In this document: positions 1-64,000 of the stretch, piece after piece
How the letters are laid out: the number at the start of each line of letters is the position of its first letter
Position numbering within the stretch: position 1 is the first letter of the stretch
Assembly (NCBI RefSeq): GCF_017603825.1
Contig: NZ_CP072014.1
Coordinates: 1,364,001-1,428,000 of the forward strand
Reading direction: 5' to 3'
Source of the DNA: Arthrobacter crystallopoietes
Lineage (GTDB): Bacteria; Actinomycetota; Actinomycetes; Actinomycetales; Micrococcaceae
DNA: 64,000 nucleotides
Translations under genes and position numbers: made by a program
Notes under the pieces: generated by a model
Told to the model about the DNA's origin: nothing
Seen by the model: only the letters and a program-made list of their open reading frames with translations
Databases searched by the model: none

Positions 1-220
1 CCGTGATATCGGCCTTCTGCCCGGCCTGCGCCGCGTAGCCTTCGATGGCGACCATGTCGCGCTTGGCGAAGATTTCGATGTTGCCTGGTCCTGTTGGCGG
101 ATTGGCTGCCATCGCGGCTTGCACTGTGAACAAGGCCGTGGCGGAAAGACTGGCTGCGGTAAGGGTGACCAGAGCTGTGCGCGTCCTACGCTGCCCCTGG
201 CCAGTTGGTCTGTGTTGCAT
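1..220 (-). CDS. Secreted protein, N-terminal fragment (cut by window edge)
   Basis: Only the first 73 residues are in the window; the gene continues to the left. An ATG at 220 follows a weak AAGGG-like site. The N-terminus is basic (QRRTRT) and runs into a hydrophobic Ala/Leu/Thr segment ending AAMAANP, a typical Sec signal peptide with cleavage expected after AMA. The mature part begins PPTGPGNIEIF and then reads AKRDMVAIEGY. I do not recognise a family. It is the last visible gene of a minus-strand group with signal peptidase I and a multicopper oxidase, so it may be a substrate of that peptidase (inference). Confidence 0.6.
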   Translation of the reverse strand, partial: MQHRPTGQGQRRTRTALVTLTAASLSATALFTVQAAMAANPPTGPGNIEIFAKRDMVAIEGYAAQAGQKADIT

Positions 221-240
221 TTTCTTACCCTTCAGGAAGT

Positions 241-258
241 GTGGACCGGCAGGTCCAC
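241..258. repeat. Inverted repeat GTGGACC-GGCA-GGTCCAC
   Basis: Perfect 7-bp arms with a 4-nt loop lie between the signal peptidase stop and the start of the secreted-protein gene. There is no T-run on the minus-strand 3' side, so an intercistronic hairpin or operator is more likely than a terminator. The rest of the gap 221-449 shows no other clear signal. Confidence 0.5.
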
Positions 259-449
259 TGTTTTGTGCCCGGGCCGTCGGCTGACCCTCGATCCGAGCTG
301 ATGACATTTCCCCCGGTGTTCCTGTGCCGCTGCCGTCTATGGCATCCAGGAATGGGATTGAGACTGTCTGCTGCTTCTTGAAAATTCCTTGGCTTCCCGG
401 TCGAAAGATTCGGCGGGCACGCCAAAGGAACAGATGTCCGGATTCGCCC

Positions 450-968
450 CTACCTTCCCGCTCCAAGCACCAGGCCTTGGAGGGAAGAAAGCGGCAGCGT
501 GCCGAAATCTCGGGAATCGATGGAGCGCTCGCGGTTGTCTCCCATGACAAACACCTCGCCAGGAGGAACGTGCCGCAAGGAGAAGTGGGTGCCGTCAATG
601 GACTTGTAATCCACAAACGGTTCATCCGGAGCGACGCCGTCGACAAACAGCACGGCGTCCCGAACCTCCACGGTCTGGTTTCCCATTGCCACCACCCGCT
701 TGATCACCGTCGAGTTGTCCTCGGGTGACTGGAAAACAACCACGTCGCCGGGATGGATCCCGGACAGCTGAGGTGCTGCCTTGAAAACAAACACCAGGCT
801 GCCCGGGTTCAGCGTGGGCTCCATGCTGTCGGAGTCGACGACGGCGGGTTCCACTACCCAGATTCGGATGGCCAGAAGACCGGCCACGCCGAGCAGGACC
901 AGTCCTGCCCGGCCCCTCCGTTTCCGGGGACTGGAAACGGAGGGACGTTGTGTCGCTTCGGCCGGCAC
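450..968 (-). CDS. lepB: Signal peptidase I
   Basis: A 172-residue type I signal peptidase (S26 family) that cleaves Sec or Tat signal peptides on the outer face of the membrane. One N-terminal membrane segment (about residues 21-38) precedes the catalytic serine box SDSMEPTL. The lysine general base lies in VIKRVVAMG, and the family box GDNRERSIDSRDFG is present. The length is normal for a single-TM actinobacterial enzyme. It starts 5 nt after the multicopper oxidase stop, so the two are co-transcribed. The context suggests a dedicated peptidase for a surface protein, perhaps the product of the gene at 1-220, rather than the housekeeping copy (inference). Confidence 0.9.
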   Translation of the reverse strand: MPAEATQRPSVSSPRKRRGRAGLVLLGVAGLLAIRIWVVEPAVVDSDSMEPTLNPGSLVFVFKAAPQLSGIHPGDVVVFQSPEDNSTVIKRVVAMGNQTVEVRDAVLFVDGVAPDEPFVDYKSIDGTHFSLRHVPPGEVFVMGDNRERSIDSRDFGTLPLSSLQGLVLGAGR

Positions 969-973
969 GACTG

Positions 974-2587
974 CTAGTCCGGATCAGTGTCGAGTTCAGC
1001 CATGGCCGCCGTCATCGGATCGCAGGGGTCCGGATCGTCCTCGCCCAGGCCCACCCGGAACTGGAACATCATGGAATGGTCCTCGTGCGGCAAATTGTGG
1101 CAGTGGACCATGTAGCGGCCTTCATGCGGGCCGAACCTCATGACCAGGTCCACCTTTTCGTTCTCACCGACGTAAACCACATCCTTCGGCCCCCGCTCCC
1201 AGGCAAAAGGTGCCTTGCCGTTGCGGCTGAGGACCCGGAAGTCGACAAGATGGATGTGCACCGGATGGAACCACCCGCCGGACTTGTTCTCGATCTCCCA
1301 CAGCTCGACCGAGTTCAACGCTGGATCTGCGCTGGCCAGCTTGAAGTTGCTGGCAATCACGTCTTCCCACGTGACGCCGTTGAAAGTCCACGGTTCAACC
1401 ACGCCGTCCTTTTCCAACCGGAAGCGTCGCTTTTTGTCTGCGTCGTCGTCGGTCAGTGACATGACTTCGCTGTCCACCAATGTGGTAGGAATGTGGTTCC
1501 ACTTCGGGTCCGACTTCATGTCGGCGGCGGCAGCAACGACGTCGAACCTCATCACTTTGTTGGTGTGGTCGTAATCACGGTTGTTTTCGTTGGAGAGGTT
1601 CTTCAGCTCCACCCGTGTCCCGGGCGTGTATTTGCTGAAGTCGATCAGGACCTCGTACCGCTCTGCCATGCCCTGGCGGAAATTCTTGACGGACTGGGTC
1701 GCCGGCATGAGGCCGCCGTCCGTTCCGACTATGTGGAAGGGCTGGCCGCTGCTGAGGGCGAACCGGTAGGACCGCGAAATGGAGGCGTTGAGGACCCGGA
1801 AACGGTAGACCCGAGGCTGTACCTTCATCACCGGCCATGGCTGCCCGTTGACCAGAATGACGTCGCCCCAGAGACCGGAGCGTTCGCGATCGTCATAGGC
1901 GAGGGAACCGTTGGACGCGAACATCGCATCGCTGACCACTAGGGGCACATCAAAGTCGCCTTGCGGCAGCAATTCCCGTTCCACCTCGTCATGCATCACA
2001 TACACCCCGGCCAGCCCGGAATAAACGTTCTGTGCGGTGAAATGCACGCCGTGGTCGTGGTACCAAAGAGTCCGTGCAGGCTGGAAATTCGGGTAGTGGT
2101 AGTCCTTGCAAAAGCCTGGTTGGATGACGTCACTTGCGTAGCCGTCATACTGAGGCAGCGACGCTGAACCATGCAGATGCGTCGATGCCGCTAACAGGTG
2201 ATGGTTCCACTGCGGGTGGTTCTTCGGCATTCGGTTGCGCATGTGCACAACGGCCTTGGTGCCTTGGTCGAGCTCGATCGTCGGACCAGGAAATATTCCG
2301 TTGTAGCCCAGAATTCCGGTTTTCTTGGTCGGCAGGATCTGGGCTTGCGCTTGGCGCATTGCGAGCGTGTAGTGGTTGACCGGTGTGCCGTCGGATTCGT
2401 AGCTGATTGAATCCGGCTTTAGCCTTGGCGGTCTAGTAAACGTGGCCGTGTACGGCCGAGGCATATCCCGCGCACTTAGTTGGCTCGCCGATTTGGCGCT
2501 CACGGTAGAAATGGGGACGGTTACCAAACCGGCCCCGACAACTCCTAGACCTCCCCAGGTGAGGAGTTGCCGTCTTGTTACTGACAT
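974..2587 (-). CDS. Multicopper oxidase, CotA/bilirubin-oxidase type
   Basis: A 537-residue multicopper oxidase that couples one-electron oxidation of a substrate to reduction of O2 to water. The N-terminus carries TRRQLLTWGGLGVVGAG, a twin-arginine-like signal that fits export of a folded copper protein. Copper ligand motifs are all visible: HLHG (137-140), WYHDHG (175-180), HPVHIH (441-446) and HCHNLPHEDHSMM (from 495), so type 1, 2 and 3 sites look intact. The Met after the last His motif fits a CotA-like type 1 site. It sits between a membrane-anchored protein and lepB in one minus-strand operon. The substrate (phenolics, Mn or bilirubin-like pigments) cannot be read from sequence. Confidence 0.93.
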   Translation of the reverse strand: MSVTRRQLLTWGGLGVVGAGLVTVPISTVSAKSASQLSARDMPRPYTATFTRPPRLKPDSISYESDGTPVNHYTLAMRQAQAQILPTKKTGILGYNGIFPGPTIELDQGTKAVVHMRNRMPKNHPQWNHHLLAASTHLHGSASLPQYDGYASDVIQPGFCKDYHYPNFQPARTLWYHDHGVHFTAQNVYSGLAGVYVMHDEVERELLPQGDFDVPLVVSDAMFASNGSLAYDDRERSGLWGDVILVNGQPWPVMKVQPRVYRFRVLNASISRSYRFALSSGQPFHIVGTDGGLMPATQSVKNFRQGMAERYEVLIDFSKYTPGTRVELKNLSNENNRDYDHTNKVMRFDVVAAAADMKSDPKWNHIPTTLVDSEVMSLTDDDADKKRRFRLEKDGVVEPWTFNGVTWEDVIASNFKLASADPALNSVELWEIENKSGGWFHPVHIHLVDFRVLSRNGKAPFAWERGPKDVVYVGENEKVDLVMRFGPHEGRYMVHCHNLPHEDHSMMFQFRVGLGEDDPDPCDPMTAAMAELDTDPD

Positions 2588-2632
2588 ATCGAGTCACTTC
2601 CCAAAGATGACTTCGTGGACCAGGCTGGCTGT

Positions 2633-3163
2633 TTAGCCAGCCGTGTGGTGTTCGACGCCGAGGGAGAGTCGGCTGCCGGCGGCGTCTTCGAGGACCAAGG
2701 CGATGGCCTTGTCCGGAAGTTCGAACACCATGGTGGTGTTGACGAATTCACCCTGGGCCAGCGTCGTGGAGGACGACGAGGTCCACAGCGGGCCGGGCTT
2801 TCCCGAGCCGAGTCCATCAACGAAGAATCCGCCAGGATCAAGCGGCAGGCCGGTCTTTTCCAAAGCGGTGAATTGCACCTGGATGCGAACGCGGTGAGCG
2901 CCTTCCTGCGGATCTGTCTGGAGTGCAGCCACAGGAGAGGGCGGCTGCCATCCATCGCTTTCGAGCGGAATGACCCCGGTAATGCTGGCCACCCCGCCTT
3001 CAACCTCAGCAGATGCGCCCAGTGGAGCACTGGTTTTCACCTCTGCAGTGAGGAACAGGTACCCGAACGCAAGTCCGAGCACAGCCACGAGCGCCAGGGG
3101 AATGACGATCGTGCGACGGCCGGTTTTTGCCCGGCCGTCAGTTCTGACATCTATTGCTGACAT
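2633..3163 (-). CDS. Membrane-anchored extracytoplasmic protein, unknown function
   Basis: About 176 residues from the ATG at 3163 (MSAIDVRTDG). The frame stays open upstream to about 3301, but that extra stretch is basic and unstructured, so I prefer the internal ATG; no strong ribosome site decides it. A single membrane segment (about residues 19-39) is followed by an outside domain with alternating beta-like hydrophobics, resembling the immunoglobulin-like DUF4352 type of secreted domain (weak resemblance only). It is the first gene of the operon running on to the multicopper oxidase and lepB, 45 nt ahead of the oxidase. It might hold or assist the oxidase at the cell surface (inference). 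Confidence 0.65.
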   Translation of the reverse strand: MSAIDVRTDGRAKTGRRTIVIPLALVAVLGLAFGYLFLTAEVKTSAPLGASAEVEGGVASITGVIPLESDGWQPPSPVAALQTDPQEGAHRVRIQVQFTALEKTGLPLDPGGFFVDGLGSGKPGPLWTSSSSTTLAQGEFVNTTMVFELPDKAIALVLEDAAGSRLSLGVEHHTAG

Positions 3164-3400
3164 GTCGCCATGATTCGCCGAAAACTTGCAAAAAACTTCG
3201 AGCGGCCCGCTGCGATTTCGCGGTTTTCTATCGGATGCCTTTTTTCCTCCAGCACTAGGGTCCGAGGTCCCGGCGCCTGCTCCCCGAATTTGAGGGGGCA
3301 TTCCACCCTCAACCGTGGGCTGGTGAACCGGCCGCAGTGCGCTGACTATTAGGTCAGATGCCCGCTAGGGCGTTGGTTTATCGGGGGGTTGGGGCGCATC

Positions 3401-4351
3401 ATGAACAGACTTATTGGTCCATCCGTGGGTATTTCCATCAGACTCATCGGTCCTTTGCGCGTGGAGCGGGACGGGCAGGTATTGACGGCGGCGAAGCTCG
3501 GCAGCCCAAAGGCCCGTCAGATCCTGGAAATTTTGGCGCTGCAGTTGGGCCGGCCGGTTCCCCGGGAACAAATAATCAACATTCTCTGGCATGGCAACCC
3601 GCCGTCGACGGCCAGCGCCACGGTGGAAAGCTATGTCAGCGTCATCCGCAGGAACATCCAGCCAGGGCAGGCGAAAAACGGCCCGCTGCGCACGGATAAG
3701 GGCAGCTACATTTTGGACCCGAAGCTGGTTCAGGTGGATCTTGACCTGTTCGAACGGGCCATCGGTACGGCGGACGGCACCAAACCAGCGGAGGCTTATC
3801 CCAAGCTCGTCAGCGCGTTGGAGCTGGCGTCCGCGCCCTTGCTGAGCGATGAACTGACTTTCGAATGGGCGGAGTCAGCCCGTGTCAGGCATGCGGCGCA
3901 AGTTGCGGATTGCAGTGCCCGGGCAGCCGAGATGGCAGTGAAACTCGGAAAAACGGACGAAGCCGTCCGCTGGGCGCGGCAGGCTGTTGCGGCAGAGCCG
4001 CTGAATGAACGCGCATGGACCGCTTTGGTGGACGGACTGGAACAAGGCACGCGCTACATTGAAGCGCTGCAGGCCTACGACAACTGCCGGTTACTGTTCC
4101 GGCGTGAGCTGGACTGCAATCCAGGACCGCTGCTGCAGGCCGCACATGCCCGACTGCTTCGCTGCACGTCCGACGAGGACGCGGAGCTGGAGGAAGTGCT
4201 GTCCGCGCTGATTTGCTTGAACGAGCGAGTCAAGAACCGGACCGGCAAAGCGTGCACATTGAAACAAGCCGATGGCCGTGACACTACTGTCTACGAGACC
4301 GCCGGCAGCGTGATCGACTCGTTCCTGCGCAGGGCACTCGCCTCTGCCTGA
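3401..4351 (+). CDS. SARP/AfsR-type transcriptional regulator (BTAD domain)
   Basis: 316 residues. An N-terminal winged-helix DNA-binding domain (about 12-105, with IRLIGPLRVERDGQ and LWHGNPP-TASATVESYVS) is followed by the bacterial transcriptional activation domain (about 110-255), recognisable by the TPR-like repeats and AVAAEPLNERAWTALVDGL. This is the short-SARP layout without an ATPase domain. I chose the ATG at 3401, preceded by GGGG, over a TTG four codons upstream. It is transcribed divergently from the surface operon ending at lepB, so that operon is its most likely target. There is no antibiotic cluster nearby. Confidence 0.85.
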   Translation: MNRLIGPSVGISIRLIGPLRVERDGQVLTAAKLGSPKARQILEILALQLGRPVPREQIINILWHGNPPSTASATVESYVSVIRRNIQPGQAKNGPLRTDKGSYILDPKLVQVDLDLFERAIGTADGTKPAEAYPKLVSALELASAPLLSDELTFEWAESARVRHAAQVADCSARAAEMAVKLGKTDEAVRWARQAVAAEPLNERAWTALVDGLEQGTRYIEALQAYDNCRLLFRRELDCNPGPLLQAAHARLLRCTSDEDAELEEVLSALICLNERVKNRTGKACTLKQADGRDTTVYETAGSVIDSFLRRALASA

Positions 4352-4470
4352 GGTAATTTCCCTCTTCGCGGCTCAAAACGATCCCGAGGCATTGTGAACG
4401 TGACAGGCTCATGCCTAGTCTTGAAGCGGTGAAGCAGGCGCCGCAATTCCCATTCCTTTGAGAAGGACTC

Positions 4471-4827
4471 ATGGAACATAGTTTGAATGTGTGCGTGTGC
4501 CTCGATACCGATATGTCTTCGGTTCGCGTCGAAGTCCGCGGCTGTGTAACGGCCCGGAACTATACGGCGCTCCTGCCTCTGCTGACCCGTATAAAAGGCC
4601 TGGCCCCTGATGCGCAGATAAGTCTTGACCTGCGCGAGGCCGATAATCTGGAGCCAGCTGTCCTGGACGCCCTCGGCTACACCGAGTTGGGCGAGATGCT
4701 CGGAAAGCTGGAGATTGCGGGAATCGGCAGCCTGAGCATTGTCCTTCCCGCGAATTCAGGCGCTTGCGTGCAGGGTGAACTGCCAAACAGCCAGCCGATC
4801 AGGCCGGCACAGCCGGCAGCAGCGTAG
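4471..4827 (+). CDS. Small STAS-like protein
   Basis: 118 residues, with a good ribosome site (AGAAGGA) 5 nt ahead of the ATG. Alternating strands and helices with ISLDLREADNLEPAVLDAL resemble a STAS fold (anti-sigma-factor-antagonist type), where a strand ending in D precedes a helix that begins at a phosphorylatable Ser; here that position reads N-L-E, so classic phosphoregulation is doubtful. The C-terminal 20 residues are Pro/Ala-rich. It is followed 8 nt later by another small gene and then ligC. The function is unknown; the STAS assignment is tentative. Confidence 0.55.
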   Translation: MEHSLNVCVCLDTDMSSVRVEVRGCVTARNYTALLPLLTRIKGLAPDAQISLDLREADNLEPAVLDALGYTELGEMLGKLEIAGIGSLSIVLPANSGACVQGELPNSQPIRPAQPAAA

Positions 4828-4835
4828 GTGTATCG

Positions 4836-5084
4836 ATGACTGCCAGCAGTCTGCCACCGAATGCGCCCTTCCCCGCTGACCTGACCACGCTCTCAGACAC
4901 ACGGCTCCATGTGCTCAACAGCCTGTTGCACCGGCAGTTGGATCTGGAGTATCAGCGTGCAGGTTCCCCGGACCGGGAGACGGAATTCCGCGTCGACGAG
5001 ATCCGGCAGGAACTCGACCGCAGGGACGCGAACGACCTCCTGCGAAGAGCTTCGAACGGACGTCCTGCCGGGGCACCGGTGTAA
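4836..5084 (+). CDS. Small helical hypothetical protein
   Basis: 82 residues with no recognised family. The core (about residues 20-70) is strongly charged and helical: LHVLNSLLHRQLDLEY, then RVDEIRQELDRRDANDLLRR, giving a probable short coiled-coil hairpin. The N- and C-termini are Pro/Ala-rich. It begins 8 nt after the STAS-like gene and ends 22 nt before the ligase start, so the three probably form one transcript. The ribosome site is weak (TAGGTG). Coding confidence rests on codon character and tight spacing. Confidence 0.5.
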   Translation: MTASSLPPNAPFPADLTTLSDTRLHVLNSLLHRQLDLEYQRAGSPDRETEFRVDEIRQELDRRDANDLLRRASNGRPAGAPV

Positions 5085-5106
5085 GCATGGTGTTCCGGTT
5101 CGCTTA

Positions 5107-6120
5107 GTGTCCGACCGCCTGCCGCCGGAGCTGCGGCCACCGCTGGAGGTGGCGTTGGCCCGTAGCGTCCCAATTATCCCCAAACCGGACGCCCTGCCGG
5201 GGGGATGCCTCTTTGAACCCAAATGGGACGGCTACCGGCTCCTTGTCTGCCGGGACGGTGCTGACACGTTCTTCCAGTCCCGCCAGGGCAAGGACCTCAC
5301 CCGCTACTTCCCGGATCTCGTGGCAGCTGCTCAGGAGCAACTGCCGCCCGGCTGCCTGGTGGACGGTGAGGCGGTGATCTGGTCGCAGGACCGGCTGGAC
5401 TTCTCGCTCCTGCAGCAGCGTCTGAATGTCTCCGCCCGCTCCTTGTCGCGTCAGGTGCAGGACAAGCCCGCGCACTTCGTCGCCTTCGATCTGCTCGCAG
5501 TGGCCGGTCATGACGTTCGGCAGGAGCCGCTGCGCGACCGCCGCGCGCTGCTCGAGGAACTGGCCAAGGAATGGTCCGGCCCGCTGGAGTTGTCGCCGGT
5601 AACTGCGGATCCGGAAAAAGCAGCCGGCTGGTTCCGGGATTTGCCGGCAACCGGCGTCGAAGGTCTGGTCATCAAAGGCGCCGGTCAAAGTTACGACGGC
5701 GGCCAGCGCCAATGGCTCAAGGTCAAGCACAGGGAAACCCTGGACGTCGTCTGCGCAGCCGTCATCGGCCCGATGGCCAAGCCGCAGGCAATCGTCGTTG
5801 GCCTCCCCATCGACGGTGAACTGCGGATAGTGGGGCGCTCTGTTCCGCTCAAGCCAGCGGCGGCCAAACTGCTGGGGTCGCGGCTCCAGCCACCGGCCGG
5901 CCAGCATCCATGGCCGCAACGCGTGAAATCCACCGCGATGGACCGGTTCAACGCCACCCGGGAAGAGACCGAGCTGACCCTCATCGAACCCATCGTTATC
6001 GAGGTCTCCGCCGATACGGCCTGGTCCGGACAGTCCTTCCGGCACCCCCTGCGCTACTTGCGTTACCGCCCGGAGTTGGACCCGGATGACGTCCCGCCGC
6101 CACCGGCCGCCCTGGCCTAG
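5107..6120 (+). CDS. ligC: ATP-dependent DNA ligase, LigC/LigD-ligase-domain type
   Basis: 337 residues from a GTG at 5107; no better start lies in frame and the ribosome site is weak. The nucleotidyltransferase motif I is EPKWDGYRLL, with the adenylated lysine at about residue 39. Motif III-like LVDGEAVIW, motif IV EGLVIKG and motif V LKVKHRETLDVV follow, then a C-terminal OB-fold region. The length fits stand-alone mycobacterial-type LigC enzymes, which seal nicks and act in alternative end-joining or base-excision repair. There are no Ku or polymerase/nuclease genes beside it here. It converges on the GH3 gene with a strong terminator between them. Confidence 0.88.
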   Translation: MSDRLPPELRPPLEVALARSVPIIPKPDALPGGCLFEPKWDGYRLLVCRDGADTFFQSRQGKDLTRYFPDLVAAAQEQLPPGCLVDGEAVIWSQDRLDFSLLQQRLNVSARSLSRQVQDKPAHFVAFDLLAVAGHDVRQEPLRDRRALLEELAKEWSGPLELSPVTADPEKAAGWFRDLPATGVEGLVIKGAGQSYDGGQRQWLKVKHRETLDVVCAAVIGPMAKPQAIVVGLPIDGELRIVGRSVPLKPAAAKLLGSRLQPPAGQHPWPQRVKSTAMDRFNATREETELTLIEPIVIEVSADTAWSGQSFRHPLRYLRYRPELDPDDVPPPPAALA

Positions 6121-6139
6121 CCATTCTGGCGGTACGGTG

Positions 6140-6174
6140 AAGCGGCGGACCACCGTTTTGGTGGCCCGCCGCTT
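6140..6174. terminator. Bidirectional hairpin terminator
   Basis: A 9-bp outer stem (AAGCGGCGG with CCGCCGCTT), one mismatch, then a 5-bp inner stem (CCACC with GGTGG) and a GTTTT loop. It sits exactly between the convergent ligase and GH3 stops, as expected for a shared terminator. No long T-run follows, as is common in high-GC actinobacteria. Confidence 0.85.
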
Positions 6175-6191
6175 CAAAGGAAGAGAAAGCG

Positions 6192-8528
6192 TTACTCCTT
6201 GTAGCTGAGGCCGAAACCGTAGGGGAAGAGCGCCCCGTCATCGGTTTCGTCGTAGCCCGGAGTGTCGCTGTTCTGCTGGAGGATCGCCTCACGGGTTCCG
6301 GCCAGCGCGAAGGGCATGCGGCCCTGCGGGTTGAACTCGCCCGAGACGACGTCCATCAGCGTCGCGGTGGTGTTGCCGAAGTTGGCGAGGATTGCACCGG
6401 CGTCGCGCAGACCGCTGGCCTCGTCGAGCACGAACGGCTGGCGGAAGTAAATATCGAGCACGGTGTTCTCGGCACCGACCTCGGTCATCACCTGCTGCAC
6501 TGCGTCGAGCGACGGGGTAACTTCCCAAGACTCGGCGTCCTTCATGCCGGTGAAGTCGAGCGTGTTCGACTCCCACGGAAAGGAGCCGCCGAAGCGCAGC
6601 CCGTTGTCGGTGCACGCGCCACCACCGTTGACCACACACGCGTCCGCCGCGCCGAACGGGCTCTTCCCGTCGAGGCCCTCGAAGCCCTCGATAACGCTCG
6701 GGTTGATGTTCTCGGGGTTGAGCCCCGTGGCCGGGTCATTGCTGACGTAAGCGCCGGTGTTCACGTTCCTCGCAGTCATCGAGATGAGCGCGACGTCGGC
6801 TTCCGCGGCAGTCCGCTGCTCGGCCGGGTCGTTGCCGTCAATGACTTCATAGCCGGAGGCCGCAACCTCTGCTGCGTCGACGTTGCCGAGCACATACACA
6901 GTTTCGCCGCCGTCGAGCGGGAGCACGGAGTCGCCGTCGATCTCCTGGTTCTGCAGCAGCACGGTGGACTTGCGCTGCAGGTCGAGGGCGACCCCGCGGT
7001 TCTCGTCACTGCCGACCGTGGCCGTCGCGACCTCGGGGTCGACGTACGGGTCCTCGAACAGGCCCATCTCGAACATCGGGGCAAGCAGCCGCTCGGCGGC
7101 GAGGTCCACCCGGTCCTCGGTCACGAGGCCCGAGTCAACGAGGTCAATGATCGTCTGCACCTCGTGGAACCCGGAGAGCGTGTCGGTGCCGCCGTTGATT
7201 GCCGCGGCGACGCGTTCAGGAACCGTAGCGTCCTCGAGTCCCCAGGCACGGTCGTTGATGATGCCGGTATCGGAGTTGACATAGCCGTCGAAGCCCATCT
7301 GGTCGCGCAGCAGCCCGTTAACGATCTGGTCGGAGAAGGCCATGCCGACCTCGTCGTAATCCACGCCCTCGTAAGTGACGTCGACAGGCACGCCGTAGTA
7401 CGGCATGATCGACGAGACTCCGGCCTCGATGGCGGCCTCGAAGGGCTTGAGGTGGTAACCGAAGGCATCCCCGGGGTAGACCTGCGCCTTGCCGAAGGCG
7501 TAGTGCGGGTCGAGGCCGAGCTCCTGCGGGCCGCCGCCCGGGAAGTGTTTCATCGTGAGCGCGACGTCGGTCTCTGCGCTCAGGGAGTTGCCGTCTTTGC
7601 CGACCTCACCCTGGAGCGACTCCACGAGCTGGCCCATGATGTTCGCGCCCAGATCGGCGTTCTCGGTGAACGTCTCGTGCGTGCGGTACCAGCGCGGCTC
7701 GGTCGACAGGTCGGCCATGTAGCCATACATGCCGCGCAGACCGATGGAGGACCATTCCTCACCCATCACGTCGGCGAACTCCTCGACGGCGGACATGTCG
7801 CCGTCGGTTGCCTCGCCGGTGGCTTTTGCCTGCTCGCCGAGGGCGGCGGCTGCGATGCCGGCTTCCTTCGGGAACGCGGAGAATGCACCGGAGGCCTCGT
7901 TGATGCCGGCCCTGGCTTGGGGATCAATGTGGTTGCGGGCGTTCGACTTGTACAGCACCGGGATGCCGAGGCGGGTGGCCTCGCTTAGCTCCTGGATGTC
8001 GTTCATGAACGCCGCAGCCTCGCCTGGAGTGACGCGCACGTTGGTCGCGAAGCCGCCGCCGCTGGTCTGGCATGCATCCCGCTCACCGCTGTCGACGACG
8101 TTGCGGAAGATGAACCGGTGCATCTGCTGGGTGCCGATGTAGTCGCGGGCGGTGTCGGGCACCGTGCCGAACTCGCCCGTCGCCGGGTCGCACGAGGCGT
8201 TCACGGTGTCGATGAGCATGAGCCCGGCCTTCTCCTCGAGCGTCATCTGCCCGACGAGATCTGCAACTCGAGCCTCGACCGGCTTTCGCCAGTCCTCGTA
8301 GACGTCGAGCTTGCCGTTGCCATTCAGGTCCTTGAACTGCCGCCCTTTGACCGTGATGATTTCCTTGGCACGGGCCTCCAGCGCCGCGGGCTTTCCGTGA
8401 TTGCCCTCATCAGTGGACTGGGGTGCAGCGGCTACGGCGCCGGCGCCCAGGATGAAGGTTAGCGGCAGCGCGGCGGCGAGGCCCACCATGCCGCGCCGTC
8501 GTCTCACGCGCGAATTGGCTGTGGTCAA
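6192..8528 (-). CDS. Secreted glycoside hydrolase family 3 (beta-glucosidase-like)
   Basis: 778 residues from a TTG at 8528 preceded by AAAGGAG at a 7-nt spacing; upstream in-frame codons lack any ribosome site. A basic RVRRRRG stretch and hydrophobic core ending GAVAAA form a Sec or Tat-like signal peptide. Soon after comes DLNGNGKLDVYEDW, a calcium-loop (EF-hand or dockerin-like) motif. GH3 marks follow: KHFPGGGPQELGLDPH and GFDGYVNSDTGIIND, with Asp of SDT the likely nucleophile, then the C-terminal alpha/beta sandwich and a terminal DGALFPYGFGLSY. It hydrolyses beta-linked glucosides or xylosides outside the cell; the exact sugar is unknown. Confidence 0.9.
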   Translation of the reverse strand: MTTANSRVRRRRGMVGLAAALPLTFILGAGAVAAAPQSTDEGNHGKPAALEARAKEIITVKGRQFKDLNGNGKLDVYEDWRKPVEARVADLVGQMTLEEKAGLMLIDTVNASCDPATGEFGTVPDTARDYIGTQQMHRFIFRNVVDSGERDACQTSGGGFATNVRVTPGEAAAFMNDIQELSEATRLGIPVLYKSNARNHIDPQARAGINEASGAFSAFPKEAGIAAAALGEQAKATGEATDGDMSAVEEFADVMGEEWSSIGLRGMYGYMADLSTEPRWYRTHETFTENADLGANIMGQLVESLQGEVGKDGNSLSAETDVALTMKHFPGGGPQELGLDPHYAFGKAQVYPGDAFGYHLKPFEAAIEAGVSSIMPYYGVPVDVTYEGVDYDEVGMAFSDQIVNGLLRDQMGFDGYVNSDTGIINDRAWGLEDATVPERVAAAINGGTDTLSGFHEVQTIIDLVDSGLVTEDRVDLAAERLLAPMFEMGLFEDPYVDPEVATATVGSDENRGVALDLQRKSTVLLQNQEIDGDSVLPLDGGETVYVLGNVDAAEVAASGYEVIDGNDPAEQRTAAEADVALISMTARNVNTGAYVSNDPATGLNPENINPSVIEGFEGLDGKSPFGAADACVVNGGGACTDNGLRFGGSFPWESNTLDFTGMKDAESWEVTPSLDAVQQVMTEVGAENTVLDIYFRQPFVLDEASGLRDAGAILANFGNTTATLMDVVSGEFNPQGRMPFALAGTREAILQQNSDTPGYDETDDGALFPYGFGLSYKE

Positions 8529-9134
8529 CGAAGTTCTCCTTTGAACGGATTCGGAGAGGCGCCTACCGGGCGCTCCCCACGATGTACCGAGGCCCCGATC
8601 GCGGCCGTCGGCACCCGGGTGCATCCCGGGCATGACCCCCAGTCTCGGTGACTCTCCACACGGTGGAAAGGAGTTGCCATCTGTTGCCCCCGTTCGGGGT
8701 CGCGACCCACAGCATCGCAAAAATCCAGACGACATCGTCCGCGCCCTCTACAAAGCCGGGACTACCTGCGGCTTCGGATAAGGAGTCTGCCGGGTTCCCG
8801 AACTGGGCCCGAATGCCGTCCCAGGGTTACCTCAGTATCGGGTTACCTATTCGGCCTCTTTGAAGTTCCCGGTCGTCTGTTGGGATATGGGGATCCGGAG
8901 CCCGGTGGGCTGGGGCGAGCTTCGCCGGACTCCGGAGTCTTGATCACTTCGGGACCAGTGTCAGCGGTTTCTGGGGATCAAGATGGGACCAAGCTTGCCC
9001 TGCTGTCCTTCGAAAAATCTCAGTCCCAAAAATCAATCCCCAACCGACCCCCTGTTCTGGGGATCGCAGTTGGAACCTTGCTCCTTGAAAAATCTGACTG
9101 GAAATGGCCTGATTGCCACGCTGCACGGTTTTTG
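8529..9134. other. Long intergenic region between GH3 and response-regulator genes
   Basis: About 600 bases without a convincing gene. It must carry the GH3 promoter on the right-hand side of 8528. Visible inverted repeats include GCACCCGGGTGC (8611-8622) and TCCAC-ACG-GTGGA (8655-8667), both possible operators for the GH3 gene. The right part holds an imperfect direct repeat (8971-9022 and 9057-9100), listed separately. The short open frames here lack ribosome sites and coding character. Confidence 0.6.
8971..9100. repeat. Imperfect direct repeat, two copies
   Basis: Copy 1 (8971-9022) and copy 2 (9057-9100) both begin CTGGGGATC and both end with CTT(c)GAAAAATCT, with GGACC or GGAACC and CTTGC shared between; the first copy has a few extra bases. 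They lie 3' of the response-regulator gene on its own strand. The role is unknown; they may be decayed repeats or structured 3' RNA. Confidence 0.45.
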
Positions 9135-9788
9135 CTAAACCGGCTGGGCCGGTTCCAGCAGTTGCATCCGCCTGGCCACGGCCACTGCTTCCAGCTGCGT
9201 GTGCGCGTCCAGCTTCGACAGAACGGATTTCACATATCCACGACAGGTGCTGATCGTGACATTCAGCCGTTTGGCCGAAGTCTTGACGTCGCAACCTTCG
9301 GCCAGGAGCGCCAGAACCTGCCGTTCGCGCCTGCTCAAGGTCGGCAGGCCGGGCGCGCCGGTGGGTGGCGTGACTGGTACCAGGAAGGACGGATGGATCA
9401 CCATGGCGCCGGGCCGAGCGTGCTCGATCGCATCGAACAGCGAATCGACTGTGCCGTGCAGCGGCAGCAGTCCGCAGATGCCCAGGTCGGCCGCACGACC
9501 AAGCAGGTCGTGGGACGGGTGCGCGGTCAGCAGGATGATCCGCGTTGCCGGTGAATCGGATAGGATCTGCTCGGCCGCCTCCAGGCCCTCGCCGTCAGGA
9601 AGCCGGTAGTCAAGGACCACCGCGTCCGGTTCCAGGCCGCGGCACAACTCGACGCCCTCCGCCGTACTGCCGGCAAAGCCTCCGGAGATGAGGTTGTGGG
9701 ATGCAAGCGCCCCGGACAGCAGTTCAGCGAACAGCAACTGGCCGCTGATTATCACAATGCATGGACGCTTGTCCGCTGGTTCATTCAT
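9135..9788 (-). CDS. LuxR-type response regulator
   Basis: 217 residues from the ATG at 9788 (MNEPADKRP); the frame is open upstream and the start is not settled by a ribosome site. A receiver domain (about 8-125) has the phospho-acceptor D60 in VVLDYRLPDGEG, LLTAHP as the Thr region and a degraded Lys region (ICGLLPL lacks the usual K). The C-terminal LuxR helix-turn-helix (about 150-215) reads LSRRERQVLALLAEG. No histidine kinase is adjacent, so it is an orphan. The missing receiver Lys suggests atypical or phosphorylation-independent behaviour (inference). Confidence 0.85.
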   Translation of the reverse strand: MNEPADKRPCIVIISGQLLFAELLSGALASHNLISGGFAGSTAEGVELCRGLEPDAVVLDYRLPDGEGLEAAEQILSDSPATRIILLTAHPSHDLLGRAADLGICGLLPLHGTVDSLFDAIEHARPGAMVIHPSFLVPVTPPTGAPGLPTLSRRERQVLALLAEGCDVKTSAKRLNVTISTCRGYVKSVLSKLDAHTQLEAVAVARRMQLLEPAQPV

Positions 9789-9967
9789 CTGAGGGGCCCC
9801 CACCCTGTCTGGCTCAGCCGAGGAGATGGTCTGGGCTCGTGCCCGGATCTGTGCTGTCCCCATCGTCTGTAACCATAATCCTGCCAGCGGCAACTCAAGC
9901 CAGGGCTCGGTTCCTGCGCAAAATTAGCTCAAGAAATTCCCTACTCGCCCAGTGCTAAGGTTATCTA

Positions 9968-9983
9968 TCGAAGATACATTCGA
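9968..9983. promoter_or_regulatory. SOS box (LexA operator) upstream of umuDC
   Basis: The sequence TCGAAgATACaTTCGA matches the actinobacterial LexA site CGAAC-N4-GTTCG in its CGAA-N6-TTCG core, with one change in each half (C to G and G to A). It lies right before the umuD start, where LexA would block transcription. The placement next to a mutagenic polymerase operon strongly supports the call. Confidence 0.85.
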
Positions 9984-9998
9984 AGGATGGCGGCTGCA

Positions 9999-10421
9999 AT
10001 GTTCGGTATGGAAACGCCTTCACCATCCGGTCCAGGTCCGGAGACTAACGACGGCGGCGGGCCGGGGGATGCGCGCGGGTTTCCTTCTCCTGCGCAGGAC
10101 TATTTCCACGGCGGCATCGACCTGAACCGGCATCTGATCCGCGACCGTACCTGCACCTTCATCATGCGCGTGAGCGGCAATTCCATGGCGGCGTCGGGAA
10201 TCAGCGACGGTGATGAGCTCATTGTGGACCGGTCCCTTCCCCCGCGGGACGGTTCAGTGGTGGTGGCTGTAGTGAACGGCGAACTGATCGTCCGGCGCCT
10301 GCATCTCTCCGGCGGCCACGTCAGCCTGCAGACGGACGACGGCGGAGTCCCCACCGAAGTGCCCGAGCTTGCCGACTTGAGCATCTGGGGCGTCGCCACC
10401 CGGTGCCTGCACCATGTCTAG
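9999..10421 (+). CDS. umuD: UmuD-like S24-family protein
   Basis: 140 residues from the ATG at 9999, which is 12 nt after GAAGG; an ATG at 9987 touches that site and is less likely. The family block [17 protein letters not shown] aligns with the UmuD cleavage region, followed by the serine nucleophile S62 in [19 protein letters not shown]. In E. coli UmuD the partner is K97 in TVKKL; here the matching position, 37 residues after the serine as in E. coli, is R99 in LIVRRL. The cleavage pair C-G is R-G here. Self-cleavage may therefore be lost or altered. It overlaps umuC by 8 nt and is preceded by an SOS box. Confidence 0.88.
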
Positions 10422-11709
10422 CGAACGATCCCTCTACGGCGGACGCATCGCGCTGGTGGACGTCAACAATTTCTATGTCTCCTGCGAGCGGGTCTTCGAT
10501 CCCGCGCTCGAGCGGCGTCCCGTCGTCGTACTTTCCAATAACGATGGCTGCGTCGTGGCGCGCTCTGAGGAGGCGAAGCAGCTGGGCATCGCCACCGGAA
10601 CGCCGTGGTTCAAGGTCTCGCCGGAGGCCGAGCGGTGGGGGCTGGTGGCCCGATCCAGCAATTACGAGCTTTATGGCGATTTGAGCGCGCGGGTGATGGA
10701 GGTCTTAGGCCGGTTCGGGAGCTGGCAGGAGGTCTACTCAATCGACGAGTGTTTCCTGGGATTGCCCGGGGATGAGCGGCAACTGCTCGGGACGGCCGCA
10801 CGGATCCGGGCGGCAGTCATGCGGCACGTGGGCGTGCCGGTGTGTGTAGGAGTGGCCGGCACCAAAACGCTCGCCAAGTTCGTGAACCACATCGCCAAAC
10901 GCAACCCGCACATGCAAGGTGTCTGCTCGCTGGATTCCATGCCAGCCGGGGAAGTCGCCCGGATCCAGGCGCGCGTGCCCGTCACGGGACTGTGGGGCGT
11001 GGGCGGCCGGACCGCGAAGCGGCTGAATGCCATGGGAATCGAGACCGTTGCGGACTTGAAGGCGGCGGATCCGCAGCTGATCCGCAAGCGGTTCTCTGTG
11101 GTGCTCCAGCGCACGGTGCTGGAACTCAACGGAACTGCCTGCATCCCGCATTCCGAGGAACGCGCCGACAAACAGCAGATCATGTTCTCGCGTAGTTTCT
11201 CGACGCCGGTAACCAGCGCAGAGGAGATGGACCAGGTGATGGCGGTCTACGCTCAGCGCGGCGCCGCCCGGATGGCGGCCGAGGGTCTGAGCGCCTCGGT
11301 GCTGACGGTGACCGCGGGAACCAGCAGGTTCGGCGACGGGGACAAGTCCTTTCCCTCTGCGTCCGCACGGCTGCCAGTGCCTACGCAGGATCCCATTCAA
11401 CTGACCCGCGCGGCGGTGGCCACGATGCGGACCTGCATCTCTCCCGGGACGTCCTATGTGCGGGCGGGCGTTTTGTTTACCGGACTCGAGCCGGCCGACG
11501 GGCAGCAGACCCTGGACCCTTTTGTCAGCGATCTGGACCAGCGGCACATCGGCGATCTGCTGGGCAGCGTCCGGGCCAAGTTTGGCGAAGCTGCCATCGG
11601 CCTCGGCCAGGGCGGGCTGGCCGTTCCGGCCGCATGGTCCATGAAGCGGGACTTCTCCTCCCCGCGCTACACCACCGAGTGGTGCGACCTGCCGGTGGTA
11701 CGTGCCTGA
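10414..11709 (+). CDS. umuC: Y-family DNA polymerase, UmuC type
   Basis: 431 residues. It performs error-prone translesion synthesis as the catalytic part of a Pol V-like enzyme after DNA damage. The palm carries D16 in LVDVNNFY and D111-E112 in SIDECF, the metal-binding acidic residues. [13 protein letters not shown] is the typical UmuC finger block, followed by thumb helix-hairpin-helix [15 protein letters not shown] and the little-finger domain. The length matches full UmuC. Its ATG overlaps the umuD stop region by 8 nt, so translation is coupled, and control is through the SOS box upstream of umuD. Confidence 0.93.
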
Positions 11710-11719
11710 GGCCTTAAAC

Positions 11720-11763
11720 AACTCGTCCCGGGCATTGCTTGCATGCAATGCACGGGACGAGTT
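11720..11763. terminator. Bidirectional hairpin terminator
   Basis: An 11-bp perfect outer stem (AACTCGTCCCG with CGGGACGAGTT) encloses a 7-bp inner stem (GCATTGC with GCAATGC). It lies between the convergent umuC and universal-stress-protein stops. The A/T ends of the stem give short T-runs in both directions. Confidence 0.9.
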
Positions 11764-11773
11764 TCATGGCCGG

Positions 11774-12154
11774 TTAGTTCGCCTTGACGGTGAGGACCGG
11801 ACAGCCGGCGTCGAGCAGGATCCGCTGAGCGTGGCTGCCGAGGATGAGCTTTCCCACTCGGGAACGCCGGCGCAGGCCCAAGACGATCAGGGCGACCTTC
11901 CGCTCCTGCTCGGTCTGCAGCACCAGATCCGCTGCGTCATGGATGACCGACGACGGCGGCAACACGGCAACCGTACGGCCCCCGCTGCTGAACGCGGCCG
12001 GATCGATGTCCAATTCCGCCAGCGACAGCTCCCGCCTGTCCGTATCGATATTCGCGATCAAGACATCGGAGTCGAGCCGTCCGGCTTCTTCGACTGCGCG
12101 GCGTACGGCGGTTCGGCCTTCAGGGGTATCGGTAAAGCAAGCGAGGATTGTCAT
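11774..12154 (-). CDS. Universal stress protein (UspA family)
   Basis: 126 residues from the ATG at 12154, with AAAGGA at a good distance. The fold starts MTILACFTDTPEGRTAVRRA and ends with the nucleotide-binding block GLRRRSRVGKLILGSHAQRILLDAGCPVLTV, which matches the G-x2-x-G-S-x-a-Q-R-(i/l)-l pattern of ATP-binding Usp proteins. It lies 35 nt after the tctAB stop on the same strand and may be co-expressed with the transporter, although a hairpin spans the junction. The role is probably cytosolic stress or energy sensing. Confidence 0.88.
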   Translation of the reverse strand: MTILACFTDTPEGRTAVRRAVEEAGRLDSDVLIANIDTDRRELSLAELDIDPAAFSSGGRTVAVLPPSSVIHDAADLVLQTEQERKVALIVLGLRRRSRVGKLILGSHAQRILLDAGCPVLTVKAN

Positions 12155-12185
12155 CGGTGGTTCCTTTCGCTTTCGTATCGTTCGC

Positions 12186-12213
12186 TGGCTCAGCCGACAA
12201 GCTGGCTGAGCCA
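12186..12213. other. Hairpin overlapping the tctAB stop codon
   Basis: TGGCTCAGC and GCTGAGCCA form a 9-bp perfect stem with a 10-nt loop that spans the last codons and stop of the tctAB gene. On the minus strand it lies just ahead of uspA, so it may attenuate read-through into uspA or mark the 3' end of the transporter message. No T-run follows. Confidence 0.45.
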
Positions 12214-14313
12214 GCCCTGCGGTAGATCGATGGGCAGAAGTGTCGGCAGGGCCAGCAGTACTACGTAGAGAACCGCCGTGTAGATGATCGTCGTCTTGGT
12301 TTTGGCCCGGGCGACGATGAGCAGAAAGGCCGGAACGAAGATCATGACGGCGATGAGGTAGCCAAGGATGCCGATCAAAATCAGGAACCCTGCCATCCAG
12401 CCGAAGGTCTTGAAGGCGAATCCTGCCTCTTTGGTCCAGCCCGGCCCATACCCCGGGGACGTCTGTCCGTTCGCAGGGGCGTTGCTGGTCGCGGACACCG
12501 CCGAAGGCGCGGCAGTGGCCACAGCGCCGACGGACCCGGTGGAGATGGACGACGGCACCGCCGCTTCCACCGCAGCCTGCTCCGGCATGGCGGCTTGGAG
12601 CTGCCCTGCCCGGCGCCGGATAAGGATTTCCTGGCCGAGCAGGGCAAGGCCCATGATGAGACCGCCCCAGCCCACCAGCTGCGGGACCAGTCGTGCTTCC
12701 GGGGAGAACCCGGAGGAGATGACCAGCGAGCCAGCGAAGATCACGATGACTACCAGTGCGGTGGCCAGCGACCAGGTGGAGTTCTTTAGCGGGCTTTCGG
12801 CGTCGACAGCATTCTCCTGCTGCGGGTCGTCGTCGCGGTCCAGCCGGCGGCGCGCACGGATCCACTTGAAGATGTTCCACAGGATCGGCAGAACCAAGAT
12901 CGCCAGGAACACCATGGTGCCCGGACGCAGCATCCACTCGAACCCGTTGTACAGGCTGTCGGTCAGGAAGTAGTAGCGTTCCAGCGGAATGGCCAGGACA
13001 AAGCCGATCAGGAACGGAGCCCGCGGGAAGCCGGTGGACTTCAGGACCCAGCCGGCCACGCCCAGCAGCACCATGACCCAGAGATCGCCGAGCTGGCCGC
13101 CCTCCTGGAAGGAGCCCAGCAGCATGATCGCAACGAGGCCGGATGCCAGAACGGCGAACGGAACCTTGGTGAGCGAGGCCAGCGGGCGCACGGTCAGGAA
13201 GCAGAACAGCGCGCCGAGCACGGAGGCAATGGCGAAGGACCAGACGATCAGGTACATCAGATCAAGGTGGTCCGTGATGATGGACGGTCCTGGCTGGATC
13301 CCGTAGGTCAGCAGCATGCCCAGGAGCATCGCCGATGGGACGCCGCCGGGGATGCCGAACAGCAGCGTGGGGATCAGGTCCCCGGCCTCGACCGAGTTGT
13401 TGGCGCTTTCCGGCCCGACAATGCCGCGCGGGTCGCCCTTGCCGAACTGGCGCTTGTCTTTCGCCGTAGCCACGGCCTGGCCATAGGCCAGCCAGGTGCC
13501 CGCGGTCGCGCCGACGCCGGGGAGCACACCCGCCCAGATGCCGATCAGCGAGCCGCGGATGACCTGCGACCAGTGGGTGAGCCACTCGCGGATACCCGAA
13601 CCCCAGCCGCCCGTGACCTTGACCGGAGCGTTTTCGCCGCGGCGCTGGCTGGCGCGCGACGCGATCTCGGCGAGGCCGAAGATGCCCAGGGCGACGGCGA
13701 CCAGGGAGAGCCCGTCGCCGAGGAACAGGCTGCCGAAGGTGAAGCGCTCTTCGGCTGTCGTGGGCGAAGTGCCCACCATGCCGAGCAGGAGGCCCATGAG
13801 GCCGGCGACCAAGCCCTTCACCACGTTGCCGCGTGAGAGAACCGCGGCCAGCGCGACACCGAGGACGGTCAGCATGAAGAGTTCCGGGCTGGCAAAGGAG
13901 AGCACCAGCGGCCGGGCCAGCGGGATCGCCAGCGTCAGACCAACGGCACCAATAATGCCGCCGGCCATGGAGGAGAGGAAGGCCAAGCTGAGCGCACGTT
14001 TAGCCTGGCCCTTGCGCGCCATTGAGTAGCCGTCGAGCATCGTCACCGAGGCAGAAGCCGATCCCGGTGCGCCCAGCAGTACCGCCGAGACGGTGTCGGA
14101 GGTATGGACGACGGCGAGTGCTCCGATGAGCAGGGCCAGTGCCGGTGCGGGTTCCATGCCAAAGGTGATGGGCAGCAGGATTGCCACCGCTCCGGTGCCG
14201 CCGAGGCCCGGGATGAGGCCCATGACCAGGCCTGCCACAACGCCGACGAGCAGCATTAACAGCAGCGCCGGGTCCGCCAATGAGGCCAATGCGGCCATAG
14301 CTGAATCAAGCAT
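12190..14313 (-). CDS. tctA: Tripartite tricarboxylate transporter, TctA-TctB fusion
   Basis: 707 residues. The first 500 or so are the large TctA permease with about 12 membrane segments and family blocks LIPGLGGTGAVAILLPIT, GAPGSASASVTMLDGY and LFGIPGGVPSAMLLG. A charged linker (about 490-515) leads to four further membrane segments typical of the small TctB subunit (WSLATALVVIVIFAG onward), interrupted by a Ser/Ala-rich cytoplasmic loop of roughly 60 residues. In most genomes TctA and TctB are separate genes, so this is a fusion. It sits 9 nt after tctC in one operon and imports a carboxylate with TctC as its receptor. The substrate is unknown. Confidence 0.88.
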   Translation of the reverse strand: MLDSAMAALASLADPALLLMLLVGVVAGLVMGLIPGLGGTGAVAILLPITFGMEPAPALALLIGALAVVHTSDTVSAVLLGAPGSASASVTMLDGYSMARKGQAKRALSLAFLSSMAGGIIGAVGLTLAIPLARPLVLSFASPELFMLTVLGVALAAVLSRGNVVKGLVAGLMGLLLGMVGTSPTTAEERFTFGSLFLGDGLSLVAVALGIFGLAEIASRASQRRGENAPVKVTGGWGSGIREWLTHWSQVIRGSLIGIWAGVLPGVGATAGTWLAYGQAVATAKDKRQFGKGDPRGIVGPESANNSVEAGDLIPTLLFGIPGGVPSAMLLGMLLTYGIQPGPSIITDHLDLMYLIVWSFAIASVLGALFCFLTVRPLASLTKVPFAVLASGLVAIMLLGSFQEGGQLGDLWVMVLLGVAGWVLKSTGFPRAPFLIGFVLAIPLERYYFLTDSLYNGFEWMLRPGTMVFLAILVLPILWNIFKWIRARRRLDRDDDPQQENAVDAESPLKNSTWSLATALVVIVIFAGSLVISSGFSPEARLVPQLVGWGGLIMGLALLGQEILIRRRAGQLQAAMPEQAAVEAAVPSSISTGSVGAVATAAPSAVSATSNAPANGQTSPGYGPGWTKEAGFAFKTFGWMAGFLILIGILGYLIAVMIFVPAFLLIVARAKTKTTIIYTAVLYVVLLALPTLLPIDLPQGWLSQLVG

Positions 14314-14322
14314 TGTTTTTCC

Positions 14323-15549
14323 TTAGTCGACTTCGATGTCGTAGGTGTCTTTGAGCAGGCGCAGCACATACTTCTTGGTTGCAGCCGTCACGGTGTAGGC
14401 CTCGGCCACGCGTGCGGGCAACTGTGCATCGGCCGTAATCGGGTAACCGCCCAGAATCTTGTCCGCCTTGGCGTTGAAGGCCTTGTCCGTGGCCATCTTG
14501 TGTGCGGACTCGCGCAGCAGCTTCACGGCTTCGTCCGGGGTGCCGGCGGGAGCCCATAGGCCCTTTTGATACGTGTAGGTCAGGCCGAGCAACGTCTTGT
14601 ACGCTTCGAGCTTTTCGCCGCCCGGCTCTGTTCCGTGCAGCTCGCGGTAGACCTCGACGACGGTGGGGACGTCGGGGAAGTTCGGATCGCGGACGACCTT
14701 GCCGTCGGCGTCCAACTGGCCGAAGGACATCAGGACTACGGCCTTTCCTTCCTCCGCGATGCCTTCAACAGCCGAGCCATAGGAAGAGGTGGTGGTGTAA
14801 TCGATATCGATCTCTCCGCGCTGGAGTGCCAGGTTAACCGGCCCGCGTCCCTCGAACCCGAACGTGGCGGTGGTTTCCGCCTCGAGCAGGTCGAAGGCGA
14901 CGAGGGTAGTGAGGTCGAGGCCGGTCGCGCTGATGCCGCCGAAGACCAGCGGTTTGTCGCGGCCGATGAGATCCTTGACGGACTTAATGCCCGCGGCGGT
15001 CCGGGCATAGATGACTCCGCCGGTCCCGTTGACCAGCACCGGTGTCAGGTCGCTGAAGGAGTACTTGACCGCGTGCCGGCCGAGAACCCAGGGGACCACC
15101 GTTGTTGCGGTGCTGACAAGCAGCTCGGTGCCATCGTCCTTAGCGGAAGTGGCGAAGTGGTTGCTTCCGGTGATGCCTTCACCGCCGGACTCGTTGGTCG
15201 GTGCAAATCCGGGAACGCCGGGAACAAAATGGACCATCTCCGTGCCTATGAAGCGGGCCCACGTATCGGTGCCGCCACCCTCCGCCAGCGGAATGACCAT
15301 CTTGATGGTCTCGCCGGCATAGTCTCCGTCCGCTGTCGTCACAGGCGGACGGAGCAAGCCGCCGCCGAAAACGGTGGTGCCCAGGCCGAGCGCGGCGAAG
15401 AGCCCGACGGCGGTCAGTACGGTGCGGCGCGAATGCTGCGGCGGATCGGCCAGTTCGCTCAGCTCGGTCCAGTCTTTGTCGGTGGGCGGCAAATCATGGC
15501 GCCCGTTGCCGCCGTCGTTATTCGCCGTCCCATGGGGCAACTGGACCAT
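14323..15549 (-). CDS. tctC: TctC-type (Bug) extracytoplasmic carboxylate receptor
   Basis: 408 residues from an internal ATG at 15549, preceded by a strong AAAGGAG site (15556-15562). The N-terminal 40 residues are hydrophilic, then SRRTVLTAVGLFAALGLG forms a twin-arginine-like signal or anchor. The Bug-receptor fold follows (IKMVIPLAEGGGTDTWARF, DLIGRDKPLVFGGIS). The receptor binds a carboxylate outside the membrane and hands it to the TctA-TctB fusion 9 nt downstream. The upstream PrpF-type gene reads into this gene in the same frame without a stop, so an 806-residue fusion is also encoded (see findings). Confidence 0.85.
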   Translation of the reverse strand: MVQLPHGTANNDGGNGRHDLPPTDKDWTELSELADPPQHSRRTVLTAVGLFAALGLGTTVFGGGLLRPPVTTADGDYAGETIKMVIPLAEGGGTDTWARFIGTEMVHFVPGVPGFAPTNESGGEGITGSNHFATSAKDDGTELLVSTATTVVPWVLGRHAVKYSFSDLTPVLVNGTGGVIYARTAAGIKSVKDLIGRDKPLVFGGISATGLDLTTLVAFDLLEAETTATFGFEGRGPVNLALQRGEIDIDYTTTSSYGSAVEGIAEEGKAVVLMSFGQLDADGKVVRDPNFPDVPTVVEVYRELHGTEPGGEKLEAYKTLLGLTYTYQKGLWAPAGTPDEAVKLLRESAHKMATDKAFNAKADKILGGYPITADAQLPARVAEAYTVTAATKKYVLRLLKDTYDIEVD

Positions 15550-16695
15550 CGGTGTCTCCTTTGACTGTCTGGGCCTGGCGGATTCCACTGCCTGCGCCTT
15601 CGCGGCAGGCAGTGGGGGCAGCGGAAGTGAAGCGCGGGCCAGGATCCTGGCGGTGCGGACGGAGCCAACGATTTCGCTGCCATCCATGGTGCTGCGCCAC
15701 GTGGAAATGATTCCTGCCGGGGTGCGGATGTTCAAGGAAGCGCCCGCAGGCGACTTGAGGGCACGTTCGACAACTGTGCCGGGCGTACCCGCAGCCAGCG
15801 TCAGGCCGATGCTCCCCGTGATGGCCAAGGCGGGGTGGGGGTTGCCCATGGAGAGCATCATGATCTGGACATCGGCCTCGCCCGGGCTGTCAGACGGAGC
15901 GGCGATGGCCAGCTTCGGGATGGCGCGTTCGGCGCTCTCCGGCGTGGCCGACAGGCCCATGGCGACGGCGCCGGCGCGGCGGATCGCGTCCAGATTCTCC
16001 AGTTCGGGGAGTACTTCCAGGCCCCATTCCGGGAAATCCGTCTCGCCGAGCCCCGCTGTGGTGGCTGAAATGATCACCAGCGGCGCCCCGGCGTCAACCA
16101 TAGAAGCCTCGACGGCGCGGCCGTCCACCATCAGCAGGTCGGATTCGTTGCCTGTTGGCAGAAGGCTGCCGGTGGTCTTGCCGGCCGGTTCGACGAAGCC
16201 CAAGCCAACTTCTGTGCCCGCGAAGGGCACACCGGGAATCATCGTGTCGAGTTCGGGCTCCCATTTGCCGCCCGCCGTCGCGACCCGCTGCACAATCTGC
16301 TGTTGCGTGTTCGTGTTGAGGGCGCGGACCAGCGTCTCGTCCCCCTGTGGCTGGACCCAGCCGCGGTCCATCGCGTAGAGGGCGACGACGGCAGAACAAT
16401 TGCCGCAGTTGCTGCCCCAGTCGACCTTGCCCTCGTCAATGCCGATCTGGGCGAAGGTGTAGTCAACATCGGTATCGGTTTCCTGGGAGGGGCTCAGGAT
16501 GACAGCCTTGCTGGTTGTCGAGGTCCCGCCGCCTACGCCGTCGACCTGTCGTGAATCCGGGCTGCCGAAAAGCCGTAGCAGGACCTCGTCCACTGTGTAG
16601 CCAGGGATATTCAGCTGCTCCCGTTCGAACACCCAGCACTTGCTGGTTCCGCCGCGCATCCAGACGGCGTCGACTGATCTGGTAATTGTTCTCAC
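15550..16695 (-). CDS. prpF: PrpF-family isomerase (2-methylaconitate isomerase-like), open into tctC
   Basis: About 382 residues from a GTG at 16695 (VRTITRSVDAVWMRGGTSK), which fits the family: PrpF proteins begin about a dozen residues before MRGGTSK. GTSTTSKAVIL, DWGSNCGNCSAVVALYA (catalytic Cys region) and MMLSMGNPHPALAITGS are family blocks of the DAP-epimerase fold. The enzymes isomerise aconitate-type or oxalomesaconate-type tricarboxylates. No stop codon separates it from tctC; the natural end of a PrpF domain is near residue 370, just before the tctC ATG. A carboxylate isomerase coupled to a carboxylate importer suggests uptake and use of an unsaturated tricarboxylate (inference). 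The coordinates given exclude the tctC part. Confidence 0.82.
15556..15562 (-). promoter_or_regulatory. Internal ribosome site for tctC
   Basis: AAAGGAG lies 6 nt before the ATG at 15549, inside the frame that runs on from prpF. Such a strong site in a linker region argues that the receptor is started independently, even though the upstream frame is open. Confidence 0.75.
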
Positions 16696-16968
16696 CTGCT
16701 TTGCGAATCGGAGAGTGGGTGCCCCAGATGTGATGGGGCCCACGAAGTGTGTTGATTCGATAGTGAGGGCAGCCAGAATTAATTACCAGTTACTAAAAAT
16801 AGAGTTGCTTGTAGTGTTTCTTCATTTACCGCAGTCTGGGGCTTGGAACGCCGATATCGACCAGCTAGTTGTCCCATCAGCGGCCGCGGACACGTTGGGC
16901 GTCGAGGCATTATGTAGCCAAGACTCGTTTTCTACAGTATGTTGAAGCAGCGCTAAAAGGAGTGGGCC

Positions 16969-17886
16969 ATGCTGGACATCAAAAGACTGCAGATATTACT
17001 GAAGGTTGTCGAGACAGGTTCCGTTACCGCTGCAGCGGACGAGTTGTTCTATACCCCATCGGCGGTATCGCAGCAGCTGCGCAAGCTTGAGGAAGAGGTG
17101 GGGCAGCCGCTGCTCCAGCGTCGCTCCCGGGGTATGGTCCCCACTGATGCCGGACACGTCCTTGCCAGCCATGCCCGTTCCATCCTGCGGGAAATGGACG
17201 CAGCCGTTGCCGACCTTGCGCAGATCGCGGGACTCAAGCGGGGCAGCTTGAGCCTGGGCACCTTTCCGACGCTGGGAGGATCGTTCCTGCCGATCGTTAT
17301 CAGCAGGTTCCGCCGCGAGTATCCTGCCATCAGGCTGGATGTACGCAGCAGCAGGCTCGAAGGGCTGGTGGAACTGCTTGCCAAAGGCGAAGTGGGGCTC
17401 TGCCTTCTCTGGGAGTACGACTGGCACCGGCTCGATCCGAAAATGTTCGAGCTCACGCAGGTCTTCGTCGAACCCACAGTGCTGGTAGTCGGCGCCGAAC
17501 ACAGGCTGGCAGGGGAGGGCAAAGTGGACATGGCTGATCTCGCCCAGGAGCAGTGGATTGTCCGGGCCAACGAGCATCCGGTCGCCGAGGTGCTTGAACG
17601 GAGCTGTAATTCCGCCGGCTTCGCACCCCATATTGCCTTCCAGGCCAACGACTACCAGGAGGCACAGGCGATGGTGAGCGTCGGGCTCGGCATCGCCTTG
17701 GCGCCGCAGACCGCCGTCGTCAATCAGCACCCCGGCGTCAGGGTGCTGCAGTTGGGCGATTCCGTTCCGTCGCGGCGGGTCATGTTGGCCCAACGCCACG
17801 ACAGGGTGAGGGCGCCGGTGGAGGTGGCATTCCAGTCAATGCTGCTTGCCGTCGGGGAGCAATGGAGCGCCGGCGTCCACGATTGA
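16969..17886 (+). CDS. LysR-type transcriptional regulator
   Basis: 305 residues with AAAAGGAG ahead of the ATG. The N-terminal winged helix-turn-helix (about 1-60) reads MLDIKRLQILLKVVETGSVT, then AADELFYTPSAVSQQLRKLE. The effector domain follows (about 90-290, with GSLSLGTFPTLGGSFLPIVI). It is divergent from prpF-tctC-tctAB, the usual arrangement for a LysR activator of a transporter operon, so it probably senses the transported acid or its isomer. The 273-nt gap between the starts is AT-rich at 16776-16822 and should hold both promoters; no clear T-N11-A palindrome was found there. Confidence 0.92.
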   Translation: MLDIKRLQILLKVVETGSVTAAADELFYTPSAVSQQLRKLEEEVGQPLLQRRSRGMVPTDAGHVLASHARSILREMDAAVADLAQIAGLKRGSLSLGTFPTLGGSFLPIVISRFRREYPAIRLDVRSSRLEGLVELLAKGEVGLCLLWEYDWHRLDPKMFELTQVFVEPTVLVVGAEHRLAGEGKVDMADLAQEQWIVRANEHPVAEVLERSCNSAGFAPHIAFQANDYQEAQAMVSVGLGIALAPQTAVVNQHPGVRVLQLGDSVPSRRVMLAQRHDRVRAPVEVAFQSMLLAVGEQWSAGVHD

Positions 17887-17915
17887 TGCCGGTGCAACTG
17901 GCCGCCGGGGTACAG

Positions 17916-19142
17916 CTAGCGGTGCGCGAAGCTCAGCCCGAGGCGCTTCTCGCTCAGGTAGAGGCTCAGCCCGATCCCGAGCGCGGCGAAGGTGCAGGTC
18001 ATCCACCAAGTGGAGTCCCAGCCCCCGGTGGCAGTGGCCAGCCAGGCGACGATGGCCGGCCCGGTGAAGTTGCCGACGTTGAAGATCTGCTGCATCAGGC
18101 CCATAGCCGCCGGGGTGGAGCCGCCCGGCGGGGCCAGGTCGACAGCCATCCGCGTGAGCGTGGAGGGTATCGCGGCCCCGACCAGGGAGAAGGCCGCCAC
18201 GCAAGCGAACTGGATTGCAATGCCTCCCGGCACAGTGGTCCAGTCCACCGCAAAGGTGAGCAACGACGTCGTACCCATGAGAATGAAGGTGGGGATGATG
18301 AGCCGGCGCGCGGTGACGCCGCGCTGCAACAGGGGAGCGGTGGCGATTGCGCCGACCGCATTGAGGCCGCCGACCACCGCGCTGAGCACGCCCGGCCAGA
18401 TCCCGCTGACGCCGTTCTGCTGGTAAATAGTGGGCAGGAAGCCAACCACGGCCATCCACTGGATGGTGTAACAACCGAAGACGACGCCAGCCACCCACGG
18501 TTTCGGCGACCGCACGGTCACGCCGATCCGCTGTACCGCTGCCTTCAGCCCGTTGCCGTCGCCCGCCGGATCCTTCGGAACGAAGGCGAGCACCAGCGGC
18601 ACCGGCACCAGCGTGAGGGCCGCCATGATCCACCACCAGGTATGCCAGTCCGTCACCTGCAGCACCAGCGCGCTCGCAATCAGGCCAACGAAGGTGGCGC
18701 ATCCTTGATAGGCGCTCCAGAAACCCACGGCGGTGTTGACCCTGCGCAGAGGAGTGTTGGCGCGGATCAAGCCGGGTGCGACGACGGTAGCCAGCAGGAA
18801 TCCGGCACCTTCCACGGCCCGGCAAACCATCAGCAGTCCGGCGGTCTCCGCGAAGCCGCCGACCACGGAGCCGGCAAACAGCAGGCCCAGTCCGATCAGC
18901 AGGCAGCGGCGCGCGCCGATCATCTCGGCGAACAGGGAGACGGCCAGTCCGCCCGCCATGCCAGCCACCTGCACGAGTCCCAGCAGCACCCCGGCCTCCA
19001 CCAGGGACATGTCCAGTTCGGACTGGATAACAGGGATCGCTGACGGCAGCTTCCAGATATGCATGGCTGCGGTAATGCCCGCAAGCACGACGACGATCCA
19101 AGCCGCATCCGTGCGCTGCCGAGTCATGACCGGAGCCGCCAC
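17916..19142 (-). CDS. MFS transporter (CynX/NarK-like)
   Basis: 408 residues from a GTG at 19142 that follows GGAAGGAG by 4 nt; an ATG five codons later has poorer spacing. About 12 hydrophobic segments with the loop 2-3 region SLFAEMIGARRCLLIGLGLL (a weak form of the MFS signature) and a charged central loop (about 190-220) define the fold. It lies 118 nt downstream of the DmdA-like demethylase gene on the same strand, so it likely carries that enzyme's substrate or a product (inference). It converges with the LysR gene with a 29-nt gap and no visible terminator. Confidence 0.85.
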   Translation of the reverse strand: MAAPVMTRQRTDAAWIVVVLAGITAAMHIWKLPSAIPVIQSELDMSLVEAGVLLGLVQVAGMAGGLAVSLFAEMIGARRCLLIGLGLLFAGSVVGGFAETAGLLMVCRAVEGAGFLLATVVAPGLIRANTPLRRVNTAVGFWSAYQGCATFVGLIASALVLQVTDWHTWWWIMAALTLVPVPLVLAFVPKDPAGDGNGLKAAVQRIGVTVRSPKPWVAGVVFGCYTIQWMAVVGFLPTIYQQNGVSGIWPGVLSAVVGGLNAVGAIATAPLLQRGVTARRLIIPTFILMGTTSLLTFAVDWTTVPGGIAIQFACVAAFSLVGAAIPSTLTRMAVDLAPPGGSTPAAMGLMQQIFNVGNFTGPAIVAWLATATGGWDSTWWMTCTFAALGIGLSLYLSEKRLGLSFAHR

Positions 19143-19260
19143 AGCTCTCCTTCCGCCTTCGGGTCTGTCCGTCCAGATTATCCGCAGGCGCTCAAAGGCG
19201 ACGCCGGTCACGTAAGACGCGCCCCGGCGTCGTAATAATGCGGTGTATGGCTGCGGTTGT

Positions 19261-20487
19261 TCAGTCCTTGGGTGTTGCCTTGGTGGGATCCACGAAAGGT
19301 TTCTGGACGACGGTTCCCGGGCGTGCGCCGTCGGGCGTGTGGATGGTTAGTTCAGTGCCGAGGCGGCTGTGGGCGATCAGGACCATGGCCAGGCCGATGT
19401 TGCGCTGCAAGCGCGGGGAGTGGCAGGCGCTGGTGACTTCGCCGGCCGGAACGCCGCCGTGCGTCGTGACGCGGAACGGTTCGATCATCGATCCGTCGTT
19501 GTAGCTGCCCAGCGGGTCGCCGCCGATCTCCACGCCGACGATGAGCCGGCCGATCCCGTCGGTGCGGGCCTTGCGGAGCGCCTCCCTGCCAATGAAGTCG
19601 GCCTCCTGGTCCAGATCAACCATCCAGTCGTAGTCGTAGCCGACTTCCAGCGGATTGGTGCCCAGCGTGATGTCGCAGCCGTACGCCAGCATGCCCGCCT
19701 CGATCCGGCGGATGTGGGAGGGTCCGATCACGCGGAGGTCATGGGCTTGCCCGGCTTCCCAGATCGTATCCCACAGCTTCCCGGCGTTCAGGGTGGCGTT
19801 GTAGAGGTAGATTTCGTAGCCGATCTCGCCGGTGTAGCCGGTGCGGCTGACTACGACGTCCATCCCGTTGAGCGTGTGATGCTGCAGGTGGTAGTAAGGC
19901 ATGTCGAGGATCTGCTGCCCGAAGAGGTCGCTCATCAGCCCCTTGGCCTTGGGACCTTGGATCTGGACGGGGGCGACGTCGACCTCCTCGACGGTGACGT
20001 CCCAGCCGCCGGCGTGCGCCAGCCCCATGGCCCAGAGGTGGACGTCGCTGTCTGCGAGCGAGAGCCAGAACTTGTCCTCCGCCACGCGGAGCAGGATGGG
20101 ATCGTTGATGATTCCGCCGTCATCAGCGGTGATGAAGACGTACTTGCACTGGCCTACCTGGCACTTGGGCAGATCGCGAGGGGTGAGCATGTTGGTGAAC
20201 TCGAAAGCCTGCGGGCCGCTGATCTGCAGCTGCCGCTCCACGCCGACGTCCCACATAGTGACATCGTTCAGCAAGGACCAGTATTCGCTGACCGGATCGC
20301 CGTAGTGACGCGGGTGGTAGGTGTGGTTGTAGACGCTGTACGCCGCTACGCCGTGCTCCCGCGACTTCCAGAAGTAGGGTGATTTCCGCAGCCGCGTATA
20401 GAGCGTGATGTCCGGATGCGGGACAGGGCCTGGCAGGTTTGCGGCGGACTGCCGGGCCGGACCGGAACCGGGAATGGTCTGCGACAT
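19261..20487 (-). CDS. DmdA-like GcvT-family tetrahydrofolate-dependent demethylase
   Basis: 408 residues, with AAGGAG 9 nt ahead of the ATG. The protein has the GcvT/aminomethyltransferase fold: DVTMWDVGVERQLQISGP, GGIINDPILLRVAEDKFWLS, APVQIQGPKA, ARTGYTGEIGYE-like VSRTGYTGEIGYEIYLY and a C-terminal barrel. The run WDVGVERQLQISG to FWLSLADSD closely resembles DmdA, the DMSP demethylase, more than glycine-cleavage GcvT, and there are no gcvH or gcvP genes nearby. It probably moves a methyl group from a small onium, methylamine or methoxy compound to tetrahydrofolate. The substrate is unknown. A perfect inverted repeat lies 47-63 nt upstream. Confidence 0.8.
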   Translation of the reverse strand: MSQTIPGSGPARQSAANLPGPVPHPDITLYTRLRKSPYFWKSREHGVAAYSVYNHTYHPRHYGDPVSEYWSLLNDVTMWDVGVERQLQISGPQAFEFTNMLTPRDLPKCQVGQCKYVFITADDGGIINDPILLRVAEDKFWLSLADSDVHLWAMGLAHAGGWDVTVEEVDVAPVQIQGPKAKGLMSDLFGQQILDMPYYHLQHHTLNGMDVVVSRTGYTGEIGYEIYLYNATLNAGKLWDTIWEAGQAHDLRVIGPSHIRRIEAGMLAYGCDITLGTNPLEVGYDYDWMVDLDQEADFIGREALRKARTDGIGRLIVGVEIGGDPLGSYNDGSMIEPFRVTTHGGVPAGEVTSACHSPRLQRNIGLAMVLIAHSRLGTELTIHTPDGARPGTVVQKPFVDPTKATPKD

Positions 20488-20533
20488 GAGGTGCTGCTCC
20501 TTCGAGAGGTTGGCGCTAGTCCGAACTCCTCAA

Positions 20534-20550
20534 TTGCGCATGCTGCGCAA
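20534..20550. promoter_or_regulatory. Perfect 17-bp inverted repeat, candidate operator
   Basis: TTGCGCA-TGC-TGCGCAA has perfect 7-bp arms, and a further partial half-site GCTGCGC follows at about 20552-20558. It lies 47-63 nt upstream of the DmdA-like start, where a repressor or activator would act. No regulator gene is adjacent. Confidence 0.7.
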
Positions 20551-20676
20551 CGCTGCGCCATGTGCCGTTCATGCTTGCAGTCGCTACGAGGGGCAGTCAA
20601 GGGGTAGCGGTGCGCGGCTTCGCCTGCTGAAGCTGCCGGCGTGCTAAACGTGGACGGCCCCGACTTTCCAGCCAGG

Positions 20677-21108
20677 CTAGCTCCGCTCGGCGACGGTCTT
20701 TACGCCCTGGACCAAGCTGTCCCACATGCCCTTCGAGTGCTCCGCCTCTTCGGCGCTGGCGTTGTTGTCCTGCGAGAGCGTCAGCATGGTCTTGTCCGCC
20801 TTGTTCTCCAGCGTCCAGGTCAGCGTGTGGTAATTTTCCGGTGCGTCCGCCTGGCCGGAGAGCGGGCTGAAATGTGTGTGCGCCAGCCGCTTCCCGGGAT
20901 CGACCTCGAGGATTACGCCCTTGTCCTCGTAGGCCTTGCCTTTCCACTCGCCGCGCCAACTGATCGGGCTGCCAACGGTCCAGTCAGTGACGACAGTGGT
21001 GCCGAACATGAACTCCTGGATCGATTCGGGGTCCGTGATGACGGACCAGACTTGGCTCGTCGGAGCGTCGATCAAGATTGTCGAGGTGGCGACATAGTTC
21101 CCGGGCAC
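20677..21108 (-). CDS. SRPBCC (START-like) domain protein
   Basis: 143 residues from a GTG at 21108 with AAGGAG 5 nt ahead. The N-terminal strand and helix ATSTILIDAPTSQVWSVITD and the final helix MWDSLVQGVKTVAER are the AHSA1/polyketide-cyclase-like signature of a helix-grip fold that encloses a hydrophobic ligand. No catalytic residues are obvious. It stands alone, divergent from the VOC gene at 21280. The ligand and role are unknown. Confidence 0.8.
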   Translation of the reverse strand: MPGNYVATSTILIDAPTSQVWSVITDPESIQEFMFGTTVVTDWTVGSPISWRGEWKGKAYEDKGVILEVDPGKRLAHTHFSPLSGQADAPENYHTLTWTLENKADKTMLTLSQDNNASAEEAEHSKGMWDSLVQGVKTVAERS

Positions 21109-21279
21109 AGCCTTCTCCTTCGTCGAAGCAGCATCGGCGCTGGCCCTAGAGTACTCCCGCTGAGGGCTGTTCGGGAGTGCTGGCTGTTCCACTTCCCGCT
21201 CGAAGCGGGCCAGTGCCTACGTATCGCCGCCGACCTGCCACCGGTTGACGCCCGGGGATGGCTGGGACAAGATCGCGGA

Positions 21280-21681
21280 ATGGAGCCATTGAGCAGCCGC
21301 ATACTCCTGCGGCCTTCCGACCCGGCGAAGAGCCAGGTCTTTTACCGTGACATCCTGGGTCTGGCCGTCTACCGTGAGTTCGGCGATCCCGAGAGCCCGG
21401 GCACCGTATTTTTCCTGGGCAACGGTCTCCTCGAGGTATCCGGGCAGCGCGGTGACGAGGGTGCCTGCCGGCTGGAGTTGTGGATCCAGGTCCGCGACAT
21501 CGAGGCCGAGTGGAAGAAGCTTCAGGCCGCCGGCGTGGACATATTGCGTGCGCCGGTGGAGGAACCGTGGGGTCTGCTGGAGATGTGGATCGCCGATCCG
21601 GATGGCGTGCGCATCGTGCTGGTGGAGGTCCCGGCGGACCACCCGATCCGGCGCGACACGCGGAACCCCCGGGACCTCTGA
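21280..21681 (+). CDS. VOC-superfamily (glyoxalase-like) protein
   Basis: 133 residues from the ATG at 21280; the ribosome site is weak (GGGAC). The paired beta-alpha-beta-beta-beta modules of the vicinal oxygen chelate fold are visible: SRILLRPSDPAKSQVFYRDI at the start and PWGLLEMWIADPDGVRIVLV in the second half, with a metal-ligand-like Glu in LEMWIADPDG. Likely roles are glyoxalase, dioxygenase or resistance to an antibiotic. The sequence does not decide between them. Confidence 0.78.
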   Translation: MEPLSSRILLRPSDPAKSQVFYRDILGLAVYREFGDPESPGTVFFLGNGLLEVSGQRGDEGACRLELWIQVRDIEAEWKKLQAAGVDILRAPVEEPWGLLEMWIADPDGVRIVLVEVPADHPIRRDTRNPRDL

Positions 21682-21724
21682 CTGCGCCCGCCGGCGGCGT
21701 CGTCCGCGGCTAGCTGCCCATGTT

Positions 21725-21818
21725 TAAAACACGCCCAAAACATCGCCCGAAGTCGGAGCGTTGCTTGAAGGCTAAAGCTGGGAAGTTAGGCCTAAACGTG
21801 GGCAGTTATGCCTGCAAA
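21725..21818. repeat. Degenerate short tandem repeats in a convergent intergenic gap
   Basis: Two head-to-tail 20-nt units (21779-21798 and 21799-21818) share TGGGmAGTTAkGCCT, 14 of 20 positions identical. Just before them AAAACACGCCC and AAAACATCGCCC form another short pair (from about 21726). The stretch lies between the convergent VOC and pdxK stops and has no coding character. It may be a member of a dispersed intergenic repeat family. Confidence 0.5.
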
Positions 21819-21868
21819 GGGGCGAACCAGTGTTTGACTGCGACCGGACCCGCTACCGGACCCGCGCC

Positions 21869-22729
21869 TTAGTTGGCGAAGCCCTGCCACAGCGCGTCGA
21901 ACGGGGCGTGGGAGGAGACGCGTGCCTTGATGCCCTCGGTCACGAAGGCCTTGGCTGTCCGCGCGGCCTCCAGCGGAGTGGCGCCCTTGGCCAGTTCGGC
22001 GGTAACGGCCGCGGCCAGCGAGCAGCCCGCGCCACTAACGGCTACCTCGCCGACCTTCGGTGCGCTGAGCACTTCGAGGGTCTCGCCGTCGAAAAAGACG
22101 TCCACGGCATCCGGGCCCTCAAGGCGTACGCCGCCCTTGGCCAGCACCGCAGCGCCGGAGGCTTCGTGGATGATGCGGGCAGCCTTTTCCAGATCCTCGA
22201 CATTGCTGATCGTGATGCCGGACAGGGATTCGGCCTCGAAATGGTTCGGGGTGACGAAGGTGGCCAGCGGCAGGACCTGAGCCTTGAGCGCCTGATCGGT
22301 GTCCAGCGCGTGGCCGGGTTCCTGGCCCTTGCAGATCAGCACGGGGTCCAACACGATGTTGTCCCACTCCTGGTTGCTCAGCGCGGCGGCTACCGTGTCG
22401 ATAGTGACGGGGGAGCCCAGCATGCCGATCTTGACGGTCTTCAGCGAGCCCTCATAGCAGGTCTGGATGGCTTCGAGCTGGTCGGCGATGACGTTCGCAT
22501 CGACCGGGACGAAGCGGTGGTTCCAGCTGTCCTTAGGGTCGAAGGAAACGATGCACGTCAGGGCGGTGATGCCGTAGGTACCGAGTTCCTGGAAGGTTTT
22601 CAGGTCTGCCTGGGCCCCGGCGCCGCCGGTGGCTTCGGAGCCTGCAATCGTCAGCGTAATGGCGGGACGGGCAGTCAGGGCAGCGTCTGCGGAAATGTCA
22701 GTGGAAGAAGGCATGCGTCCATTTTCCAT
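21869..22729 (-). CDS. pdxK: Pyridoxine/pyridoxal kinase, ThiD-like
   Basis: 286 residues from the ATG at 22729; an ATG five codons later (22714) is equally possible. This is the ribokinase-fold ThiD-like kinase that in Gram-positives makes pyridoxal 5'-phosphate. LTIAGSEATGGAGAQADLKT, the following QELGTYGITALT and the catalytic loop VSGAGCSLAAAVTAELAKG closely resemble PdxK of Staphylococcus and Bacillus. A role as HMP-P kinase in thiamine synthesis is the main alternative, but no thi genes are nearby. Confidence 0.82.
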   Translation of the reverse strand: MENGRMPSSTDISADAALTARPAITLTIAGSEATGGAGAQADLKTFQELGTYGITALTCIVSFDPKDSWNHRFVPVDANVIADQLEAIQTCYEGSLKTVKIGMLGSPVTIDTVAAALSNQEWDNIVLDPVLICKGQEPGHALDTDQALKAQVLPLATFVTPNHFEAESLSGITISNVEDLEKAARIIHEASGAAVLAKGGVRLEGPDAVDVFFDGETLEVLSAPKVGEVAVSGAGCSLAAAVTAELAKGATPLEAARTAKAFVTEGIKARVSSHAPFDALWQGFAN

Positions 22730-22803
22730 CGTGACCCCCGCCGATGGCCAACCGGGCGCCTTCTCACTGCTCGGGCCGGTCCCAGCGCAGGACCACACGC
22801 CCC

Positions 22804-23304
22804 TCAGTCGTAGACGGTCACGAGCTTCCACACGGAGGCCCGGCCGATGGCGGCGCACAGCCCGATCAGCGCTGCCAGCAGCAGCGTCTCCCATGCCGCC
22901 CCGCCGTACATCACGCTGAAGATCAGCCAGGCCACCAGCGTAATGACCACGAAGAACACCAGCACGTGGACCCACTGGCGGCGGACGGGCCGCAGCGCCA
23001 GGCCCAACAGGAAGGCGATGGGCGCGCCGATGATCAGGCCGATGCCGGCGGCGTAGAGCAGCACGACAAACGCCATGCCGAAGGTCGGCCAGACCTGCCG
23101 CCAGCTGAACGTGCCGCCGACGATCGAGATCAGCATCAGGGTGAGCGAGAAGGCGGCGATGGTGACGAAGAAACCGGTAAAGAACGCCAGCGGGCCGAAC
23201 GTGACGCGGTGGCCGGGCTTGTGGTCCAGCAGTTCATCCGCGAACTGCTCGTCCTCCGGCAGACCCGGTTCGAGAGGATCCGCGTTGGTCCCGTCCTGCG
23301 TCAT
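22804..23304 (-). CDS. Integral membrane protein, unknown function
   Basis: 166 residues. A soluble acidic N-terminus (about 35 residues, DPLEPGLPEDEQFADELL) is followed by four hydrophobic segments (about 38-62, 73-97, 110-128 and 133-152). No family is recognised. It lies 74 nt upstream of pdxK on the same strand and could share its transcript. The coding call rests on the clear membrane topology and an ATG start near GGGGCATG. Confidence 0.7.
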   Translation of the reverse strand: MTQDGTNADPLEPGLPEDEQFADELLDHKPGHRVTFGPLAFFTGFFVTIAAFSLTLMLISIVGGTFSWRQVWPTFGMAFVVLLYAAGIGLIIGAPIAFLLGLALRPVRRQWVHVLVFFVVITLVAWLIFSVMYGGAAWETLLLAALIGLCAAIGRASVWKLVTVYD

Positions 23305-23554
23305 TGCATGCCCCTTCCGAGGTCAGTGGCAGTCGCCGCGGCACTGTCCCCTGCCGGCGCCGGACTGAGGGTCTTACCCCAGAATAGATCGAAGCGCCCG
23401 TAACGCAACCACTCGTCCGGCGACGTGGGAGAATTGATGCCGGTCCGGGCGCAGACGGGCCCAGTGCTAATACAGCCAACGCTTTCGACGCCGGCACTAC
23501 CGGCAGCATCGCGGCGTTGCGCGAACCACTACTTCCCAAAGGTACAAAACCACA

Positions 23555-24259
23555 ATGACTGACCTGCAGAAATCCCGCCCCGGCCACGCTCCGGCCAACT
23601 TCGCCTCAATCGGCAGCCCCTACTTCGGCATCATGCTCGCGGCCATGGCGGTGGTGCTGATCCTGTCCAACATCGGCGCCTCCAAGGGCGTGGCCATTGG
23701 ACCGATCATCACCGACGGCGGTTTCTTCCTCTTCCCGCTGGCCTACATCCTGGGCGACGTTGTCAGCGAGGTGTACGGCTTCAAGGTGGCGCGCAAGGCC
23801 ATCCTCACCACGTTCGCCCTCTCCGTTTTCGCCTCGTTCTGCTACTGGGTCATCATCGCGCTGCCCGGCTTCGACGACGATTTCGGCATCGCCAAACAGG
23901 AAGCGCTGGAACTGGCCCTCGGCCCGGTGCCGCTGATTGTGCTCGCGAGCCTGCTGGGCTTCCTGGTCGGCCAGACGCTCAATTCCTGGGTGCTGGTGAA
24001 GATGAAGGAGCGCTTTGGGGAGCGCAGGCTCTGGGCGCGGTTGATGGGCTCCACCGGCGTCGGCGAATTCGCGGATACCCTGATCTTCTGCTCGATCGCG
24101 GCCTCGGTCATCGGCATCACGGACTTCCCGACGTTCGTGAACTACGTCGTCGTCGGCTTTGTCTACAAGACGCTTGTCGAGTTCCTCTTCGTTCCGCTTA
24201 CGACGGCGGCCATCGGCTGGGTGAAGAAGCGGGAACCTTCGTACGGGGCTGCGTCTTAA
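23555..24259 (+). CDS. yhhQ: Queuosine precursor transporter (YhhQ/VUT family)
   Basis: 234 residues with about six membrane segments. ILSNIGASKGVAIGPIITDG, FPLAYILGDVVSEVYGFK and TLVEFLFVPLT are family blocks of the YhhQ/QPTR group, which import queuosine precursors such as queuine or preQ1. The tgt gene 2 kb away (26243-27511) uses such a base, and no queuosine synthesis genes are visible, so a salvage route is likely. AAAGG lies about 12 nt before the ATG. No preQ1 riboswitch was recognised in the 250-nt leader (23305-23554). Confidence 0.9.
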   Translation: MTDLQKSRPGHAPANFASIGSPYFGIMLAAMAVVLILSNIGASKGVAIGPIITDGGFFLFPLAYILGDVVSEVYGFKVARKAILTTFALSVFASFCYWVIIALPGFDDDFGIAKQEALELALGPVPLIVLASLLGFLVGQTLNSWVLVKMKERFGERRLWARLMGSTGVGEFADTLIFCSIAASVIGITDFPTFVNYVVVGFVYKTLVEFLFVPLTTAAIGWVKKREPSYGAAS

Positions 24260-24305
24260 GCGCAGGCGGCGTCCTCACCCTGGGCCGCACTCTGACGGCA
24301 GCGCC

Positions 24306-24719
24306 CTAGCGCGGAGTTCTCTTGCCAAGGGCAGCGGCGATCCGATCGGCAACGTCGTGCCAGTGATCCAGCATCTTCTCCCGCTCCGCGGCACTGGCCA
24401 GATGCTCCTGGTGGAAGCCGATGGCAGTGCCTGCCTGTACCTGCATCAGGGTGATCTGCAGGATGGAATCGTGATCCCAGTCCTGCGGCTCCCAGGTCAG
24501 TCTGATCCGCTCGTGCGGGTGGAAACTGCGGATTTCGCCCCGGGTGCCATCCGTGGTTTCATATTGGTCGCGGCGGCGGGTGCCCAGGGTCGTTTCGCCC
24601 AGCCAGAGCGGCAGCCCCTCGCCGATAAGGAAGTCCCAGACCTGGGGCAACGGTGCCGGAACCGTCTTGCGGACTCCCATTTCCCAGCCTGCATCCTGCG
24701 TTAATCCTGTTGGAGTCAT
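24306..24719 (-). CDS. SRPBCC domain protein
   Basis: 137 residues from the ATG at 24719; a GTG 16 codons upstream is an alternative. The helix-grip pattern is clear: MGVRKTVPAPLPQVWDFLIG at the start, then RLTWEPQDWDHDSILQITL, then HWHDVADRIAAAL as the last helix. It converges on yhhQ. It is related in fold, not closely in sequence, to the other SRPBCC genes at 20677 and 28660. The ligand is unknown. Confidence 0.78.
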   Translation of the reverse strand: MTPTGLTQDAGWEMGVRKTVPAPLPQVWDFLIGEGLPLWLGETTLGTRRRDQYETTDGTRGEIRSFHPHERIRLTWEPQDWDHDSILQITLMQVQAGTAIGFHQEHLASAAEREKMLDHWHDVADRIAAALGKRTPR

Positions 24720-24812
24720 GTACACCGGATTACCCGCTCGCAGGGCAGTCGTCAATGGCCCGGCCACCGGAAGATGCGGCGGGGAGGTGGCGAGGAGAAT
24801 GGGGCGGCTAGC

Positions 24813-25604
24813 TTAGGCGAGCGACAGCACGAACGAGAGGACAAAACCGGCGGCGGTACTGAGCGCAACTGCCGGGCCGCCGTGCTCGAACGCCTCGGGC
24901 ATGAGGGTGTCCGCCAGCGAGGCGATCACCGCGCCGGCGGCGAAAGCCAGCGGCAGGGAGATGGTCTCCGGGTCGCTGCCCGAGAGGGGACCGGCCCCAA
25001 TAACGACGGCGGCGACGAGCAGCACTGCGCACACCAGCCACAGGCCGAGGATCTTGCCCGTGGTCTTGCCCTGGCTGCGCATGGAGGAAGCGCCGACGAG
25101 CGCTTCCGGCAGGTTGGACACGAAGATCGCGGCCAGCAGTGCCAGCCCGCCGGTTCCTTCCGTCAGCGAGACGCCCAGGGCGATGTTCTCCGGCACGCCA
25201 TCGAGCGTGACGGCGGCCAGCAGCGCCATGCCGGCGGCGCCCCGGGTGGATTCCTTGGTGGGCGCGCGGTCCTCGGCAGCCGCGTTGGTGTCCAGCTTGG
25301 CACTGCCCTGATATTGGTCGGCCGGGGTAGGCCGCGACTTGGGCTGGGCCCAGCGGTCAAGCAAGGCGCTTAAAGTGGTGAAGACGGCTGCGCCCACGAA
25401 GAGACCGATGGCGGCGCGCCAGATGCCGCCGTGCCGGTAGGCATCCTGGAAGAGCTCGAAACTCAGGGCCGTGATCAGGGCGCCCGCCGCGAAGGAAAGC
25501 AGCATGGCCAGGAACCGCTTGGGCAGCTCGAACTTCACACCGATGAGCGCGCCCAGCACCAGTGCGCTGGAAGCCACGGCGCCAAAAACCAGTGACGGTC
25601 CCAT
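24813..25604 (-). CDS. ZIP-family metal transporter
   Basis: 263 residues from the ATG at 25604. About eight hydrophobic segments, with LDGVPENIALG in TM4 and SNLPEALVGA in TM5 as the metal-binding motifs of the ZIP family; the first usually reads HxxPEG, so D replaces H here. A hydrophilic loop (about 90-125) links the two halves, as in other ZIP carriers. It moves zinc or another divalent metal into the cytosol. A TATACT hexamer ends 6 nt before the ATG, which would give a leaderless message. Confidence 0.83.
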   Translation of the reverse strand: MGPSLVFGAVASSALVLGALIGVKFELPKRFLAMLLSFAAGALITALSFELFQDAYRHGGIWRAAIGLFVGAAVFTTLSALLDRWAQPKSRPTPADQYQGSAKLDTNAAAEDRAPTKESTRGAAGMALLAAVTLDGVPENIALGVSLTEGTGGLALLAAIFVSNLPEALVGASSMRSQGKTTGKILGLWLVCAVLLVAAVVIGAGPLSGSDPETISLPLAFAAGAVIASLADTLMPEAFEHGGPAVALSTAAGFVLSFVLSLA

Positions 25605-25610
25605 GGCGCC

Positions 25611-25616
25611 AGTATA
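25611..25616 (-). promoter_or_regulatory. Possible -10 element for a leaderless ZIP transcript
   Basis: TATACT lies 6 nt before the ATG at 25604 and no ribosome site is present there. Leaderless genes are common in actinobacteria. The -35 region is poor (CTCCGA), so the call is tentative. Confidence 0.4.
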
Positions 25617-25665
25617 GAAGCGTTTGGCCACGTCGGAGCCGCAGATTTGGGATTACTCTTATGCC

Positions 25666-27511
<1,846 letters not shown>

Positions 27512-27615
27512 CTATCCATTTTGCCTTATCCCGCGGAGCGGACTGTTCCGCCCGGGCCCTGTCTGACTGCTCACAAAATTGAGGCAGCCTCGTGTTGGCG
27601 CGATAATTTGTTGTC

Positions 27616-28615
27616 GTGGCCGTCACCGTGAAACACCATGTGCGCGAGTTTTTCCGTGTGGGTCCTGCCCGCCGGGACCATGTTGTGGCCACGCGCTGTG
27701 CCGTCAGCGTGGGACTGCCGCTGCTCGTCCTGCTGGCGGCGGGCCGCTTCGACCTGATGGTTTTCGCCGCTTTCGGTGCCTTTACCGGCATTTACGGTCG
27801 CGGCGAGGCCCACGGCGTGAGGCTTCGCCATCAGGGCCGGTTTGGTGTGTTGATTCTGCTGGTTATGTTTGTGGGCGCCCTGACCTCGGCGGCCGGCGCC
27901 GGGCCTTGGGGGATCGTTTTCGGCACCACCATCGTGGCCGGGCTGTGGTCGCTGGCGGTGAACTACTTCCAGCTGCGTCCGGCCGGGGTCATCTTCTTTA
28001 CCTTCGGCTACGCCGCCATCGGCTCCATCCCGCTCACGACGCCGCTTGCATCCGGCCTGGCGGACCTCCATGGCCGCGCCCGAACGCCGCATCCTGACTC
28101 CCGGGCAGTGGCGTGAATTCGGCGTCGAAGCCGGCGCCAACGCCCTGGCCGCCCTTGCTGCGGGAGCGCTGGCAACCACGGTGGGCCTGGGCCACAACTA
28201 CTGGGCGATGGTCGCTGCCGTGGCGCCGATCGCCGGTCCGAGCCTGGCGCAGCGTGTCAACAAGGGCGTCCACCGCATCCTGGGTACGTTTGCCGGGGTG
28301 GCTGCTGCCGGACTGCTGCTGGCACCGCATCCGGCGCCGTGGGTAATGGTGCTGATAGTGATCGTGCTGCAGTTCGCTGCGGAGATGTTTGTGTTGCGCC
28401 ACTACGCCCTGGCGCTCATCTTCATCACGCCGCTGGCACTCTTGATGACCGAGCTGGCAGCACCTACGGACCCGACCGCCCTGATGGTGGACCGTGCCAT
28501 CCAGACGGCCATCGGCGCGCTGGTAGGCCTCAGCCTGGTCTACCTGATGCACCAGCGAACGCTGCGGGAAAAGGCCCGGCGCCGGCTGCGGAAGCACCAG
28601 GATCCCGAGGCCTGA
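27616..28615 (+). pseudogene. FUSC-family membrane protein, split by a frameshift
   Basis: Two overlapping frames together make one FUSC-type (aromatic acid exporter-like) protein. The first (27616-28116) starts MAVTVKHHVREFF and has about five membrane segments up to FGYAAIGSIPLTTPLASG, then runs into hydrophilic out-of-frame residues. The second (in frame from 28070, ATG without a strong ribosome site) starts MAAPERRILTPGQWREFG and carries the second membrane repeat ending QTAIGALVGLSLVYLMHQR. The family normally has two such repeats in one chain with a membrane segment and linker between them, which are missing here. So a deletion plus frameshift is likely; a two-subunit arrangement or a sequencing error are alternatives. 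Confidence 0.65.
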
Positions 28616-28659
28616 CGCGTTTTCCGGGCAACCGTGGCTTGGAAGGCGCCGCCGGCAAG

Positions 28660-29451
28660 CTAGCGCACGGGCAGCTCGTCACGTGAGCGGCTGCGCGTGG
28701 ACATCGGCTCCGAGGAGGGGAAGTGCTGGGTCCGCCAGCCGTCCCAGGTTTCCCGGATTTCGGCCAGCGACTTGGCACCCAAGCCGTAGGTGGTAATCAG
28801 AACCTGCGTGCCGCCGTCGGGCCTTTCGTCCATGAGTTGGGGCATGGTGGCGAGGATCAGCAGACCGTCACCGTGCTCGGCATAGGACTGGACCGTCAGC
28901 CCTAGCTGCGCTTCGGTACGGAACCAGACCTTCCCGCTGATCGATTCGCCCGTGCTCAGGGTCGCTTCGTACGGGTCGCCAGGCTCCGGCAGGTCCGTTA
29001 GGCCCAGGCTCTGCAGGAGGCCGCCTTCGGGCACGGAATCAGCGGAAAAGTAGGTGCTCTGCCGCGGGGTGTTCGGGTGCCGCTCGAGCATGAAACGCAG
29101 CTGCTGCAGGAACGTGTTCCACCCTTCGGTGAGGTCCTTGTCCCAATGTCCCATCTCCGATGCCGGGTCCAGGAGTCCGCGTTCGAGTGTCAGCTGGACG
29201 CCGTCCTCAACCGGCTCGATGATGAACGTATCGCCATTGCCCAGCGTGAGCTTCTTGTGGTCGGGGTTTTCGACGGCGCCGGCAAAGTAGATCTCTTTGA
29301 TCTCCTCATCGAGACCGTCCAGCTCCCAGCCGTGCCATTGAGCAAGCCGTTTCGGTTCGCGCAGCATGACCCATACCTGCTGGGCGTCTGCGTTGATGTG
29401 GACGCTGAGCTTGCGGGGACCAGATTCTGTTTTCACAGCGCTATCCGTCAT
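28660..29451 (-). CDS. SRPBCC/AHSA1-like protein, long form
   Basis: 263 residues. The first 145 show a START-like module (KLSVHINADAQQVWVMLREP at the start and LTEGWNTFLQQLRFMLERH as its last helix). The second half (about 150-245) has a weaker repeat of the same strand pattern (KVWFRTEAQLGLTVQSYA) and a final helix SLAEIRETWDGWRTQHF, suggesting two linked helix-grip domains. The C-terminus is Arg/Ser-rich. It is divergent in position from DUF6707 but on the same strand, 57 nt away. Function unknown. Confidence 0.78.
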   Translation of the reverse strand: MTDSAVKTESGPRKLSVHINADAQQVWVMLREPKRLAQWHGWELDGLDEEIKEIYFAGAVENPDHKKLTLGNGDTFIIEPVEDGVQLTLERGLLDPASEMGHWDKDLTEGWNTFLQQLRFMLERHPNTPRQSTYFSADSVPEGGLLQSLGLTDLPEPGDPYEATLSTGESISGKVWFRTEAQLGLTVQSYAEHGDGLLILATMPQLMDERPDGGTQVLITTYGLGAKSLAEIRETWDGWRTQHFPSSEPMSTRSRSRDELPVR

Positions 29452-29508
29452 GAGGCCGACTTTACCCCCGGCTCCTTGGACTGGCCAGAGGTGTGGGGAG
29501 GCCGGAGA

Positions 29509-30411
29509 TCAGGGAGCGGTCAGCTTGCCGTTCAGCGCGCGGATGGCCACCAGTTCGTTGGCGATGCGGCGGTCCAGCTCGGCCGGCTCGAGGGTCTCTG
29601 AGCCGCCGTGGGTGCGCAGATACATCAGGGTGGAAAGGCGTTCGACGCGCCATTCGTGCTCCGCCGATTGGTCGCCGGAGGCCATGGCCCGGTGGATCTC
29701 CGAGTCGTAGAGGTTGGGCTCGTTGAGCTGGCGCTGGCGTACCACGGCGTTCATCTTGGCGCGCAGCGGATCTTCCTCTTCGGCCTCGTCCGGGGCGCGC
29801 ATGGCGTCGCCGAGCCGCTGGGACTCCTCGAGATCGCCGGCCTCATGGGTGATGTAGGCCGCGATCGCCAGCGTGGACTGGATCCACTTCCAACGCCCGA
29901 AGTTGCCGTCGAAGGGCAGGTCCGTTACCAGGCGGCAGACATGAAGGGCGTTGTCCTCATCCGCCAGGTCGACGAATAGCCGGTGGGCCAGATCGCGGAC
30001 ATCCTGCAGGTTGCTGCCGGCCTTGGTGTTCAGTCCCTTGCTCAGGCGGGCGGCGAGGCGCTGGACCCTGATGTCCTTCGGATGGGCCCGCGCGGTGCCC
30101 ACGATGACCGCCTCCGGCGTGCCCTCCTCGGCGGGGATCAGTTCAAGGTCGCTGTTTGTCAGGACGGTCGGAGCCTTCTGGAAGGGCCGCGTGGAGGCAA
30201 CCCGGATGCTCGAACCGTGGGCGATGCGCACCTGCGTTCCGTCGGCCAGCTTGGCGATCACCAGCGCCGGCGAGCCGAAATCATCCTTTTCGACGGCGGA
30301 GGACACCACCGCGGCCGATTGCTTTCCGCGCCTACGCAGAAACATATGGCCCGGTTCAACCGCCTCAGCTTTGACATTATGGACGTATGTCTGTGGCTGT
30401 TGCTCGGTCAT
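29509..30411 (-). CDS. DUF6707-like hypothetical protein
   Basis: 300 residues from the ATG at 30411, with GGAGG 8 nt ahead; an in-frame TTG just upstream overlaps that site and is unlikely. The N-terminal part (about 10-110) is beta-rich (HNVKAEAVEPGHMFLRRRG); the C-terminal part is helical with DVRDLAHRLFVDLADEDNAL, then WIQSTLAIAAYITHEAGDL, resembling a TPR-like scaffold. I connect it with DUF6707, a family of actinobacteria, with moderate certainty. No signal peptide or membrane segment is present. Confidence 0.7.
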   Translation of the reverse strand: MTEQQPQTYVHNVKAEAVEPGHMFLRRRGKQSAAVVSSAVEKDDFGSPALVIAKLADGTQVRIAHGSSIRVASTRPFQKAPTVLTNSDLELIPAEEGTPEAVIVGTARAHPKDIRVQRLAARLSKGLNTKAGSNLQDVRDLAHRLFVDLADEDNALHVCRLVTDLPFDGNFGRWKWIQSTLAIAAYITHEAGDLEESQRLGDAMRAPDEAEEEDPLRAKMNAVVRQRQLNEPNLYDSEIHRAMASGDQSAEHEWRVERLSTLMYLRTHGGSETLEPAELDRRIANELVAIRALNGKLTAP

Positions 30412-30623
30412 TGGGTGGTCCTCCAAAGCTCAGGGTCAAACCTCAGTATATGAATTTGTTACCTCTCAAGCCGAAGTTGCGCCACGCCGGTAGCACGTGG
30501 CAGCAGCCGGCATGAAGCCGGACCTCCGCCGTCGTTATCAGGCCGGGCATGATGAGCGCACCCTGGCGGCACGCCTGCACTCCGGCCTGCGCTGAGCCGC
30601 CGTAGTGTGAGGGCTCCTGGCGG

Positions 30624-31163
30624 TCAGCGGCACCAGCCGGCATGGGCCAGCGCGTGGCGCAGCAGGTTGCCGCGTCCGCCGACGAACTCCGACTGGACCT
30701 CCGGGCTCAGGGCGTCGTCCGGCGTCATCCAAGTCAGTTCCAGTGCGTCCTGCCGGGGCTCGCACTCACCGGTGACGGGGATCAGGTAGGCCAGCGCGAC
30801 GCAGTGCTGGCGGTCATCCGTCATCCCGGTTTCCGACGGGGAGGGGAAGTACTCGGCCACGGTAAAGGGCACGGGGGAGGCCGGCAGTTGCGGGAACGCC
30901 AGCGGCCCAAGATCCTTTTCCAGATGCCGGATGAGCGCGGCACGGATGGTCTCGCGGTACATCACCCGCCCCGAGACAAAGGTCCGCACCATCTGCCCCT
31001 CGTCCGAGGCCTGCAGCAGGAGCCCGACCTCGGTCACATAGCCGAGGGAGTCCAGCCGAACCGGAACAGCCTCCACATAGACCATGGGCAAACGCTGCCG
31101 GGCCTCGTAGAGATCCTCTTCGGAGAGCCAGCCTGGATACGGGTCGGGAGTGCGAACATTCAT
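30624..31163 (-). CDS. DUF4916 / NUDIX-like hydrolase
   Basis: 179 residues. VSGRVMYRETIRAALIRHLE, the following KDLGPLAFPQLPASPVPFTV and YLIPVTGECEPRQDALELTW are typical of DUF4916 proteins, which have a NUDIX-like fold but a degraded Nudix box. It probably acts on a nucleoside diphosphate derivative, but catalysis is not assured because the REx2EE motif is absent. GTCACGCGTGAC, a 12-nt palindrome, lies 32 nt upstream of the start (31195-31206). Confidence 0.78.
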   Translation of the reverse strand: MNVRTPDPYPGWLSEEDLYEARQRLPMVYVEAVPVRLDSLGYVTEVGLLLQASDEGQMVRTFVSGRVMYRETIRAALIRHLEKDLGPLAFPQLPASPVPFTVAEYFPSPSETGMTDDRQHCVALAYLIPVTGECEPRQDALELTWMTPDDALSPEVQSEFVGGRGNLLRHALAHAGWCR

Positions 31164-31323
31164 GTACTTGTTCTACCGCACGGCTGATGCGCCCGTCACG
31201 CGTGACCAGCCGGGAGGGCGCGGGTTTTCCGTAGAGCGTAAGCGCGGGGTGTGCGTCCCGGAACAATGAACGACGGCGGTGACCACTGGAGGCGGGGACA
31301 AGAGGGCAGGCAGGGAGCCCGGA

Positions 31324-32091
31324 TCACAACTGGTGTACGGTTGCCTCGCGGATCCTGATGTTCCCGCCGCCCGCGCCGCTTGCACTGTCAGAGCCGTCAG
31401 GGTCCGGCACAAGGAGCACACGGCCGCCGGCGTCGTCCTCGGCCAGCCGCGACTGGAACCCGGCCGAGGCCAACCTGTCGCGCAGAACCTCGAGCCCGCC
31501 GTCGTACTCGAAACCGATGGCAATCCCGGCGGCAGCGCCTTGCTGCACCGTGATAATCCCGCCGTTCTTGGTGGCGAAGTCAACCCGGCCCACGTCTGTC
31601 AGCTCCCAGTCCGCCTGGCTGAACTCGGTCTGGCCGCCAGTCCGTGCCGGGGAGCGTCGGCGGGCACCGATAGCCGCGAGGACCTTGGCCGCCGTGGGCA
31701 GCTCGGTCGTGGTCCATACCGCGGCTACTGTCAGCGACGGATCGGCGTCATGCGGTTCGGCCCCCTCGTTGGCCCGGTCCACCAGGAACACGGTGCCCTC
31801 CGGCGACGTGACCTTCACGCTGCCGCCGTGGTCTGCGGAGAACGGCTCGGCCCGCGTCCCGGCTTCCTCCGTCCGGCGGCGGAATTCCTCCAGGTCCCGC
31901 GCCTCGAAGCCGAGCGAGGTGATGCCGTCGTCGGGCCCGGCGGGCATGGCGTGGACCGCGAGCCGCCCGTGGCCGGCGTCGAACTCCATCCAGGTCTCGT
32001 AGTCGGCGGTGACGGCGAGCCCTAGCGCGGTCAGCAGTTCCTTGTACTCGTGCATGCGGGACGTGTAGTGGACGGGGCGGACGCGCAGCAT
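31324..32091 (-). CDS. VOC-superfamily protein, two-module
   Basis: 255 residues with two glyoxalase-like modules. Module 1 (about 1-105) starts MLRVRPVHYTSRMHEYKELL and includes ITSLGFEARDLEEFRRRTEE; module 2 (about 118-245) includes VAAVWTTTELPTAAKVLAAI and IGFEYDGGLEVLRDRLASAG. Metal ligands are not obvious, so it may be a binding or resistance protein rather than an enzyme. It is divergent from the YdeI-like gene. Confidence 0.75.
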   Translation of the reverse strand: MLRVRPVHYTSRMHEYKELLTALGLAVTADYETWMEFDAGHGRLAVHAMPAGPDDGITSLGFEARDLEEFRRRTEEAGTRAEPFSADHGGSVKVTSPEGTVFLVDRANEGAEPHDADPSLTVAAVWTTTELPTAAKVLAAIGARRRSPARTGGQTEFSQADWELTDVGRVDFATKNGGIITVQQGAAAGIAIGFEYDGGLEVLRDRLASAGFQSRLAEDDAGGRVLLVPDPDGSDSASGAGGGNIRIREATVHQL

Positions 32092-32162
32092 TTTTGTCTC
32101 CTCGGTAGCGGCCTCTTTCCAGAGTATGGCGTGGTGGCCGGTTGCGCGGCTAGTGTTTGCGC

Positions 32163-32753
32163 ATGGCTGTCGAACTCCCCGAATTGCTGCTGCCCGATGC
32201 TGCCGCCTGGCGCACCTGGCTGGAGGAGCACCATCACAGCTCGCCCGGCGTGTGGCTGGTGCTGCACAAGAAGGGCGGAACCGTCACCACGCTCGACTAT
32301 GCCGGCGCCCTCGAAGAAGCGCTGTGTTTCGGCTGGATCGACGGGCAGGCCAAGCGGCGCGACGCCGGGAGTTCCTTCCAGCGGTTCAGCCCCCGGGGCA
32401 AGCGCAGCATCTGGTCGCTGCGCAACGTGGCACGGATCGAGCAGCTGGAGGCGGCAGGAAAAATGCACGACGCCGGACGCGCGGCGGTCGCGGCGGCGCA
32501 GGCCGATGGGCGGTGGGACAAGGCCTATGCCGGACCCGCGACCGCGGAGGTACCCGAGGATCTCGCCGCAGCGATCGCTGCCGTGCCTCGGGCGCAGGCC
32601 ATGTTCGACGTGCTGACCTCGCAGAACCGGTTCGCACTGATCTTCCGGCTCAGCCAGCTCAAGACCGAGGACGCCCGCCGCAAGAAGATCGCCGGCTTCG
32701 TGGAGATGCTGGCCCGGCACGAGGCACCGTACCCGCAGAAGAAGAAGCCGTAG
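32163..32753 (+). CDS. YdeI/OmpD-associated family protein
   Basis: 196 residues from the ATG at 32163. WRTWLEEHHHSSPGVWLVLH, the block ALEEALCFGWIDGQAKRRD and FSPRGKRSIWSLRNVARIE are hallmarks of the YdeI group (also called bacteriocin-protection proteins). The C-terminus is Lys-rich (PQKKKKP-like PYPQKKKP). The biochemical role is unknown; the family is linked with resistance to cationic peptides in some bacteria. It converges with fbpC with 20 nt between stops. Confidence 0.85.
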   Translation: MAVELPELLLPDAAAWRTWLEEHHHSSPGVWLVLHKKGGTVTTLDYAGALEEALCFGWIDGQAKRRDAGSSFQRFSPRGKRSIWSLRNVARIEQLEAAGKMHDAGRAAVAAAQADGRWDKAYAGPATAEVPEDLAAAIAAVPRAQAMFDVLTSQNRFALIFRLSQLKTEDARRKKIAGFVEMLARHEAPYPQKKKP

Positions 32754-32773
32754 CTTAGGGGTTCGGGAAAGAC

Positions 32774-33868
32774 TCAGGCCGGGAAGGCCACGCCCTCGCC
32801 GATCACGCGCAGGAACAGTTCCGAGCCGGGCTTGGCCAGCGTCGCGTTCCAGTGGCGGATGGTGATGGTCTCCCCGCGTTGCCTGTTCCCCTTCGCATCC
32901 TGGGGCCCGTGAAGTTCCAGCCGCACCGTCACCTCCGGCCCAAAGAAGTCCGTCTCCAGCACGGTGCCGCGGATAGGGCCGCTGTCGGAGATGCGGATCT
33001 GCTCCGGGCGCAGCATCAGGTGCACCTTGCCTTGGCACGTGGGCCGGCGGACCGGGATGCCGCCGAGGGCGCAGGTGGCCAGGGAGCCCTGCAGTTCCGC
33101 GTTGAGGATGACCGCATCGCCGAGGAACTCTGCTGTCTCCCGGTCAGCGGGCCGGGTGTAAACCACAAAGGGGTTGCCGATCTGGGCCAGCATGCCGCGG
33201 CGCATCACCGCCACCTGGTCCGCGAAGGAGAGCGCCTCCGCTTGGTCGTGAGTGACCAGGATGGTGGTTACCCCGGCTGCCGCGAGGGTACGGGCCACCG
33301 CCTTGCGGGTGGCTACCCGGAGGCCGGCGTCTAGCGCGCTGAACGGTTCATCCAGCAGCATCAGTTCCGGCTCGCGGGCCAGCGCCCGCGCCAGGGCGAC
33401 GCGCTGCTGCTGGCCGCCGGAGAGCTCGTCGGGCCGGCGTCCGGCGTGTCCGGGCTCCAGCGAGACCATGGCCAGCAGCTCGGCGACCCGGCCCTCCACC
33501 GCCGCCCGGGAGCCGAACCGCTTCTTCTCCAGCCCGAAAGCGATATTCCGGCCCACGCTCAGGTGCGGGAAGAGCGCCCCGTCCTGGGCCACATAGCCCA
33601 CGTTCCGCCGGTGCGCCGGAACCAGTCGGCCGCCGTTGGCCACCGCGTCGCCGTCGAGCGTAATGCAGCCGGAGTCAGGCGCCTCGAAACCGGCAATCAG
33701 CCGCAGCAGGGTGGTCTTGCCGCTGCCCGAGGGGCCCACGATCGCCGTCGTAATTCCTCTCTGCACGGACAGGCTGACACCGCGGAGCACGGACGTATCG
33801 CCGAAGGACTTGGTGACGGCGTCGACGACCAGGTGGCTTTCCGGCGCCGGAATGTCCGCGGGGCTCAC
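32774..33868 (-). CDS. fbpC: Iron(III) ABC transporter ATPase
   Basis: 364 residues from a GTG at 33868 preceded by GGAAGGA. Walker A GPSGSGKTT, Q-loop VAQDGALFPH, ABC signature LSGGQQQRVALARAL, Walker B LMLLDEPFSALD and the H-loop ILVTHDQAEAL are intact. The C-terminal third (about 240-364) is the TOBE regulatory domain (LMLRPEQIRISDSG). It powers the FbpB permease encoded 22 nt upstream. Its place in the fbpA-fbpB-fbpC order and the upstream iron box show an iron importer. Confidence 0.93.
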   Translation of the reverse strand: MSPADIPAPESHLVVDAVTKSFGDTSVLRGVSLSVQRGITTAIVGPSGSGKTTLLRLIAGFEAPDSGCITLDGDAVANGGRLVPAHRRNVGYVAQDGALFPHLSVGRNIAFGLEKKRFGSRAAVEGRVAELLAMVSLEPGHAGRRPDELSGGQQQRVALARALAREPELMLLDEPFSALDAGLRVATRKAVARTLAAAGVTTILVTHDQAEALSFADQVAVMRRGMLAQIGNPFVVYTRPADRETAEFLGDAVILNAELQGSLATCALGGIPVRRPTCQGKVHLMLRPEQIRISDSGPIRGTVLETDFFGPEVTVRLELHGPQDAKGNRQRGETITIRHWNATLAKPGSELFLRVIGEGVAFPA

Positions 33869-33890
33869 AAGCAGGGTCCTTCCACAACGT

Positions 33891-35612
33891 TCATTGCCCG
33901 GCCGCCTTCTGCGACTGGGTGTAGAGCAGGTAGGTCATCGGCAGCGAGAGCAGGATCAGGATCAGCGCGTACGGAGCGGCGCCGGTGTAATCGATCTCCG
34001 AACTCAGCGCCCAGAATCGTGTGGCCAGCGTGTTCACACCCGTGGGCGCGAGCAGCAGGGTAGCGGTCAGCTCGTTGGCAATGCCCAGGAAAACCAGGGC
34101 CGCCCCGCCGGCGGCAGCGGGCGCGGTCAGGCGCAGGGTCACCCGCAGGAACGCCCTGAACGGCGAAATGCCCAGCGACCGCGCGGCCTCTTCGAGCTCC
34201 AGCGGCGCCTGCGCCAGCCCGGCGCGCAGGTTCACCAGCGCCCGCGGCAGGAACAACAGCACGTAGGCGGCGATGACCAGCGGCGCCGTTTGGTACAGCG
34301 GCCGCGCGAAGTTGATCGCCACGGTGATGAACGCCAGCGCCACCACAATGCCGGGCAGCGCGGACGTGATGTAGTTGGTGCTCTCCAGCAGCTTGGTGAA
34401 CCAGCCCGGGTACCGCACGGCGAGCCACGCCACGGGGAAGGCCAGCACCACGGTCAGCAGGGCGCCGGCCAAGCCGAAACCGAGGGTCTGCAGCAGCGTC
34501 TCGCCGATCACCGGCAGGTCCCAGACTTCGGCTCCGCCGGCCAGCAGCCAGCGCAGGATGTTGCCCAGCGGCACCCCGAGCGCCAGCACCGCCAGGGCCA
34601 GCACACCGGCGACGGCGGCAAGCCGGTAGCGTCCGAGCGGCAGGGCTGGTGGGCGGCTGGCTACCCCGGAGCCCAAACGGGCGTACCGGGCGTTGCCGCG
34701 CAGGCGGGATTCGGCCAGCAGCATCAGCAGGCAGATGAAGACCAGCACGCTGGCGAGCATGTTGGCCGCCGAGCCGTTGAAAGTGGACTGGTACTGCTCC
34801 ATGATTGCGGTGGTGAAGGTGGCGAACCGGATCATCGAAAACGCGCCGAATTCGGCCAGCAGGTGCAGCCCCACCAGCAGGGCGCCGCCGGTGATCGGCA
34901 GCCAGAGCTGAGGCAGGACCACGCGGAAAAAGCTGCGCCAGCGTCCCAGCCCGAGCGACGCCGCGGACTGCTCGAGCGCGGGATCCATCCGGCGCAGGGC
35001 AGCGGCCGCTGGAATGTAGACCAGCGGGTAGTAGGAGAGCACCGAAATCAGTGTGCCGCCGCCGATCCCGCCCAGCGACGGAATGGTGCTGACCCAGGCG
35101 TAGCTGTTGACGAACGCGGGAACAGCCAGCGGCGCGGCGAGCACGAGGGACCAGAACCTCGCGCCGGGCAGCTGCGTCCGCTCCACCAGCCAGGCCGCCG
35201 CAATGCCGATCAGGATGCACAGCGGAACCGCAGCCAGCACGAGTGCCACGGTGTTGAATAGCAGCTCGCCCACGCGCGGCCGGAAGATGAGCTCCGCCGC
35301 CGTCTCCCAGCCGGTGGCCACCGTCATCACGATGACGAAGCCCAGCGGCACCAGGGTCGCCAGCGAAATTACGACGGCGGCAGCTACCGTTCCGTACGGC
35401 CGGCGCGCAGCGCTGCGCTTACGCCGGAGTGTACTCCGAACCGGAGGGGGCGGGCCGGGCAGCTTGGGGCCGGACGGAAGGCCGTCGGGCGAAGCAAGGC
35501 CGGTAAGGGGAGCCGCCGGAACGATGCGGGATGAAGCAGCGCCCGACGGCGCACCGGTAGCCGGGACCGCAGGGCCCCGGCTACCGGTGCGCGTTCGTGG
35601 ATGAACCGACAT
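33891..35612 (-). CDS. fbpB: Iron(III) ABC transporter permease
   Basis: 573 residues with about 12 membrane segments in two homologous halves, each bearing an EAA-type loop for the ATPase: DPALEQSAASLGLGRWRSFF and LELEEAARSLGISPFRAFLR. This is the fused double-length permease of the FbpB type. The first 75 residues are Pro/Ala/Gly-rich and cytosolic. The start ATG at 35612 is 8 nt after the fbpA stop. Codons 7-21 form a 17-bp perfect hairpin (see separate entry), which may limit its translation relative to fbpA. Confidence 0.92.
   Translation of the reverse strand: MSVHPRTRTGSRGPAVPATGAPSGAASSRIVPAAPLTGLASPDGLPSGPKLPGPPPPVRSTLRRKRSAARRPYGTVAAAVVISLATLVPLGFVIVMTVATGWETAAELIFRPRVGELLFNTVALVLAAVPLCILIGIAAAWLVERTQLPGARFWSLVLAAPLAVPAFVNSYAWVSTIPSLGGIGGGTLISVLSYYPLVYIPAAAALRRMDPALEQSAASLGLGRWRSFFRVVLPQLWLPITGGALLVGLHLLAEFGAFSMIRFATFTTAIMEQYQSTFNGSAANMLASVLVFICLLMLLAESRLRGNARYARLGSGVASRPPALPLGRYRLAAVAGVLALAVLALGVPLGNILRWLLAGGAEVWDLPVIGETLLQTLGFGLAGALLTVVLAFPVAWLAVRYPGWFTKLLESTNYITSALPGIVVALAFITVAINFARPLYQTAPLVIAAYVLLFLPRALVNLRAGLAQAPLELEEAARSLGISPFRAFLRVTLRLTAPAAAGGAALVFLGIANELTATLLLAPTGVNTLATRFWALSSEIDYTGAAPYALILILLSLPMTYLLYTQSQKAAGQ
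35549..35592. other. 17-bp perfect hairpin at the fbpA-fbpB junction
   Basis: Arms 35549-35565 and 35576-35592 are perfectly complementary (GCGCACCGGTAGCCGGG on the left), with a 10-nt loop. On the minus-strand message the hairpin begins 20 nt into fbpB, just after the fbpA stop. No T-run follows. It could protect the fbpA part of the message from 3' decay or reduce fbpBC expression. Confidence 0.75.
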
Positions 35613-35620
35613 GGGCAGTG

Positions 35621-36676
35621 CTACAGCAGGCCGGCATCCGTCATGAGCTCGACAACCTTCTGGCTGTTCAGCTTGGCGGCATCAACGGAGGGAGCGTCGA
35701 GCTCCTCGAGGGGAATGAGCCCTTCGCGCGGAGTGACGTCCTTGCCTACCGGGTACTCGTAGTCGCTGCCAGCGGCCAGAGACTCCTGGCCCTGCTTGGA
35801 CGTGATGAATTCAAGGAATTGCATTGCCTCTTCCGGGTGCTGGGAGGACTTCAGGACGCCGCCGCCGGAGACGCTGACGAAGGCACCGGGATCCTGGTTT
35901 TTGAAGTAATGCGGGGCGACGTTGCCGGAGTTCTCCGCGGTCTCTGCCTGGTCCGCCGTGTAGTAGTAGTGGTAGATGACGGCGCCGTCGACCTCTCCGG
36001 TATTGACGGCCTTCATGGCAGCGCCGTTCTTCGGGTAGGCCTTGGCATTCTCCTTCATGGCCTTGAGCCATTCGGCGGTGGCTTCTTCGCCCTCGAGCTC
36101 CAGCATGGCGGAGACGATGGCCTGGAAGTCCGCTCCGCCCGGAGCCGCTCCCCACTTTCCGGCCCACTTCTCATCGGCCAGATCCATGATCGACGCCGGC
36201 AGGTCGGCTTCCTTCACGGCGTCCTTGTTGTACACAAAGACTGTGGACCGGGCCGCTACGCCTGACCATTTGTTCGACGACGGCCGGTACTGTTCCGGCA
36301 CGTTGTCCTGCACGGTGGGGGAGATGTCGGCGAAGAGTCCGGCGTTTTCCACCTGCGTCATGGCTGGTGAATTCTCGGTGATGAAGACATCGGCAGGGGA
36401 GGCATCCCCCTCGGCGATGATCTGGTTGCTCATCTCGGTGTCCTTGCCCTGGCGGACGTTGACCTTGATGCCGGTCTCGGCCTCGAACGCGTCCACCCAA
36501 GCCTGGGTCATGGATTCGTGCTGGGCGTTGTAAACGGTTATTTCACCGGTTGCTGCTGCGGCGGCGGTGGATCCTTCGGGTGCCGGCGACTCGGAGCCGG
36601 AGCCGCAGGCGGACAGGGTCAGTGCAGCGGCGGCGACGATGGCGGCTGCGGAAAGCTGCGGAAATCGGATCTTCAT
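35621..36676 (-). CDS. fbpA: Iron(III)-binding lipoprotein
   Basis: 351 residues from the ATG at 36676, with AAAGG upstream. The signal peptide ends in the lipobox LTLSACGSG, so the receptor is tethered to the membrane by its Cys. ITVYNAQHESMTQAWVDAFE is the usual start of FbpA-type receptors, and the Tyr cluster VIYHYYYTAD is the probable ferric-ion site. It delivers iron to FbpB and FbpC, which follow in the same operon. An IdeR-like iron box lies 58-76 nt upstream of the start. Confidence 0.93.
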   Translation of the reverse strand: MKIRFPQLSAAAIVAAAALTLSACGSGSESPAPEGSTAAAAATGEITVYNAQHESMTQAWVDAFEAETGIKVNVRQGKDTEMSNQIIAEGDASPADVFITENSPAMTQVENAGLFADISPTVQDNVPEQYRPSSNKWSGVAARSTVFVYNKDAVKEADLPASIMDLADEKWAGKWGAAPGGADFQAIVSAMLELEGEEATAEWLKAMKENAKAYPKNGAAMKAVNTGEVDGAVIYHYYYTADQAETAENSGNVAPHYFKNQDPGAFVSVSGGGVLKSSQHPEEAMQFLEFITSKQGQESLAAGSDYEYPVGKDVTPREGLIPLEELDAPSVDAAKLNSQKVVELMTDAGLL

Positions 36677-36733
36677 GGAGAACCTTTCAAGAAAATGAGG
36701 ACGGGCGCGGTCCCCACCGCATTGCCCGATAAC

Positions 36734-36752
36734 TAAGGTAAGGCTTAGCTCA
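36734..36752. promoter_or_regulatory. Iron box (IdeR/DtxR operator)
   Basis: TAAGGTAAGGCTTAGCTCA matches the consensus TwAGGTwAGsCTwACCTwA at 17 of 19 positions. It is in the promoter region of fbpA, 58 nt upstream of its start. It predicts repression when iron is plentiful. Confidence 0.9.
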
Positions 36753-36839
36753 CCTGTGCTCAGCCATTGTGGCAGAAGCCAAACGAAATAAGCAACGGCC
36801 ACGTAACTTATTGTCGAAAGGTGACAACGACCCGGTTGG

Positions 36840-37991
36840 TCAGGCGACGGAAGCGGCGGCTTCGAGCGTCATCCAGGCCTGCAGTTGGGTGGAAAGCTGC
36901 ACGCGCTCGCCCGGGGGATAAGTGGTCTTGGCCGGCAGGGCCGGATCCTTGGAAAACACCAGCACTTCCCACGTGCGGTGGTTCTCCAGCCGGCGTCCGG
37001 ACCAGAACGCAGCGGCGGTGTTGGCTACCAGCATCCGGGCCTGCTCCCGGGCATCCGCGGGCAGCCGTTCCGAGCTGGCCGCAACCGCCATGTAGCGCGC
37101 CAGGATCCCGGTGAACAGTCCGCCGTCCCCGTCGCCGTGGGTGCGCAGCACGGGCAGGCCGTCATGGTCGGTGGTGAGCCCGGCGGCCACCGCCTTGATC
37201 AGGTCCGCGGCACGCTGCACGTCCGCGTCCCGGCCAACCTCCAACAGCGCTGCCAGCACCGGGCCTTGGTTGTAGCTGTAAATGTCCGGCACCAGCACCG
37301 GCTCTCCGTCCACAAGGCGCAGCCCGTCCTGGTACAGCCCGGAAACGCCGTCGTAAAGCTTGTCATCCAGCCAGTCCAGCAGGGCCGCCGCGCGGTCCGT
37401 CTGGCCGATGCGGGCAAAGTGGAGGGCGGCCGGGGCCGTCGCCGGGGTGTTCTTGAAATCGCGCTTGGTGTTCCAGAACAGCCCGCCGCCCAGGTCCGCT
37501 GTGTGGGCTGATTCCAGCGCCGGCAGCAAGGCGCGGGCAGCGGCCCGGTTGCGGAACCGCGGCTTGTCCGCCGTGGCGGCCAGCGTGTCCAGTCGGCCGA
37601 CCGCCAGCGCCAGCCAGGCCATGTCGTCATAGTAGGAGTTGGTGTACCGGAAGCAGTTGCGCCACTTGATGCTGCGCAGCAGGCGCGCCCCGAGCTCGCC
37701 GGCGCTGGCGCCGAACCCGCCGTCGAAATGCTGCTGGCGTTCCAGCTCACGCCGGCCCGCATCCACAAGGCAGTCCAGATAGTGCGCCTGCCACCAGTAG
37801 TGCCACGGCCCGACCAGCGGCAGGTAGCTCTGCCTGGGCCTGGCCACGGCCCCCAGATGGGTGAACGGGAGGCCCAGCAGATGCTGGCCGAAGTGCCGAA
37901 TGACAGCGGCGGCGGCCTCGTCCGCCCGGCCCGCGGCGAATTTGGCCGGGGGCGGGTGCTCGCCGGGAAGCTTGCTGGACTCTGCGACCAT
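36840..37991 (-). CDS. Glycoside hydrolase family 76-like protein
   Basis: About 383 residues from an ATG at 37991. The frame is open to an ATG at 38102, but that would leave only 14 nt to the divergent SDR start, and the extra stretch is basic and lacks a ribosome site. LVGPWHYWWQAHYLDCLVDA, then YTNSYYDDMAWLALAVGRLD with the two catalytic Asp residues, then GLFWNTKRDFKNTPATAPAA identify the (alpha/alpha)6 barrel of GH76 endo-alpha-1,6-mannanases. There is no signal peptide, so it would act inside the cell, unusual for a mannanase. The substrate is unknown. Confidence 0.82.
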   Translation of the reverse strand: MVAESSKLPGEHPPPAKFAAGRADEAAAAVIRHFGQHLLGLPFTHLGAVARPRQSYLPLVGPWHYWWQAHYLDCLVDAGRRELERQQHFDGGFGASAGELGARLLRSIKWRNCFRYTNSYYDDMAWLALAVGRLDTLAATADKPRFRNRAAARALLPALESAHTADLGGGLFWNTKRDFKNTPATAPAALHFARIGQTDRAAALLDWLDDKLYDGVSGLYQDGLRLVDGEPVLVPDIYSYNQGPVLAALLEVGRDADVQRAADLIKAVAAGLTTDHDGLPVLRTHGDGDGGLFTGILARYMAVAASSERLPADAREQARMLVANTAAAFWSGRRLENHRTWEVLVFSKDPALPAKTTYPPGERVQLSTQLQAWMTLEAAASVA

Positions 37992-38116
37992 CTGACCAGC
38001 GTAGCTGTCCCGGTCCGAGGATTCACGAAGGCGTTTTGCCCAGTGGACAGCCGCCGAATGCGCTGTGCGCCGGACCACACTAGGCTGGCGGAAAGGATTC
38101 ATTTCAGGAGGATGAC

Positions 38117-38893
38117 GTGGAAATTGCCAATTCCGTTGCGCTGGTGACCGGAGGTGCGTCCGGTCTGGGGGCTGCCACGGCCCGCCGCTTGTACGACGCC
38201 GGTGCCTCCGTGGTGCTGGTTGACCTCCCGGAATCCGCGGGGTCCGAGTACGCGGCGGAACTGGGGGAGCGGGCGGTCTTCGCGCCGGCCGATGTGACCA
38301 GCGAAGAAGACGTGCAGGCGGCGGTTGATGCGGCCGTTGCGCTCGGCCCGCTGCGCGTCGTCGTCAATTGCGCCGGAGTTGCCACCCCGGGCAAGGTGCT
38401 GGGACGCGGCGGCGTGCTGCCGCTGGAGAACTTCAGCAAGGTAGTCCAGATCAACCTCATCGGCACCTTCAACGTGATCCGTCTGGCGGCCGCCGCCATG
38501 GCCGAGACGGAACCGGTCAGCACGGAACTGGGCGGGCCCGAGCGCGGCGTCATCATCAACACTGCGTCCGTGGCTGCCTTCGACGGGCAGGTCGGCCAGC
38601 CCGCGTACGCCGCTTCCAAGGGAGGCGTGGCTGCTATGACGCTGCCCATCGCCCGCGAACTGGCGCGCTCGCTGATCCGTGTGGTTACCATTGCCCCGGG
38701 CATCTTCGAGACGCCGATGATGGCCGGACTGCCGCAGGAGGCGCAGGATTCGCTCGGGCAGCAGGTGCCGCATCCGTCCCGGCTGGGCCGCCCCGGCGAA
38801 TACGCCAACCTCGCCGCGCACATCATCGACAACGCCATGCTCAACGGGGAGGTCATCCGGCTGGACGGCGCCATCCGGATGGCGCCGCGCTAA
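38117..38893 (+). CDS. SDR dehydrogenase, 3-hydroxyacyl-CoA dehydrogenase type 2-like
   Basis: 258 residues from a GTG with AGGAGG 5 nt ahead. The Rossmann motif [18 protein letters not shown], the D of VVLVDLP (NAD preference), NCAG and the catalytic YAASKGG are present. [20 protein letters not shown] and [16 protein letters not shown] resemble type 2 (HSD17B10-like) 3-hydroxyacyl-CoA dehydrogenases. It is followed 19 nt later by an acyl-CoA dehydrogenase, so the pair probably works on a short or branched acyl-CoA. Confidence 0.87.
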
Positions 38894-38912
38894 TGCCGGC
38901 ACGGAGAATATC

Positions 38913-40118
38913 GTGAACAATGTGAACATGGCGGACCTGCCGCGGCCGGACTTCTACGGGTTCGAGTCCCTGCTCAGCGACCGGGAGCGGCTGAAGCTGG
39001 CCCAGCTGCGCGAGTTCCTCGCCGCCGAGGTGGAACCGCATGCGGTGGACTGGTGGAACCGCGGCCGCTTTCCGGTGGAGCTGCTGCCGGGGCTGGCCGG
39101 GCTGGAGCTGAGCACGCCGGTCCAGCAGGGCTACAGCCACCTCTTCGCCGGGTTGGTGATCGCCGAAATGACCCGGGCGGATACGTCCATCGCCACCTTC
39201 TTCATGGTCCACCACGACCTGTTTGTGCAGGCGCTGTACGAGTTCGGCAGTGCGGAGCAGAAGGCACGCCTGCTCGAGGACGCTCTGGCGCTGCGCATCA
39301 CCGGCGCCTTCGCGCTGACCGAACCAGAGCACGGTTCCGACGTCGCCGGCGGCATGGCAACCACGGCGCGCCGCGAGGGTGGAGACTGGATCCTCAACGG
39401 GGCCAAGCGCTGGATCGGCAACGGCACGTTCTGCGACTACATGCTGGTCTGGGCACGGGACGAAGACACCAACCAGGTGCGCGGGTTCATAGTGGACTCG
39501 AAACTGGAGGGGTTCCGGGCGGAGCGGATCGGCAACAAGATCTCCCTGCGCACGGTGCAGAACGCGGACATCATCCTGGACAACGTCCGCGTTGCGGAAG
39601 CGGACCGGTTCGCCGGGATCAGCAGCTTCGACGACACCAAACACCTGCTGCGGGGGTCGCGCATCATGGTGGGCTGGCAGGCGGTCGGCCAGCAGCTCGC
39701 TGCCTACGAGGTGGCCCGGAGGTACACGCTGGAACGCGAGCAGTTCGGCCGCCCGATCGCCGGCTTCCAGCTGATCCAGGACCAGCTGGTGCGGATGCTC
39801 GGCAATGCCACGGCGTCACTGGGCCTGCTGGCACGGGTCGCCCAGCTGCAGGAGGAGGGCCACACCGGCCCGCGGGGCACCAGGCACAGCGGCGCCGACA
39901 TGGCGCAGGCCGCGCTCGCCAAGTCCTACACGTCGGCGCGGATGCGCGAAACCGTCTCGCTGGGCCGGTCCATTCTGGGCGGCAACGGGATCGTGACCGA
40001 TTATCTGATGGCCAAGATCTTTTCCGACGCCGAAGCGATCTACACGTACGAGGGTTCGTACGAGATCAACAGCCTGATTGTTGGCCGGGCGGTGACAGGG
40101 ATTTCCGCCATCGCCTGA
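38913..40118 (+). CDS. Acyl-CoA dehydrogenase
   Basis: 401 residues from a GTG at 38913 with GGAG ahead. Flavin-site blocks ITGAFALTEPEHGSD and GAKRWIGNG, then IGFQLI-like IAGFQLIQDQLVRMLGNATA and the C-terminal ILGGNGIVTDYLMAKIFSDA followed by EAIYTYEGSYEIN define the fold. The catalytic Glu lies in TYEGSYE, as in glutaryl-CoA and isovaleryl-type members, so it is not a long-chain enzyme. It likely oxidises the acyl-CoA used by the preceding SDR. Electron acceptor ETF is not encoded nearby. Confidence 0.9.
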   Translation: MNNVNMADLPRPDFYGFESLLSDRERLKLAQLREFLAAEVEPHAVDWWNRGRFPVELLPGLAGLELSTPVQQGYSHLFAGLVIAEMTRADTSIATFFMVHHDLFVQALYEFGSAEQKARLLEDALALRITGAFALTEPEHGSDVAGGMATTARREGGDWILNGAKRWIGNGTFCDYMLVWARDEDTNQVRGFIVDSKLEGFRAERIGNKISLRTVQNADIILDNVRVAEADRFAGISSFDDTKHLLRGSRIMVGWQAVGQQLAAYEVARRYTLEREQFGRPIAGFQLIQDQLVRMLGNATASLGLLARVAQLQEEGHTGPRGTRHSGADMAQAALAKSYTSARMRETVSLGRSILGGNGIVTDYLMAKIFSDAEAIYTYEGSYEINSLIVGRAVTGISAIA

Positions 40119-40123
40119 GCCGG

Positions 40124-40942
40124 TCAGGCCGGCAGTTTCTCCCCGGCGGTGACTGCGAGGGGAAGCCGGTTCCCTGCCACCGGCGCCGGGCACACCGCGT
40201 ACTCGGTGAAGGCAAACGGGTAGTTCTGCGCGCGGTTGAAATCCAGCAGTACCGTTCCGTCCAGCGCAGGCGGCGGCACGTCGAGGAAGCGCCATGCTGC
40301 CGTACCTAGTCCATTGGTCGCGTCGTGGAAGGTCACCCGCAGCGCGCCGGTGCCCGGTTCGAATTCGGCACGCAGCCGGTAGCGTGAGCCTTGGCGGTTG
40401 AAGGTGATCTCGCCGGCCAGCACCGCGGTCAGCGAGGTATCGCTGCGGGCCGTGGAGATCCGCGCGACCTGGGGCGAGTCGTAGGCAAGATAGCTGCCCT
40501 TGATGATCCAGCCCGGATCGAAGTCGAAGACCGGCACGCCGCTGAAATTCTGCTGTGCCGGGGTGGAGGCAGCGCGTGTGCGGATCAGATAGTGGCCGTC
40601 CCGCCTGGCCAGTTCCACCGCAATCACTTCAGGGCCGCCGCACCAGCGCACCCACATTTTCTGGCCACGCTCGGCCACCGCCTGGGTGAGGGTCCCGTGG
40701 ACCGGTGTGCCGCCGTCGTGCATCACAAAGCCATCCGAGGCGCCGGCGTTCAAAGCCGCCATCGCTCGGTCGGCGCTCCAAAGTCCGGGGACAAGGTCGA
40801 CGGCGGCCGGTTCGGTGGCGAGCCGCTGGAACGAGGTGAGGGTCAGGAGCCCGAAACCCTCGGCCAAGGCGTCGTTGCGCTTTCTGTGCCAGGCACCGAA
40901 CTCGGCTTCGGCCGTAGTGATCTCGTTTTCCAGGCTGGTCAT
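40124..40942 (-). CDS. DUF1684 protein
   Basis: 272 residues. The C-terminal blocks LLDFNRAQNYPFAFTEYAVC, then CPAPVAGNRLPLAVTAGEK are the signature of DUF1684, and AEFGAWHRKRNDALAEGFG the usual start. No signal peptide or membrane segment is present. The biochemical role is not known. It converges with the acyl-CoA dehydrogenase gene, 5 nt between stops, and diverges from a VOC gene. Confidence 0.9.
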   Translation of the reverse strand: MTSLENEITTAEAEFGAWHRKRNDALAEGFGLLTLTSFQRLATEPAAVDLVPGLWSADRAMAALNAGASDGFVMHDGGTPVHGTLTQAVAERGQKMWVRWCGGPEVIAVELARRDGHYLIRTRAASTPAQQNFSGVPVFDFDPGWIIKGSYLAYDSPQVARISTARSDTSLTAVLAGEITFNRQGSRYRLRAEFEPGTGALRVTFHDATNGLGTAAWRFLDVPPPALDGTVLLDFNRAQNYPFAFTEYAVCPAPVAGNRLPLAVTAGEKLPA

Positions 40943-41088
40943 TGCGCTCCTTGGGGCCGACTGAGGCTGTCACCGCCCACCCGGGGCTGTATCAGCACAG
41001 TCTGCCCCGGGGCCTGCCGCAAGACAAGCCGTACCGGGACGCCAGGGGGGAGGTTTCCGGAGGCAGTGCCGGGCGCTAGCCTAGGTCC

Positions 41089-41475
41089 ATGATCACTTCC
41101 GTGCACACGCTGATCTACTCCGATGATCCGACGGCTACCCGGGCGTTCCTGCGCGACGTACTGCAGTGGCCCGCGGTTCCCGACGCCGGCTCGGGCGAGG
41201 ACTGGCTGATTTTCAAGACCGGTCCGAGCGAGCTGGGTGTGCATCCGACCCGCGGCGTCTGGGAAGGCGAGGAGTTTTCCGCCCCGCGGCACCACCAGAT
41301 CGCCCTGATGTGCGACGATCTGGCGGCCACCAGGTCCGAACTGGAAAGCCGCGGCGCGGGCTTCAGCTCAGAATCAACGGACATGGGCTTCGGCACGGGC
41401 GCGATGCTGCAGGTGCCCGGCGCCGACGACATCCTGCTGTACCAGCCCTCGCACGCGTCTGCGTTCAATCTGTAG
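41089..41475 (+). CDS. VOC-superfamily protein
   Basis: 128 residues. TSVHTLIYSDDPTATRAFLR at the start and the second-module block HHQIALMCDDLAATRSELES followed by GAGFSSE and LLYQPSH show a single-chain glyoxalase fold. Metal ligands are not certain. It is followed 28 nt later by ppc, whose ribosome site lies in the gap, so a shared transcript is possible, though no functional link is evident. Confidence 0.8.
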   Translation: MITSVHTLIYSDDPTATRAFLRDVLQWPAVPDAGSGEDWLIFKTGPSELGVHPTRGVWEGEEFSAPRHHQIALMCDDLAATRSELESRGAGFSSESTDMGFGTGAMLQVPGADDILLYQPSHASAFNL

Positions 41476-41503
41476 GGCCAGCTGATGGCACAGGAGGATT
41501 TTG

Positions 41504-44293
41504 ATGCCTGAAGGGGATCTCGATGCCAGGCTGCGCGCGGATGTCCGGCGAGTCAGCACGCTGCTGGGCCAATCGCTGGTGCGCCAGCACGGCCCGGAGC
41601 TGTTGGAGCTGGTGGAGCAGGTACGGCTGCTAACCAAGGAGTCCAAGGAGGCGGCCCGCGGGGGCGGGGAAGCCAGCGGGCCGTGGACGGCGCGTGACGT
41701 CGCGGACCAGGTGCGCGAACTACTGGCGGGACTGCCCATCCGCCAGGCGACGCAGCTGGTGCGGGCCTTCACCTTCTACTTCCATCTGGCCAATGCCGCC
41801 GAGCAGGTCCACCGCGTCCGGACCCTGCAGACCCGCCCGGAACAGGACGGCTGGTTGGCCAAGGCCGTAGCGGACGTCGCCGCGAAAGCAGGTCCCGCAG
41901 TGCTGCAGGAGGCCGTGGACGCGCTGGATGTGCGGCCGGTCTTCACCGCACATCCCACCGAGGCATCGCGCCGTTCGGTGCTGGATAAGCTGCGCAAGCT
42001 CTCCGATGTGCTGGCGGTGCGGACTGCCGAGGACAGCGTGGCCAGACGGCGGCAGGACCGCATGCTGGCGGAAATCATCGACCAGATGTGGCAGACGGAC
42101 GAGCTGCGGCAAGTGCGGCCCAGTCCGGTGGACGAGGCCCGCAACGCCCTCTACTACCTCGACAACATTTTCCGCGGCGCGGTGCCGGAGCTGCTGGCCG
42201 AACTGGCGGAGCTGCTGGACGGCCACGGCGCGGTCCTGCCCGCCGAGCGCTCGCCGCTGCGGTTCGGCAGCTGGATCGGCGGCGACCGGGACGGCAACCC
42301 GAACGTCACCGCAGACGTGACCAGGGAGATCCTCGCCCTGCAGAACCAGCACGCCGTGCGGATCGGGATCGAGCAGGTGGACGAGCTGATTTCAGTGCTG
42401 TCCAACTCCACAGCGCTCGCCGAAGCGGAGCCGGAGCTGTTGGATTCCATTCAGCAGGACCTGGAAAAGCTGCCCGGGCTGGATAAACGCGTGCTCGTGC
42501 TGAACGCGCAGGAGCCGTACCGCCTCAAACTGACCTGCATCAAGGCCAAATTGATGAACACCTCCGCCCGTGTCCGAAACGGCACCGCCCACCAGCCCGG
42601 GCGGGACTACGCCTCCGCAACGCAGGTGCTGGACGAGCTGGGGCTGCTGGAACGATCGCTGCGCGCCCACGGGTCCTCACTGGCCGCGGATGGAGCGCTG
42701 GCCGGGGTGCGCCGGATCATGTCCGCCGTCGGCCTGAACCTGGCCACGCTGGATGTCCGCGAGCATGCCGAGCGGCACCACGCCGTTGTTGGTGTGTTGA
42801 TGGACCGGCTGGGCGAACTGTCCGGGCCGTACGCAGACCTGGAGAGGGCGGAACGCCAGGCGGTGCTGTCGAAGGAGCTCGCTTCCCGCCGGCCGCTGGC
42901 GCCGGTGCCGGCTCCGCTGGCGGGCGAGGAAGCCAAGACGTACGCAGTGTTCGGCGAAATCCAGCGGGCATTGGAGACTTACGGTTCGAACGTGGTGGAA
43001 ACCTACATCGTGTCCATGACGCGCGGACCGGATGACGTGCTCGCCGCCGCGGTCCTGGCGCGGGAAGCCGGCCTGCTGCGGCTGCACGGCGAGGACGCGT
43101 TTGCGCGCGTCGGCTTCGCGCCGCTGCTGGAAACCGTGGAGGAGCTGCGCCGGTCCGGGCGGATTCTGGACGGGCTGCTGGCGGATCCGCAGTACCGCGG
43201 GATTGTCCGGCTCCGCGGCGACGTGCAGGAAGTCATGCTCGGGTACTCGGATTCGAACAAGGAATCCGGTGTGCTGACCAGCCTCTGGGAAATCCACCAG
43301 ACCCAGCGGGTCCTGCGCGACGTTGCCGCCAAACATGGGGTGCGGCTGCGGCTCTTCCATGGCCGCGGCGGCTCCGTTGGGCGCGGCGGCGGACCTACCT
43401 ACGACGCCATCCTGGCCCAGCCGAACGGCGTGCTGGAAGGCGAAATCAAGTTTACCGAGCAGGGCGAAGTCATTTCGGACAAGTACTCGCTGCAGACGCT
43501 GGCACGGGAGAACCTGGAATTGTCGCTGGCGGCTGTGCTGGAAGGCTCTGCGCTGCACCGCGAACCGCGTACCTCCGCCGGCGAGCGCCATCGCTACGGC
43601 CAAGTGATGGAAACCGTCTCGGATGCGTCCTTCCGCTGCTATCGCGGGCTCATCGAGGATCCGGACCTGCCGGAGTACTTCTTCACCTCGACGCCGGTGG
43701 AGCAGTTGGGCTCGCTGAAGATCGGCTCACGTCCTTCCATGCGCCCGGATTCAGGTGCCGGTCTGGAAGGGCTGCGCGCCATCCCGTGGGTTTTCGGCTG
43801 GACCCAGTCGCGGCAGATCGTGCCCGGCTGGTACGGCGTCGGTTCCGGGCTGAAGGCGGCGCGCGAAGCCGGCCACGGGGAGGTGCTTCAGGAGATGGCG
43901 GACCGGTGGCACTTTTTCCAGACCGTGGTCTCCAACGTGGAGATGACCTTGGTCAAGACGGATCTGGAGATCGCCGCGCACTATGTGGCCACGCTGGTGC
44001 CGGAGCGGCTGCAGCACCTGTTCGAGAGGATCCGCGAAGAGTTCGAGCTCACGGTGGCCGAGGTTCGGCGCCTCACCGGCGAAGTGCGCCTGCTGGACAA
44101 CCAGCCGGTGCTTAAGAAGTCGTTGGAGGTGCGGGACCAGTATCTGGATCCGATCTCCTACATGCAGGTGGAGCTGCTGCGCAGGCTGCGCGCGAACGGG
44201 ACCTCGGGCGGCGGCGCGCCGGATGAGAGCCTGCAGCGGGCCATGCTGATCACGGTCAACGGCGTCGCGGCAGGCCTGCGCAACACCGGCTGA
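41504..44293 (+). CDS. ppc: Phosphoenolpyruvate carboxylase
   Basis: 929 residues from the ATG at 41504, which is preceded by AGGAGG at a 6-nt spacing. It converts PEP and bicarbonate to oxaloacetate, replenishing the citric-acid cycle. [11 protein letters not shown] holds the catalytic His, [13 protein letters not shown] and [15 protein letters not shown] the PEP and carboxylation sites, and the C-terminus [20 protein letters not shown], then NTG, is the allosteric end. The length matches bacterial enzymes. The product oxaloacetate would support growth on aromatic compounds, but the gene is probably housekeeping. Confidence 0.96.
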
Positions 44294-44368
44294 GCCTGCC
44301 CGGGCGTCGCTTCCGGCCAGCGGAATCCGATTGTTGCCACGGCCACGCTGCTGGTCCACGGTGGGAGC

Positions 44369-45055
44369 ATGACCAAGCTCCTGCCTGCCGCCAACCAGTA
44401 CGGCCACGACGTCACCGGCGCCATTGCTGCAAATCCCGACGGCGTGATCGCGCTGGACCCGGTGCTCGCCCGGATCTGGGAACTGGCAGCACCCTTGCTG
44501 GCCATCCGCGACAACGACGCGCACACGCTGTATGCCTTCGGCCTGGCCCGTGCCCTGCTGGACTTGCATCCGGCGGCGGATGCCGGCGTCGTTCTTCCGG
44601 CGATTATGCTGCACGACATCGGCTGGTCGCAGGTGCCTCCGGAGGAGGTGCTCGCTGCGATCGCTCCGGGCGGCGGTCGGCCGGATCTGGTGCTGCTGCA
44701 TGAAAAGGAAGGGGCCGGCCTGGCCGCGGACATTCTGGCCGAGGTCGGCTACGACGCGGCCAAGGTACCCGCGATTCTGCAGATCATCGACGGACACGAT
44801 TCGCGGCGCGAGGCCCTCTCGGTCGAGGACGCCATTGTGAAGGACTCGGATAAGACCTGGCGGTTGAGTCCGCACGGCATAGACACTGTGATGGACTGGT
44901 TCGGGCTGGAGCGGGAGCAGGCCGTGCGGCTGTGCAGCCAGCGGGTCCATGGCCACCTGTTCACTGAGGAGGCGAAAGCGATGGCGCGGGCGTTGTCGGC
45001 GCTGGAGTCGGTGACCCTGTGGCCGCAGCGGCGTGCCTTGCTGTCAGAGGACTAG
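44369..45055 (+). CDS. HD-domain phosphohydrolase, CreD paralogue
   Basis: 228 residues. The HD pair is in IMLHDIGWSQVPPEE, and IIDGHDSRREALSVEDAIVK continues the metal-site region. The blocks IIDGHDsR, EDAiVkDsDktWR and GIDTVMDWFGLEREQ align with the HD protein at 53075-53848 (IIDGHDTR, EDALVRDADRLWR, WFG), so the two are paralogues. It sits 82 nt before the IclR gene of the cre-like cluster on the same strand. A phosphatase role on an aryl or benzyl phosphate is inferred from that likeness; the substrate is not shown. Confidence 0.75.
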   Translation: MTKLLPAANQYGHDVTGAIAANPDGVIALDPVLARIWELAAPLLAIRDNDAHTLYAFGLARALLDLHPAADAGVVLPAIMLHDIGWSQVPPEEVLAAIAPGGGRPDLVLLHEKEGAGLAADILAEVGYDAAKVPAILQIIDGHDSRREALSVEDAIVKDSDKTWRLSPHGIDTVMDWFGLEREQAVRLCSQRVHGHLFTEEAKAMARALSALESVTLWPQRRALLSED

Positions 45056-45136
45056 ACTCGGTTTCGGCCGGCGCCAGCAGCCGGACTGGACCGGCCCGAA
45101 TGGGCGGGCTGGGAGCGGCCGGACGAGGAGGTAGCG

Positions 45137-45922
45137 ATGGCGGGCGGAAGCCGCGATGCGGGACGATCCGTGACCTCCAGGGTCCTTGCCATCCTCGAGG
45201 CCTTCGAAAAGGCCCGCGGATCGCTCAGCCTCACGGAGATTTCAGCGGGATCCGGGTTGCCGCTCAGCACCACGCACCGGCTGGTCGCCGAACTGACCGA
45301 CTGGGGATTCCTCTCGCGCGGAGCCAACGGCCGCTACCAGTTGGGTATCCGGCTGTGGGAGCTGGCGCAGAACGCCGGACGGCAACTGCGCGAAGCCGCG
45401 CGGCCATTTGTCCAGGACCTGTTCTCCCTCACCGGTGAGACATCCCAGCTCGCGGTCCGCGAAGGACATGAGGTGCTCTACATCGAGCGCATCTACGGCA
45501 CGAAGCGTGTTCCGCGCGCCTCACGGGTCGGCGGGCGGCTGCCGATGCATGCGACCGCCGTCGGCAAGGTGATCCTGGCCTTCGAGGAAGAATGGGTCCG
45601 CATCGCGTATCTGAACCGCGAGTTGGAACGTACCACGGCGCATACACATATCCACGCCGGGCGGCTTGCCAAGGAACTCGACACCATCCGTGAGCAGGGC
45701 TTTGCCACCACGTTGGAGGAAGTCCGGCTCGGATCCTGCTCGATCGCCGTTCCGGTCTTCCATACCGGCGTCATTGGTGCGGGACTGGGGTTGGTGCTGC
45801 CGACAGCGCAGGCCGCCACCATGAACCGGCACCTGCCTGTGCTCAAAGGGGTTTCGGTGCAGATTGAGCGAGCAACGGCCCACATCCCACTCGAAACGCT
45901 GCTGGGCAGCCACCGCAAATAG
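45137..45922 (+). CDS. creR: IclR-family transcriptional regulator, probable CreR
   Basis: 261 residues with GAGGAGG 5 nt ahead of the ATG. The N-terminal winged helix (about 10-75) reads SVTSRVLAILEAF-like VTSRVLAILEAFEKARGSLS, then LPLSTTHRLVAELTDWGFLS; the effector domain (about 85-255) has VGGRLPMHATAVGKVILAF and LGSCSIAVPVFHTGVIGAGL. IclR regulators often control aromatic pathways. It lies directly upstream of the P450 gene on the same strand, with a 174-nt gap that contains a perfect 15-bp palindrome. Naming it creR rests on position only. Confidence 0.82.
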   Translation: MAGGSRDAGRSVTSRVLAILEAFEKARGSLSLTEISAGSGLPLSTTHRLVAELTDWGFLSRGANGRYQLGIRLWELAQNAGRQLREAARPFVQDLFSLTGETSQLAVREGHEVLYIERIYGTKRVPRASRVGGRLPMHATAVGKVILAFEEEWVRIAYLNRELERTTAHTHIHAGRLAKELDTIREQGFATTLEEVRLGSCSIAVPVFHTGVIGAGLGLVLPTAQAATMNRHLPVLKGVSVQIERATAHIPLETLLGSHRK

Positions 45923-45980
45923 CTGCGGCTGCGGACGGCTCCAGCGACGACAGGACGCCGTCGTCGTCGTTCTATTCGCT

Positions 45981-45995
45981 TTCCACTCAGTGGAA
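45981..45995. promoter_or_regulatory. Perfect 15-bp palindrome, probable IclR/CreR operator
   Basis: TTCCACT-C-AGTGGAA has perfect 7-bp arms. It lies between the IclR gene and the P450 gene, 102-116 nt ahead of the P450 start. IclR-family operators are typically palindromes of about this size, so this is the best candidate site. Confidence 0.75.
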
Positions 45996-46096
45996 GAGCG
46001 TGATGTGCGCCACGGGTGATGTGGGCAACACTGGTGTGAACGAACCCGTTGTATGGTCCAGCAACCGCCAACGGGAACCAACCCCAAGGAGAACAG

Positions 46097-47374
46097 ATGT
46101 CACCCTCGACGGAAACGGCGGCCCGCTGCCAGTTCGGCCACGGCGCCGAGGCGCCTGCCGGGCACCACGGCTACGAACCGTTCCAGATGAAGGATCCTTT
46201 CCCCGCCTACGCAGAACTGCGGGCCGAGCAGCCGGTCATGTTCGACGAGCGCATCGGCTACTACGTAGTTTCCCGCTACGACGACATCAAGGCAGTTTTC
46301 GAAGACTGGGAGACCTTCTCGAGCGAAAACGCGCAGGCCCCGGTCCGCGAGCGCGGCCCGGCCGCCAAGAAGATCATGGAAGAGGGCGGCTTCACCGCAT
46401 ACTCGGGACTCTCCGCCCGGCGCCCGCCGGAGCACACCCGGATCCGCTCGGTCGTGCAGAAGGCCTTCACGCCCCGCCGCTACAAGGCGTTGGAGCCCTT
46501 CATCCGCCAGAACGTGGTGGACCTGGTGGAGAAGATGCTGGCCCGGCCCGAGCGCACCGGCGACCTGGTCAAGGATCTGGCCTACGACGTCCCCACGATC
46601 ACCATCCTCACGCTGATCGGCGCCGATGTCAGCCAGGTCGACAAGTTCAAGCGCTGGAGCGATTCCCGCGCGGCGATGACCTGGGGTGACCTGAGCGACG
46701 ACCAGCAGATCCCGCATGCGCACAACCTGGTGGAGTACTGGCAGGAATGCCTGCGCCTGGTCCGCGTGGCCCATGAGGAGGGCGGCGACAACCTCACCGC
46801 CGACCTGGTGCGTGCACAGAACGACGGCGCGGAGATCTCCGACCACGAGATCGCGTCGGTCCTCTACAGCCTGCTGTTCGCAGGCCACGAAACCACCACC
46901 ACGCTGATCGCCAATTCACTGCGCGTGCTGCTGGCCCGCCCGGAACAGTGGGCGGTGCTGGTCGAGGAGCCGAAAAAGATCCCCGGCGCCATCGACGAGG
47001 TGCTGCGCTACTCCGGCTCGATTGTCGGCTGGCGGCGCAAGGCGCTCAAGGACACCGAAGTCGGCGGGGTGAAGATCGAAGAAGGCGGACAGCTGTTGCT
47101 GCTGATGGGCTCGGCGAACCGTGAAGAGGGCAAGTTCGAGAACGGCGAGGATTTCGACATCTCCCGCCCCAACGCCCGCGAGCACCTGTCCTTCGGTTTC
47201 GGTATCCACTACTGCCTGGGCAACATGCTGGCCAAGCTGCAGGCCAAGATCGCCCTCGAGGAAGTCGCCCGGCTTGCCCCGAACCTGAAACTGCAGGATC
47301 CCGAGGACATCGCGTTCCGCGAAAACCTGTCCTTCCGGGTCCCCGAATCCGTTCCCGTTACTTGGGAGGCATAA
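46097..47374 (+). CDS. creJ: Cytochrome P450, CreJ-like
   Basis: 425 residues from the ATG at 46097 with AAGGAG 5 nt ahead. The oxygen-binding helix has FAGHETTTT, the ExxR motif is EVLRY, and the heme-Cys loop is FGFGIHYCLGN. The class-I redox partners are encoded downstream (ferredoxin 51421, reductase 51744). In the C. glutamicum cre pathway the P450 CreJ oxidises the methyl group of phosphorylated 4-cresol, and the neighbours here match that set. The substrate is inferred from this context. Confidence 0.88.
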   Translation: MSPSTETAARCQFGHGAEAPAGHHGYEPFQMKDPFPAYAELRAEQPVMFDERIGYYVVSRYDDIKAVFEDWETFSSENAQAPVRERGPAAKKIMEEGGFTAYSGLSARRPPEHTRIRSVVQKAFTPRRYKALEPFIRQNVVDLVEKMLARPERTGDLVKDLAYDVPTITILTLIGADVSQVDKFKRWSDSRAAMTWGDLSDDQQIPHAHNLVEYWQECLRLVRVAHEEGGDNLTADLVRAQNDGAEISDHEIASVLYSLLFAGHETTTTLIANSLRVLLARPEQWAVLVEEPKKIPGAIDEVLRYSGSIVGWRRKALKDTEVGGVKIEEGGQLLLLMGSANREEGKFENGEDFDISRPNAREHLSFGFGIHYCLGNMLAKLQAKIALEEVARLAPNLKLQDPEDIAFRENLSFRVPESVPVTWEA

Positions 47375-47379
47375 AGCAC

Positions 47380-48561
47380 ATGGAAAGCAACGAGTACATC
47401 CAGTTTTTCGACGGCGGCCTCGAACCGAAGCTCGAAACACTCGGCGGCAAGGGCGCGTCCCTGGTCACCATGACCGCCGCCGGCATGCCGGTTCCGCCCG
47501 GATTTGTGGTCACTACTGCGGAGTTCGATGCGTTTATGGCCGAAGCTGGCATCACCCGGCAGATTAACGAATTGCTGGCGGGCCTCGATCCCGAGGACAT
47601 AGCGCAGGTGGACAAGGTCTCGGCGGCTATCCGCGAGCAGATCTGCTCGCGGCCTGTTCCAGAGGCCATCCGGGCGGTGACCATCGAGGCCTACGACTCC
47701 CTGATGTCCCGGTTCGAAACACCGGTCCCGGTGGCCGTCCGCTCCAGCGCCACGGCCGAGGACCTGCCGGATGCTTCCTTCGCCGGCCAGCAGGATACTT
47801 ATCTGTGGCTGGAGGGCGTCAAGGCCGTCACTGAGCACATCCGCCAGTGCTGGGCCTCGCTCTACACGTCGCGCGCCATCATCTACCGGCTGAAGAACAA
47901 CATTCCCGACGAGGGCCTGTCGATGGCCGTGGTAGTGCAGAAGATGGTCAACTCCAAGGTCTCCGGCGTCGCCATCACCATGGACCCGGCCAACGGGGAC
48001 CGCTCGAAGATCACCATCGATTCTTCCTATGGCGTCGGTGAAATGGTGGTCTCGGGCCAGGTCACCCCGGACAACATCGTGCTGGACAAGGTGACCCTCG
48101 CGCTGGTGTCCGACCACCTGGGCGACAAGCATGCCGAACTCGTTCCGGATAGCGCCGCACGTACCTTGGTGGAGCGGGAGGTCGACGCCGAGCGACGCGC
48201 CCGCCGCAGCCTGAGCGACGAGGAAGTCAAGGCCGTGGCCCTGATGGCCAAGCGGGCAGAGAAGCACTACAAATGCCCGCAGGACGTGGAATGGGCGCTG
48301 GACGCGGATCTGCCCGATGGCGAGAACCTGCTGCTGCTGCAGTCCCGCCCCGAAACCGTGCATTCCTCCAAGCCAACCGTTACCGCTACATCCAGCACTG
48401 GCGGATACGCCGCAGCCTTCGGCGCCACGGGCACCAAAGCCGGCCCAACTATGGACACCACCCCGTCAGCAGGTTCGACCCCGACCACCAACTCCACCGC
48501 CGCCAGCGGCGGCTTCAGCCTCGGCAGCATCACCGCCTCGCTGCTCAAACCCTCGGTCTGA
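47380..48561 (+). CDS. PEP-synthase-like ATP-binding subunit (CreH/CreI-type)
   Basis: 393 residues from the ATG at 47380, 5 nt after the P450 stop, with GGGAGG ahead. The first 330 residues are the PPDK/PEP-synthase N-terminal ATP-grasp domain: LGGKGASLVTMTAAGMPVPP, then VAVRSSATAEDLPDASFAGQ and the SRPETVHSS end. It should transfer the ATP phosphate to the His of the partner subunit at 48618. The last 60 residues are a Ser/Thr/Ala/Gly-rich tail without a known role. Two-subunit phosphotransferases of this kind phosphorylate phenol in phenylphosphate synthase and 4-cresol in CreHI. Confidence 0.85.
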   Translation: MESNEYIQFFDGGLEPKLETLGGKGASLVTMTAAGMPVPPGFVVTTAEFDAFMAEAGITRQINELLAGLDPEDIAQVDKVSAAIREQICSRPVPEAIRAVTIEAYDSLMSRFETPVPVAVRSSATAEDLPDASFAGQQDTYLWLEGVKAVTEHIRQCWASLYTSRAIIYRLKNNIPDEGLSMAVVVQKMVNSKVSGVAITMDPANGDRSKITIDSSYGVGEMVVSGQVTPDNIVLDKVTLALVSDHLGDKHAELVPDSAARTLVEREVDAERRARRSLSDEEVKAVALMAKRAEKHYKCPQDVEWALDADLPDGENLLLLQSRPETVHSSKPTVTATSSTGGYAAAFGATGTKAGPTMDTTPSAGSTPTTNSTAASGGFSLGSITASLLKPSV

Positions 48562-48617
48562 AACCCACCGTTACCGACCCACCGGCTCACCGCCGAGCCA
48601 CCATCGAAAGGTCCGTC

Positions 48618-50483
48618 ATGTCCATGAAGTCTTTTCCGAAGCCCTCCGAGCTGCCGGTGCCCGCCGGCGCCGAAGGCTGGGAGCAGATCTACCCGTACTA
48701 TCTGGTCTTCCAGGACAAGCTCAAGGAGCAGGAAGACGCGAAGTTCTGGTTCTGCGACAGCCAGCACTGGCCTACCGTCTACAAGCCGTTCGAAACCATC
48801 GGCGGGGAGTTCGCGGTCAAGTGCCTGGGCCAGTACAACGCCCGGCACCTGATGATTCCCAACGCCAACGGCATCGAATTCCGCGTGCACCTGGGCTACC
48901 TGTACATGTCCCCGATCCCGGTCCCCGAGGACCAGATCGCGGCGCGGGTCCCGCATTTCGAGCAGCGCGTGGGGCACTACTTCCAGAACTGGGAGGAGTT
49001 GCTGCGGCAGTGGCATGTGAAGGTCCGCGGCACCATTGACGAGATGGAGACGCTGTCCTTCAACAAGCTGCCGGACATGGTTCCGATGGATGACATCACC
49101 ACCGGCAAGGCGATGGACGGCTCCGAAGTCCTGCTGGAGAACTACGACCGGCTGATCCAGCTGGCCTACCAGAACTGGCAGTACCACTTCGAGTTCCTGA
49201 ACCTGGGCTACATCGCCTACCTGGACTTCTTCAACTTCTGCAAGGAAGTCTTCCCGAACATCCCGGACCAGTCCATCGCGACCATGGTCCAGGGCGTGGA
49301 CATGGAACTGTTCCGGCCCGACGACGAGCTCAAGAAGCTCGCCAAACTCGCCGTGGAGCTCCGCCTGGAGTCCGCCTTCGGCAATACGGACGACGTCGAT
49401 GCCACCTTGGGTGCCATCGCTGCTGCACCGGGCGGGGAGCGCTGGATTGCCCAGTACGAAGGCGCCAAGGATCCGTGGTTCAACTTCACCGTGGGCAATG
49501 GCTTCTACGGGCACGACAAGTACTGGTACGAGCACCAGGAGATCCCGCTGGGCTATATTGCCGATTACATCCGCCGGCTCGGCGAGGGCCAGAACATCAT
49601 GCGCCCCACCGAGGAGCTCATCGCGGAGAAGGAACGCATCGTCGAGGAGTACCGCGACCTGCTCGAAGGTGAAACCCAGGCGCTCTTCGACGCCAAGCGC
49701 CAGCTCGCCGCCACGGCGTACCCGTACGTGGAAAACCACAACTTCTACATCGAGCACTGGACCATGGGCGTCTTCTGGCGCAAGATCCGGGAACTGTCCC
49801 GGATGATGCATGCCGAGGGCTTCTGGACCGAACCCGATGACCTGCTCTACCTGACCCGCAACGAGGTCCGCGATGCACTCTTCGACCTGGTCACCGGCTG
49901 GGGCGTGGGCGCCGACCCGATCGGCCCCACCTACTGGCCGGAGGAGATCGAACGCCGCCGCGGCATTGTCGATGCACTCAAGACCGCCCGTCCGCAGCCG
50001 GCGCTCAACACGCCGCCGGAGTCCATCACCGAACCGTTCACCCGGATGCTCTGGGGCATTACCACCGAGCAGGTCCAGCAGTGGCTGGGTGCGGGCGAGG
50101 AAGTCGAGGGCGGCGGACTGCGCGGCATGGCGGCCTCACCCGGCGTCGTCGAGGGCGTTGCCCGCGTCGTGACGGATGCGGACCAGCTTTCCGAGGTCCA
50201 GCAGGGCGAGATCCTGGTGGCCACCGTGACCGCGCCGTCCTGGGGTCCGATCTTCGGCAACATCAAGGCCACCGTGACCGACATCGGCGGCATGATGAGC
50301 CACGCCGCCATTGTCTGCCGCGAGTACGGGCTGCCGGCGGTCACCGGCACGGGCAGCGGCTCGACCACCATCAAGACCGGGCAACTGCTGCGGGTCGACG
50401 GCACCAAGGGCACCGTGCAGATCCTGGATAACGGGGAACTCGAACCTCTCGTATCCGGCCCCGGCGCCCACAGCCACGCCTGA
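48618..50483 (+). CDS. PEP-synthase-like phospho-His subunit (CreH/CreI-type)
   Basis: 621 residues from the ATG at 48618 (GAAAGG ahead). The C-terminal 90 residues form the swivelling phospho-His domain, with the catalytic His in DIGGMMSHAAIVCREYGLPA and the closing PAVTGTGSGSTTIKTGQLLR. The large N-terminal part (1-480) is rich in aromatic residues (YYLVFQDKLKEQEDAKFWF) and lacks ATP-grasp motifs, so it should hold the phenolic acceptor. Together with the subunit at 47380 it forms a split phosphotransferase. Phosphorylation of a 4-alkylphenol is inferred from the cluster. Confidence 0.85.
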   Translation: MSMKSFPKPSELPVPAGAEGWEQIYPYYLVFQDKLKEQEDAKFWFCDSQHWPTVYKPFETIGGEFAVKCLGQYNARHLMIPNANGIEFRVHLGYLYMSPIPVPEDQIAARVPHFEQRVGHYFQNWEELLRQWHVKVRGTIDEMETLSFNKLPDMVPMDDITTGKAMDGSEVLLENYDRLIQLAYQNWQYHFEFLNLGYIAYLDFFNFCKEVFPNIPDQSIATMVQGVDMELFRPDDELKKLAKLAVELRLESAFGNTDDVDATLGAIAAAPGGERWIAQYEGAKDPWFNFTVGNGFYGHDKYWYEHQEIPLGYIADYIRRLGEGQNIMRPTEELIAEKERIVEEYRDLLEGETQALFDAKRQLAATAYPYVENHNFYIEHWTMGVFWRKIRELSRMMHAEGFWTEPDDLLYLTRNEVRDALFDLVTGWGVGADPIGPTYWPEEIERRRGIVDALKTARPQPALNTPPESITEPFTRMLWGITTEQVQQWLGAGEEVEGGGLRGMAASPGVVEGVARVVTDADQLSEVQQGEILVATVTAPSWGPIFGNIKATVTDIGGMMSHAAIVCREYGLPAVTGTGSGSTTIKTGQLLRVDGTKGTVQILDNGELEPLVSGPGAHSHA

Positions 50484-50578
50484 GCAATCCCTGCCAGGTG
50501 CTCCCAGTGCCGGGCCGGGCGAGCCGCCACTTCCCCCGGCCCCGGCCCGGCACAACCCAACGCAAAGGTTTGACGATA

Positions 50579-51385
50579 ATGCAGCAACCCACCGACGCTA
50601 ACGACGCCGCTTCCACCCGAGGGGAGCGGGCGGACCCCGGGACGGCACAGCGGACCGTGCTGATCACCGGTGCAGCCGGCGGCCTCGGGCGGGCCTTCGC
50701 CCTCGGCTTCGCCGGCCGCGGCTACCGGGTCGCCGTCGCGGACGTGAACCTGGAAGGGGCCGAAGAGACCGCCAAGCTGGCCCGCGAAGCCGGCGCCGAC
50801 GCGGCGGCCTACCGGGCCGACGTGACCGACCCCGCGTCTACGGAGTCGCTCGCCGCCCAGGTGGCGGAATTCGGGAACGGGCGCATCGACGTCGTACTCA
50901 ATAACGCGGCCATTTACGCCACGGTGACCCGCACGCCTTTCGAGGATATCGACCCGGACGAATGGGATCTGGTCATGAACGTGAACCTCAAGGGCCCGTG
51001 GCTGGTGACCCGTGCGGCGAGCCCCTACCTGGCCGACGGCGGCCGCGTCATCAACCTCTCCAGCGCCACCATTTTCTCCGGTTCCGAGCAGTGGCTGCAC
51101 TACGTCGCTTCAAAGGGCGGGGTGGTTGCGCTGACCCGGGTGCTGGCCAAGGAACTGGGCCGGCGCGGCATCACTGTCAACGCGATCGCGCCCGGCTTTA
51201 CGCTCACCGAAGCCAGCTACTCGTTGATGGACGACGCCGAAAGCTACGGCGTGGACCGCGGGGCGCTCAAGCGGGCCAGCCAGCCCGAAGACATCGTCGG
51301 GGCCGCCCTGTTCCTGGCCGGGCCTGACAGCTCGTACATCACCGGCCAAACCATGGTGGTCGACGGCGGCCGCCAGTTCATCTAA
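50579..51385 (+). CDS. creG: SDR alcohol dehydrogenase, CreG-like
   Basis: 268 residues from the ATG at 50579 (AAAGG ahead). VLITGAAGGLGRAFALGFAG is the Rossmann motif, D in VAVADVNLEG favours NAD, NNAA and SSATIFSG (Ser) follow, and YVASKGG holds the catalytic Tyr and Lys. It would oxidise the benzyl-type alcohol made by the P450 to an aldehyde. It lies in the operon between the phosphotransferase and the ferredoxin genes. Symbol by analogy with the cre cluster. Confidence 0.85.
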   Translation: MQQPTDANDAASTRGERADPGTAQRTVLITGAAGGLGRAFALGFAGRGYRVAVADVNLEGAEETAKLAREAGADAAAYRADVTDPASTESLAAQVAEFGNGRIDVVLNNAAIYATVTRTPFEDIDPDEWDLVMNVNLKGPWLVTRAASPYLADGGRVINLSSATIFSGSEQWLHYVASKGGVVALTRVLAKELGRRGITVNAIAPGFTLTEASYSLMDDAESYGVDRGALKRASQPEDIVGAALFLAGPDSSYITGQTMVVDGGRQFI

Positions 51386-51420
51386 CAGCTTCCACTCAAT
51401 TTCCAGCACAAGGAGGAGCC

Positions 51421-51741
51421 ATGCCAACGGTCTATTTCACCGACGCGGAAGGCACCACACGCGAGATCACCGGCAACCCCGGGGACTCGGTCATGGAGAC
51501 GGCCGTCCGCAACGGCGTCCCCGGCATTGTCGCCGAATGCGGCGGCTCGCTGTCCTGCGCCACCTGCCACGTTTTCGTCCGAGAGGACGAGTTGCCCGAG
51601 CTGCCGCCCATGGAGGACATGGAGGACGAAATGCTCTACGGCACCGCGGTGGACCGCGAGGACAACTCCCGCCTGTCCTGCCAGCTGAAGCTCTGCGACG
51701 GCCAGGACATCCATGTCACCACACCCGAAACACAGGTCTGA
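51421..51741 (+). CDS. creF: [2Fe-2S] ferredoxin, CreF-like
   Basis: 106 residues with AAGGAGG ahead of the ATG. Cluster ligands are C40, C46, C49 and C87 (ECGGSLSCATC and RLSCQL), the adrenodoxin/putidaredoxin spacing. It passes electrons from the reductase encoded 2 nt downstream to the P450 at 46097. The acidic stretch at residues 54-71 (EDELPELPPMEDMEDE) is the usual partner-docking surface. Confidence 0.92.
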   Translation: MPTVYFTDAEGTTREITGNPGDSVMETAVRNGVPGIVAECGGSLSCATCHVFVREDELPELPPMEDMEDEMLYGTAVDREDNSRLSCQLKLCDGQDIHVTTPETQV

Positions 51742-51743
51742 TC

Positions 51744-53066
51744 ATGAGCACCGGAACCGCTGATGCGGAAACCAAGACCAATGACGGCGCCGCCGCAGCA
51801 CCGAAGGCGCCCGCCCGGACGGGGCTGCTGATCATCGGCGCCAGCCAGTCCGGCGTGCAGCTGGCCGTCTCGTTGCGGGCCCTGGGCTTCGATGAGCACA
51901 TTACGCTGCTCGGCGACGAGGACCACCGGCCCTACCAGCGCCCGGCCCTGTCCAAGGAGTTCCTGCAGGGCACGGTGGAGAGCGAATCGCTGATCTTCCG
52001 CTCCAACGAGTACTGGAACGAGCACAACATCACGCTCGTCAAGGGCGAGTACATCAGCAGGATTGATAAGAACGACGACGGCTCCGGCACCGCGCACGCC
52101 GCCTCCGGAGCCGAATTCGGGTTCAAGCGCCTGGCCCTGACCGTCGGCGCGCGGGCGCGGAAGCTCGAACTGCCCGGGGCGGATCTGGATGGCGTGGTTT
52201 ACCTGCGCAACGCGGACGACGCCCTGGCCCTGAAGGCACAGCTGGACGGTGTCCGCGAAGCCGTGGTGGTCGGCGGCGGCTTCATCGGGCTGGAAGCGGC
52301 TTCCAGCCTGCATAAAATGGGCAAGTCCGTCACCGTCCTCGAGTACGGCCCGCGCCTGATCGGCCGCGCCGTCGGCGAAGATACCAGCGACTACTTCCTC
52401 CAGGCCCACCGCGCCCGCGGCATCGACATCCGGCTCGATGCCCGCATGAAGCGCCTGGCCGCAGCCGGCGACGGAAGCCGCGTGGCCGGCGTCGAACTTG
52501 AGGACGGCACGGTGATCCCCGCGCAGCTGGTGCTGGTCGGAATCGGCGTGGTCCCCAACACCGAACTGGCCGAGCAGCTGGGCCTGGAAGTGGACAACGG
52601 CATCGTGGTGGACTCGCACGCCCTTGCCTCCGACGGCACCACCGTGGCGGTGGGCGATGTGGCGAACATGCCCAACCCGCTGCCCGGTTCGCCGGAAGGC
52701 GAGCGCATCCGGTTGGAAAGCGTGAACAACGCGATCGAGCATGCCAAGGTAGCAGCCTATTCGCTGATGGGCCGGCGCGAGGACTATGCGGGCATCCCGT
52801 GGTTCTGGTCCAACCAGGCGGACCTGAAACTGCAGATCGCCGGCCTGACCCTCGGCTACGACCGGACAGTGGTCCGGCGCGACGACGACCGCGGTAAATT
52901 CTCCGTGCTCTACTACCGCAACGGCCGGATCATTGCCGCGGACTGTGTCAACGCACCGCTGGACTTCATGTCGGTCAAGAACGCCCTGGCCAAGGGCCAA
53001 AACATACCCGCGGACGCGGCGGCGGATCCCGCCGTCGTGCTGAAAACCATCATCACGGACGGCTAA
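51744..53066 (+). CDS. creE: Ferredoxin reductase (FAD, NAD(P)H), CreE-like
   Basis: 440 residues from the ATG at 51744, 2 nt after the ferredoxin stop. The FAD Rossmann motif is LIIGASQSGVQLAVSLRALG (the usual GxGxxG is GASQSG), the pyridine-nucleotide site VVGGGFIGLEAASSLHKMGK, and the second FAD block VAVGDVANMPNP. These mark the putidaredoxin-reductase type. The N-terminal 27 residues are an extra hydrophilic tail. It feeds electrons into the adjacent ferredoxin and so to the P450. Confidence 0.92.
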   Translation: MSTGTADAETKTNDGAAAAPKAPARTGLLIIGASQSGVQLAVSLRALGFDEHITLLGDEDHRPYQRPALSKEFLQGTVESESLIFRSNEYWNEHNITLVKGEYISRIDKNDDGSGTAHAASGAEFGFKRLALTVGARARKLELPGADLDGVVYLRNADDALALKAQLDGVREAVVVGGGFIGLEAASSLHKMGKSVTVLEYGPRLIGRAVGEDTSDYFLQAHRARGIDIRLDARMKRLAAAGDGSRVAGVELEDGTVIPAQLVLVGIGVVPNTELAEQLGLEVDNGIVVDSHALASDGTTVAVGDVANMPNPLPGSPEGERIRLESVNNAIEHAKVAAYSLMGRREDYAGIPWFWSNQADLKLQIAGLTLGYDRTVVRRDDDRGKFSVLYYRNGRIIAADCVNAPLDFMSVKNALAKGQNIPADAAADPAVVLKTIITDG

Positions 53067-53074
53067 GGAGCCCC

Positions 53075-53848
53075 ATGAGAACCCCCGACACGCAGAGTCC
53101 GCAGACTAGCAGGGACGCCGCCGGCACCGTCTGGCCCGCAGCGGATCCGGCTACGCACGCGGAGGACCCCCGCGCCACGGCCTTTGCCGCTGCGCACCCG
53201 GTGCGCCCCGTTCCAGCCACCGGCACCTTGGACACCTCGCCCATCGCCGGTACACCTGCGGCCGAAGACCTGGACAGGCTCTGGAAGGCCGTGGTGGAAG
53301 AAACCCGCAGCCGCGGCAACGACATCCACCTGCCCATCTCGCTGGCCTACGCCGAACGGCTCTGCCGGGCCTACCCGGAGGCCGACGCCGAGCTGGTCCG
53401 CGTGGCGATCGTGCTGCATGACACCGGCTGGGCGCACGTGGATGAGTCGCGCATCCTCTCCGAGGGCTTCACGGGCGACTGGCGGAAGGCGGCCATCCGT
53501 TTCGAGCACGAGGCCGAGGGCTGCAAGGTGGCCCGCCGCGTGCTGCCCGGACTGGGCTACTCCGACGGCTTCACCGCGCGGGTCTGCGAAATCATCGACG
53601 GGCACGACACCCGCCACGTGGCCTTTTCGCTGGAGGATGCCCTGGTCCGCGACGCCGACCGGCTGTGGCGCTTCGACCACGCCGGCATCGCGCTGGCCTC
53701 GTCCTGGTTCGGCATGACGCCTGCTGTGTATACGGACCGACTGGCCGCGGAGATCATCCCCGAACTCATCACCGAAGCCGCCTACGCGATGGGCACGGCC
53801 GACCTGGCACGGTCCAACGCACTGCTCAAGACAGGAGTGATCCGATGA
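53075..53848 (+). CDS. creD: HD-domain phosphohydrolase, CreD-like
   Basis: 257 residues. The first 60 residues are Pro/Ala/Thr-rich and seem disordered. The HD metal site is in IVLHDTGWAHVDESR, and IIDGHDTRHVAFSLEDALV follows. In the cre pathway CreD removes the phosphate from the oxidised aryl phosphate to give 4-hydroxybenzoate. Its stop overlaps the ALDH start by 4 nt (ATGA), so translation is coupled. The substrate is inferred from context. Confidence 0.82.
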   Translation: MRTPDTQSPQTSRDAAGTVWPAADPATHAEDPRATAFAAAHPVRPVPATGTLDTSPIAGTPAAEDLDRLWKAVVEETRSRGNDIHLPISLAYAERLCRAYPEADAELVRVAIVLHDTGWAHVDESRILSEGFTGDWRKAAIRFEHEAEGCKVARRVLPGLGYSDGFTARVCEIIDGHDTRHVAFSLEDALVRDADRLWRFDHAGIALASSWFGMTPAVYTDRLAAEIIPELITEAAYAMGTADLARSNALLKTGVIR

Positions 53849-55395
53849 CTTCCGCTGCCGACAGCACAACTGCCACCGAGGCAATCGGGCAAGCGGCGGC
53901 GTCGTTCTCCGGCCCTGCCGTGGACGCCCGCGCCGCGCTCACGCTGCCCTACACCCACGTGGACGATGTCTTCATCGACGGCGCCTGGGTCCCCGCCCGC
54001 GGCACCGGCCGCAACCCCGTCACGGATCCGGCCACCGGCCAGGTCTGGGGCTCGGTCCCGGACGGAACCCCCAAGGATATCGACGCCGCGGTCGGTGCGG
54101 CGCGCAGGGCGTTCGACGGCGGATGGTCCCGGCTGGCTCCATCGGAGCGGGCCGCCTACCTGCTGCGCATCGCCGACGAGGTGGACAAGCGGGCGGAGGA
54201 ACTGTCGCTGACCAACACCCGCGAAAACGGTTCCCCCGTCTCGGAATCCACCGGGGCCGCGGCCAACGCGGCGAGCATCTTCCGCTACTTCGCCACGCTC
54301 GCGGACTATCTGGAGCGCGAGGACGTTCGCCCGTTCCCGCGGGGCGGCGGCGAGTCGGTGGTGCGCCGGGATCCGGTGGGCGTGTGCGCGCTGATCGCCC
54401 CGTGGAACTTCCCGATCAACCTGATGGTGATCAAGCTGGCGCCGGCGCTGCTGGCCGGCTGCACCGTAGTGATGAAACCCGCCTCGCCTACCCCGCTGTC
54501 CTTCCGGCTGATTGTCGACGCCGTGGCCGCCGCCGGTGTGCCCGCAGGCGTGGTCAACCTGGTCACCGGCAGCGGCAGACTGGGTGACACCCTGGTGCGG
54601 CACCCGGGCGTGGACAAGGTGGCCTTTACCGGTTCGACCCCGGTAGGCCGCAAGATCGCCGCGGCATGCGGCGAACTGCTGCGGCCGGTCACGCTGGAGC
54701 TCGGCGGCAAGTCCAGCGCCATCGTGCTGCCGGACGCTGATCTGGATGCCATGTCCAGCGGTCTGGTGCGCTCCTGCATGCGCAACACCGGCCAGACCTG
54801 CTACATCTCCACCCGGATTCTGGCCCCCGCCGGACGTTACGACGAGGTGGTGGACATGGTGACCGCCACCATCGCCGCCGGCGTACAGGGAGACCCGCTG
54901 GATCCCGCCACGGTCTTCGGTCCGGCAGCCACCGAATCCCAGTACCGGACGGTGCTGGAATACCTGGAAGCCGGCCGGGCCGAAGGCGCCCGGGCGACCA
55001 CGGGCGGGCGTGCGGCGCGGCTGGGCGGCGGGCTCGAAGGCGGCTTCTTCGTGGAACCCACGGTCTTCGCCGATGTCACGCCGTCAATGCGGATCTCCCG
55101 CGAGGAAATCTTCGGGCCGGTCATCTCCGTGCTGAAGTACACGGACGTGGACGAGGCCGTCGCACTGGCGAACAACACCGAATTCGGCCTGGGCGGCTTG
55201 GTGTTCGGTACGGATCAGGACGCTGCGCTCGCCGTGGCTGACCGGATGGACACCGGTTCCGTGGGCATCAACTTCTTTGCCTCCAACCATTCCGCGCCGT
55301 TTGGCGGGCGGCACAATTCGGGCCTCGGCACGGAATACGGCATCGAGGGGCTCAACGCCTACCTCAGCTACAAGTCCATCCACCGCCGGCCGTAA
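53845..55395 (+). CDS. creC: Aldehyde dehydrogenase, CreC-like
   Basis: 516 residues from the ATG at 53845. VCALIAPWNFPINLMVIKLA, the catalytic Glu in VTLELGGKSSAIV and the catalytic Cys in RNTGQTCYIST identify an NAD(P)-dependent aldehyde dehydrogenase. The first 30 residues are an Ala/Ser/Thr extension. In this cluster it would turn the aryl aldehyde phosphate into the carboxylate, before CreD. It is the last gene of the plus-strand operon; a strong terminator follows. Confidence 0.9.
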   Translation: MTSAADSTTATEAIGQAAASFSGPAVDARAALTLPYTHVDDVFIDGAWVPARGTGRNPVTDPATGQVWGSVPDGTPKDIDAAVGAARRAFDGGWSRLAPSERAAYLLRIADEVDKRAEELSLTNTRENGSPVSESTGAAANAASIFRYFATLADYLEREDVRPFPRGGGESVVRRDPVGVCALIAPWNFPINLMVIKLAPALLAGCTVVMKPASPTPLSFRLIVDAVAAAGVPAGVVNLVTGSGRLGDTLVRHPGVDKVAFTGSTPVGRKIAAACGELLRPVTLELGGKSSAIVLPDADLDAMSSGLVRSCMRNTGQTCYISTRILAPAGRYDEVVDMVTATIAAGVQGDPLDPATVFGPAATESQYRTVLEYLEAGRAEGARATTGGRAARLGGGLEGGFFVEPTVFADVTPSMRISREEIFGPVISVLKYTDVDEAVALANNTEFGLGGLVFGTDQDAALAVADRMDTGSVGINFFASNHSAPFGGRHNSGLGTEYGIEGLNAYLSYKSIHRRP

Positions 55396-55424
55396 ACCTG
55401 CGACGGCATCATCTGCCGCACGGA

Positions 55425-55457
55425 AAATGCCCGGATGGACTTTCCCTCCGGGCATTT
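55425..55457. terminator. Bidirectional hairpin terminator
   Basis: AAATGCCCGGA pairs with TCCGGGCATTT (11 bp, 11-nt loop), flanked by further pairing CCGCA and TGCGG. It lies between the convergent ALDH and MHS permease stops. The A-rich and T-rich stem ends give short T-runs in both directions. Confidence 0.9.
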
Positions 55458-55486
55458 CCTCTGCGGTTGTTCGGTGCGGCTGCGCG

Positions 55487-56830
55487 TCAGTCGAGGTTGA
55501 CCTTGGTGCCTTCCGGCGTAGCCCGGACGGCAATGGTGCCGGCGAGGATGACGGCGATCCAGAATGCTCCGACCAGCCAGATGCTGCCGTTGCCCGCGAT
55601 CATCAGGCCGGTGGCGATCATCGGGGTGAAGCCGGCCCCGAGCACCGAAGCTCCTTGGTAGGAAAGTGACGCCCCGGTGTAGCGCATGCGGGTGGGGAAC
55701 TGTTCGGCGATGTAGGCGCCGATGGGACCGAAGAGGGCGCCCTGCACGATGCCGTTGCCGACCACGATGGCGACGGCGAAGCCCCACAGCGTTCCGTTGG
55801 TCAGCAGCATCAGCAGCGGGTAGGCCAGCACAATGCCGGTGATGCCCGCAACGGTGAGGACCTTGCGGCGGCCGATGCGGTCACTGAGCCGGGCGGTGTA
55901 GAAGCACATGATCAGGGTAAGGACGGCGCCTGCCGCCTTCCAGTTGAGCACGCCGGAGCGGTCCACCCCATTGCCGACGGCGATGGACACGCCCCATACG
56001 GTCAGGATGCCCTGGCAGGCGTAGAAGCTCATGGTCGCGACCAGGGCAACAACCACGGCCCGCGGATGGTTGCGCAGCACATCGAAGAGCGGCATGCGCT
56101 TCTTCTCGCCGGCTTCCTGCAGCTTCTGGAACATGGGCGTTTCAGCAACCTTGAGCCGGATGATCAGGCCGACGGCGATCAGTACCGCACTGAGCAGGAA
56201 CGGAATGCGCCAGCCCCACTGCAGGAACGCGTCGCCGCTCAGGGCGGACGTCAGTGAAACCACCAGGGTGGCCAGCACGGCACCGGCGGGACCGCCTGCG
56301 GTGGCGAAGGAAGTGGCCAGGCCGCGCTTCTTCTGCGGTGCGGACTCCAGCGCCATCAAAGCTGCGCCGCCCCATTCGCCGCCCACGGCAATGCCCTGAA
56401 TGACGCGCAACGTCACCAGCAGGACCGGCGCAAGGATTCCGATCACGGCCGTCGTGGGCAGCAGGCCGATGAGGACCGTCGAGGCGCCCATCAGCAGCAT
56501 GGACAGCACGAGCATTTTCTTGCGCCCGAGCCTGTCGCCGAAGTGACCGAAAACGATGCCGCCGAGCGGGCGCGCCAGGTAGCCTGCGGCCAGCGTCGCG
56601 AAGGAGGCGAACAAACCGAAGGCGGGGCTGAGATTGGCGAAGAAAACGGTATTGAAGACGATGCTGGCTGCCGTGGCGTACAGGATGAAATCGTAGTACT
56701 CGATGGCGCTGCCGATGAAGCTGGACGCCAGGATCCGGCGCATGTCCTTCGTGTTCAAGGACTCGGATCCGGAGTGGTGCTGCGGTGCGGACGGTGCGGA
56801 CTGCGTAACGGTCGTCGGTGACTCGGACAC
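55487..56830 (-). CDS. MFS permease, metabolite:H+ symporter (MHS/ShiA-like)
   Basis: 447 residues from a GTG at 56830 with AGGAGG 4 nt ahead, preferred over an ATG 15 codons upstream. About 12 membrane segments. ASSFIGSAIEYYDFILYATA and FGHFGDRLGRKKMLVLSMLL (MFS signature) are typical of the MHS group, which takes up organic acids, shikimate and aromatic acids. VIQGIAVGGEWGGAALMALE is another group block. Beside the cre-like operon it probably imports an aromatic acid, or exports or imports the pathway substrate (inference). Confidence 0.88.
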   Translation of the reverse strand: MSESPTTVTQSAPSAPQHHSGSESLNTKDMRRILASSFIGSAIEYYDFILYATAASIVFNTVFFANLSPAFGLFASFATLAAGYLARPLGGIVFGHFGDRLGRKKMLVLSMLLMGASTVLIGLLPTTAVIGILAPVLLVTLRVIQGIAVGGEWGGAALMALESAPQKKRGLATSFATAGGPAGAVLATLVVSLTSALSGDAFLQWGWRIPFLLSAVLIAVGLIIRLKVAETPMFQKLQEAGEKKRMPLFDVLRNHPRAVVVALVATMSFYACQGILTVWGVSIAVGNGVDRSGVLNWKAAGAVLTLIMCFYTARLSDRIGRRKVLTVAGITGIVLAYPLLMLLTNGTLWGFAVAIVVGNGIVQGALFGPIGAYIAEQFPTRMRYTGASLSYQGASVLGAGFTPMIATGLMIAGNGSIWLVGAFWIAVILAGTIAVRATPEGTKVNLD

Positions 56831-56892
56831 AATTCCTCCTGAGGACGGGGTGGATGGAGTTGGGGAGGGGTTCATGATTGCAGCGCTGGTAT

Positions 56893-57918
56893 TCAGCGGG
56901 ACGGGCGGAGCCCGATGTGTTCGAGGTCTGCCGGTACGTGGAAGGTGCCGTGGAAATGTTCGGCGGCCTGTTTCCAGACGGAATCTCCGGCCATGCCGGG
57001 AACGAGGTGGTGCAGCGCCAGCTGTTTGGCGCCGGCCTCGCTGGCGACCTTCGCGGCGTCGCGGACGCTGGTATGCGACTTGTAGTGGTGGTCCCTGGCA
57101 GCGCGGGAACCTTCATCCGTCTTGTCCGCGTACAGGGCCTCGACAAAATCGAAGTCGATCGCCTCGTGCAGCAGCAGGTCGGTGTCCTGAGCCAGTGTGA
57201 CCATGTTCTGCGTGTAGGTGGTGTCGCCGGAGAACGTCACCGAGCCCTCGGCAGTGTCGAAGCGGAAGCCGAAGGCCGGTGCCACCGGCGGGTGCTCCAC
57301 CAGGATGGCCGAGACCTTGACAAGGTCGTCTTCGTAGATCACGAACGGATCCATGGCCGGCGTCGGGTTCTCATTCGGGTGGTAGCCGATGCCCTGTGGA
57401 ATCTCGATATCGGAGGCTTCGAACAGCTCGAACGGGGACGGGCGCAGACTGTCGATGATCCTGTCGTTGAGGTCAGTGGCATGCGCGTACATCAGCTGCT
57501 CAAACATTTCGCGGGTTCCGGGAGTGGGACAGTGCGGAGCCACCGGGACGGGCTCAACCGTGGCCCGGGGCGAGGTGTACGGCAACATGCCACGGTTTCC
57601 GGGACCGATGATCCTGACCGGATCGTTGCGCCGGTCGAGAAGGTCGTAAAGTCCGAAGATGGCGAGGCTGGCCAGATCCACAGTGTGGTCGGAGTGCAAG
57701 TGGGTGAGGAAGATGCCGCGGAGGTTGGTCAGCTTCAGGCCGGCCTGGCTCAAACGGCGGCCAACACCGTGTCCGCAGTCCACCAGGTAGAAGGAATCCC
57801 CGACGACGACGGCGGTGGCGATTCCGGTCCGGTTGTTCTCCTCGGCGGGCGTCCACCACCGGGGGCCGCCGGCCGTGCCGAGGGTGACGATGCGGGGCTT
57901 GAGGTTCGACGCGGCCAT
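56893..57918 (-). CDS. MBL-fold hydrolase, RNase Z/arylsulfatase-like
   Basis: 341 residues. The zinc motif FLTHLHSDHTVDLASLAIFG and FSGDTTYTQNM, then a C-terminal LALHHLVP, fit the RNase Z-like group of the metallo-beta-lactamase fold, many of which act on esters or sulfates rather than RNA. ARDHHYKSHTSVRDAAKVAS is another block with a His pair. It lies 62 nt upstream of the permease on the same strand and is divergent from a LysR gene. It may release an aromatic compound from a conjugate (inference). Confidence 0.83.
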   Translation of the reverse strand: MAASNLKPRIVTLGTAGGPRWWTPAEENNRTGIATAVVVGDSFYLVDCGHGVGRRLSQAGLKLTNLRGIFLTHLHSDHTVDLASLAIFGLYDLLDRRNDPVRIIGPGNRGMLPYTSPRATVEPVPVAPHCPTPGTREMFEQLMYAHATDLNDRIIDSLRPSPFELFEASDIEIPQGIGYHPNENPTPAMDPFVIYEDDLVKVSAILVEHPPVAPAFGFRFDTAEGSVTFSGDTTYTQNMVTLAQDTDLLLHEAIDFDFVEALYADKTDEGSRAARDHHYKSHTSVRDAAKVASEAGAKQLALHHLVPGMAGDSVWKQAAEHFHGTFHVPADLEHIGLRPSR

Positions 57919-57971
57919 GGATGCTCCTCGAAATGAAGATCGTTGATTTCTTCAAGTGTGGCTCCCATCAC

Positions 57972-57997
57972 ATACGGTGTATAGTCAATCAATTTGA
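57972..57997. promoter_or_regulatory. Palindromes in the MBL-LysR divergent promoter
   Basis: ATAC-GGT-GTAT (57972-57982) and ATCAA-T-TTGAT (57987-57997) are two close inverted repeats between the divergent MBL and LysR starts. The first fits the T-N11-A type site often bound by LysR regulators. They lie 22-47 nt upstream of the LysR start. Confidence 0.6.
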
Positions 57998-58018
57998 TGG
58001 AGTTCATAAGGAGAGTTG

Positions 58019-58960
58019 ATGGCCGAATTCACCATTCGCCAGCTGCAGTACTTCGTTGCTGTCCTGGACCACGGCTCCGTCACGGCGGCCGCGAGGGAAT
58101 CGAACATCTCGCAGGCGGCGGCGTCCATGGCCATCGCCCAACTGGAGCACGCGGTCGGTGTTGATCTGCTGATCCGGACGCGCGCAAAGAAAGTTGTGGC
58201 AACGCCGGCGGGAGTGGAGCTCGCGGCGAGGGCAAGACACATCCTGAGCATGATCGGCGACATCGAAGGTGCCGTGGCCGGCGGCTTCGATGAGATGCGC
58301 GGGCCGTTGCGTGCGGGGTGCAGCCCCACCCTGTCCCCGCGCTTGTTGCCTGGTCTGGTGGACTATTACAACCGGGAGTATCCGGCTGTGGACGTCTCAT
58401 TCCGTGAGGCCAGCGCCGCCGAGCTGCAGCAGGACGTCCTGGAGGGGCGGATCGATCTTGCCCTGATCTACTCGCTGCAGGCAGTGGACGGCGTCGAGCT
58501 GGCGGAGATCGCCCGAGTGCAGCCGCACCTGATGTTGTCGGCGACGCACCCGTTGGCAACTCAGGAGTCCATTACCTTCGCCCAGGTGCAGGATGAATGG
58601 GCCATCCTTCATGATGTCCCGCCCACCATCGAAAGAGTGACCGGCATGATACGCGCCGTAGGCGTCGAGCCAAAGCTCCGCTGGCCCAGCACGGACATGG
58701 AAACCATCCGCTCCCTCGTCGCCCGCGGTCTGGGCTATTCCATGGTCAATACCCGCCCGGTAGACGACACAACGGGGGACGGGCTCAAAGTCGCTTATGT
58801 TCCGCTGGCCGACGAGCTGCCGCATAACTCCGTGGTGGCGGCGCTGCCGCCGGGGACGCGCATTCCGGGGCGGGTCAATGAGGCGATCCGTTTCCTCCGG
58901 CAGACCGTAGCGCCCGCTCCGTCCCCCGACGGGCCGGGGGAGGATGCCGCGCACAGATAG
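58019..58960 (+). CDS. LysR-type transcriptional regulator
   Basis: 313 residues from the ATG at 58019, preceded by AAGGAG at a 5-nt spacing. The helix-turn-helix (about 1-60) reads FTIRQLQYFVAVLDHGSVTA, then SQAAASMAIAQLEHAVGVDL. The effector domain includes PLRAGCSPTLSPRLLPGLVD and IRSLVARGLGYSMVNTRP. It diverges from the MBL-permease pair, which is its probable target through the palindromes at 57972-57997. The ligand is likely aromatic, by context. Confidence 0.92.
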   Translation: MAEFTIRQLQYFVAVLDHGSVTAAARESNISQAAASMAIAQLEHAVGVDLLIRTRAKKVVATPAGVELAARARHILSMIGDIEGAVAGGFDEMRGPLRAGCSPTLSPRLLPGLVDYYNREYPAVDVSFREASAAELQQDVLEGRIDLALIYSLQAVDGVELAEIARVQPHLMLSATHPLATQESITFAQVQDEWAILHDVPPTIERVTGMIRAVGVEPKLRWPSTDMETIRSLVARGLGYSMVNTRPVDDTTGDGLKVAYVPLADELPHNSVVAALPPGTRIPGRVNEAIRFLRQTVAPAPSPDGPGEDAAHR

Positions 58961-58969
58961 AGTTGAGCG

Positions 58970-59278
58970 GTGCCTTCCTTCCGAGCCCAGCTCAACATCA
59001 CTGGCCTGCGCCCCGGACACGTTCCAGAGCAGGTGATGGAGGCCGCCGTGGACGCCGTCGGCTCCGCCCATGTGGTCGAAGCTAACCAGCTCGACGTCGT
59101 TGCAGGGGTCCCGCGGATTACCGTGCGTTTCACCGTGGATCCGAATGCGTACGACGCCGAAAACCGCCAAGCGCTCCAGGCTGCCGTCAACATGCGCCAT
59201 GCCGTTGAGCAGGTAGCCACCACGGAGAGGCTCGCCGTCCTGCGCCGCAGCCGGGGAAAGTGGCAGACGCTGCGCTGA
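58970..59278 (+). CDS. Conserved-looking small protein, unknown
   Basis: 102 residues from a GTG at 58970, 9 nt after the LysR stop, so probably co-transcribed. It has alternating strands and helices (FRAQLNITGLRPGHVPEQVM, then LDVVAGVPRITVRFTVDP) and a basic C-terminus (RRSRGKWQTLR). No family is recognised. The ferredoxin-like pattern of two beta-alpha-beta halves is suggestive only. Confidence 0.6.
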   Translation: MPSFRAQLNITGLRPGHVPEQVMEAAVDAVGSAHVVEANQLDVVAGVPRITVRFTVDPNAYDAENRQALQAAVNMRHAVEQVATTERLAVLRRSRGKWQTLR

Positions 59279-59304
59279 CCTCGACCTACAGGCTCAGCAG
59301 AGCG

Positions 59305-60201
59305 CTACCGGAGGTCCGCCACCAGCTGACCGACTGCAGCCACGAGCTGATCCAGCCCGGGCTGCTCGATCGGGAAATGCCCCGCGTTCTCCAACATCAC
59401 GATCTGTTTGGTCGCCGCAATGCGCTCGAAAAACGGCTTGCTGATCTCTAGTGGCGTCCACCGGTCTTCGGCGGGATGCACCATCAGGACCCGACCTGTG
59501 CGGAAGTCTTCCGGTTCAACATCGGGCTGCCATTCCATGAAGCTGCGCATCCAGCCCAAGGACATCGAGCCACCGCCGCCGCGTGCATCCCGGAGGACGG
59601 TACGCACCAGCCCGGGATCATTGCTGATATGGCGCATGTCGGCAACCCAGCGGATGGGAACCCGCACCCGGGCAAGCGACCCGGCCAGGAGCCGCAGCGC
59701 AGGGCCGGCTACTTTCCCCAGCACCGGATGCCAGGTCAGCCGTGCCCGGACCCTCTCGTCCCGGGGATCCAGCAAGCACGTCACCACCAGGGCGGCGGCG
59801 AGCGAGGTGGCGGCGGCCGCTTCGAAAGCGAGCAACCCGCCCATGCTGGCTCCCATCAGGACCAGCGGGCGGTCGTCGGATTCGGCGCGCACGAAGTCCT
59901 GGGCGAACTGCTGCCAGTGTCCGTAACGGATACCTGCCGGATCGGGTGACCGGGTGAGGCCGTAGCCGGGAAGATCCGGAACGCTCACATAGGTTCCCAG
60001 CGCTGCCAGATGTTCTGCGAAGGGACGCATGGCAGCGGCGTTGCCGCCGGCACCGTGGAAGAGCACCAACCGCACCGGGGCATCCTGGACACCGATGCGC
60101 TCAACATGGACGTCCATGTCACGCCACTGCCACCATGTGCTCTCGCTCGCTCCGGCAGGTCCTGCGGGACATTGGACGAAAGTACCGTAGTTGCTGGTCA
60201 T
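59305..60201 (-). CDS. Alpha/beta hydrolase
   Basis: 298 residues with AAGGGGAA ahead of the ATG. LVLFHGAGGNAAAMRPFAEH holds the oxyanion-hole HG pair, VLMGASMGGLLAFEAA the nucleophile Ser in GASMG, and NAGHFPIEQPG the catalytic His; the acid is probably in MVHPAEDRWTPLE. It resembles lipase-like or haloperoxidase-like esterases. The substrate is unknown. It converges with the small gene at 58970. Confidence 0.87.
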   Translation of the reverse strand: MTSNYGTFVQCPAGPAGASESTWWQWRDMDVHVERIGVQDAPVRLVLFHGAGGNAAAMRPFAEHLAALGTYVSVPDLPGYGLTRSPDPAGIRYGHWQQFAQDFVRAESDDRPLVLMGASMGGLLAFEAAAATSLAAALVVTCLLDPRDERVRARLTWHPVLGKVAGPALRLLAGSLARVRVPIRWVADMRHISNDPGLVRTVLRDARGGGGSMSLGWMRSFMEWQPDVEPEDFRTGRVLMVHPAEDRWTPLEISKPFFERIAATKQIVMLENAGHFPIEQPGLDQLVAAVGQLVADLR

Positions 60202-60246
60202 ACTGATTCCCCTTGGCCGCCGTGGCCCGCCGTCGTTGTTTGGATT

Positions 60247-61104
60247 TCAGATCTCCGGAACGTAGCCGCGGCGAAAGGCCCGGCGCTCCTCGTGCCCCAC
60301 CCTGAACCGGCGCGACGCCCCGCAGACGAGCACAAAGAAGAAGCCGAATCCGGCCGCAATGACCACCGGCACGGAGCCCGGATCACCCAGGAGCCGGGAC
60401 ACGGCGATCCAGCCCAGCCCCCAGCACAAGGCCGCTACGGCTGACATCCGGCCGCGGCCTGTCATCGCCACCACCGCTCCGGCGAAGGAGACCACGCCAA
60501 GGCTGATGACCGCCCACACGTCGGCCCCCCAGCCGAACAGGTCGGTGCCGCGCAGCATGAACCAGCTGGCAGCATTGGCCCCGGCCGCCACCAAAATCCA
60601 GCCGGTGTACAGCCCCACGGGAGCATCTGCGAGGAGCGCTTCCACGAGGGACCTGGCCGGATACCGGGTCAGGACGTAGACCGCGGCCAGCAATACGGCC
60701 AGCAGCAGGATCATGACGATAAGGCTCAGCCCCACATTCGAGGCCTGCGCGCTCAGGATCCAGCTGGCATTGAGGACCAGCGAAGCGGCCACCAGCCAGC
60801 CTGCCGCGCGCTGCCGCAGGGTGCGGCGCTGCGACGGCAGCCACTGGAAGATGGTGTAGCCGGCCAGCCCCAGGTAGATCACCGACCAGATGCTGAAAGC
60901 GCCCGAAGCCGGGGCCAGCAGGGTGAAGTCCGGGGCAAACGCACCCGCGGCCGCCTCCTTGATGGCGATGCCGCCCAGCAGGCCGGTACCCCGTGCGCCG
61001 ATCAGCAGCGCGAACACGAGGCTGGCGCTGACCGCAAGTTGGCGTGCTACGTCGGTGGCGAGGAAGTTCCGGGTGTTGTGGAGGTAGGGTTTTACGGCGT
61101 CCAT
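60247..61104 (-). CDS. TspO/MBR-like tryptophan-rich membrane protein
   Basis: 285 residues from the ATG at 61104. About ten hydrophobic segments; PASGAFSIWSVIYLGLAGYT is the block common to long tryptophan-rich sensory proteins. Most TspO proteins have five segments, so this is a long variant with a C-terminal addition (about 200-285). The family binds porphyrins or similar. The function here is unknown. It is followed by the alpha/beta hydrolase on the same strand, 45 nt away. Confidence 0.75.
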   Translation of the reverse strand: MDAVKPYLHNTRNFLATDVARQLAVSASLVFALLIGARGTGLLGGIAIKEAAAGAFAPDFTLLAPASGAFSIWSVIYLGLAGYTIFQWLPSQRRTLRQRAAGWLVAASLVLNASWILSAQASNVGLSLIVMILLLAVLLAAVYVLTRYPARSLVEALLADAPVGLYTGWILVAAGANAASWFMLRGTDLFGWGADVWAVISLGVVSFAGAVVAMTGRGRMSAVAALCWGLGWIAVSRLLGDPGSVPVVIAAGFGFFFVLVCGASRRFRVGHEERRAFRRGYVPEI

Positions 61105-61138
61105 AACAGATTGGATCGAAGCGGGGTGTTCGCTCCTG

Positions 61139-61762
61139 CTACTCCTCGATGTCGATGGCACCCCCGAGCACTGGCGCCGGCAGGCTGCGGCGGCGCAGGC
61201 TGATGACGGCAGCTATGGCCGCGCCCACCAGTATGCCAATCACTGTACCCAAAACAAGATTCACCCAGAACGGCAGATCGGTGGCGAGCCCGGTGGCAAG
61301 TCCCAGTCCGGTCATCCACAACGCCCAGATAGTGGAGCCGGTGGCGGATAACACCAGGAACGCATTCAGCGGGACGTCCGCCAGGCCGGCTGCCGCGACA
61401 GACGCGGTCCGGCCGCCGGGGATAAAGCGGGCGGCGACAATGGCGGCATAGGTGGAGGACCGACCGGCCTTTTCCAGCGCCTGGGTGACGGCACGGTCCA
61501 CCCTGCGGCCCCAGCGGTACCGGTTGAGCAGGGTGTTGATGCCGCCGCGGAAGAGCAGGAACAGCAGCATGTCCCCGGTCATGCTGCCGGCGAACGCGGT
61601 CAGGACCACCAACGGCAGGATCAGCTCGCCGTGGGCCAGCAGCGTTCCTCCGCCGATGACCATGATTTCCGACGGCGCGGCGGGCATGGGGGCATCCAGA
61701 ACGACCATCAGCAAGGTCATCGGATAATACAGCCATTGCCACGGCCCTTCGGGGATTTCCAC
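61139..61762 (-). CDS. DedA-family membrane protein
   Basis: 207 residues from a GTG at 61762. LDAPMPAAPSEIMVIGGGTL has the conserved PSE region, AARFIPGGRTASVAAAGLAD the conserved Arg and Gly, and four or five membrane segments are present; the family is linked to membrane potential and lipid flipping. TTG-GGGAG directly precedes the start, so spacing is poor. It ends 34 nt before the TspO-like start on the same strand. Confidence 0.83.
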   Translation of the reverse strand: MEIPEGPWQWLYYPMTLLMVVLDAPMPAAPSEIMVIGGGTLLAHGELILPLVVLTAFAGSMTGDMLLFLLFRGGINTLLNRYRWGRRVDRAVTQALEKAGRSSTYAAIVAARFIPGGRTASVAAAGLADVPLNAFLVLSATGSTIWALWMTGLGLATGLATDLPFWVNLVLGTVIGILVGAAIAAVISLRRRSLPAPVLGGAIDIEE

Positions 61763-61808
61763 CTCCCCAATCTACCGGCAATGCCCCGCCGATGGCAGAG
61801 TACAAAGT

Positions 61809-62330
61809 ATGGAGATAAGGATTCTCGAAGGTGACATCACCCGCCGCGAGGTGGACGCCGTGGTCAACGCGGCGAACTCAAGCCTGCTGGGCGGGGGAGG
61901 AGTGGACGGCGCCATCCACCGCGCCGCCGGTCCGGAGCTGCTGGCGGCGTGCCGGGAACTGCGGTCCTCGCAGCTGCCCGACGGTCTGCCGGTAGGATCA
62001 GCCGTCGCCACCGAGGCCTTCCGGTTGCCCGCCCGCTGGATCATCCACACCGTGGGCCCTAACCTGCACGCAGGCCAGAATGATCCGGCGCTACTGGCTT
62101 CCTGCTTCCGCGAGAGCCTCCGCGTGGCCGATGAGCTGGGCGCACGGTCCGTGGCCTTCCCGGCAATCAGCGCCGGGGTCTACGGCTGGGACGGCGGGAG
62201 CGTAGCCCTTGCCGGGCTGGGAGAGGCCATGAAGTACGACGGCGGCATCCAACTCATCGAGTTCGTGCTGTTTTCTGCCGGGTTGGCCGAGACCTTCCGT
62301 GGCGTCCATCGGAGCCTGCTGGGCCAATAG
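61809..62330 (+). CDS. Macro-domain protein (ADP-ribose hydrolase-like)
   Basis: 173 residues. MEIRILEGDITRREVDAVVN and NAANSSLLGGGGVDGAIHRA, with GPELLAACREL, and the later FPAISAGVYGWDGGSVALAG make a complete macro domain of the MacroD type, which removes ADP-ribose or deacetylates O-acetyl-ADP-ribose. The Asn-Asp-Gly catalytic loop is intact. It converges on the FRG-domain gene with a 32-nt gap. Confidence 0.93.
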   Translation: MEIRILEGDITRREVDAVVNAANSSLLGGGGVDGAIHRAAGPELLAACRELRSSQLPDGLPVGSAVATEAFRLPARWIIHTVGPNLHAGQNDPALLASCFRESLRVADELGARSVAFPAISAGVYGWDGGSVALAGLGEAMKYDGGIQLIEFVLFSAGLAETFRGVHRSLLGQ

Positions 62331-62362
62331 CGCTCGCCGTGGACCCAGGCGTGGCCGCTTCC

Positions 62363-63193
62363 TCAGGCGTCGCGAGGGTTCCGTACCGGGTCGCGCGGAC
62401 TATAGTAGCGACGCAGCCAGCGGGACAGTCCGTCGAGGCCGGGAAACAGTACGCGTTCGGTCACGTTTGCCTGGTCCAGATGGTCCCGGATCCGCCATTT
62501 GAGCTGCGCGGGAACAATCACCTTCCGGTACAGCTCAGGGTGGCGTTGCAACCAGTCGTCCAGGCTGGCCATGGCGCCGGACATGGTGGAAAAGATTGCG
62601 GCCTGGTTCACAATGCGCTCGTCCAGCGAGGGCGGTTCGAAAAACAACGGGATGCTGTGTCCGTCGTCGTCGTGAAACCGATCGAACTCGAAAAGTGTGT
62701 AGGCCGAGCGGGAGAGCATCTCCGTAGTGAACAGCCCGCCGCCGGCCGGTTGGATCTCGTTGCGCAGTTCCTGCGGCAGTAGTTCATGGGCCGCCGCATA
62801 ATCCACGCACCACACCGCGCCGTCTTCGTCATAGCGGGAGGTGTCCCTGGTGACAAAGTGCAGCGCGACGTAGGGGGAGTGGCTCCAGTCGAGCAGGCGC
62901 GTCGGCAAGCCGTAGTGCTGGGCGACACTCAGCCAGTTCCAGTCCGAGTCTCCGGGGGCGGTGTCCCGGTGGGCGTACTTGCGGAAGTTGCGCATCAAAT
63001 GAGGTTCCACCTCGGCACTGGAGTCCCCGCGCAGCCGCACGAGTCCAGTAGACAGGTCACGCTTTGCGGAGGTGTGGCCGCGGTAGGCCACGGCAACACG
63101 GATGCGCGGACGGGCCAGCAGCCACTGGTCGTGCGTCAAGGCCGCGATCAGTCCGTACAGATCGTCCGGGTCAACTTCCACCACGGATTCCAT
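62363..63193 (-). CDS. FRG-domain protein
   Basis: 276 residues from the ATG at 63193, with GGAAGG ahead. VAYRGHTSAKRDLSTGLVRL and LSVAQHYGLPTRLLDWSHSP are the hallmarks of the FRG domain (named for the F/Y-R-G motif). LDDWLQRHPELYRKVIVPAQ follows in a C-terminal helical part. FRG proteins are often seen in toxin or anti-phage settings, but the activity is not settled. It converges with a macro-domain gene. Confidence 0.88.
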   Translation of the reverse strand: MESVVEVDPDDLYGLIAALTHDQWLLARPRIRVAVAYRGHTSAKRDLSTGLVRLRGDSSAEVEPHLMRNFRKYAHRDTAPGDSDWNWLSVAQHYGLPTRLLDWSHSPYVALHFVTRDTSRYDEDGAVWCVDYAAAHELLPQELRNEIQPAGGGLFTTEMLSRSAYTLFEFDRFHDDDGHSIPLFFEPPSLDERIVNQAAIFSTMSGAMASLDDWLQRHPELYRKVIVPAQLKWRIRDHLDQANVTERVLFPGLDGLSRWLRRYYSPRDPVRNPRDA

Positions 63194-63233
63194 CGCGCCT
63201 GCCTTCCTGCCCTTGCCGTCCTGACTCCGGGTA

Positions 63234-63977
63234 CTAGGTGGCGCCGCGTCGCAGGGCCTCGTCCACTGCGGAGGCAACTCCGCCGCGGTACGGTTCGCCG
63301 TGGCCGGGTAAGGCTGTGCCGGCGCCGGTTTCGGCCAGCAGTTCGAGCGATTTCAGCGCCTGTCGGGTATCTGCCGTGGCCGCCGCGGAGACAATGTGCG
63401 GGCCGCGCTTGCCGGTGTATGGATCGAGGGTGACCAAAGCGTCTCCGGTGATGACGGTGTCCCGTTCCGGAAAGTGGAGTGCGCAGTGGCCTTCAGTGTG
63501 GCCTGGGGTATGGATAACCGCCGGTGCGCCGGGCAGCTGTAGGCCGGCCTCGGCCCCCAGTACGCGAAGATCCTTGACACCCCGGACGTTGAGCGCCCCG
63601 GCCAGCGTCATCCGGGCCAGGATCGGAATGCAGCCGGGGTAATTCACGGGGTAGGTCAGCCGGTTCTTTTCATGCTTGTACCGGTACGGGTGCTCGGCGA
63701 TATAGCTGTCTCCCGGGTGCGCGTAGACCGGCACATCGAGGTCGTGCTGGAGCCTGGCCGCGAACCCGAGGTGGTCGAAGTGCGCGTGCGTCAGGACCAG
63801 CGCGGAGATGTCACGCGGCGAACGGCCAAGCTCGCGGAGGGCAGCGATCGTCATCTTCCACATGGCCGGCAGGCCGGAATCAACCAGCATGATCTGGTCG
63901 CCGTCCTCGACGAGGTACAGGTTCACATTGGCGTGCTCGATGAGGTGGATCTTCTCGGCTACGTTGCGGTGGAACAT
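63234..63977 (-). CDS. MBL-fold hydrolase (glyoxalase II-like)
   Basis: 247 residues with GGGAG ahead of the ATG. LVLTHAHFDHLGFAARLQHD is the HxHxDH zinc motif; PGHTEGHCAL and VITGDALVTLDP give further ligands, and LPGHGEPYRGG the last His. This is the glyoxalase-II-like or lactonase-like type of the fold. It starts 23 nt from the window end and is followed on the same strand by the FRG gene, 40 nt away. Confidence 0.9.
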   Translation of the reverse strand: MFHRNVAEKIHLIEHANVNLYLVEDGDQIMLVDSGLPAMWKMTIAALRELGRSPRDISALVLTHAHFDHLGFAARLQHDLDVPVYAHPGDSYIAEHPYRYKHEKNRLTYPVNYPGCIPILARMTLAGALNVRGVKDLRVLGAEAGLQLPGAPAVIHTPGHTEGHCALHFPERDTVITGDALVTLDPYTGKRGPHIVSAAATADTRQALKSLELLAETGAGTALPGHGEPYRGGVASAVDEALRRGAT

Positions 63978-64000
63978 GTCGAGGCTCCCTTGTCGGCGTG

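Follow-up and report, generated by a model that had tools for sequence, protein, structure and literature searches.

A cre-type gene cluster of Arthrobacter crystallopoietes, probably for 4-alkylphenols, with a second HD-domain gene that seems to share its control

Results

Gene content and order

The window, a 64-kb stretch of the 4.38-Mb genome of Arthrobacter crystallopoietes of which positions 1 to 31000 were only sampled, carries a run of nine plus-strand genes from 45137 to 55395. A preliminary description had placed nine protein domains there on one strand, and all nine were confirmed in position with clear Pfam scores. Start codons were chosen by ribosome-binding site and homology. For protein comparisons, Corynebacterium glutamicum was represented by a stand-in, G101, a genome from the genus to which Corynebacterium hylobatis belongs; its P450 shares 96% identity with 5gwe. 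Structures 5gwe and 5xjn, whose file title says just "Cytochrome P450," are presumably C. glutamicum CreJ.

The first gene (45137..45922) encodes a CreR-like IclR-family regulator (IclR_C, 3.3e-33; HTH_IclR, 3.3e-16) that is 58% identical to its counterpart encoded ahead of creJ in G101. It is followed by creJ (46097..47374), encoding a cytochrome P450 (77% identity to G101), and by creI (47380..48561) and creH (48618..50483), which encode the ATP-grasp component of a phenol dikinase (PPDK_N, 4.7e-110; 70% identity to G101 over residues 6 to 353 of 393) and its substrate-binding and swivel component (PEP-utilizers, 6.4e-22; NCBIfam NF006150, 1277.7 bits against a cut-off of 650; 77% identity). 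Next come creG (50579..51385), a short-chain dehydrogenase/reductase (SDR) gene whose product is by analogy a 4-hydroxybenzyl alcohol dehydrogenase (adh_short_C2, 1.3e-62; 74%), creF (51421..51741), for an adrenodoxin-type 2Fe-2S ferredoxin with the pattern CX5CX2CX37C (Fer2, 8.9e-10; 70%), and creE (51744..53066), for a ferredoxin reductase (Pyr_redox_2, 2.1e-54; Reductase_C, 4.6e-30; 73%). The run closes with creD (53075..53848), for an HD-family phosphohydrolase (HD, 1.1e-08; 68%), and creC (53845..55395), for an aldehyde dehydrogenase (Aldedh, 3.8e-156; 72%). The catalytic motifs of these proteins are intact. The catalytic-histidine motif of CreH, TDIGGMMSH, fits T/SXXGGXXXH.

The gaps between successive genes from the P450 to the aldehyde dehydrogenase measure 5, 56, 95, 35, 2, 8, and -4 bases, sizes that make the eight enzyme genes creJ to creC consistent with a single operon. 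The complete eight-enzyme block occurs in the same order in 75 of the 82 loci examined, which argues that the arrangement did not arise by chance and also that a cre set in a member of the Micrococcaceae is nothing special.

Similarity to the cre pathway

The cre operon of C. glutamicum was reportedly described by Du in 2016. It runs from cg0637 (creC) to cg0645 (creJ) according to PMC7764795, and the window has the same eight-enzyme order, creJ-I-H-G-F-E-D-C, with an IclR gene in front, as judged through the sequence of the near relative G101. The proposal that this is the full enzyme set of the 4-cresol route is supported by gene order, and all nine proteins are 58 to 77% identical, in the same order, to the G101 cluster. 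One-way searches placed the best matches inside the cre set rather than outside it: the nine proteins match G101, and the P450 reaches 725 bits with 5gwe/5xjn, the next solved P450 giving 257 bits. Between the window P450 and the solved one, 114 of 127 positions are identical in the substrate-recognition segments versus 199 of 277 elsewhere, a difference that favors the same phosphorylated 4-alkylphenol substrate class for both.

The components expected of a cre system are present throughout: a two-component dikinase (CreHI) with its catalytic swivel histidine, a P450 (CreJ) with ferredoxin (CreF) and reductase (CreE), and colinear CreG, CreC, and CreD. A route from 4-hydroxybenzoate to beta-ketoadipate lies elsewhere in the genome, at about 4.139 to 4.148 Mb, where pobA (522 bits to NF006091, cut-off 351) adjoins pcaG, pcaH, and further pca-like genes. 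The pobA, pcaG, pcaH, pcaJ-type, and PcaR-type genes score above their cut-offs, and the pcaB-, pcaD-, and pcaF-like genes score below theirs. Since other routes for p-cresol are reported from Rhodococcus opacus 1CP (PMC13101518), use of this compound does not require cre.

The genes flanking the cluster were considered as further parts of the system and set aside. A phosphoenolpyruvate carboxylase gene (41501-44293) adjoins the second HD-domain gene described below in only two (L001 and L017) of 80 loci, some of which have little upstream DNA, and was therefore taken as a neighbor; an MFS gene (55487-56875) was rejected as the pathway transporter, since L001 alone among the 80 has it in this position.

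A second HD-domain gene

The preliminary inventory held for the genes that it listed but overlooked a second HD-domain gene, here termed HDup, at 44369-45055 on the plus strand (Pfam HD, 1.5e-05), whose product is a CreD paralog and candidate aryl-phosphate hydrolase. Across the 36 HDup and 11 CreD rows of an alignment, residues H52, H82-D83, H111, H143, and D161 do not vary. In a tree, a single branch with support of 100/100 separates 25 HDup rows from 33 CreD rows, which places HDup outside the CreD family: on sequence evidence, it is the sister paralog of CreD and not CreD itself. The total length of this branch is 3.79 changes per column, with 1.42 and 2.37 falling on the two sides of the midpoint root. 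The stretch between the HD pair and the third histidine is conserved within each paralog and different between them, which points to different pockets.

A phmmer search of CreD against solved structures returned no match at 0.001, and a profile of both paralogs returned weak matches, mostly to generic HD proteins (best, 2pq7, 0.00084). The HD fold alone leaves the reaction unfixed. We read HDup as an uncharacterized member of the cre regulon and probably a second aryl-phosphate hydrolase.

Of 119 relatives, 80 were kept for the comparison of loci, and 43 of these 80 have a clean HDup (>48% identity, >80% coverage) on the DNA examined. HDup was labeled in 45 of 82 loci, a number that falls to 43 after removal of L069 (CreD by the tree) and L025 (HD residues lost).

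A palindrome upstream of creJ and HDup

The preliminary description of the locus was sound as to genes and missed a 15-bp palindrome, TTCCACTCAGTGGAA, at 45981..45995 before creJ, which is the sole exact match in the 4.38-Mb genome. A second copy, TTCCGGCCAGCGGAA, lies at 44311..44325, 58 bp before the HDup start codon, with 2 mismatches to TTCCRCTNAGYGGAA; it is one of just two places in the 64-kb window with 2 or fewer mismatches to that pattern. Across relatives, 59 of 73 IclR-creJ gaps contain the box with at most 2 mismatches, versus 0.06 in shuffles of single bases, and the other 14 offer nothing closer than 3 to 5 mismatches. Because the pattern was read from the same creJ gaps in which it was then counted, only the scans of HDup genes and of a plasmid are independent of it.

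For the HDup scan, a matrix built from creJ boxes only was applied to the 250 bp upstream of each gene, with the 99th percentile of shuffles as the threshold; 20 further loci had been fetched, and L117 was excluded (HDup match below 48%). Boxes above the threshold precede 48 of 62 HDup genes, 42 of the 48 at 57 to 63 bp from the start, and 14 of the 62 genes have none. The background in the same 62 loci, real boxes included, is 152 above-threshold places in 1.15 Mb, or 0.033 per 250 bp. Control genes have few or no boxes upstream (CreH, 0 of 81; CreE, 0 of 74; CreG, 0 of 79; CreI, 2 of 82; IclR, 6 of 83). The box is present in all 14 loci tested (L118 to L131) from genomes that carry HDup away from their creJ and in 2 of the 5 tested HDup genomes that lack creJ. 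Both boxes also occur on a conjugative plasmid of Rhodococcus ruber, which was outside the matrix set. A wide regulon was considered for this genome, in which the box recurs with at most 2 mismatches at 39 places, versus 17 for a reversed control pattern, and was not adopted; of these places, the two at the cre locus alone were taken further.

With a creJ-type box at a fixed spacing, HDup seems to share the cre regulon, with the box as a candidate operator at which the regulator is predicted to bind.

Distribution of creJ and HDup

Genome searches scored up to 4 creJ candidates and up to 7 HDup candidates per genome. Among 395 Micrococcaceae genomes, 46 have both genes, 13 have creJ only, 6 have HDup only, and 330 have neither, such that HDup occurs in 46 of the 59 genomes with creJ versus 6 of the 336 without it. 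The 10 genera with HDup all fall within the 13 with creJ, out of 32 (P = 4e-6, a value that, like other co-occurrence P values, is inflated by the relatedness of genomes). The cluster had been said to extend the pathway to a Micrococcaceae-like genome; it is indeed there, but the set is carried by 59 of the 395 Micrococcaceae genomes, so the lineage is not new to the databases, and the cre pathway recurs in Arthrobacter-type soil bacteria. In phylum-wide samples (396 genomes), creJ and HDup were found solely in the window's own genome, which indicates that the pair is rare in such samples and nothing more.

HDup was found in none of the 12 creJ-bearing genomes of a sample of the genus Corynebacterium, whereas the window has it with a box of its own. 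Two genomes of that sample carry an exact copy of the palindrome ahead of creJ; their P450s share 96% and 91% identity with 5gwe. The pathway can do without HDup, which is lacking in these 12 genomes and in 13 of the 59 creJ-bearing Micrococcaceae.

Discussion

The locus most probably (about 0.8) represents a cre-type pathway for 4-alkylphenols, with p-cresol the likeliest substrate and HDup as one extra regulon member; the substrate, the binding of the regulator, and the activities of HDup are predictions within this reading. CreI would take ATP and phosphorylate the swivel histidine of CreH, from which the phosphate would move on to the oxygen of the phenol. CreJ, with electrons from CreE and CreF, would then oxidize the aryl phosphate at its methyl group, CreG and CreC would assist at the alcohol and aldehyde steps, and CreD would remove the phosphate, leaving 4-hydroxybenzoate for conversion by PobA and the pca gene products, which are encoded elsewhere in the genome. 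The CreR-like IclR protein probably binds both the palindrome before creJ and the copy before HDup, and HDup would thereby be expressed with the pathway. It would probably serve as a second metal-dependent aryl-phosphate hydrolase, acting on a phosphorylated intermediate or analogue that CreD handles poorly.

That the cluster serves some other phenol, either of the 4-hydroxyacetophenone type or phenol itself, is very improbable. Swivel-histidine dikinase chemistry like that of the window CreHI is also used by PpsAB of Thauera aromatica, whose Pps system, unlike that of the window, serves anaerobic phenol use, and by rifampicin phosphotransferase (RPH), a single chain that inactivates a drug, whereas the ATP-grasp and swivel components in the window are separate genes (47380-48561 and 48618-50483). 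The best match of CreH among solved sequences is 5fbs/5hv1/5hv2, over the swivel only (residues 499 to 604); 5hv2 is presumably an RPH entry. The other two are given as RPH entries in PMC12167813, from which CreHI, HpeHI, and PpsAB also emerge as homologous dikinases, HpeHI accepting cresol and phenol as well. The Hpe pathway of Rhodococcus rhodochrous GD02 likewise begins with a two-component phenolic dikinase, HpeHI, but continues with a biotin carboxylase and a NagD-like phosphatase, HpeD, where the window has P450 oxidation and HD-family hydrolases (PMC9618137, PMC12167813). No Pfam match to an HpeCBA-type biotin-dependent carboxylase or a HAD-type phosphatase was found beside the dikinase among the neighboring genes examined, nor was a phenylphosphate carboxylase, and an Hpe-like or phenylphosphate-type pathway was rejected for want of a carboxylase there. 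Moreover, CreH is 77% identical to its G101 counterpart, versus the approximately 45% that HpeH, CreH, and PpsA share (PMC12167813), and the P450 has CreJ-type recognition segments.

HDup might reset the signal rather than act in catabolism, by destroying a hypothetical phosphorylated inducer to which the IclR regulator responds and thereby closing a feedback loop, a possibility that we regard as doubtful. Of the 45 loci in which HDup was labeled, 40 do have it ahead of the regulator gene (on the opposite strand in L020 and L075, degenerate in L025, and with intervening genes in a few), only 3 bases separate the two genes on the R. ruber plasmid, and they stay together away from creJ in five fetched loci (L118, L119, L120, L124, and L129), 54 to 124 kb from it in four and on another contig in one. 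But HDup stands without an adjoining regulator in L030, L031, L043, L112 to L115, L121 to L123, L125, L126, L130, and L131, and its conserved histidines and aspartates are as invariant as those of CreD. Those shared residues would suit redundancy with CreD, HDup backing it up on an identical substrate, as would the tolerated lack of HDup in the creJ-bearing genomes counted above; the long branch between the clades and the paralog-specific stretch before the third histidine nevertheless make redundancy unlikely, and a second hydrolase with a substrate of its own remains our preferred reading.

The assignment to cre, as first proposed, is well supported and adds a further member to a characterized pathway. 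What is new is a testable component, a paralog of the pathway's phosphohydrolase that seemingly shares its control, together with a candidate operator to which the CreR-like protein may bind; a literature search that did not cover the 2016 cre paper found no published report of either. The presence of HDup in 46 of 59 creJ-bearing Micrococcaceae and in none of the 12 from the Corynebacterium sample raises the idea, to which we give about even odds, that a second HD hydrolase under the same palindrome regulon belongs to most cre systems outside Corynebacterium and sets their substrate range or induction, the C. glutamicum model cluster being a reduced version. The discussion in PMC12167813 asks why phenol catabolism starts by phosphorylation, and to this HDup would add a second question, how the phosphate is then dealt with.

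Identity of the cre block

All nine genes that the preliminary description assigned to a cre-like 4-alkylphenol operon are present on the plus strand at 45137-55395. With gene starts picked by ribosome-binding site and homology, an IclR gene (45137-45922) is followed by genes for a P450 (creJ, 46097-47374), the ATP-grasp (creI, 47380-48561) and swivel (creH, 48618-50483) halves of a dikinase, an SDR (creG, 50579-51385), a 2Fe-2S ferredoxin (creF, 51421-51741), a ferredoxin reductase (creE, 51744-53066), an HD protein (creD, 53075-53848), and an aldehyde dehydrogenase (creC, 53845-55395). Distances from the P450 to the aldehyde dehydrogenase gene are 5, 56, 95, 35, 2, 8, and -4 bases, and active-site motifs occur in the swivel half (TDIGGMMSH), ferredoxin (CX5CX2CX37C), P450 (FGFGIHYCLG), and HD protein (HDTGW).

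In Corynebacterium glutamicum, cg0637 to cg0645 are described as creC (aldehyde dehydrogenase), creD (phosphohydrolase), creE, creF, creG (alcohol dehydrogenase), creH, creI, and creJ (PMC7764795), an order that, reversed, is that of the window; the ATP-grasp component is given as CreI and the swivel component as CreH (PMC12167813). Compared protein by protein with G101, a genome from the same genus as Corynebacterium hylobatis that stands in for C. glutamicum and has the full set of nine in identical order, every product of the block matches its counterpart at 58-77% identity over the aligned parts (IclR, 58%; CreJ, 77%; CreI, 70%; CreH, 77%; CreG, 74%; CreF, 70%; CreE, 73%; CreD, 68%; CreC, 72%), in keeping with the original assignment.

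The P450 of G101 shares 96% identity with a P450 of solved structure, 5gwe, which we take to be CreJ; against 5gwe the window enzyme reaches 725 bits, and against the next solved P450, 257 bits. The window enzyme and 5gwe agree at 114 of 127 residues in presumed substrate-recognition segments, versus 199 of 277 elsewhere; columns that are at least 98% invariant among 84 P450 sequences make up 80 of the 127 and 86 of the 277, respectively. On this residue-level agreement, the window P450 may act on the same substrate class as the 5gwe enzyme.

In homologous systems, the HpeI/PpsB component is reported to present ATP, and the HpeH/PpsA component to hold phosphate on a histidine and hand it to the phenol (PMC12167813). 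By homology, CreI in the window would present ATP and CreH would carry phosphate on a histidine to the phenol. Work on C. glutamicum from 2016, attributed to Du, reportedly has CreJEF oxidising the phosphorylated methyl group and CreD removing the phosphate, steps that the window's CreJEF and CreD are predicted to share.

Distribution of the cre block

A scan of named genomes returned 119 relatives of the P450; the best 80 of these are all Actinomycetota by title, the closest being from Arthrobacter sp. VKM Ac-2550 (99%). When these 80 are combined with two loci from a Corynebacterium sample, CreJ-I-H-G-F-E-D-C is whole and colinear in 75 of the 82 loci. Outside the 75, the cluster is whole in L069, where CreD was initially labelled as its paralog, and runs off the end of the sequence in L013, L014, L050, L061, and L064; creF was undetected in L031 in this gene-order comparison.

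Within the window's genus, 9 of 10 genomes encode CreJ; the figures are 59 of 395 for the family (Micrococcaceae) and 12 of 201 for the Corynebacterium sample, and two plasmid records, both Rhodococcus, carry it as well. In a thin phylum sample of 396 genomes, it was found only in the window's own genome. This occurrence indicates that the cre pathway is patchily spread and that its presence here is ordinary, so that, among database genomes, the locus does not extend the pathway to a new lineage. The pathway itself is already known, and kinases predicted for 4-alkylphenols have been reported as a separate clade (PMC9618137).

A CreD paralog beside the block

A second HD-domain gene (HDup, 44369-45055, plus strand), absent from the preliminary gene list, lies 81 bases ahead of the IclR gene. 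Its product shares 32% identity with the CreD of the window, and H52, H82-D83, H111, H143, and D161, among others, are invariant across 36 HDup and 11 CreD rows. The stretch between the HD and the third histidine is conserved as about SEGFxxxWRxAxIRxEHE in CreD and as APGGGRPDLVxxHE in HDup. When 25 HDup and 33 CreD sequences were placed in one tree, a single long branch with 100/100 support (bootstrap not fully settled) separated the two groups, which makes HDup an old paralog of CreD and not a recent copy.

Among the 395 Micrococcaceae genomes (E up to 1e-40), HDup was called in 52, comprising 46 of the 59 with creJ versus 6 of the 336 without it (Fisher test, 2e-41, ignoring kinship). By genus, the 10 of 32 with HDup all fall within the 13 with creJ (P = 4e-6). 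Of the 46 genomes with both genes, 28 have HDup no more than 5 kb from creJ and 11 have it on the same contig at a distance of 6 kb to 1.8 Mb; in the remaining 7 it is on a different contig, to which assembly breaks may contribute. The Arthrobacter sp. C2 chromosome has two whole cre clusters (L039 and L055). HDup adjoins only the first; ahead of the second lies another dikinase-like pair, whose members match the two halves in the window at 50% and 42%.

A palindrome shared by creJ and HDup

Between the IclR gene and creJ lies the palindrome TTCCRCTNAGYGGAA (45981-45995), which has no other exact copy in the genome. Of 73 IclR-creJ gaps, 59 contain it with at most two mismatches (none in 25, one in 19, two in 15), compared with an average of 0.06 over 50 single-base shuffles; because the pattern was derived from those gaps, the count is partly by construction. 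In the other 14 gaps the best match has 3 to 5 mismatches, and both Corynebacterium-sample loci carry it exactly. At two mismatches or fewer, the genome holds 39 places versus 17 for the reversed control pattern, and the 64-kb window only two: the creJ box and 44311-44325, within the 75-base gap before HDup.

A weight matrix built from creJ boxes alone was scanned over 250 bases upstream of HDup, with the 99th percentile of shuffles as the threshold. Matches exceeded it in 48 of 62 upstream regions, 42 of them at 57-63 bases from the start, over a background at these loci of 0.033 above-threshold places per 250 bp, real ones included. Control genes had few matches (CreH, 0/81; CreE, 0/74; CreG, 0/79; CreI, 2/82; IclR, 6/83). 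Of the IclR matches, those at L020 and L075 belong to loci with HDup in the opposite orientation, so that one site may serve both genes; those at L026, L079, and L080, where the DNA examined has no HDup, would be consistent with the regulator gene itself being controlled; and that at L067 is weak. In the same scan, the HDup box fell under the threshold in 14 of the 62 genes (L030, L031, L039, L043, L113, L114, L115, and L042, L047, L049, L052, L056, L058, and L066, where the creJ box is also off consensus, by 3 to 5).

Twenty extra loci comprise 14 with HDup apart from creJ and 6 without creJ. Among the 19 of these that were scanned for the box, it precedes HDup in 14 of 14 where the genes are apart and in 2 of 5 where creJ is missing. 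HDup and a CreR-like (IclR) gene are kept together in five of the 20, four of which have a gene read from sequence as pobA-like at most five genes away. On a Rhodococcus ruber conjugative plasmid (NZ_CP129900.1), HDup-IclR-J-I-H-G-F-E-D-C form one ten-gene unit with a 3-base HDup-IclR gap. Within 24.7 kb and up to three mismatches, this plasmid has only two boxes. The first lies 61 bases ahead of the alignment-implied HDup start (133 ahead of the annotated start); the second precedes creJ by 80 bases. Integrase, recombinase, and transposase genes lie a few kilobases from the unit, with an aromatic/alkene monooxygenase on the other side. The second creJ-bearing plasmid has a best HD match of only 39%, probably CreD.

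The IclR protein is the likely ligand of the palindrome, and HDup would be co-expressed with the cre pathway as a second aryl-phosphate hydrolase. HDup could instead reset the inducer or be plainly redundant with CreD. Against a general role for HDup, it was found in none of the 12 genomes in the Corynebacterium sample that have creJ; each of them has a single match (33-38%), located 6-7 kb from creJ at the expected place of creD in 11 and on another contig in G097. Among the open-licence papers listed in literature searches, none gave an account of the second HD gene or the palindrome, which is weak evidence of absence.

Neighboring genes

A phosphoenolpyruvate carboxylase gene (41501-44293) lies directly upstream of HDup; across the loci compared (the best 80 of 119 relatives), just L001 and L017 have this arrangement. 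An MFS transporter gene (55487-56875, minus), resembling the metabolite:H+ symporter type at a score below the model cut-off, faces the creC end and occupies that position only in L001 among the same 80. Frames 39053-40309 and 40391-41092 have no Pfam match at 0.001 and are conserved in L001 (80% and 77%). Farther away, an 806-residue frame (14323-16743, minus) matches PrpF and then the TctC receptor, a possible fusion of an enzyme with a tripartite transporter receptor, and adjoins a 707-residue TctA frame (12190-14313, minus). A macro-domain gene (61809-62330, plus) and an FRG-domain gene (62363-63277, minus) are adjacent and converging.

Downstream route

The window's own genome encodes a 4-hydroxybenzoate 3-monooxygenase scoring 522 bits to NF006091 (cut-off, 351) and 419 bits to TIGR02360, under the cut-off of 538.7. 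Adjoining it, and above cut-offs, are both protocatechuate dioxygenase subunits, a pcaJ-type gene, and a PcaR/PobR-type regulator. Genes resembling pcaB, pcaD, and pcaF are also present at scores below their respective cut-offs, the pcaB-like gene scoring higher, likewise below cut-off, to a nitrosuccinate lyase model. With the monooxygenase and pca genes present, the product of the cre pathway is probably usable by this genome.
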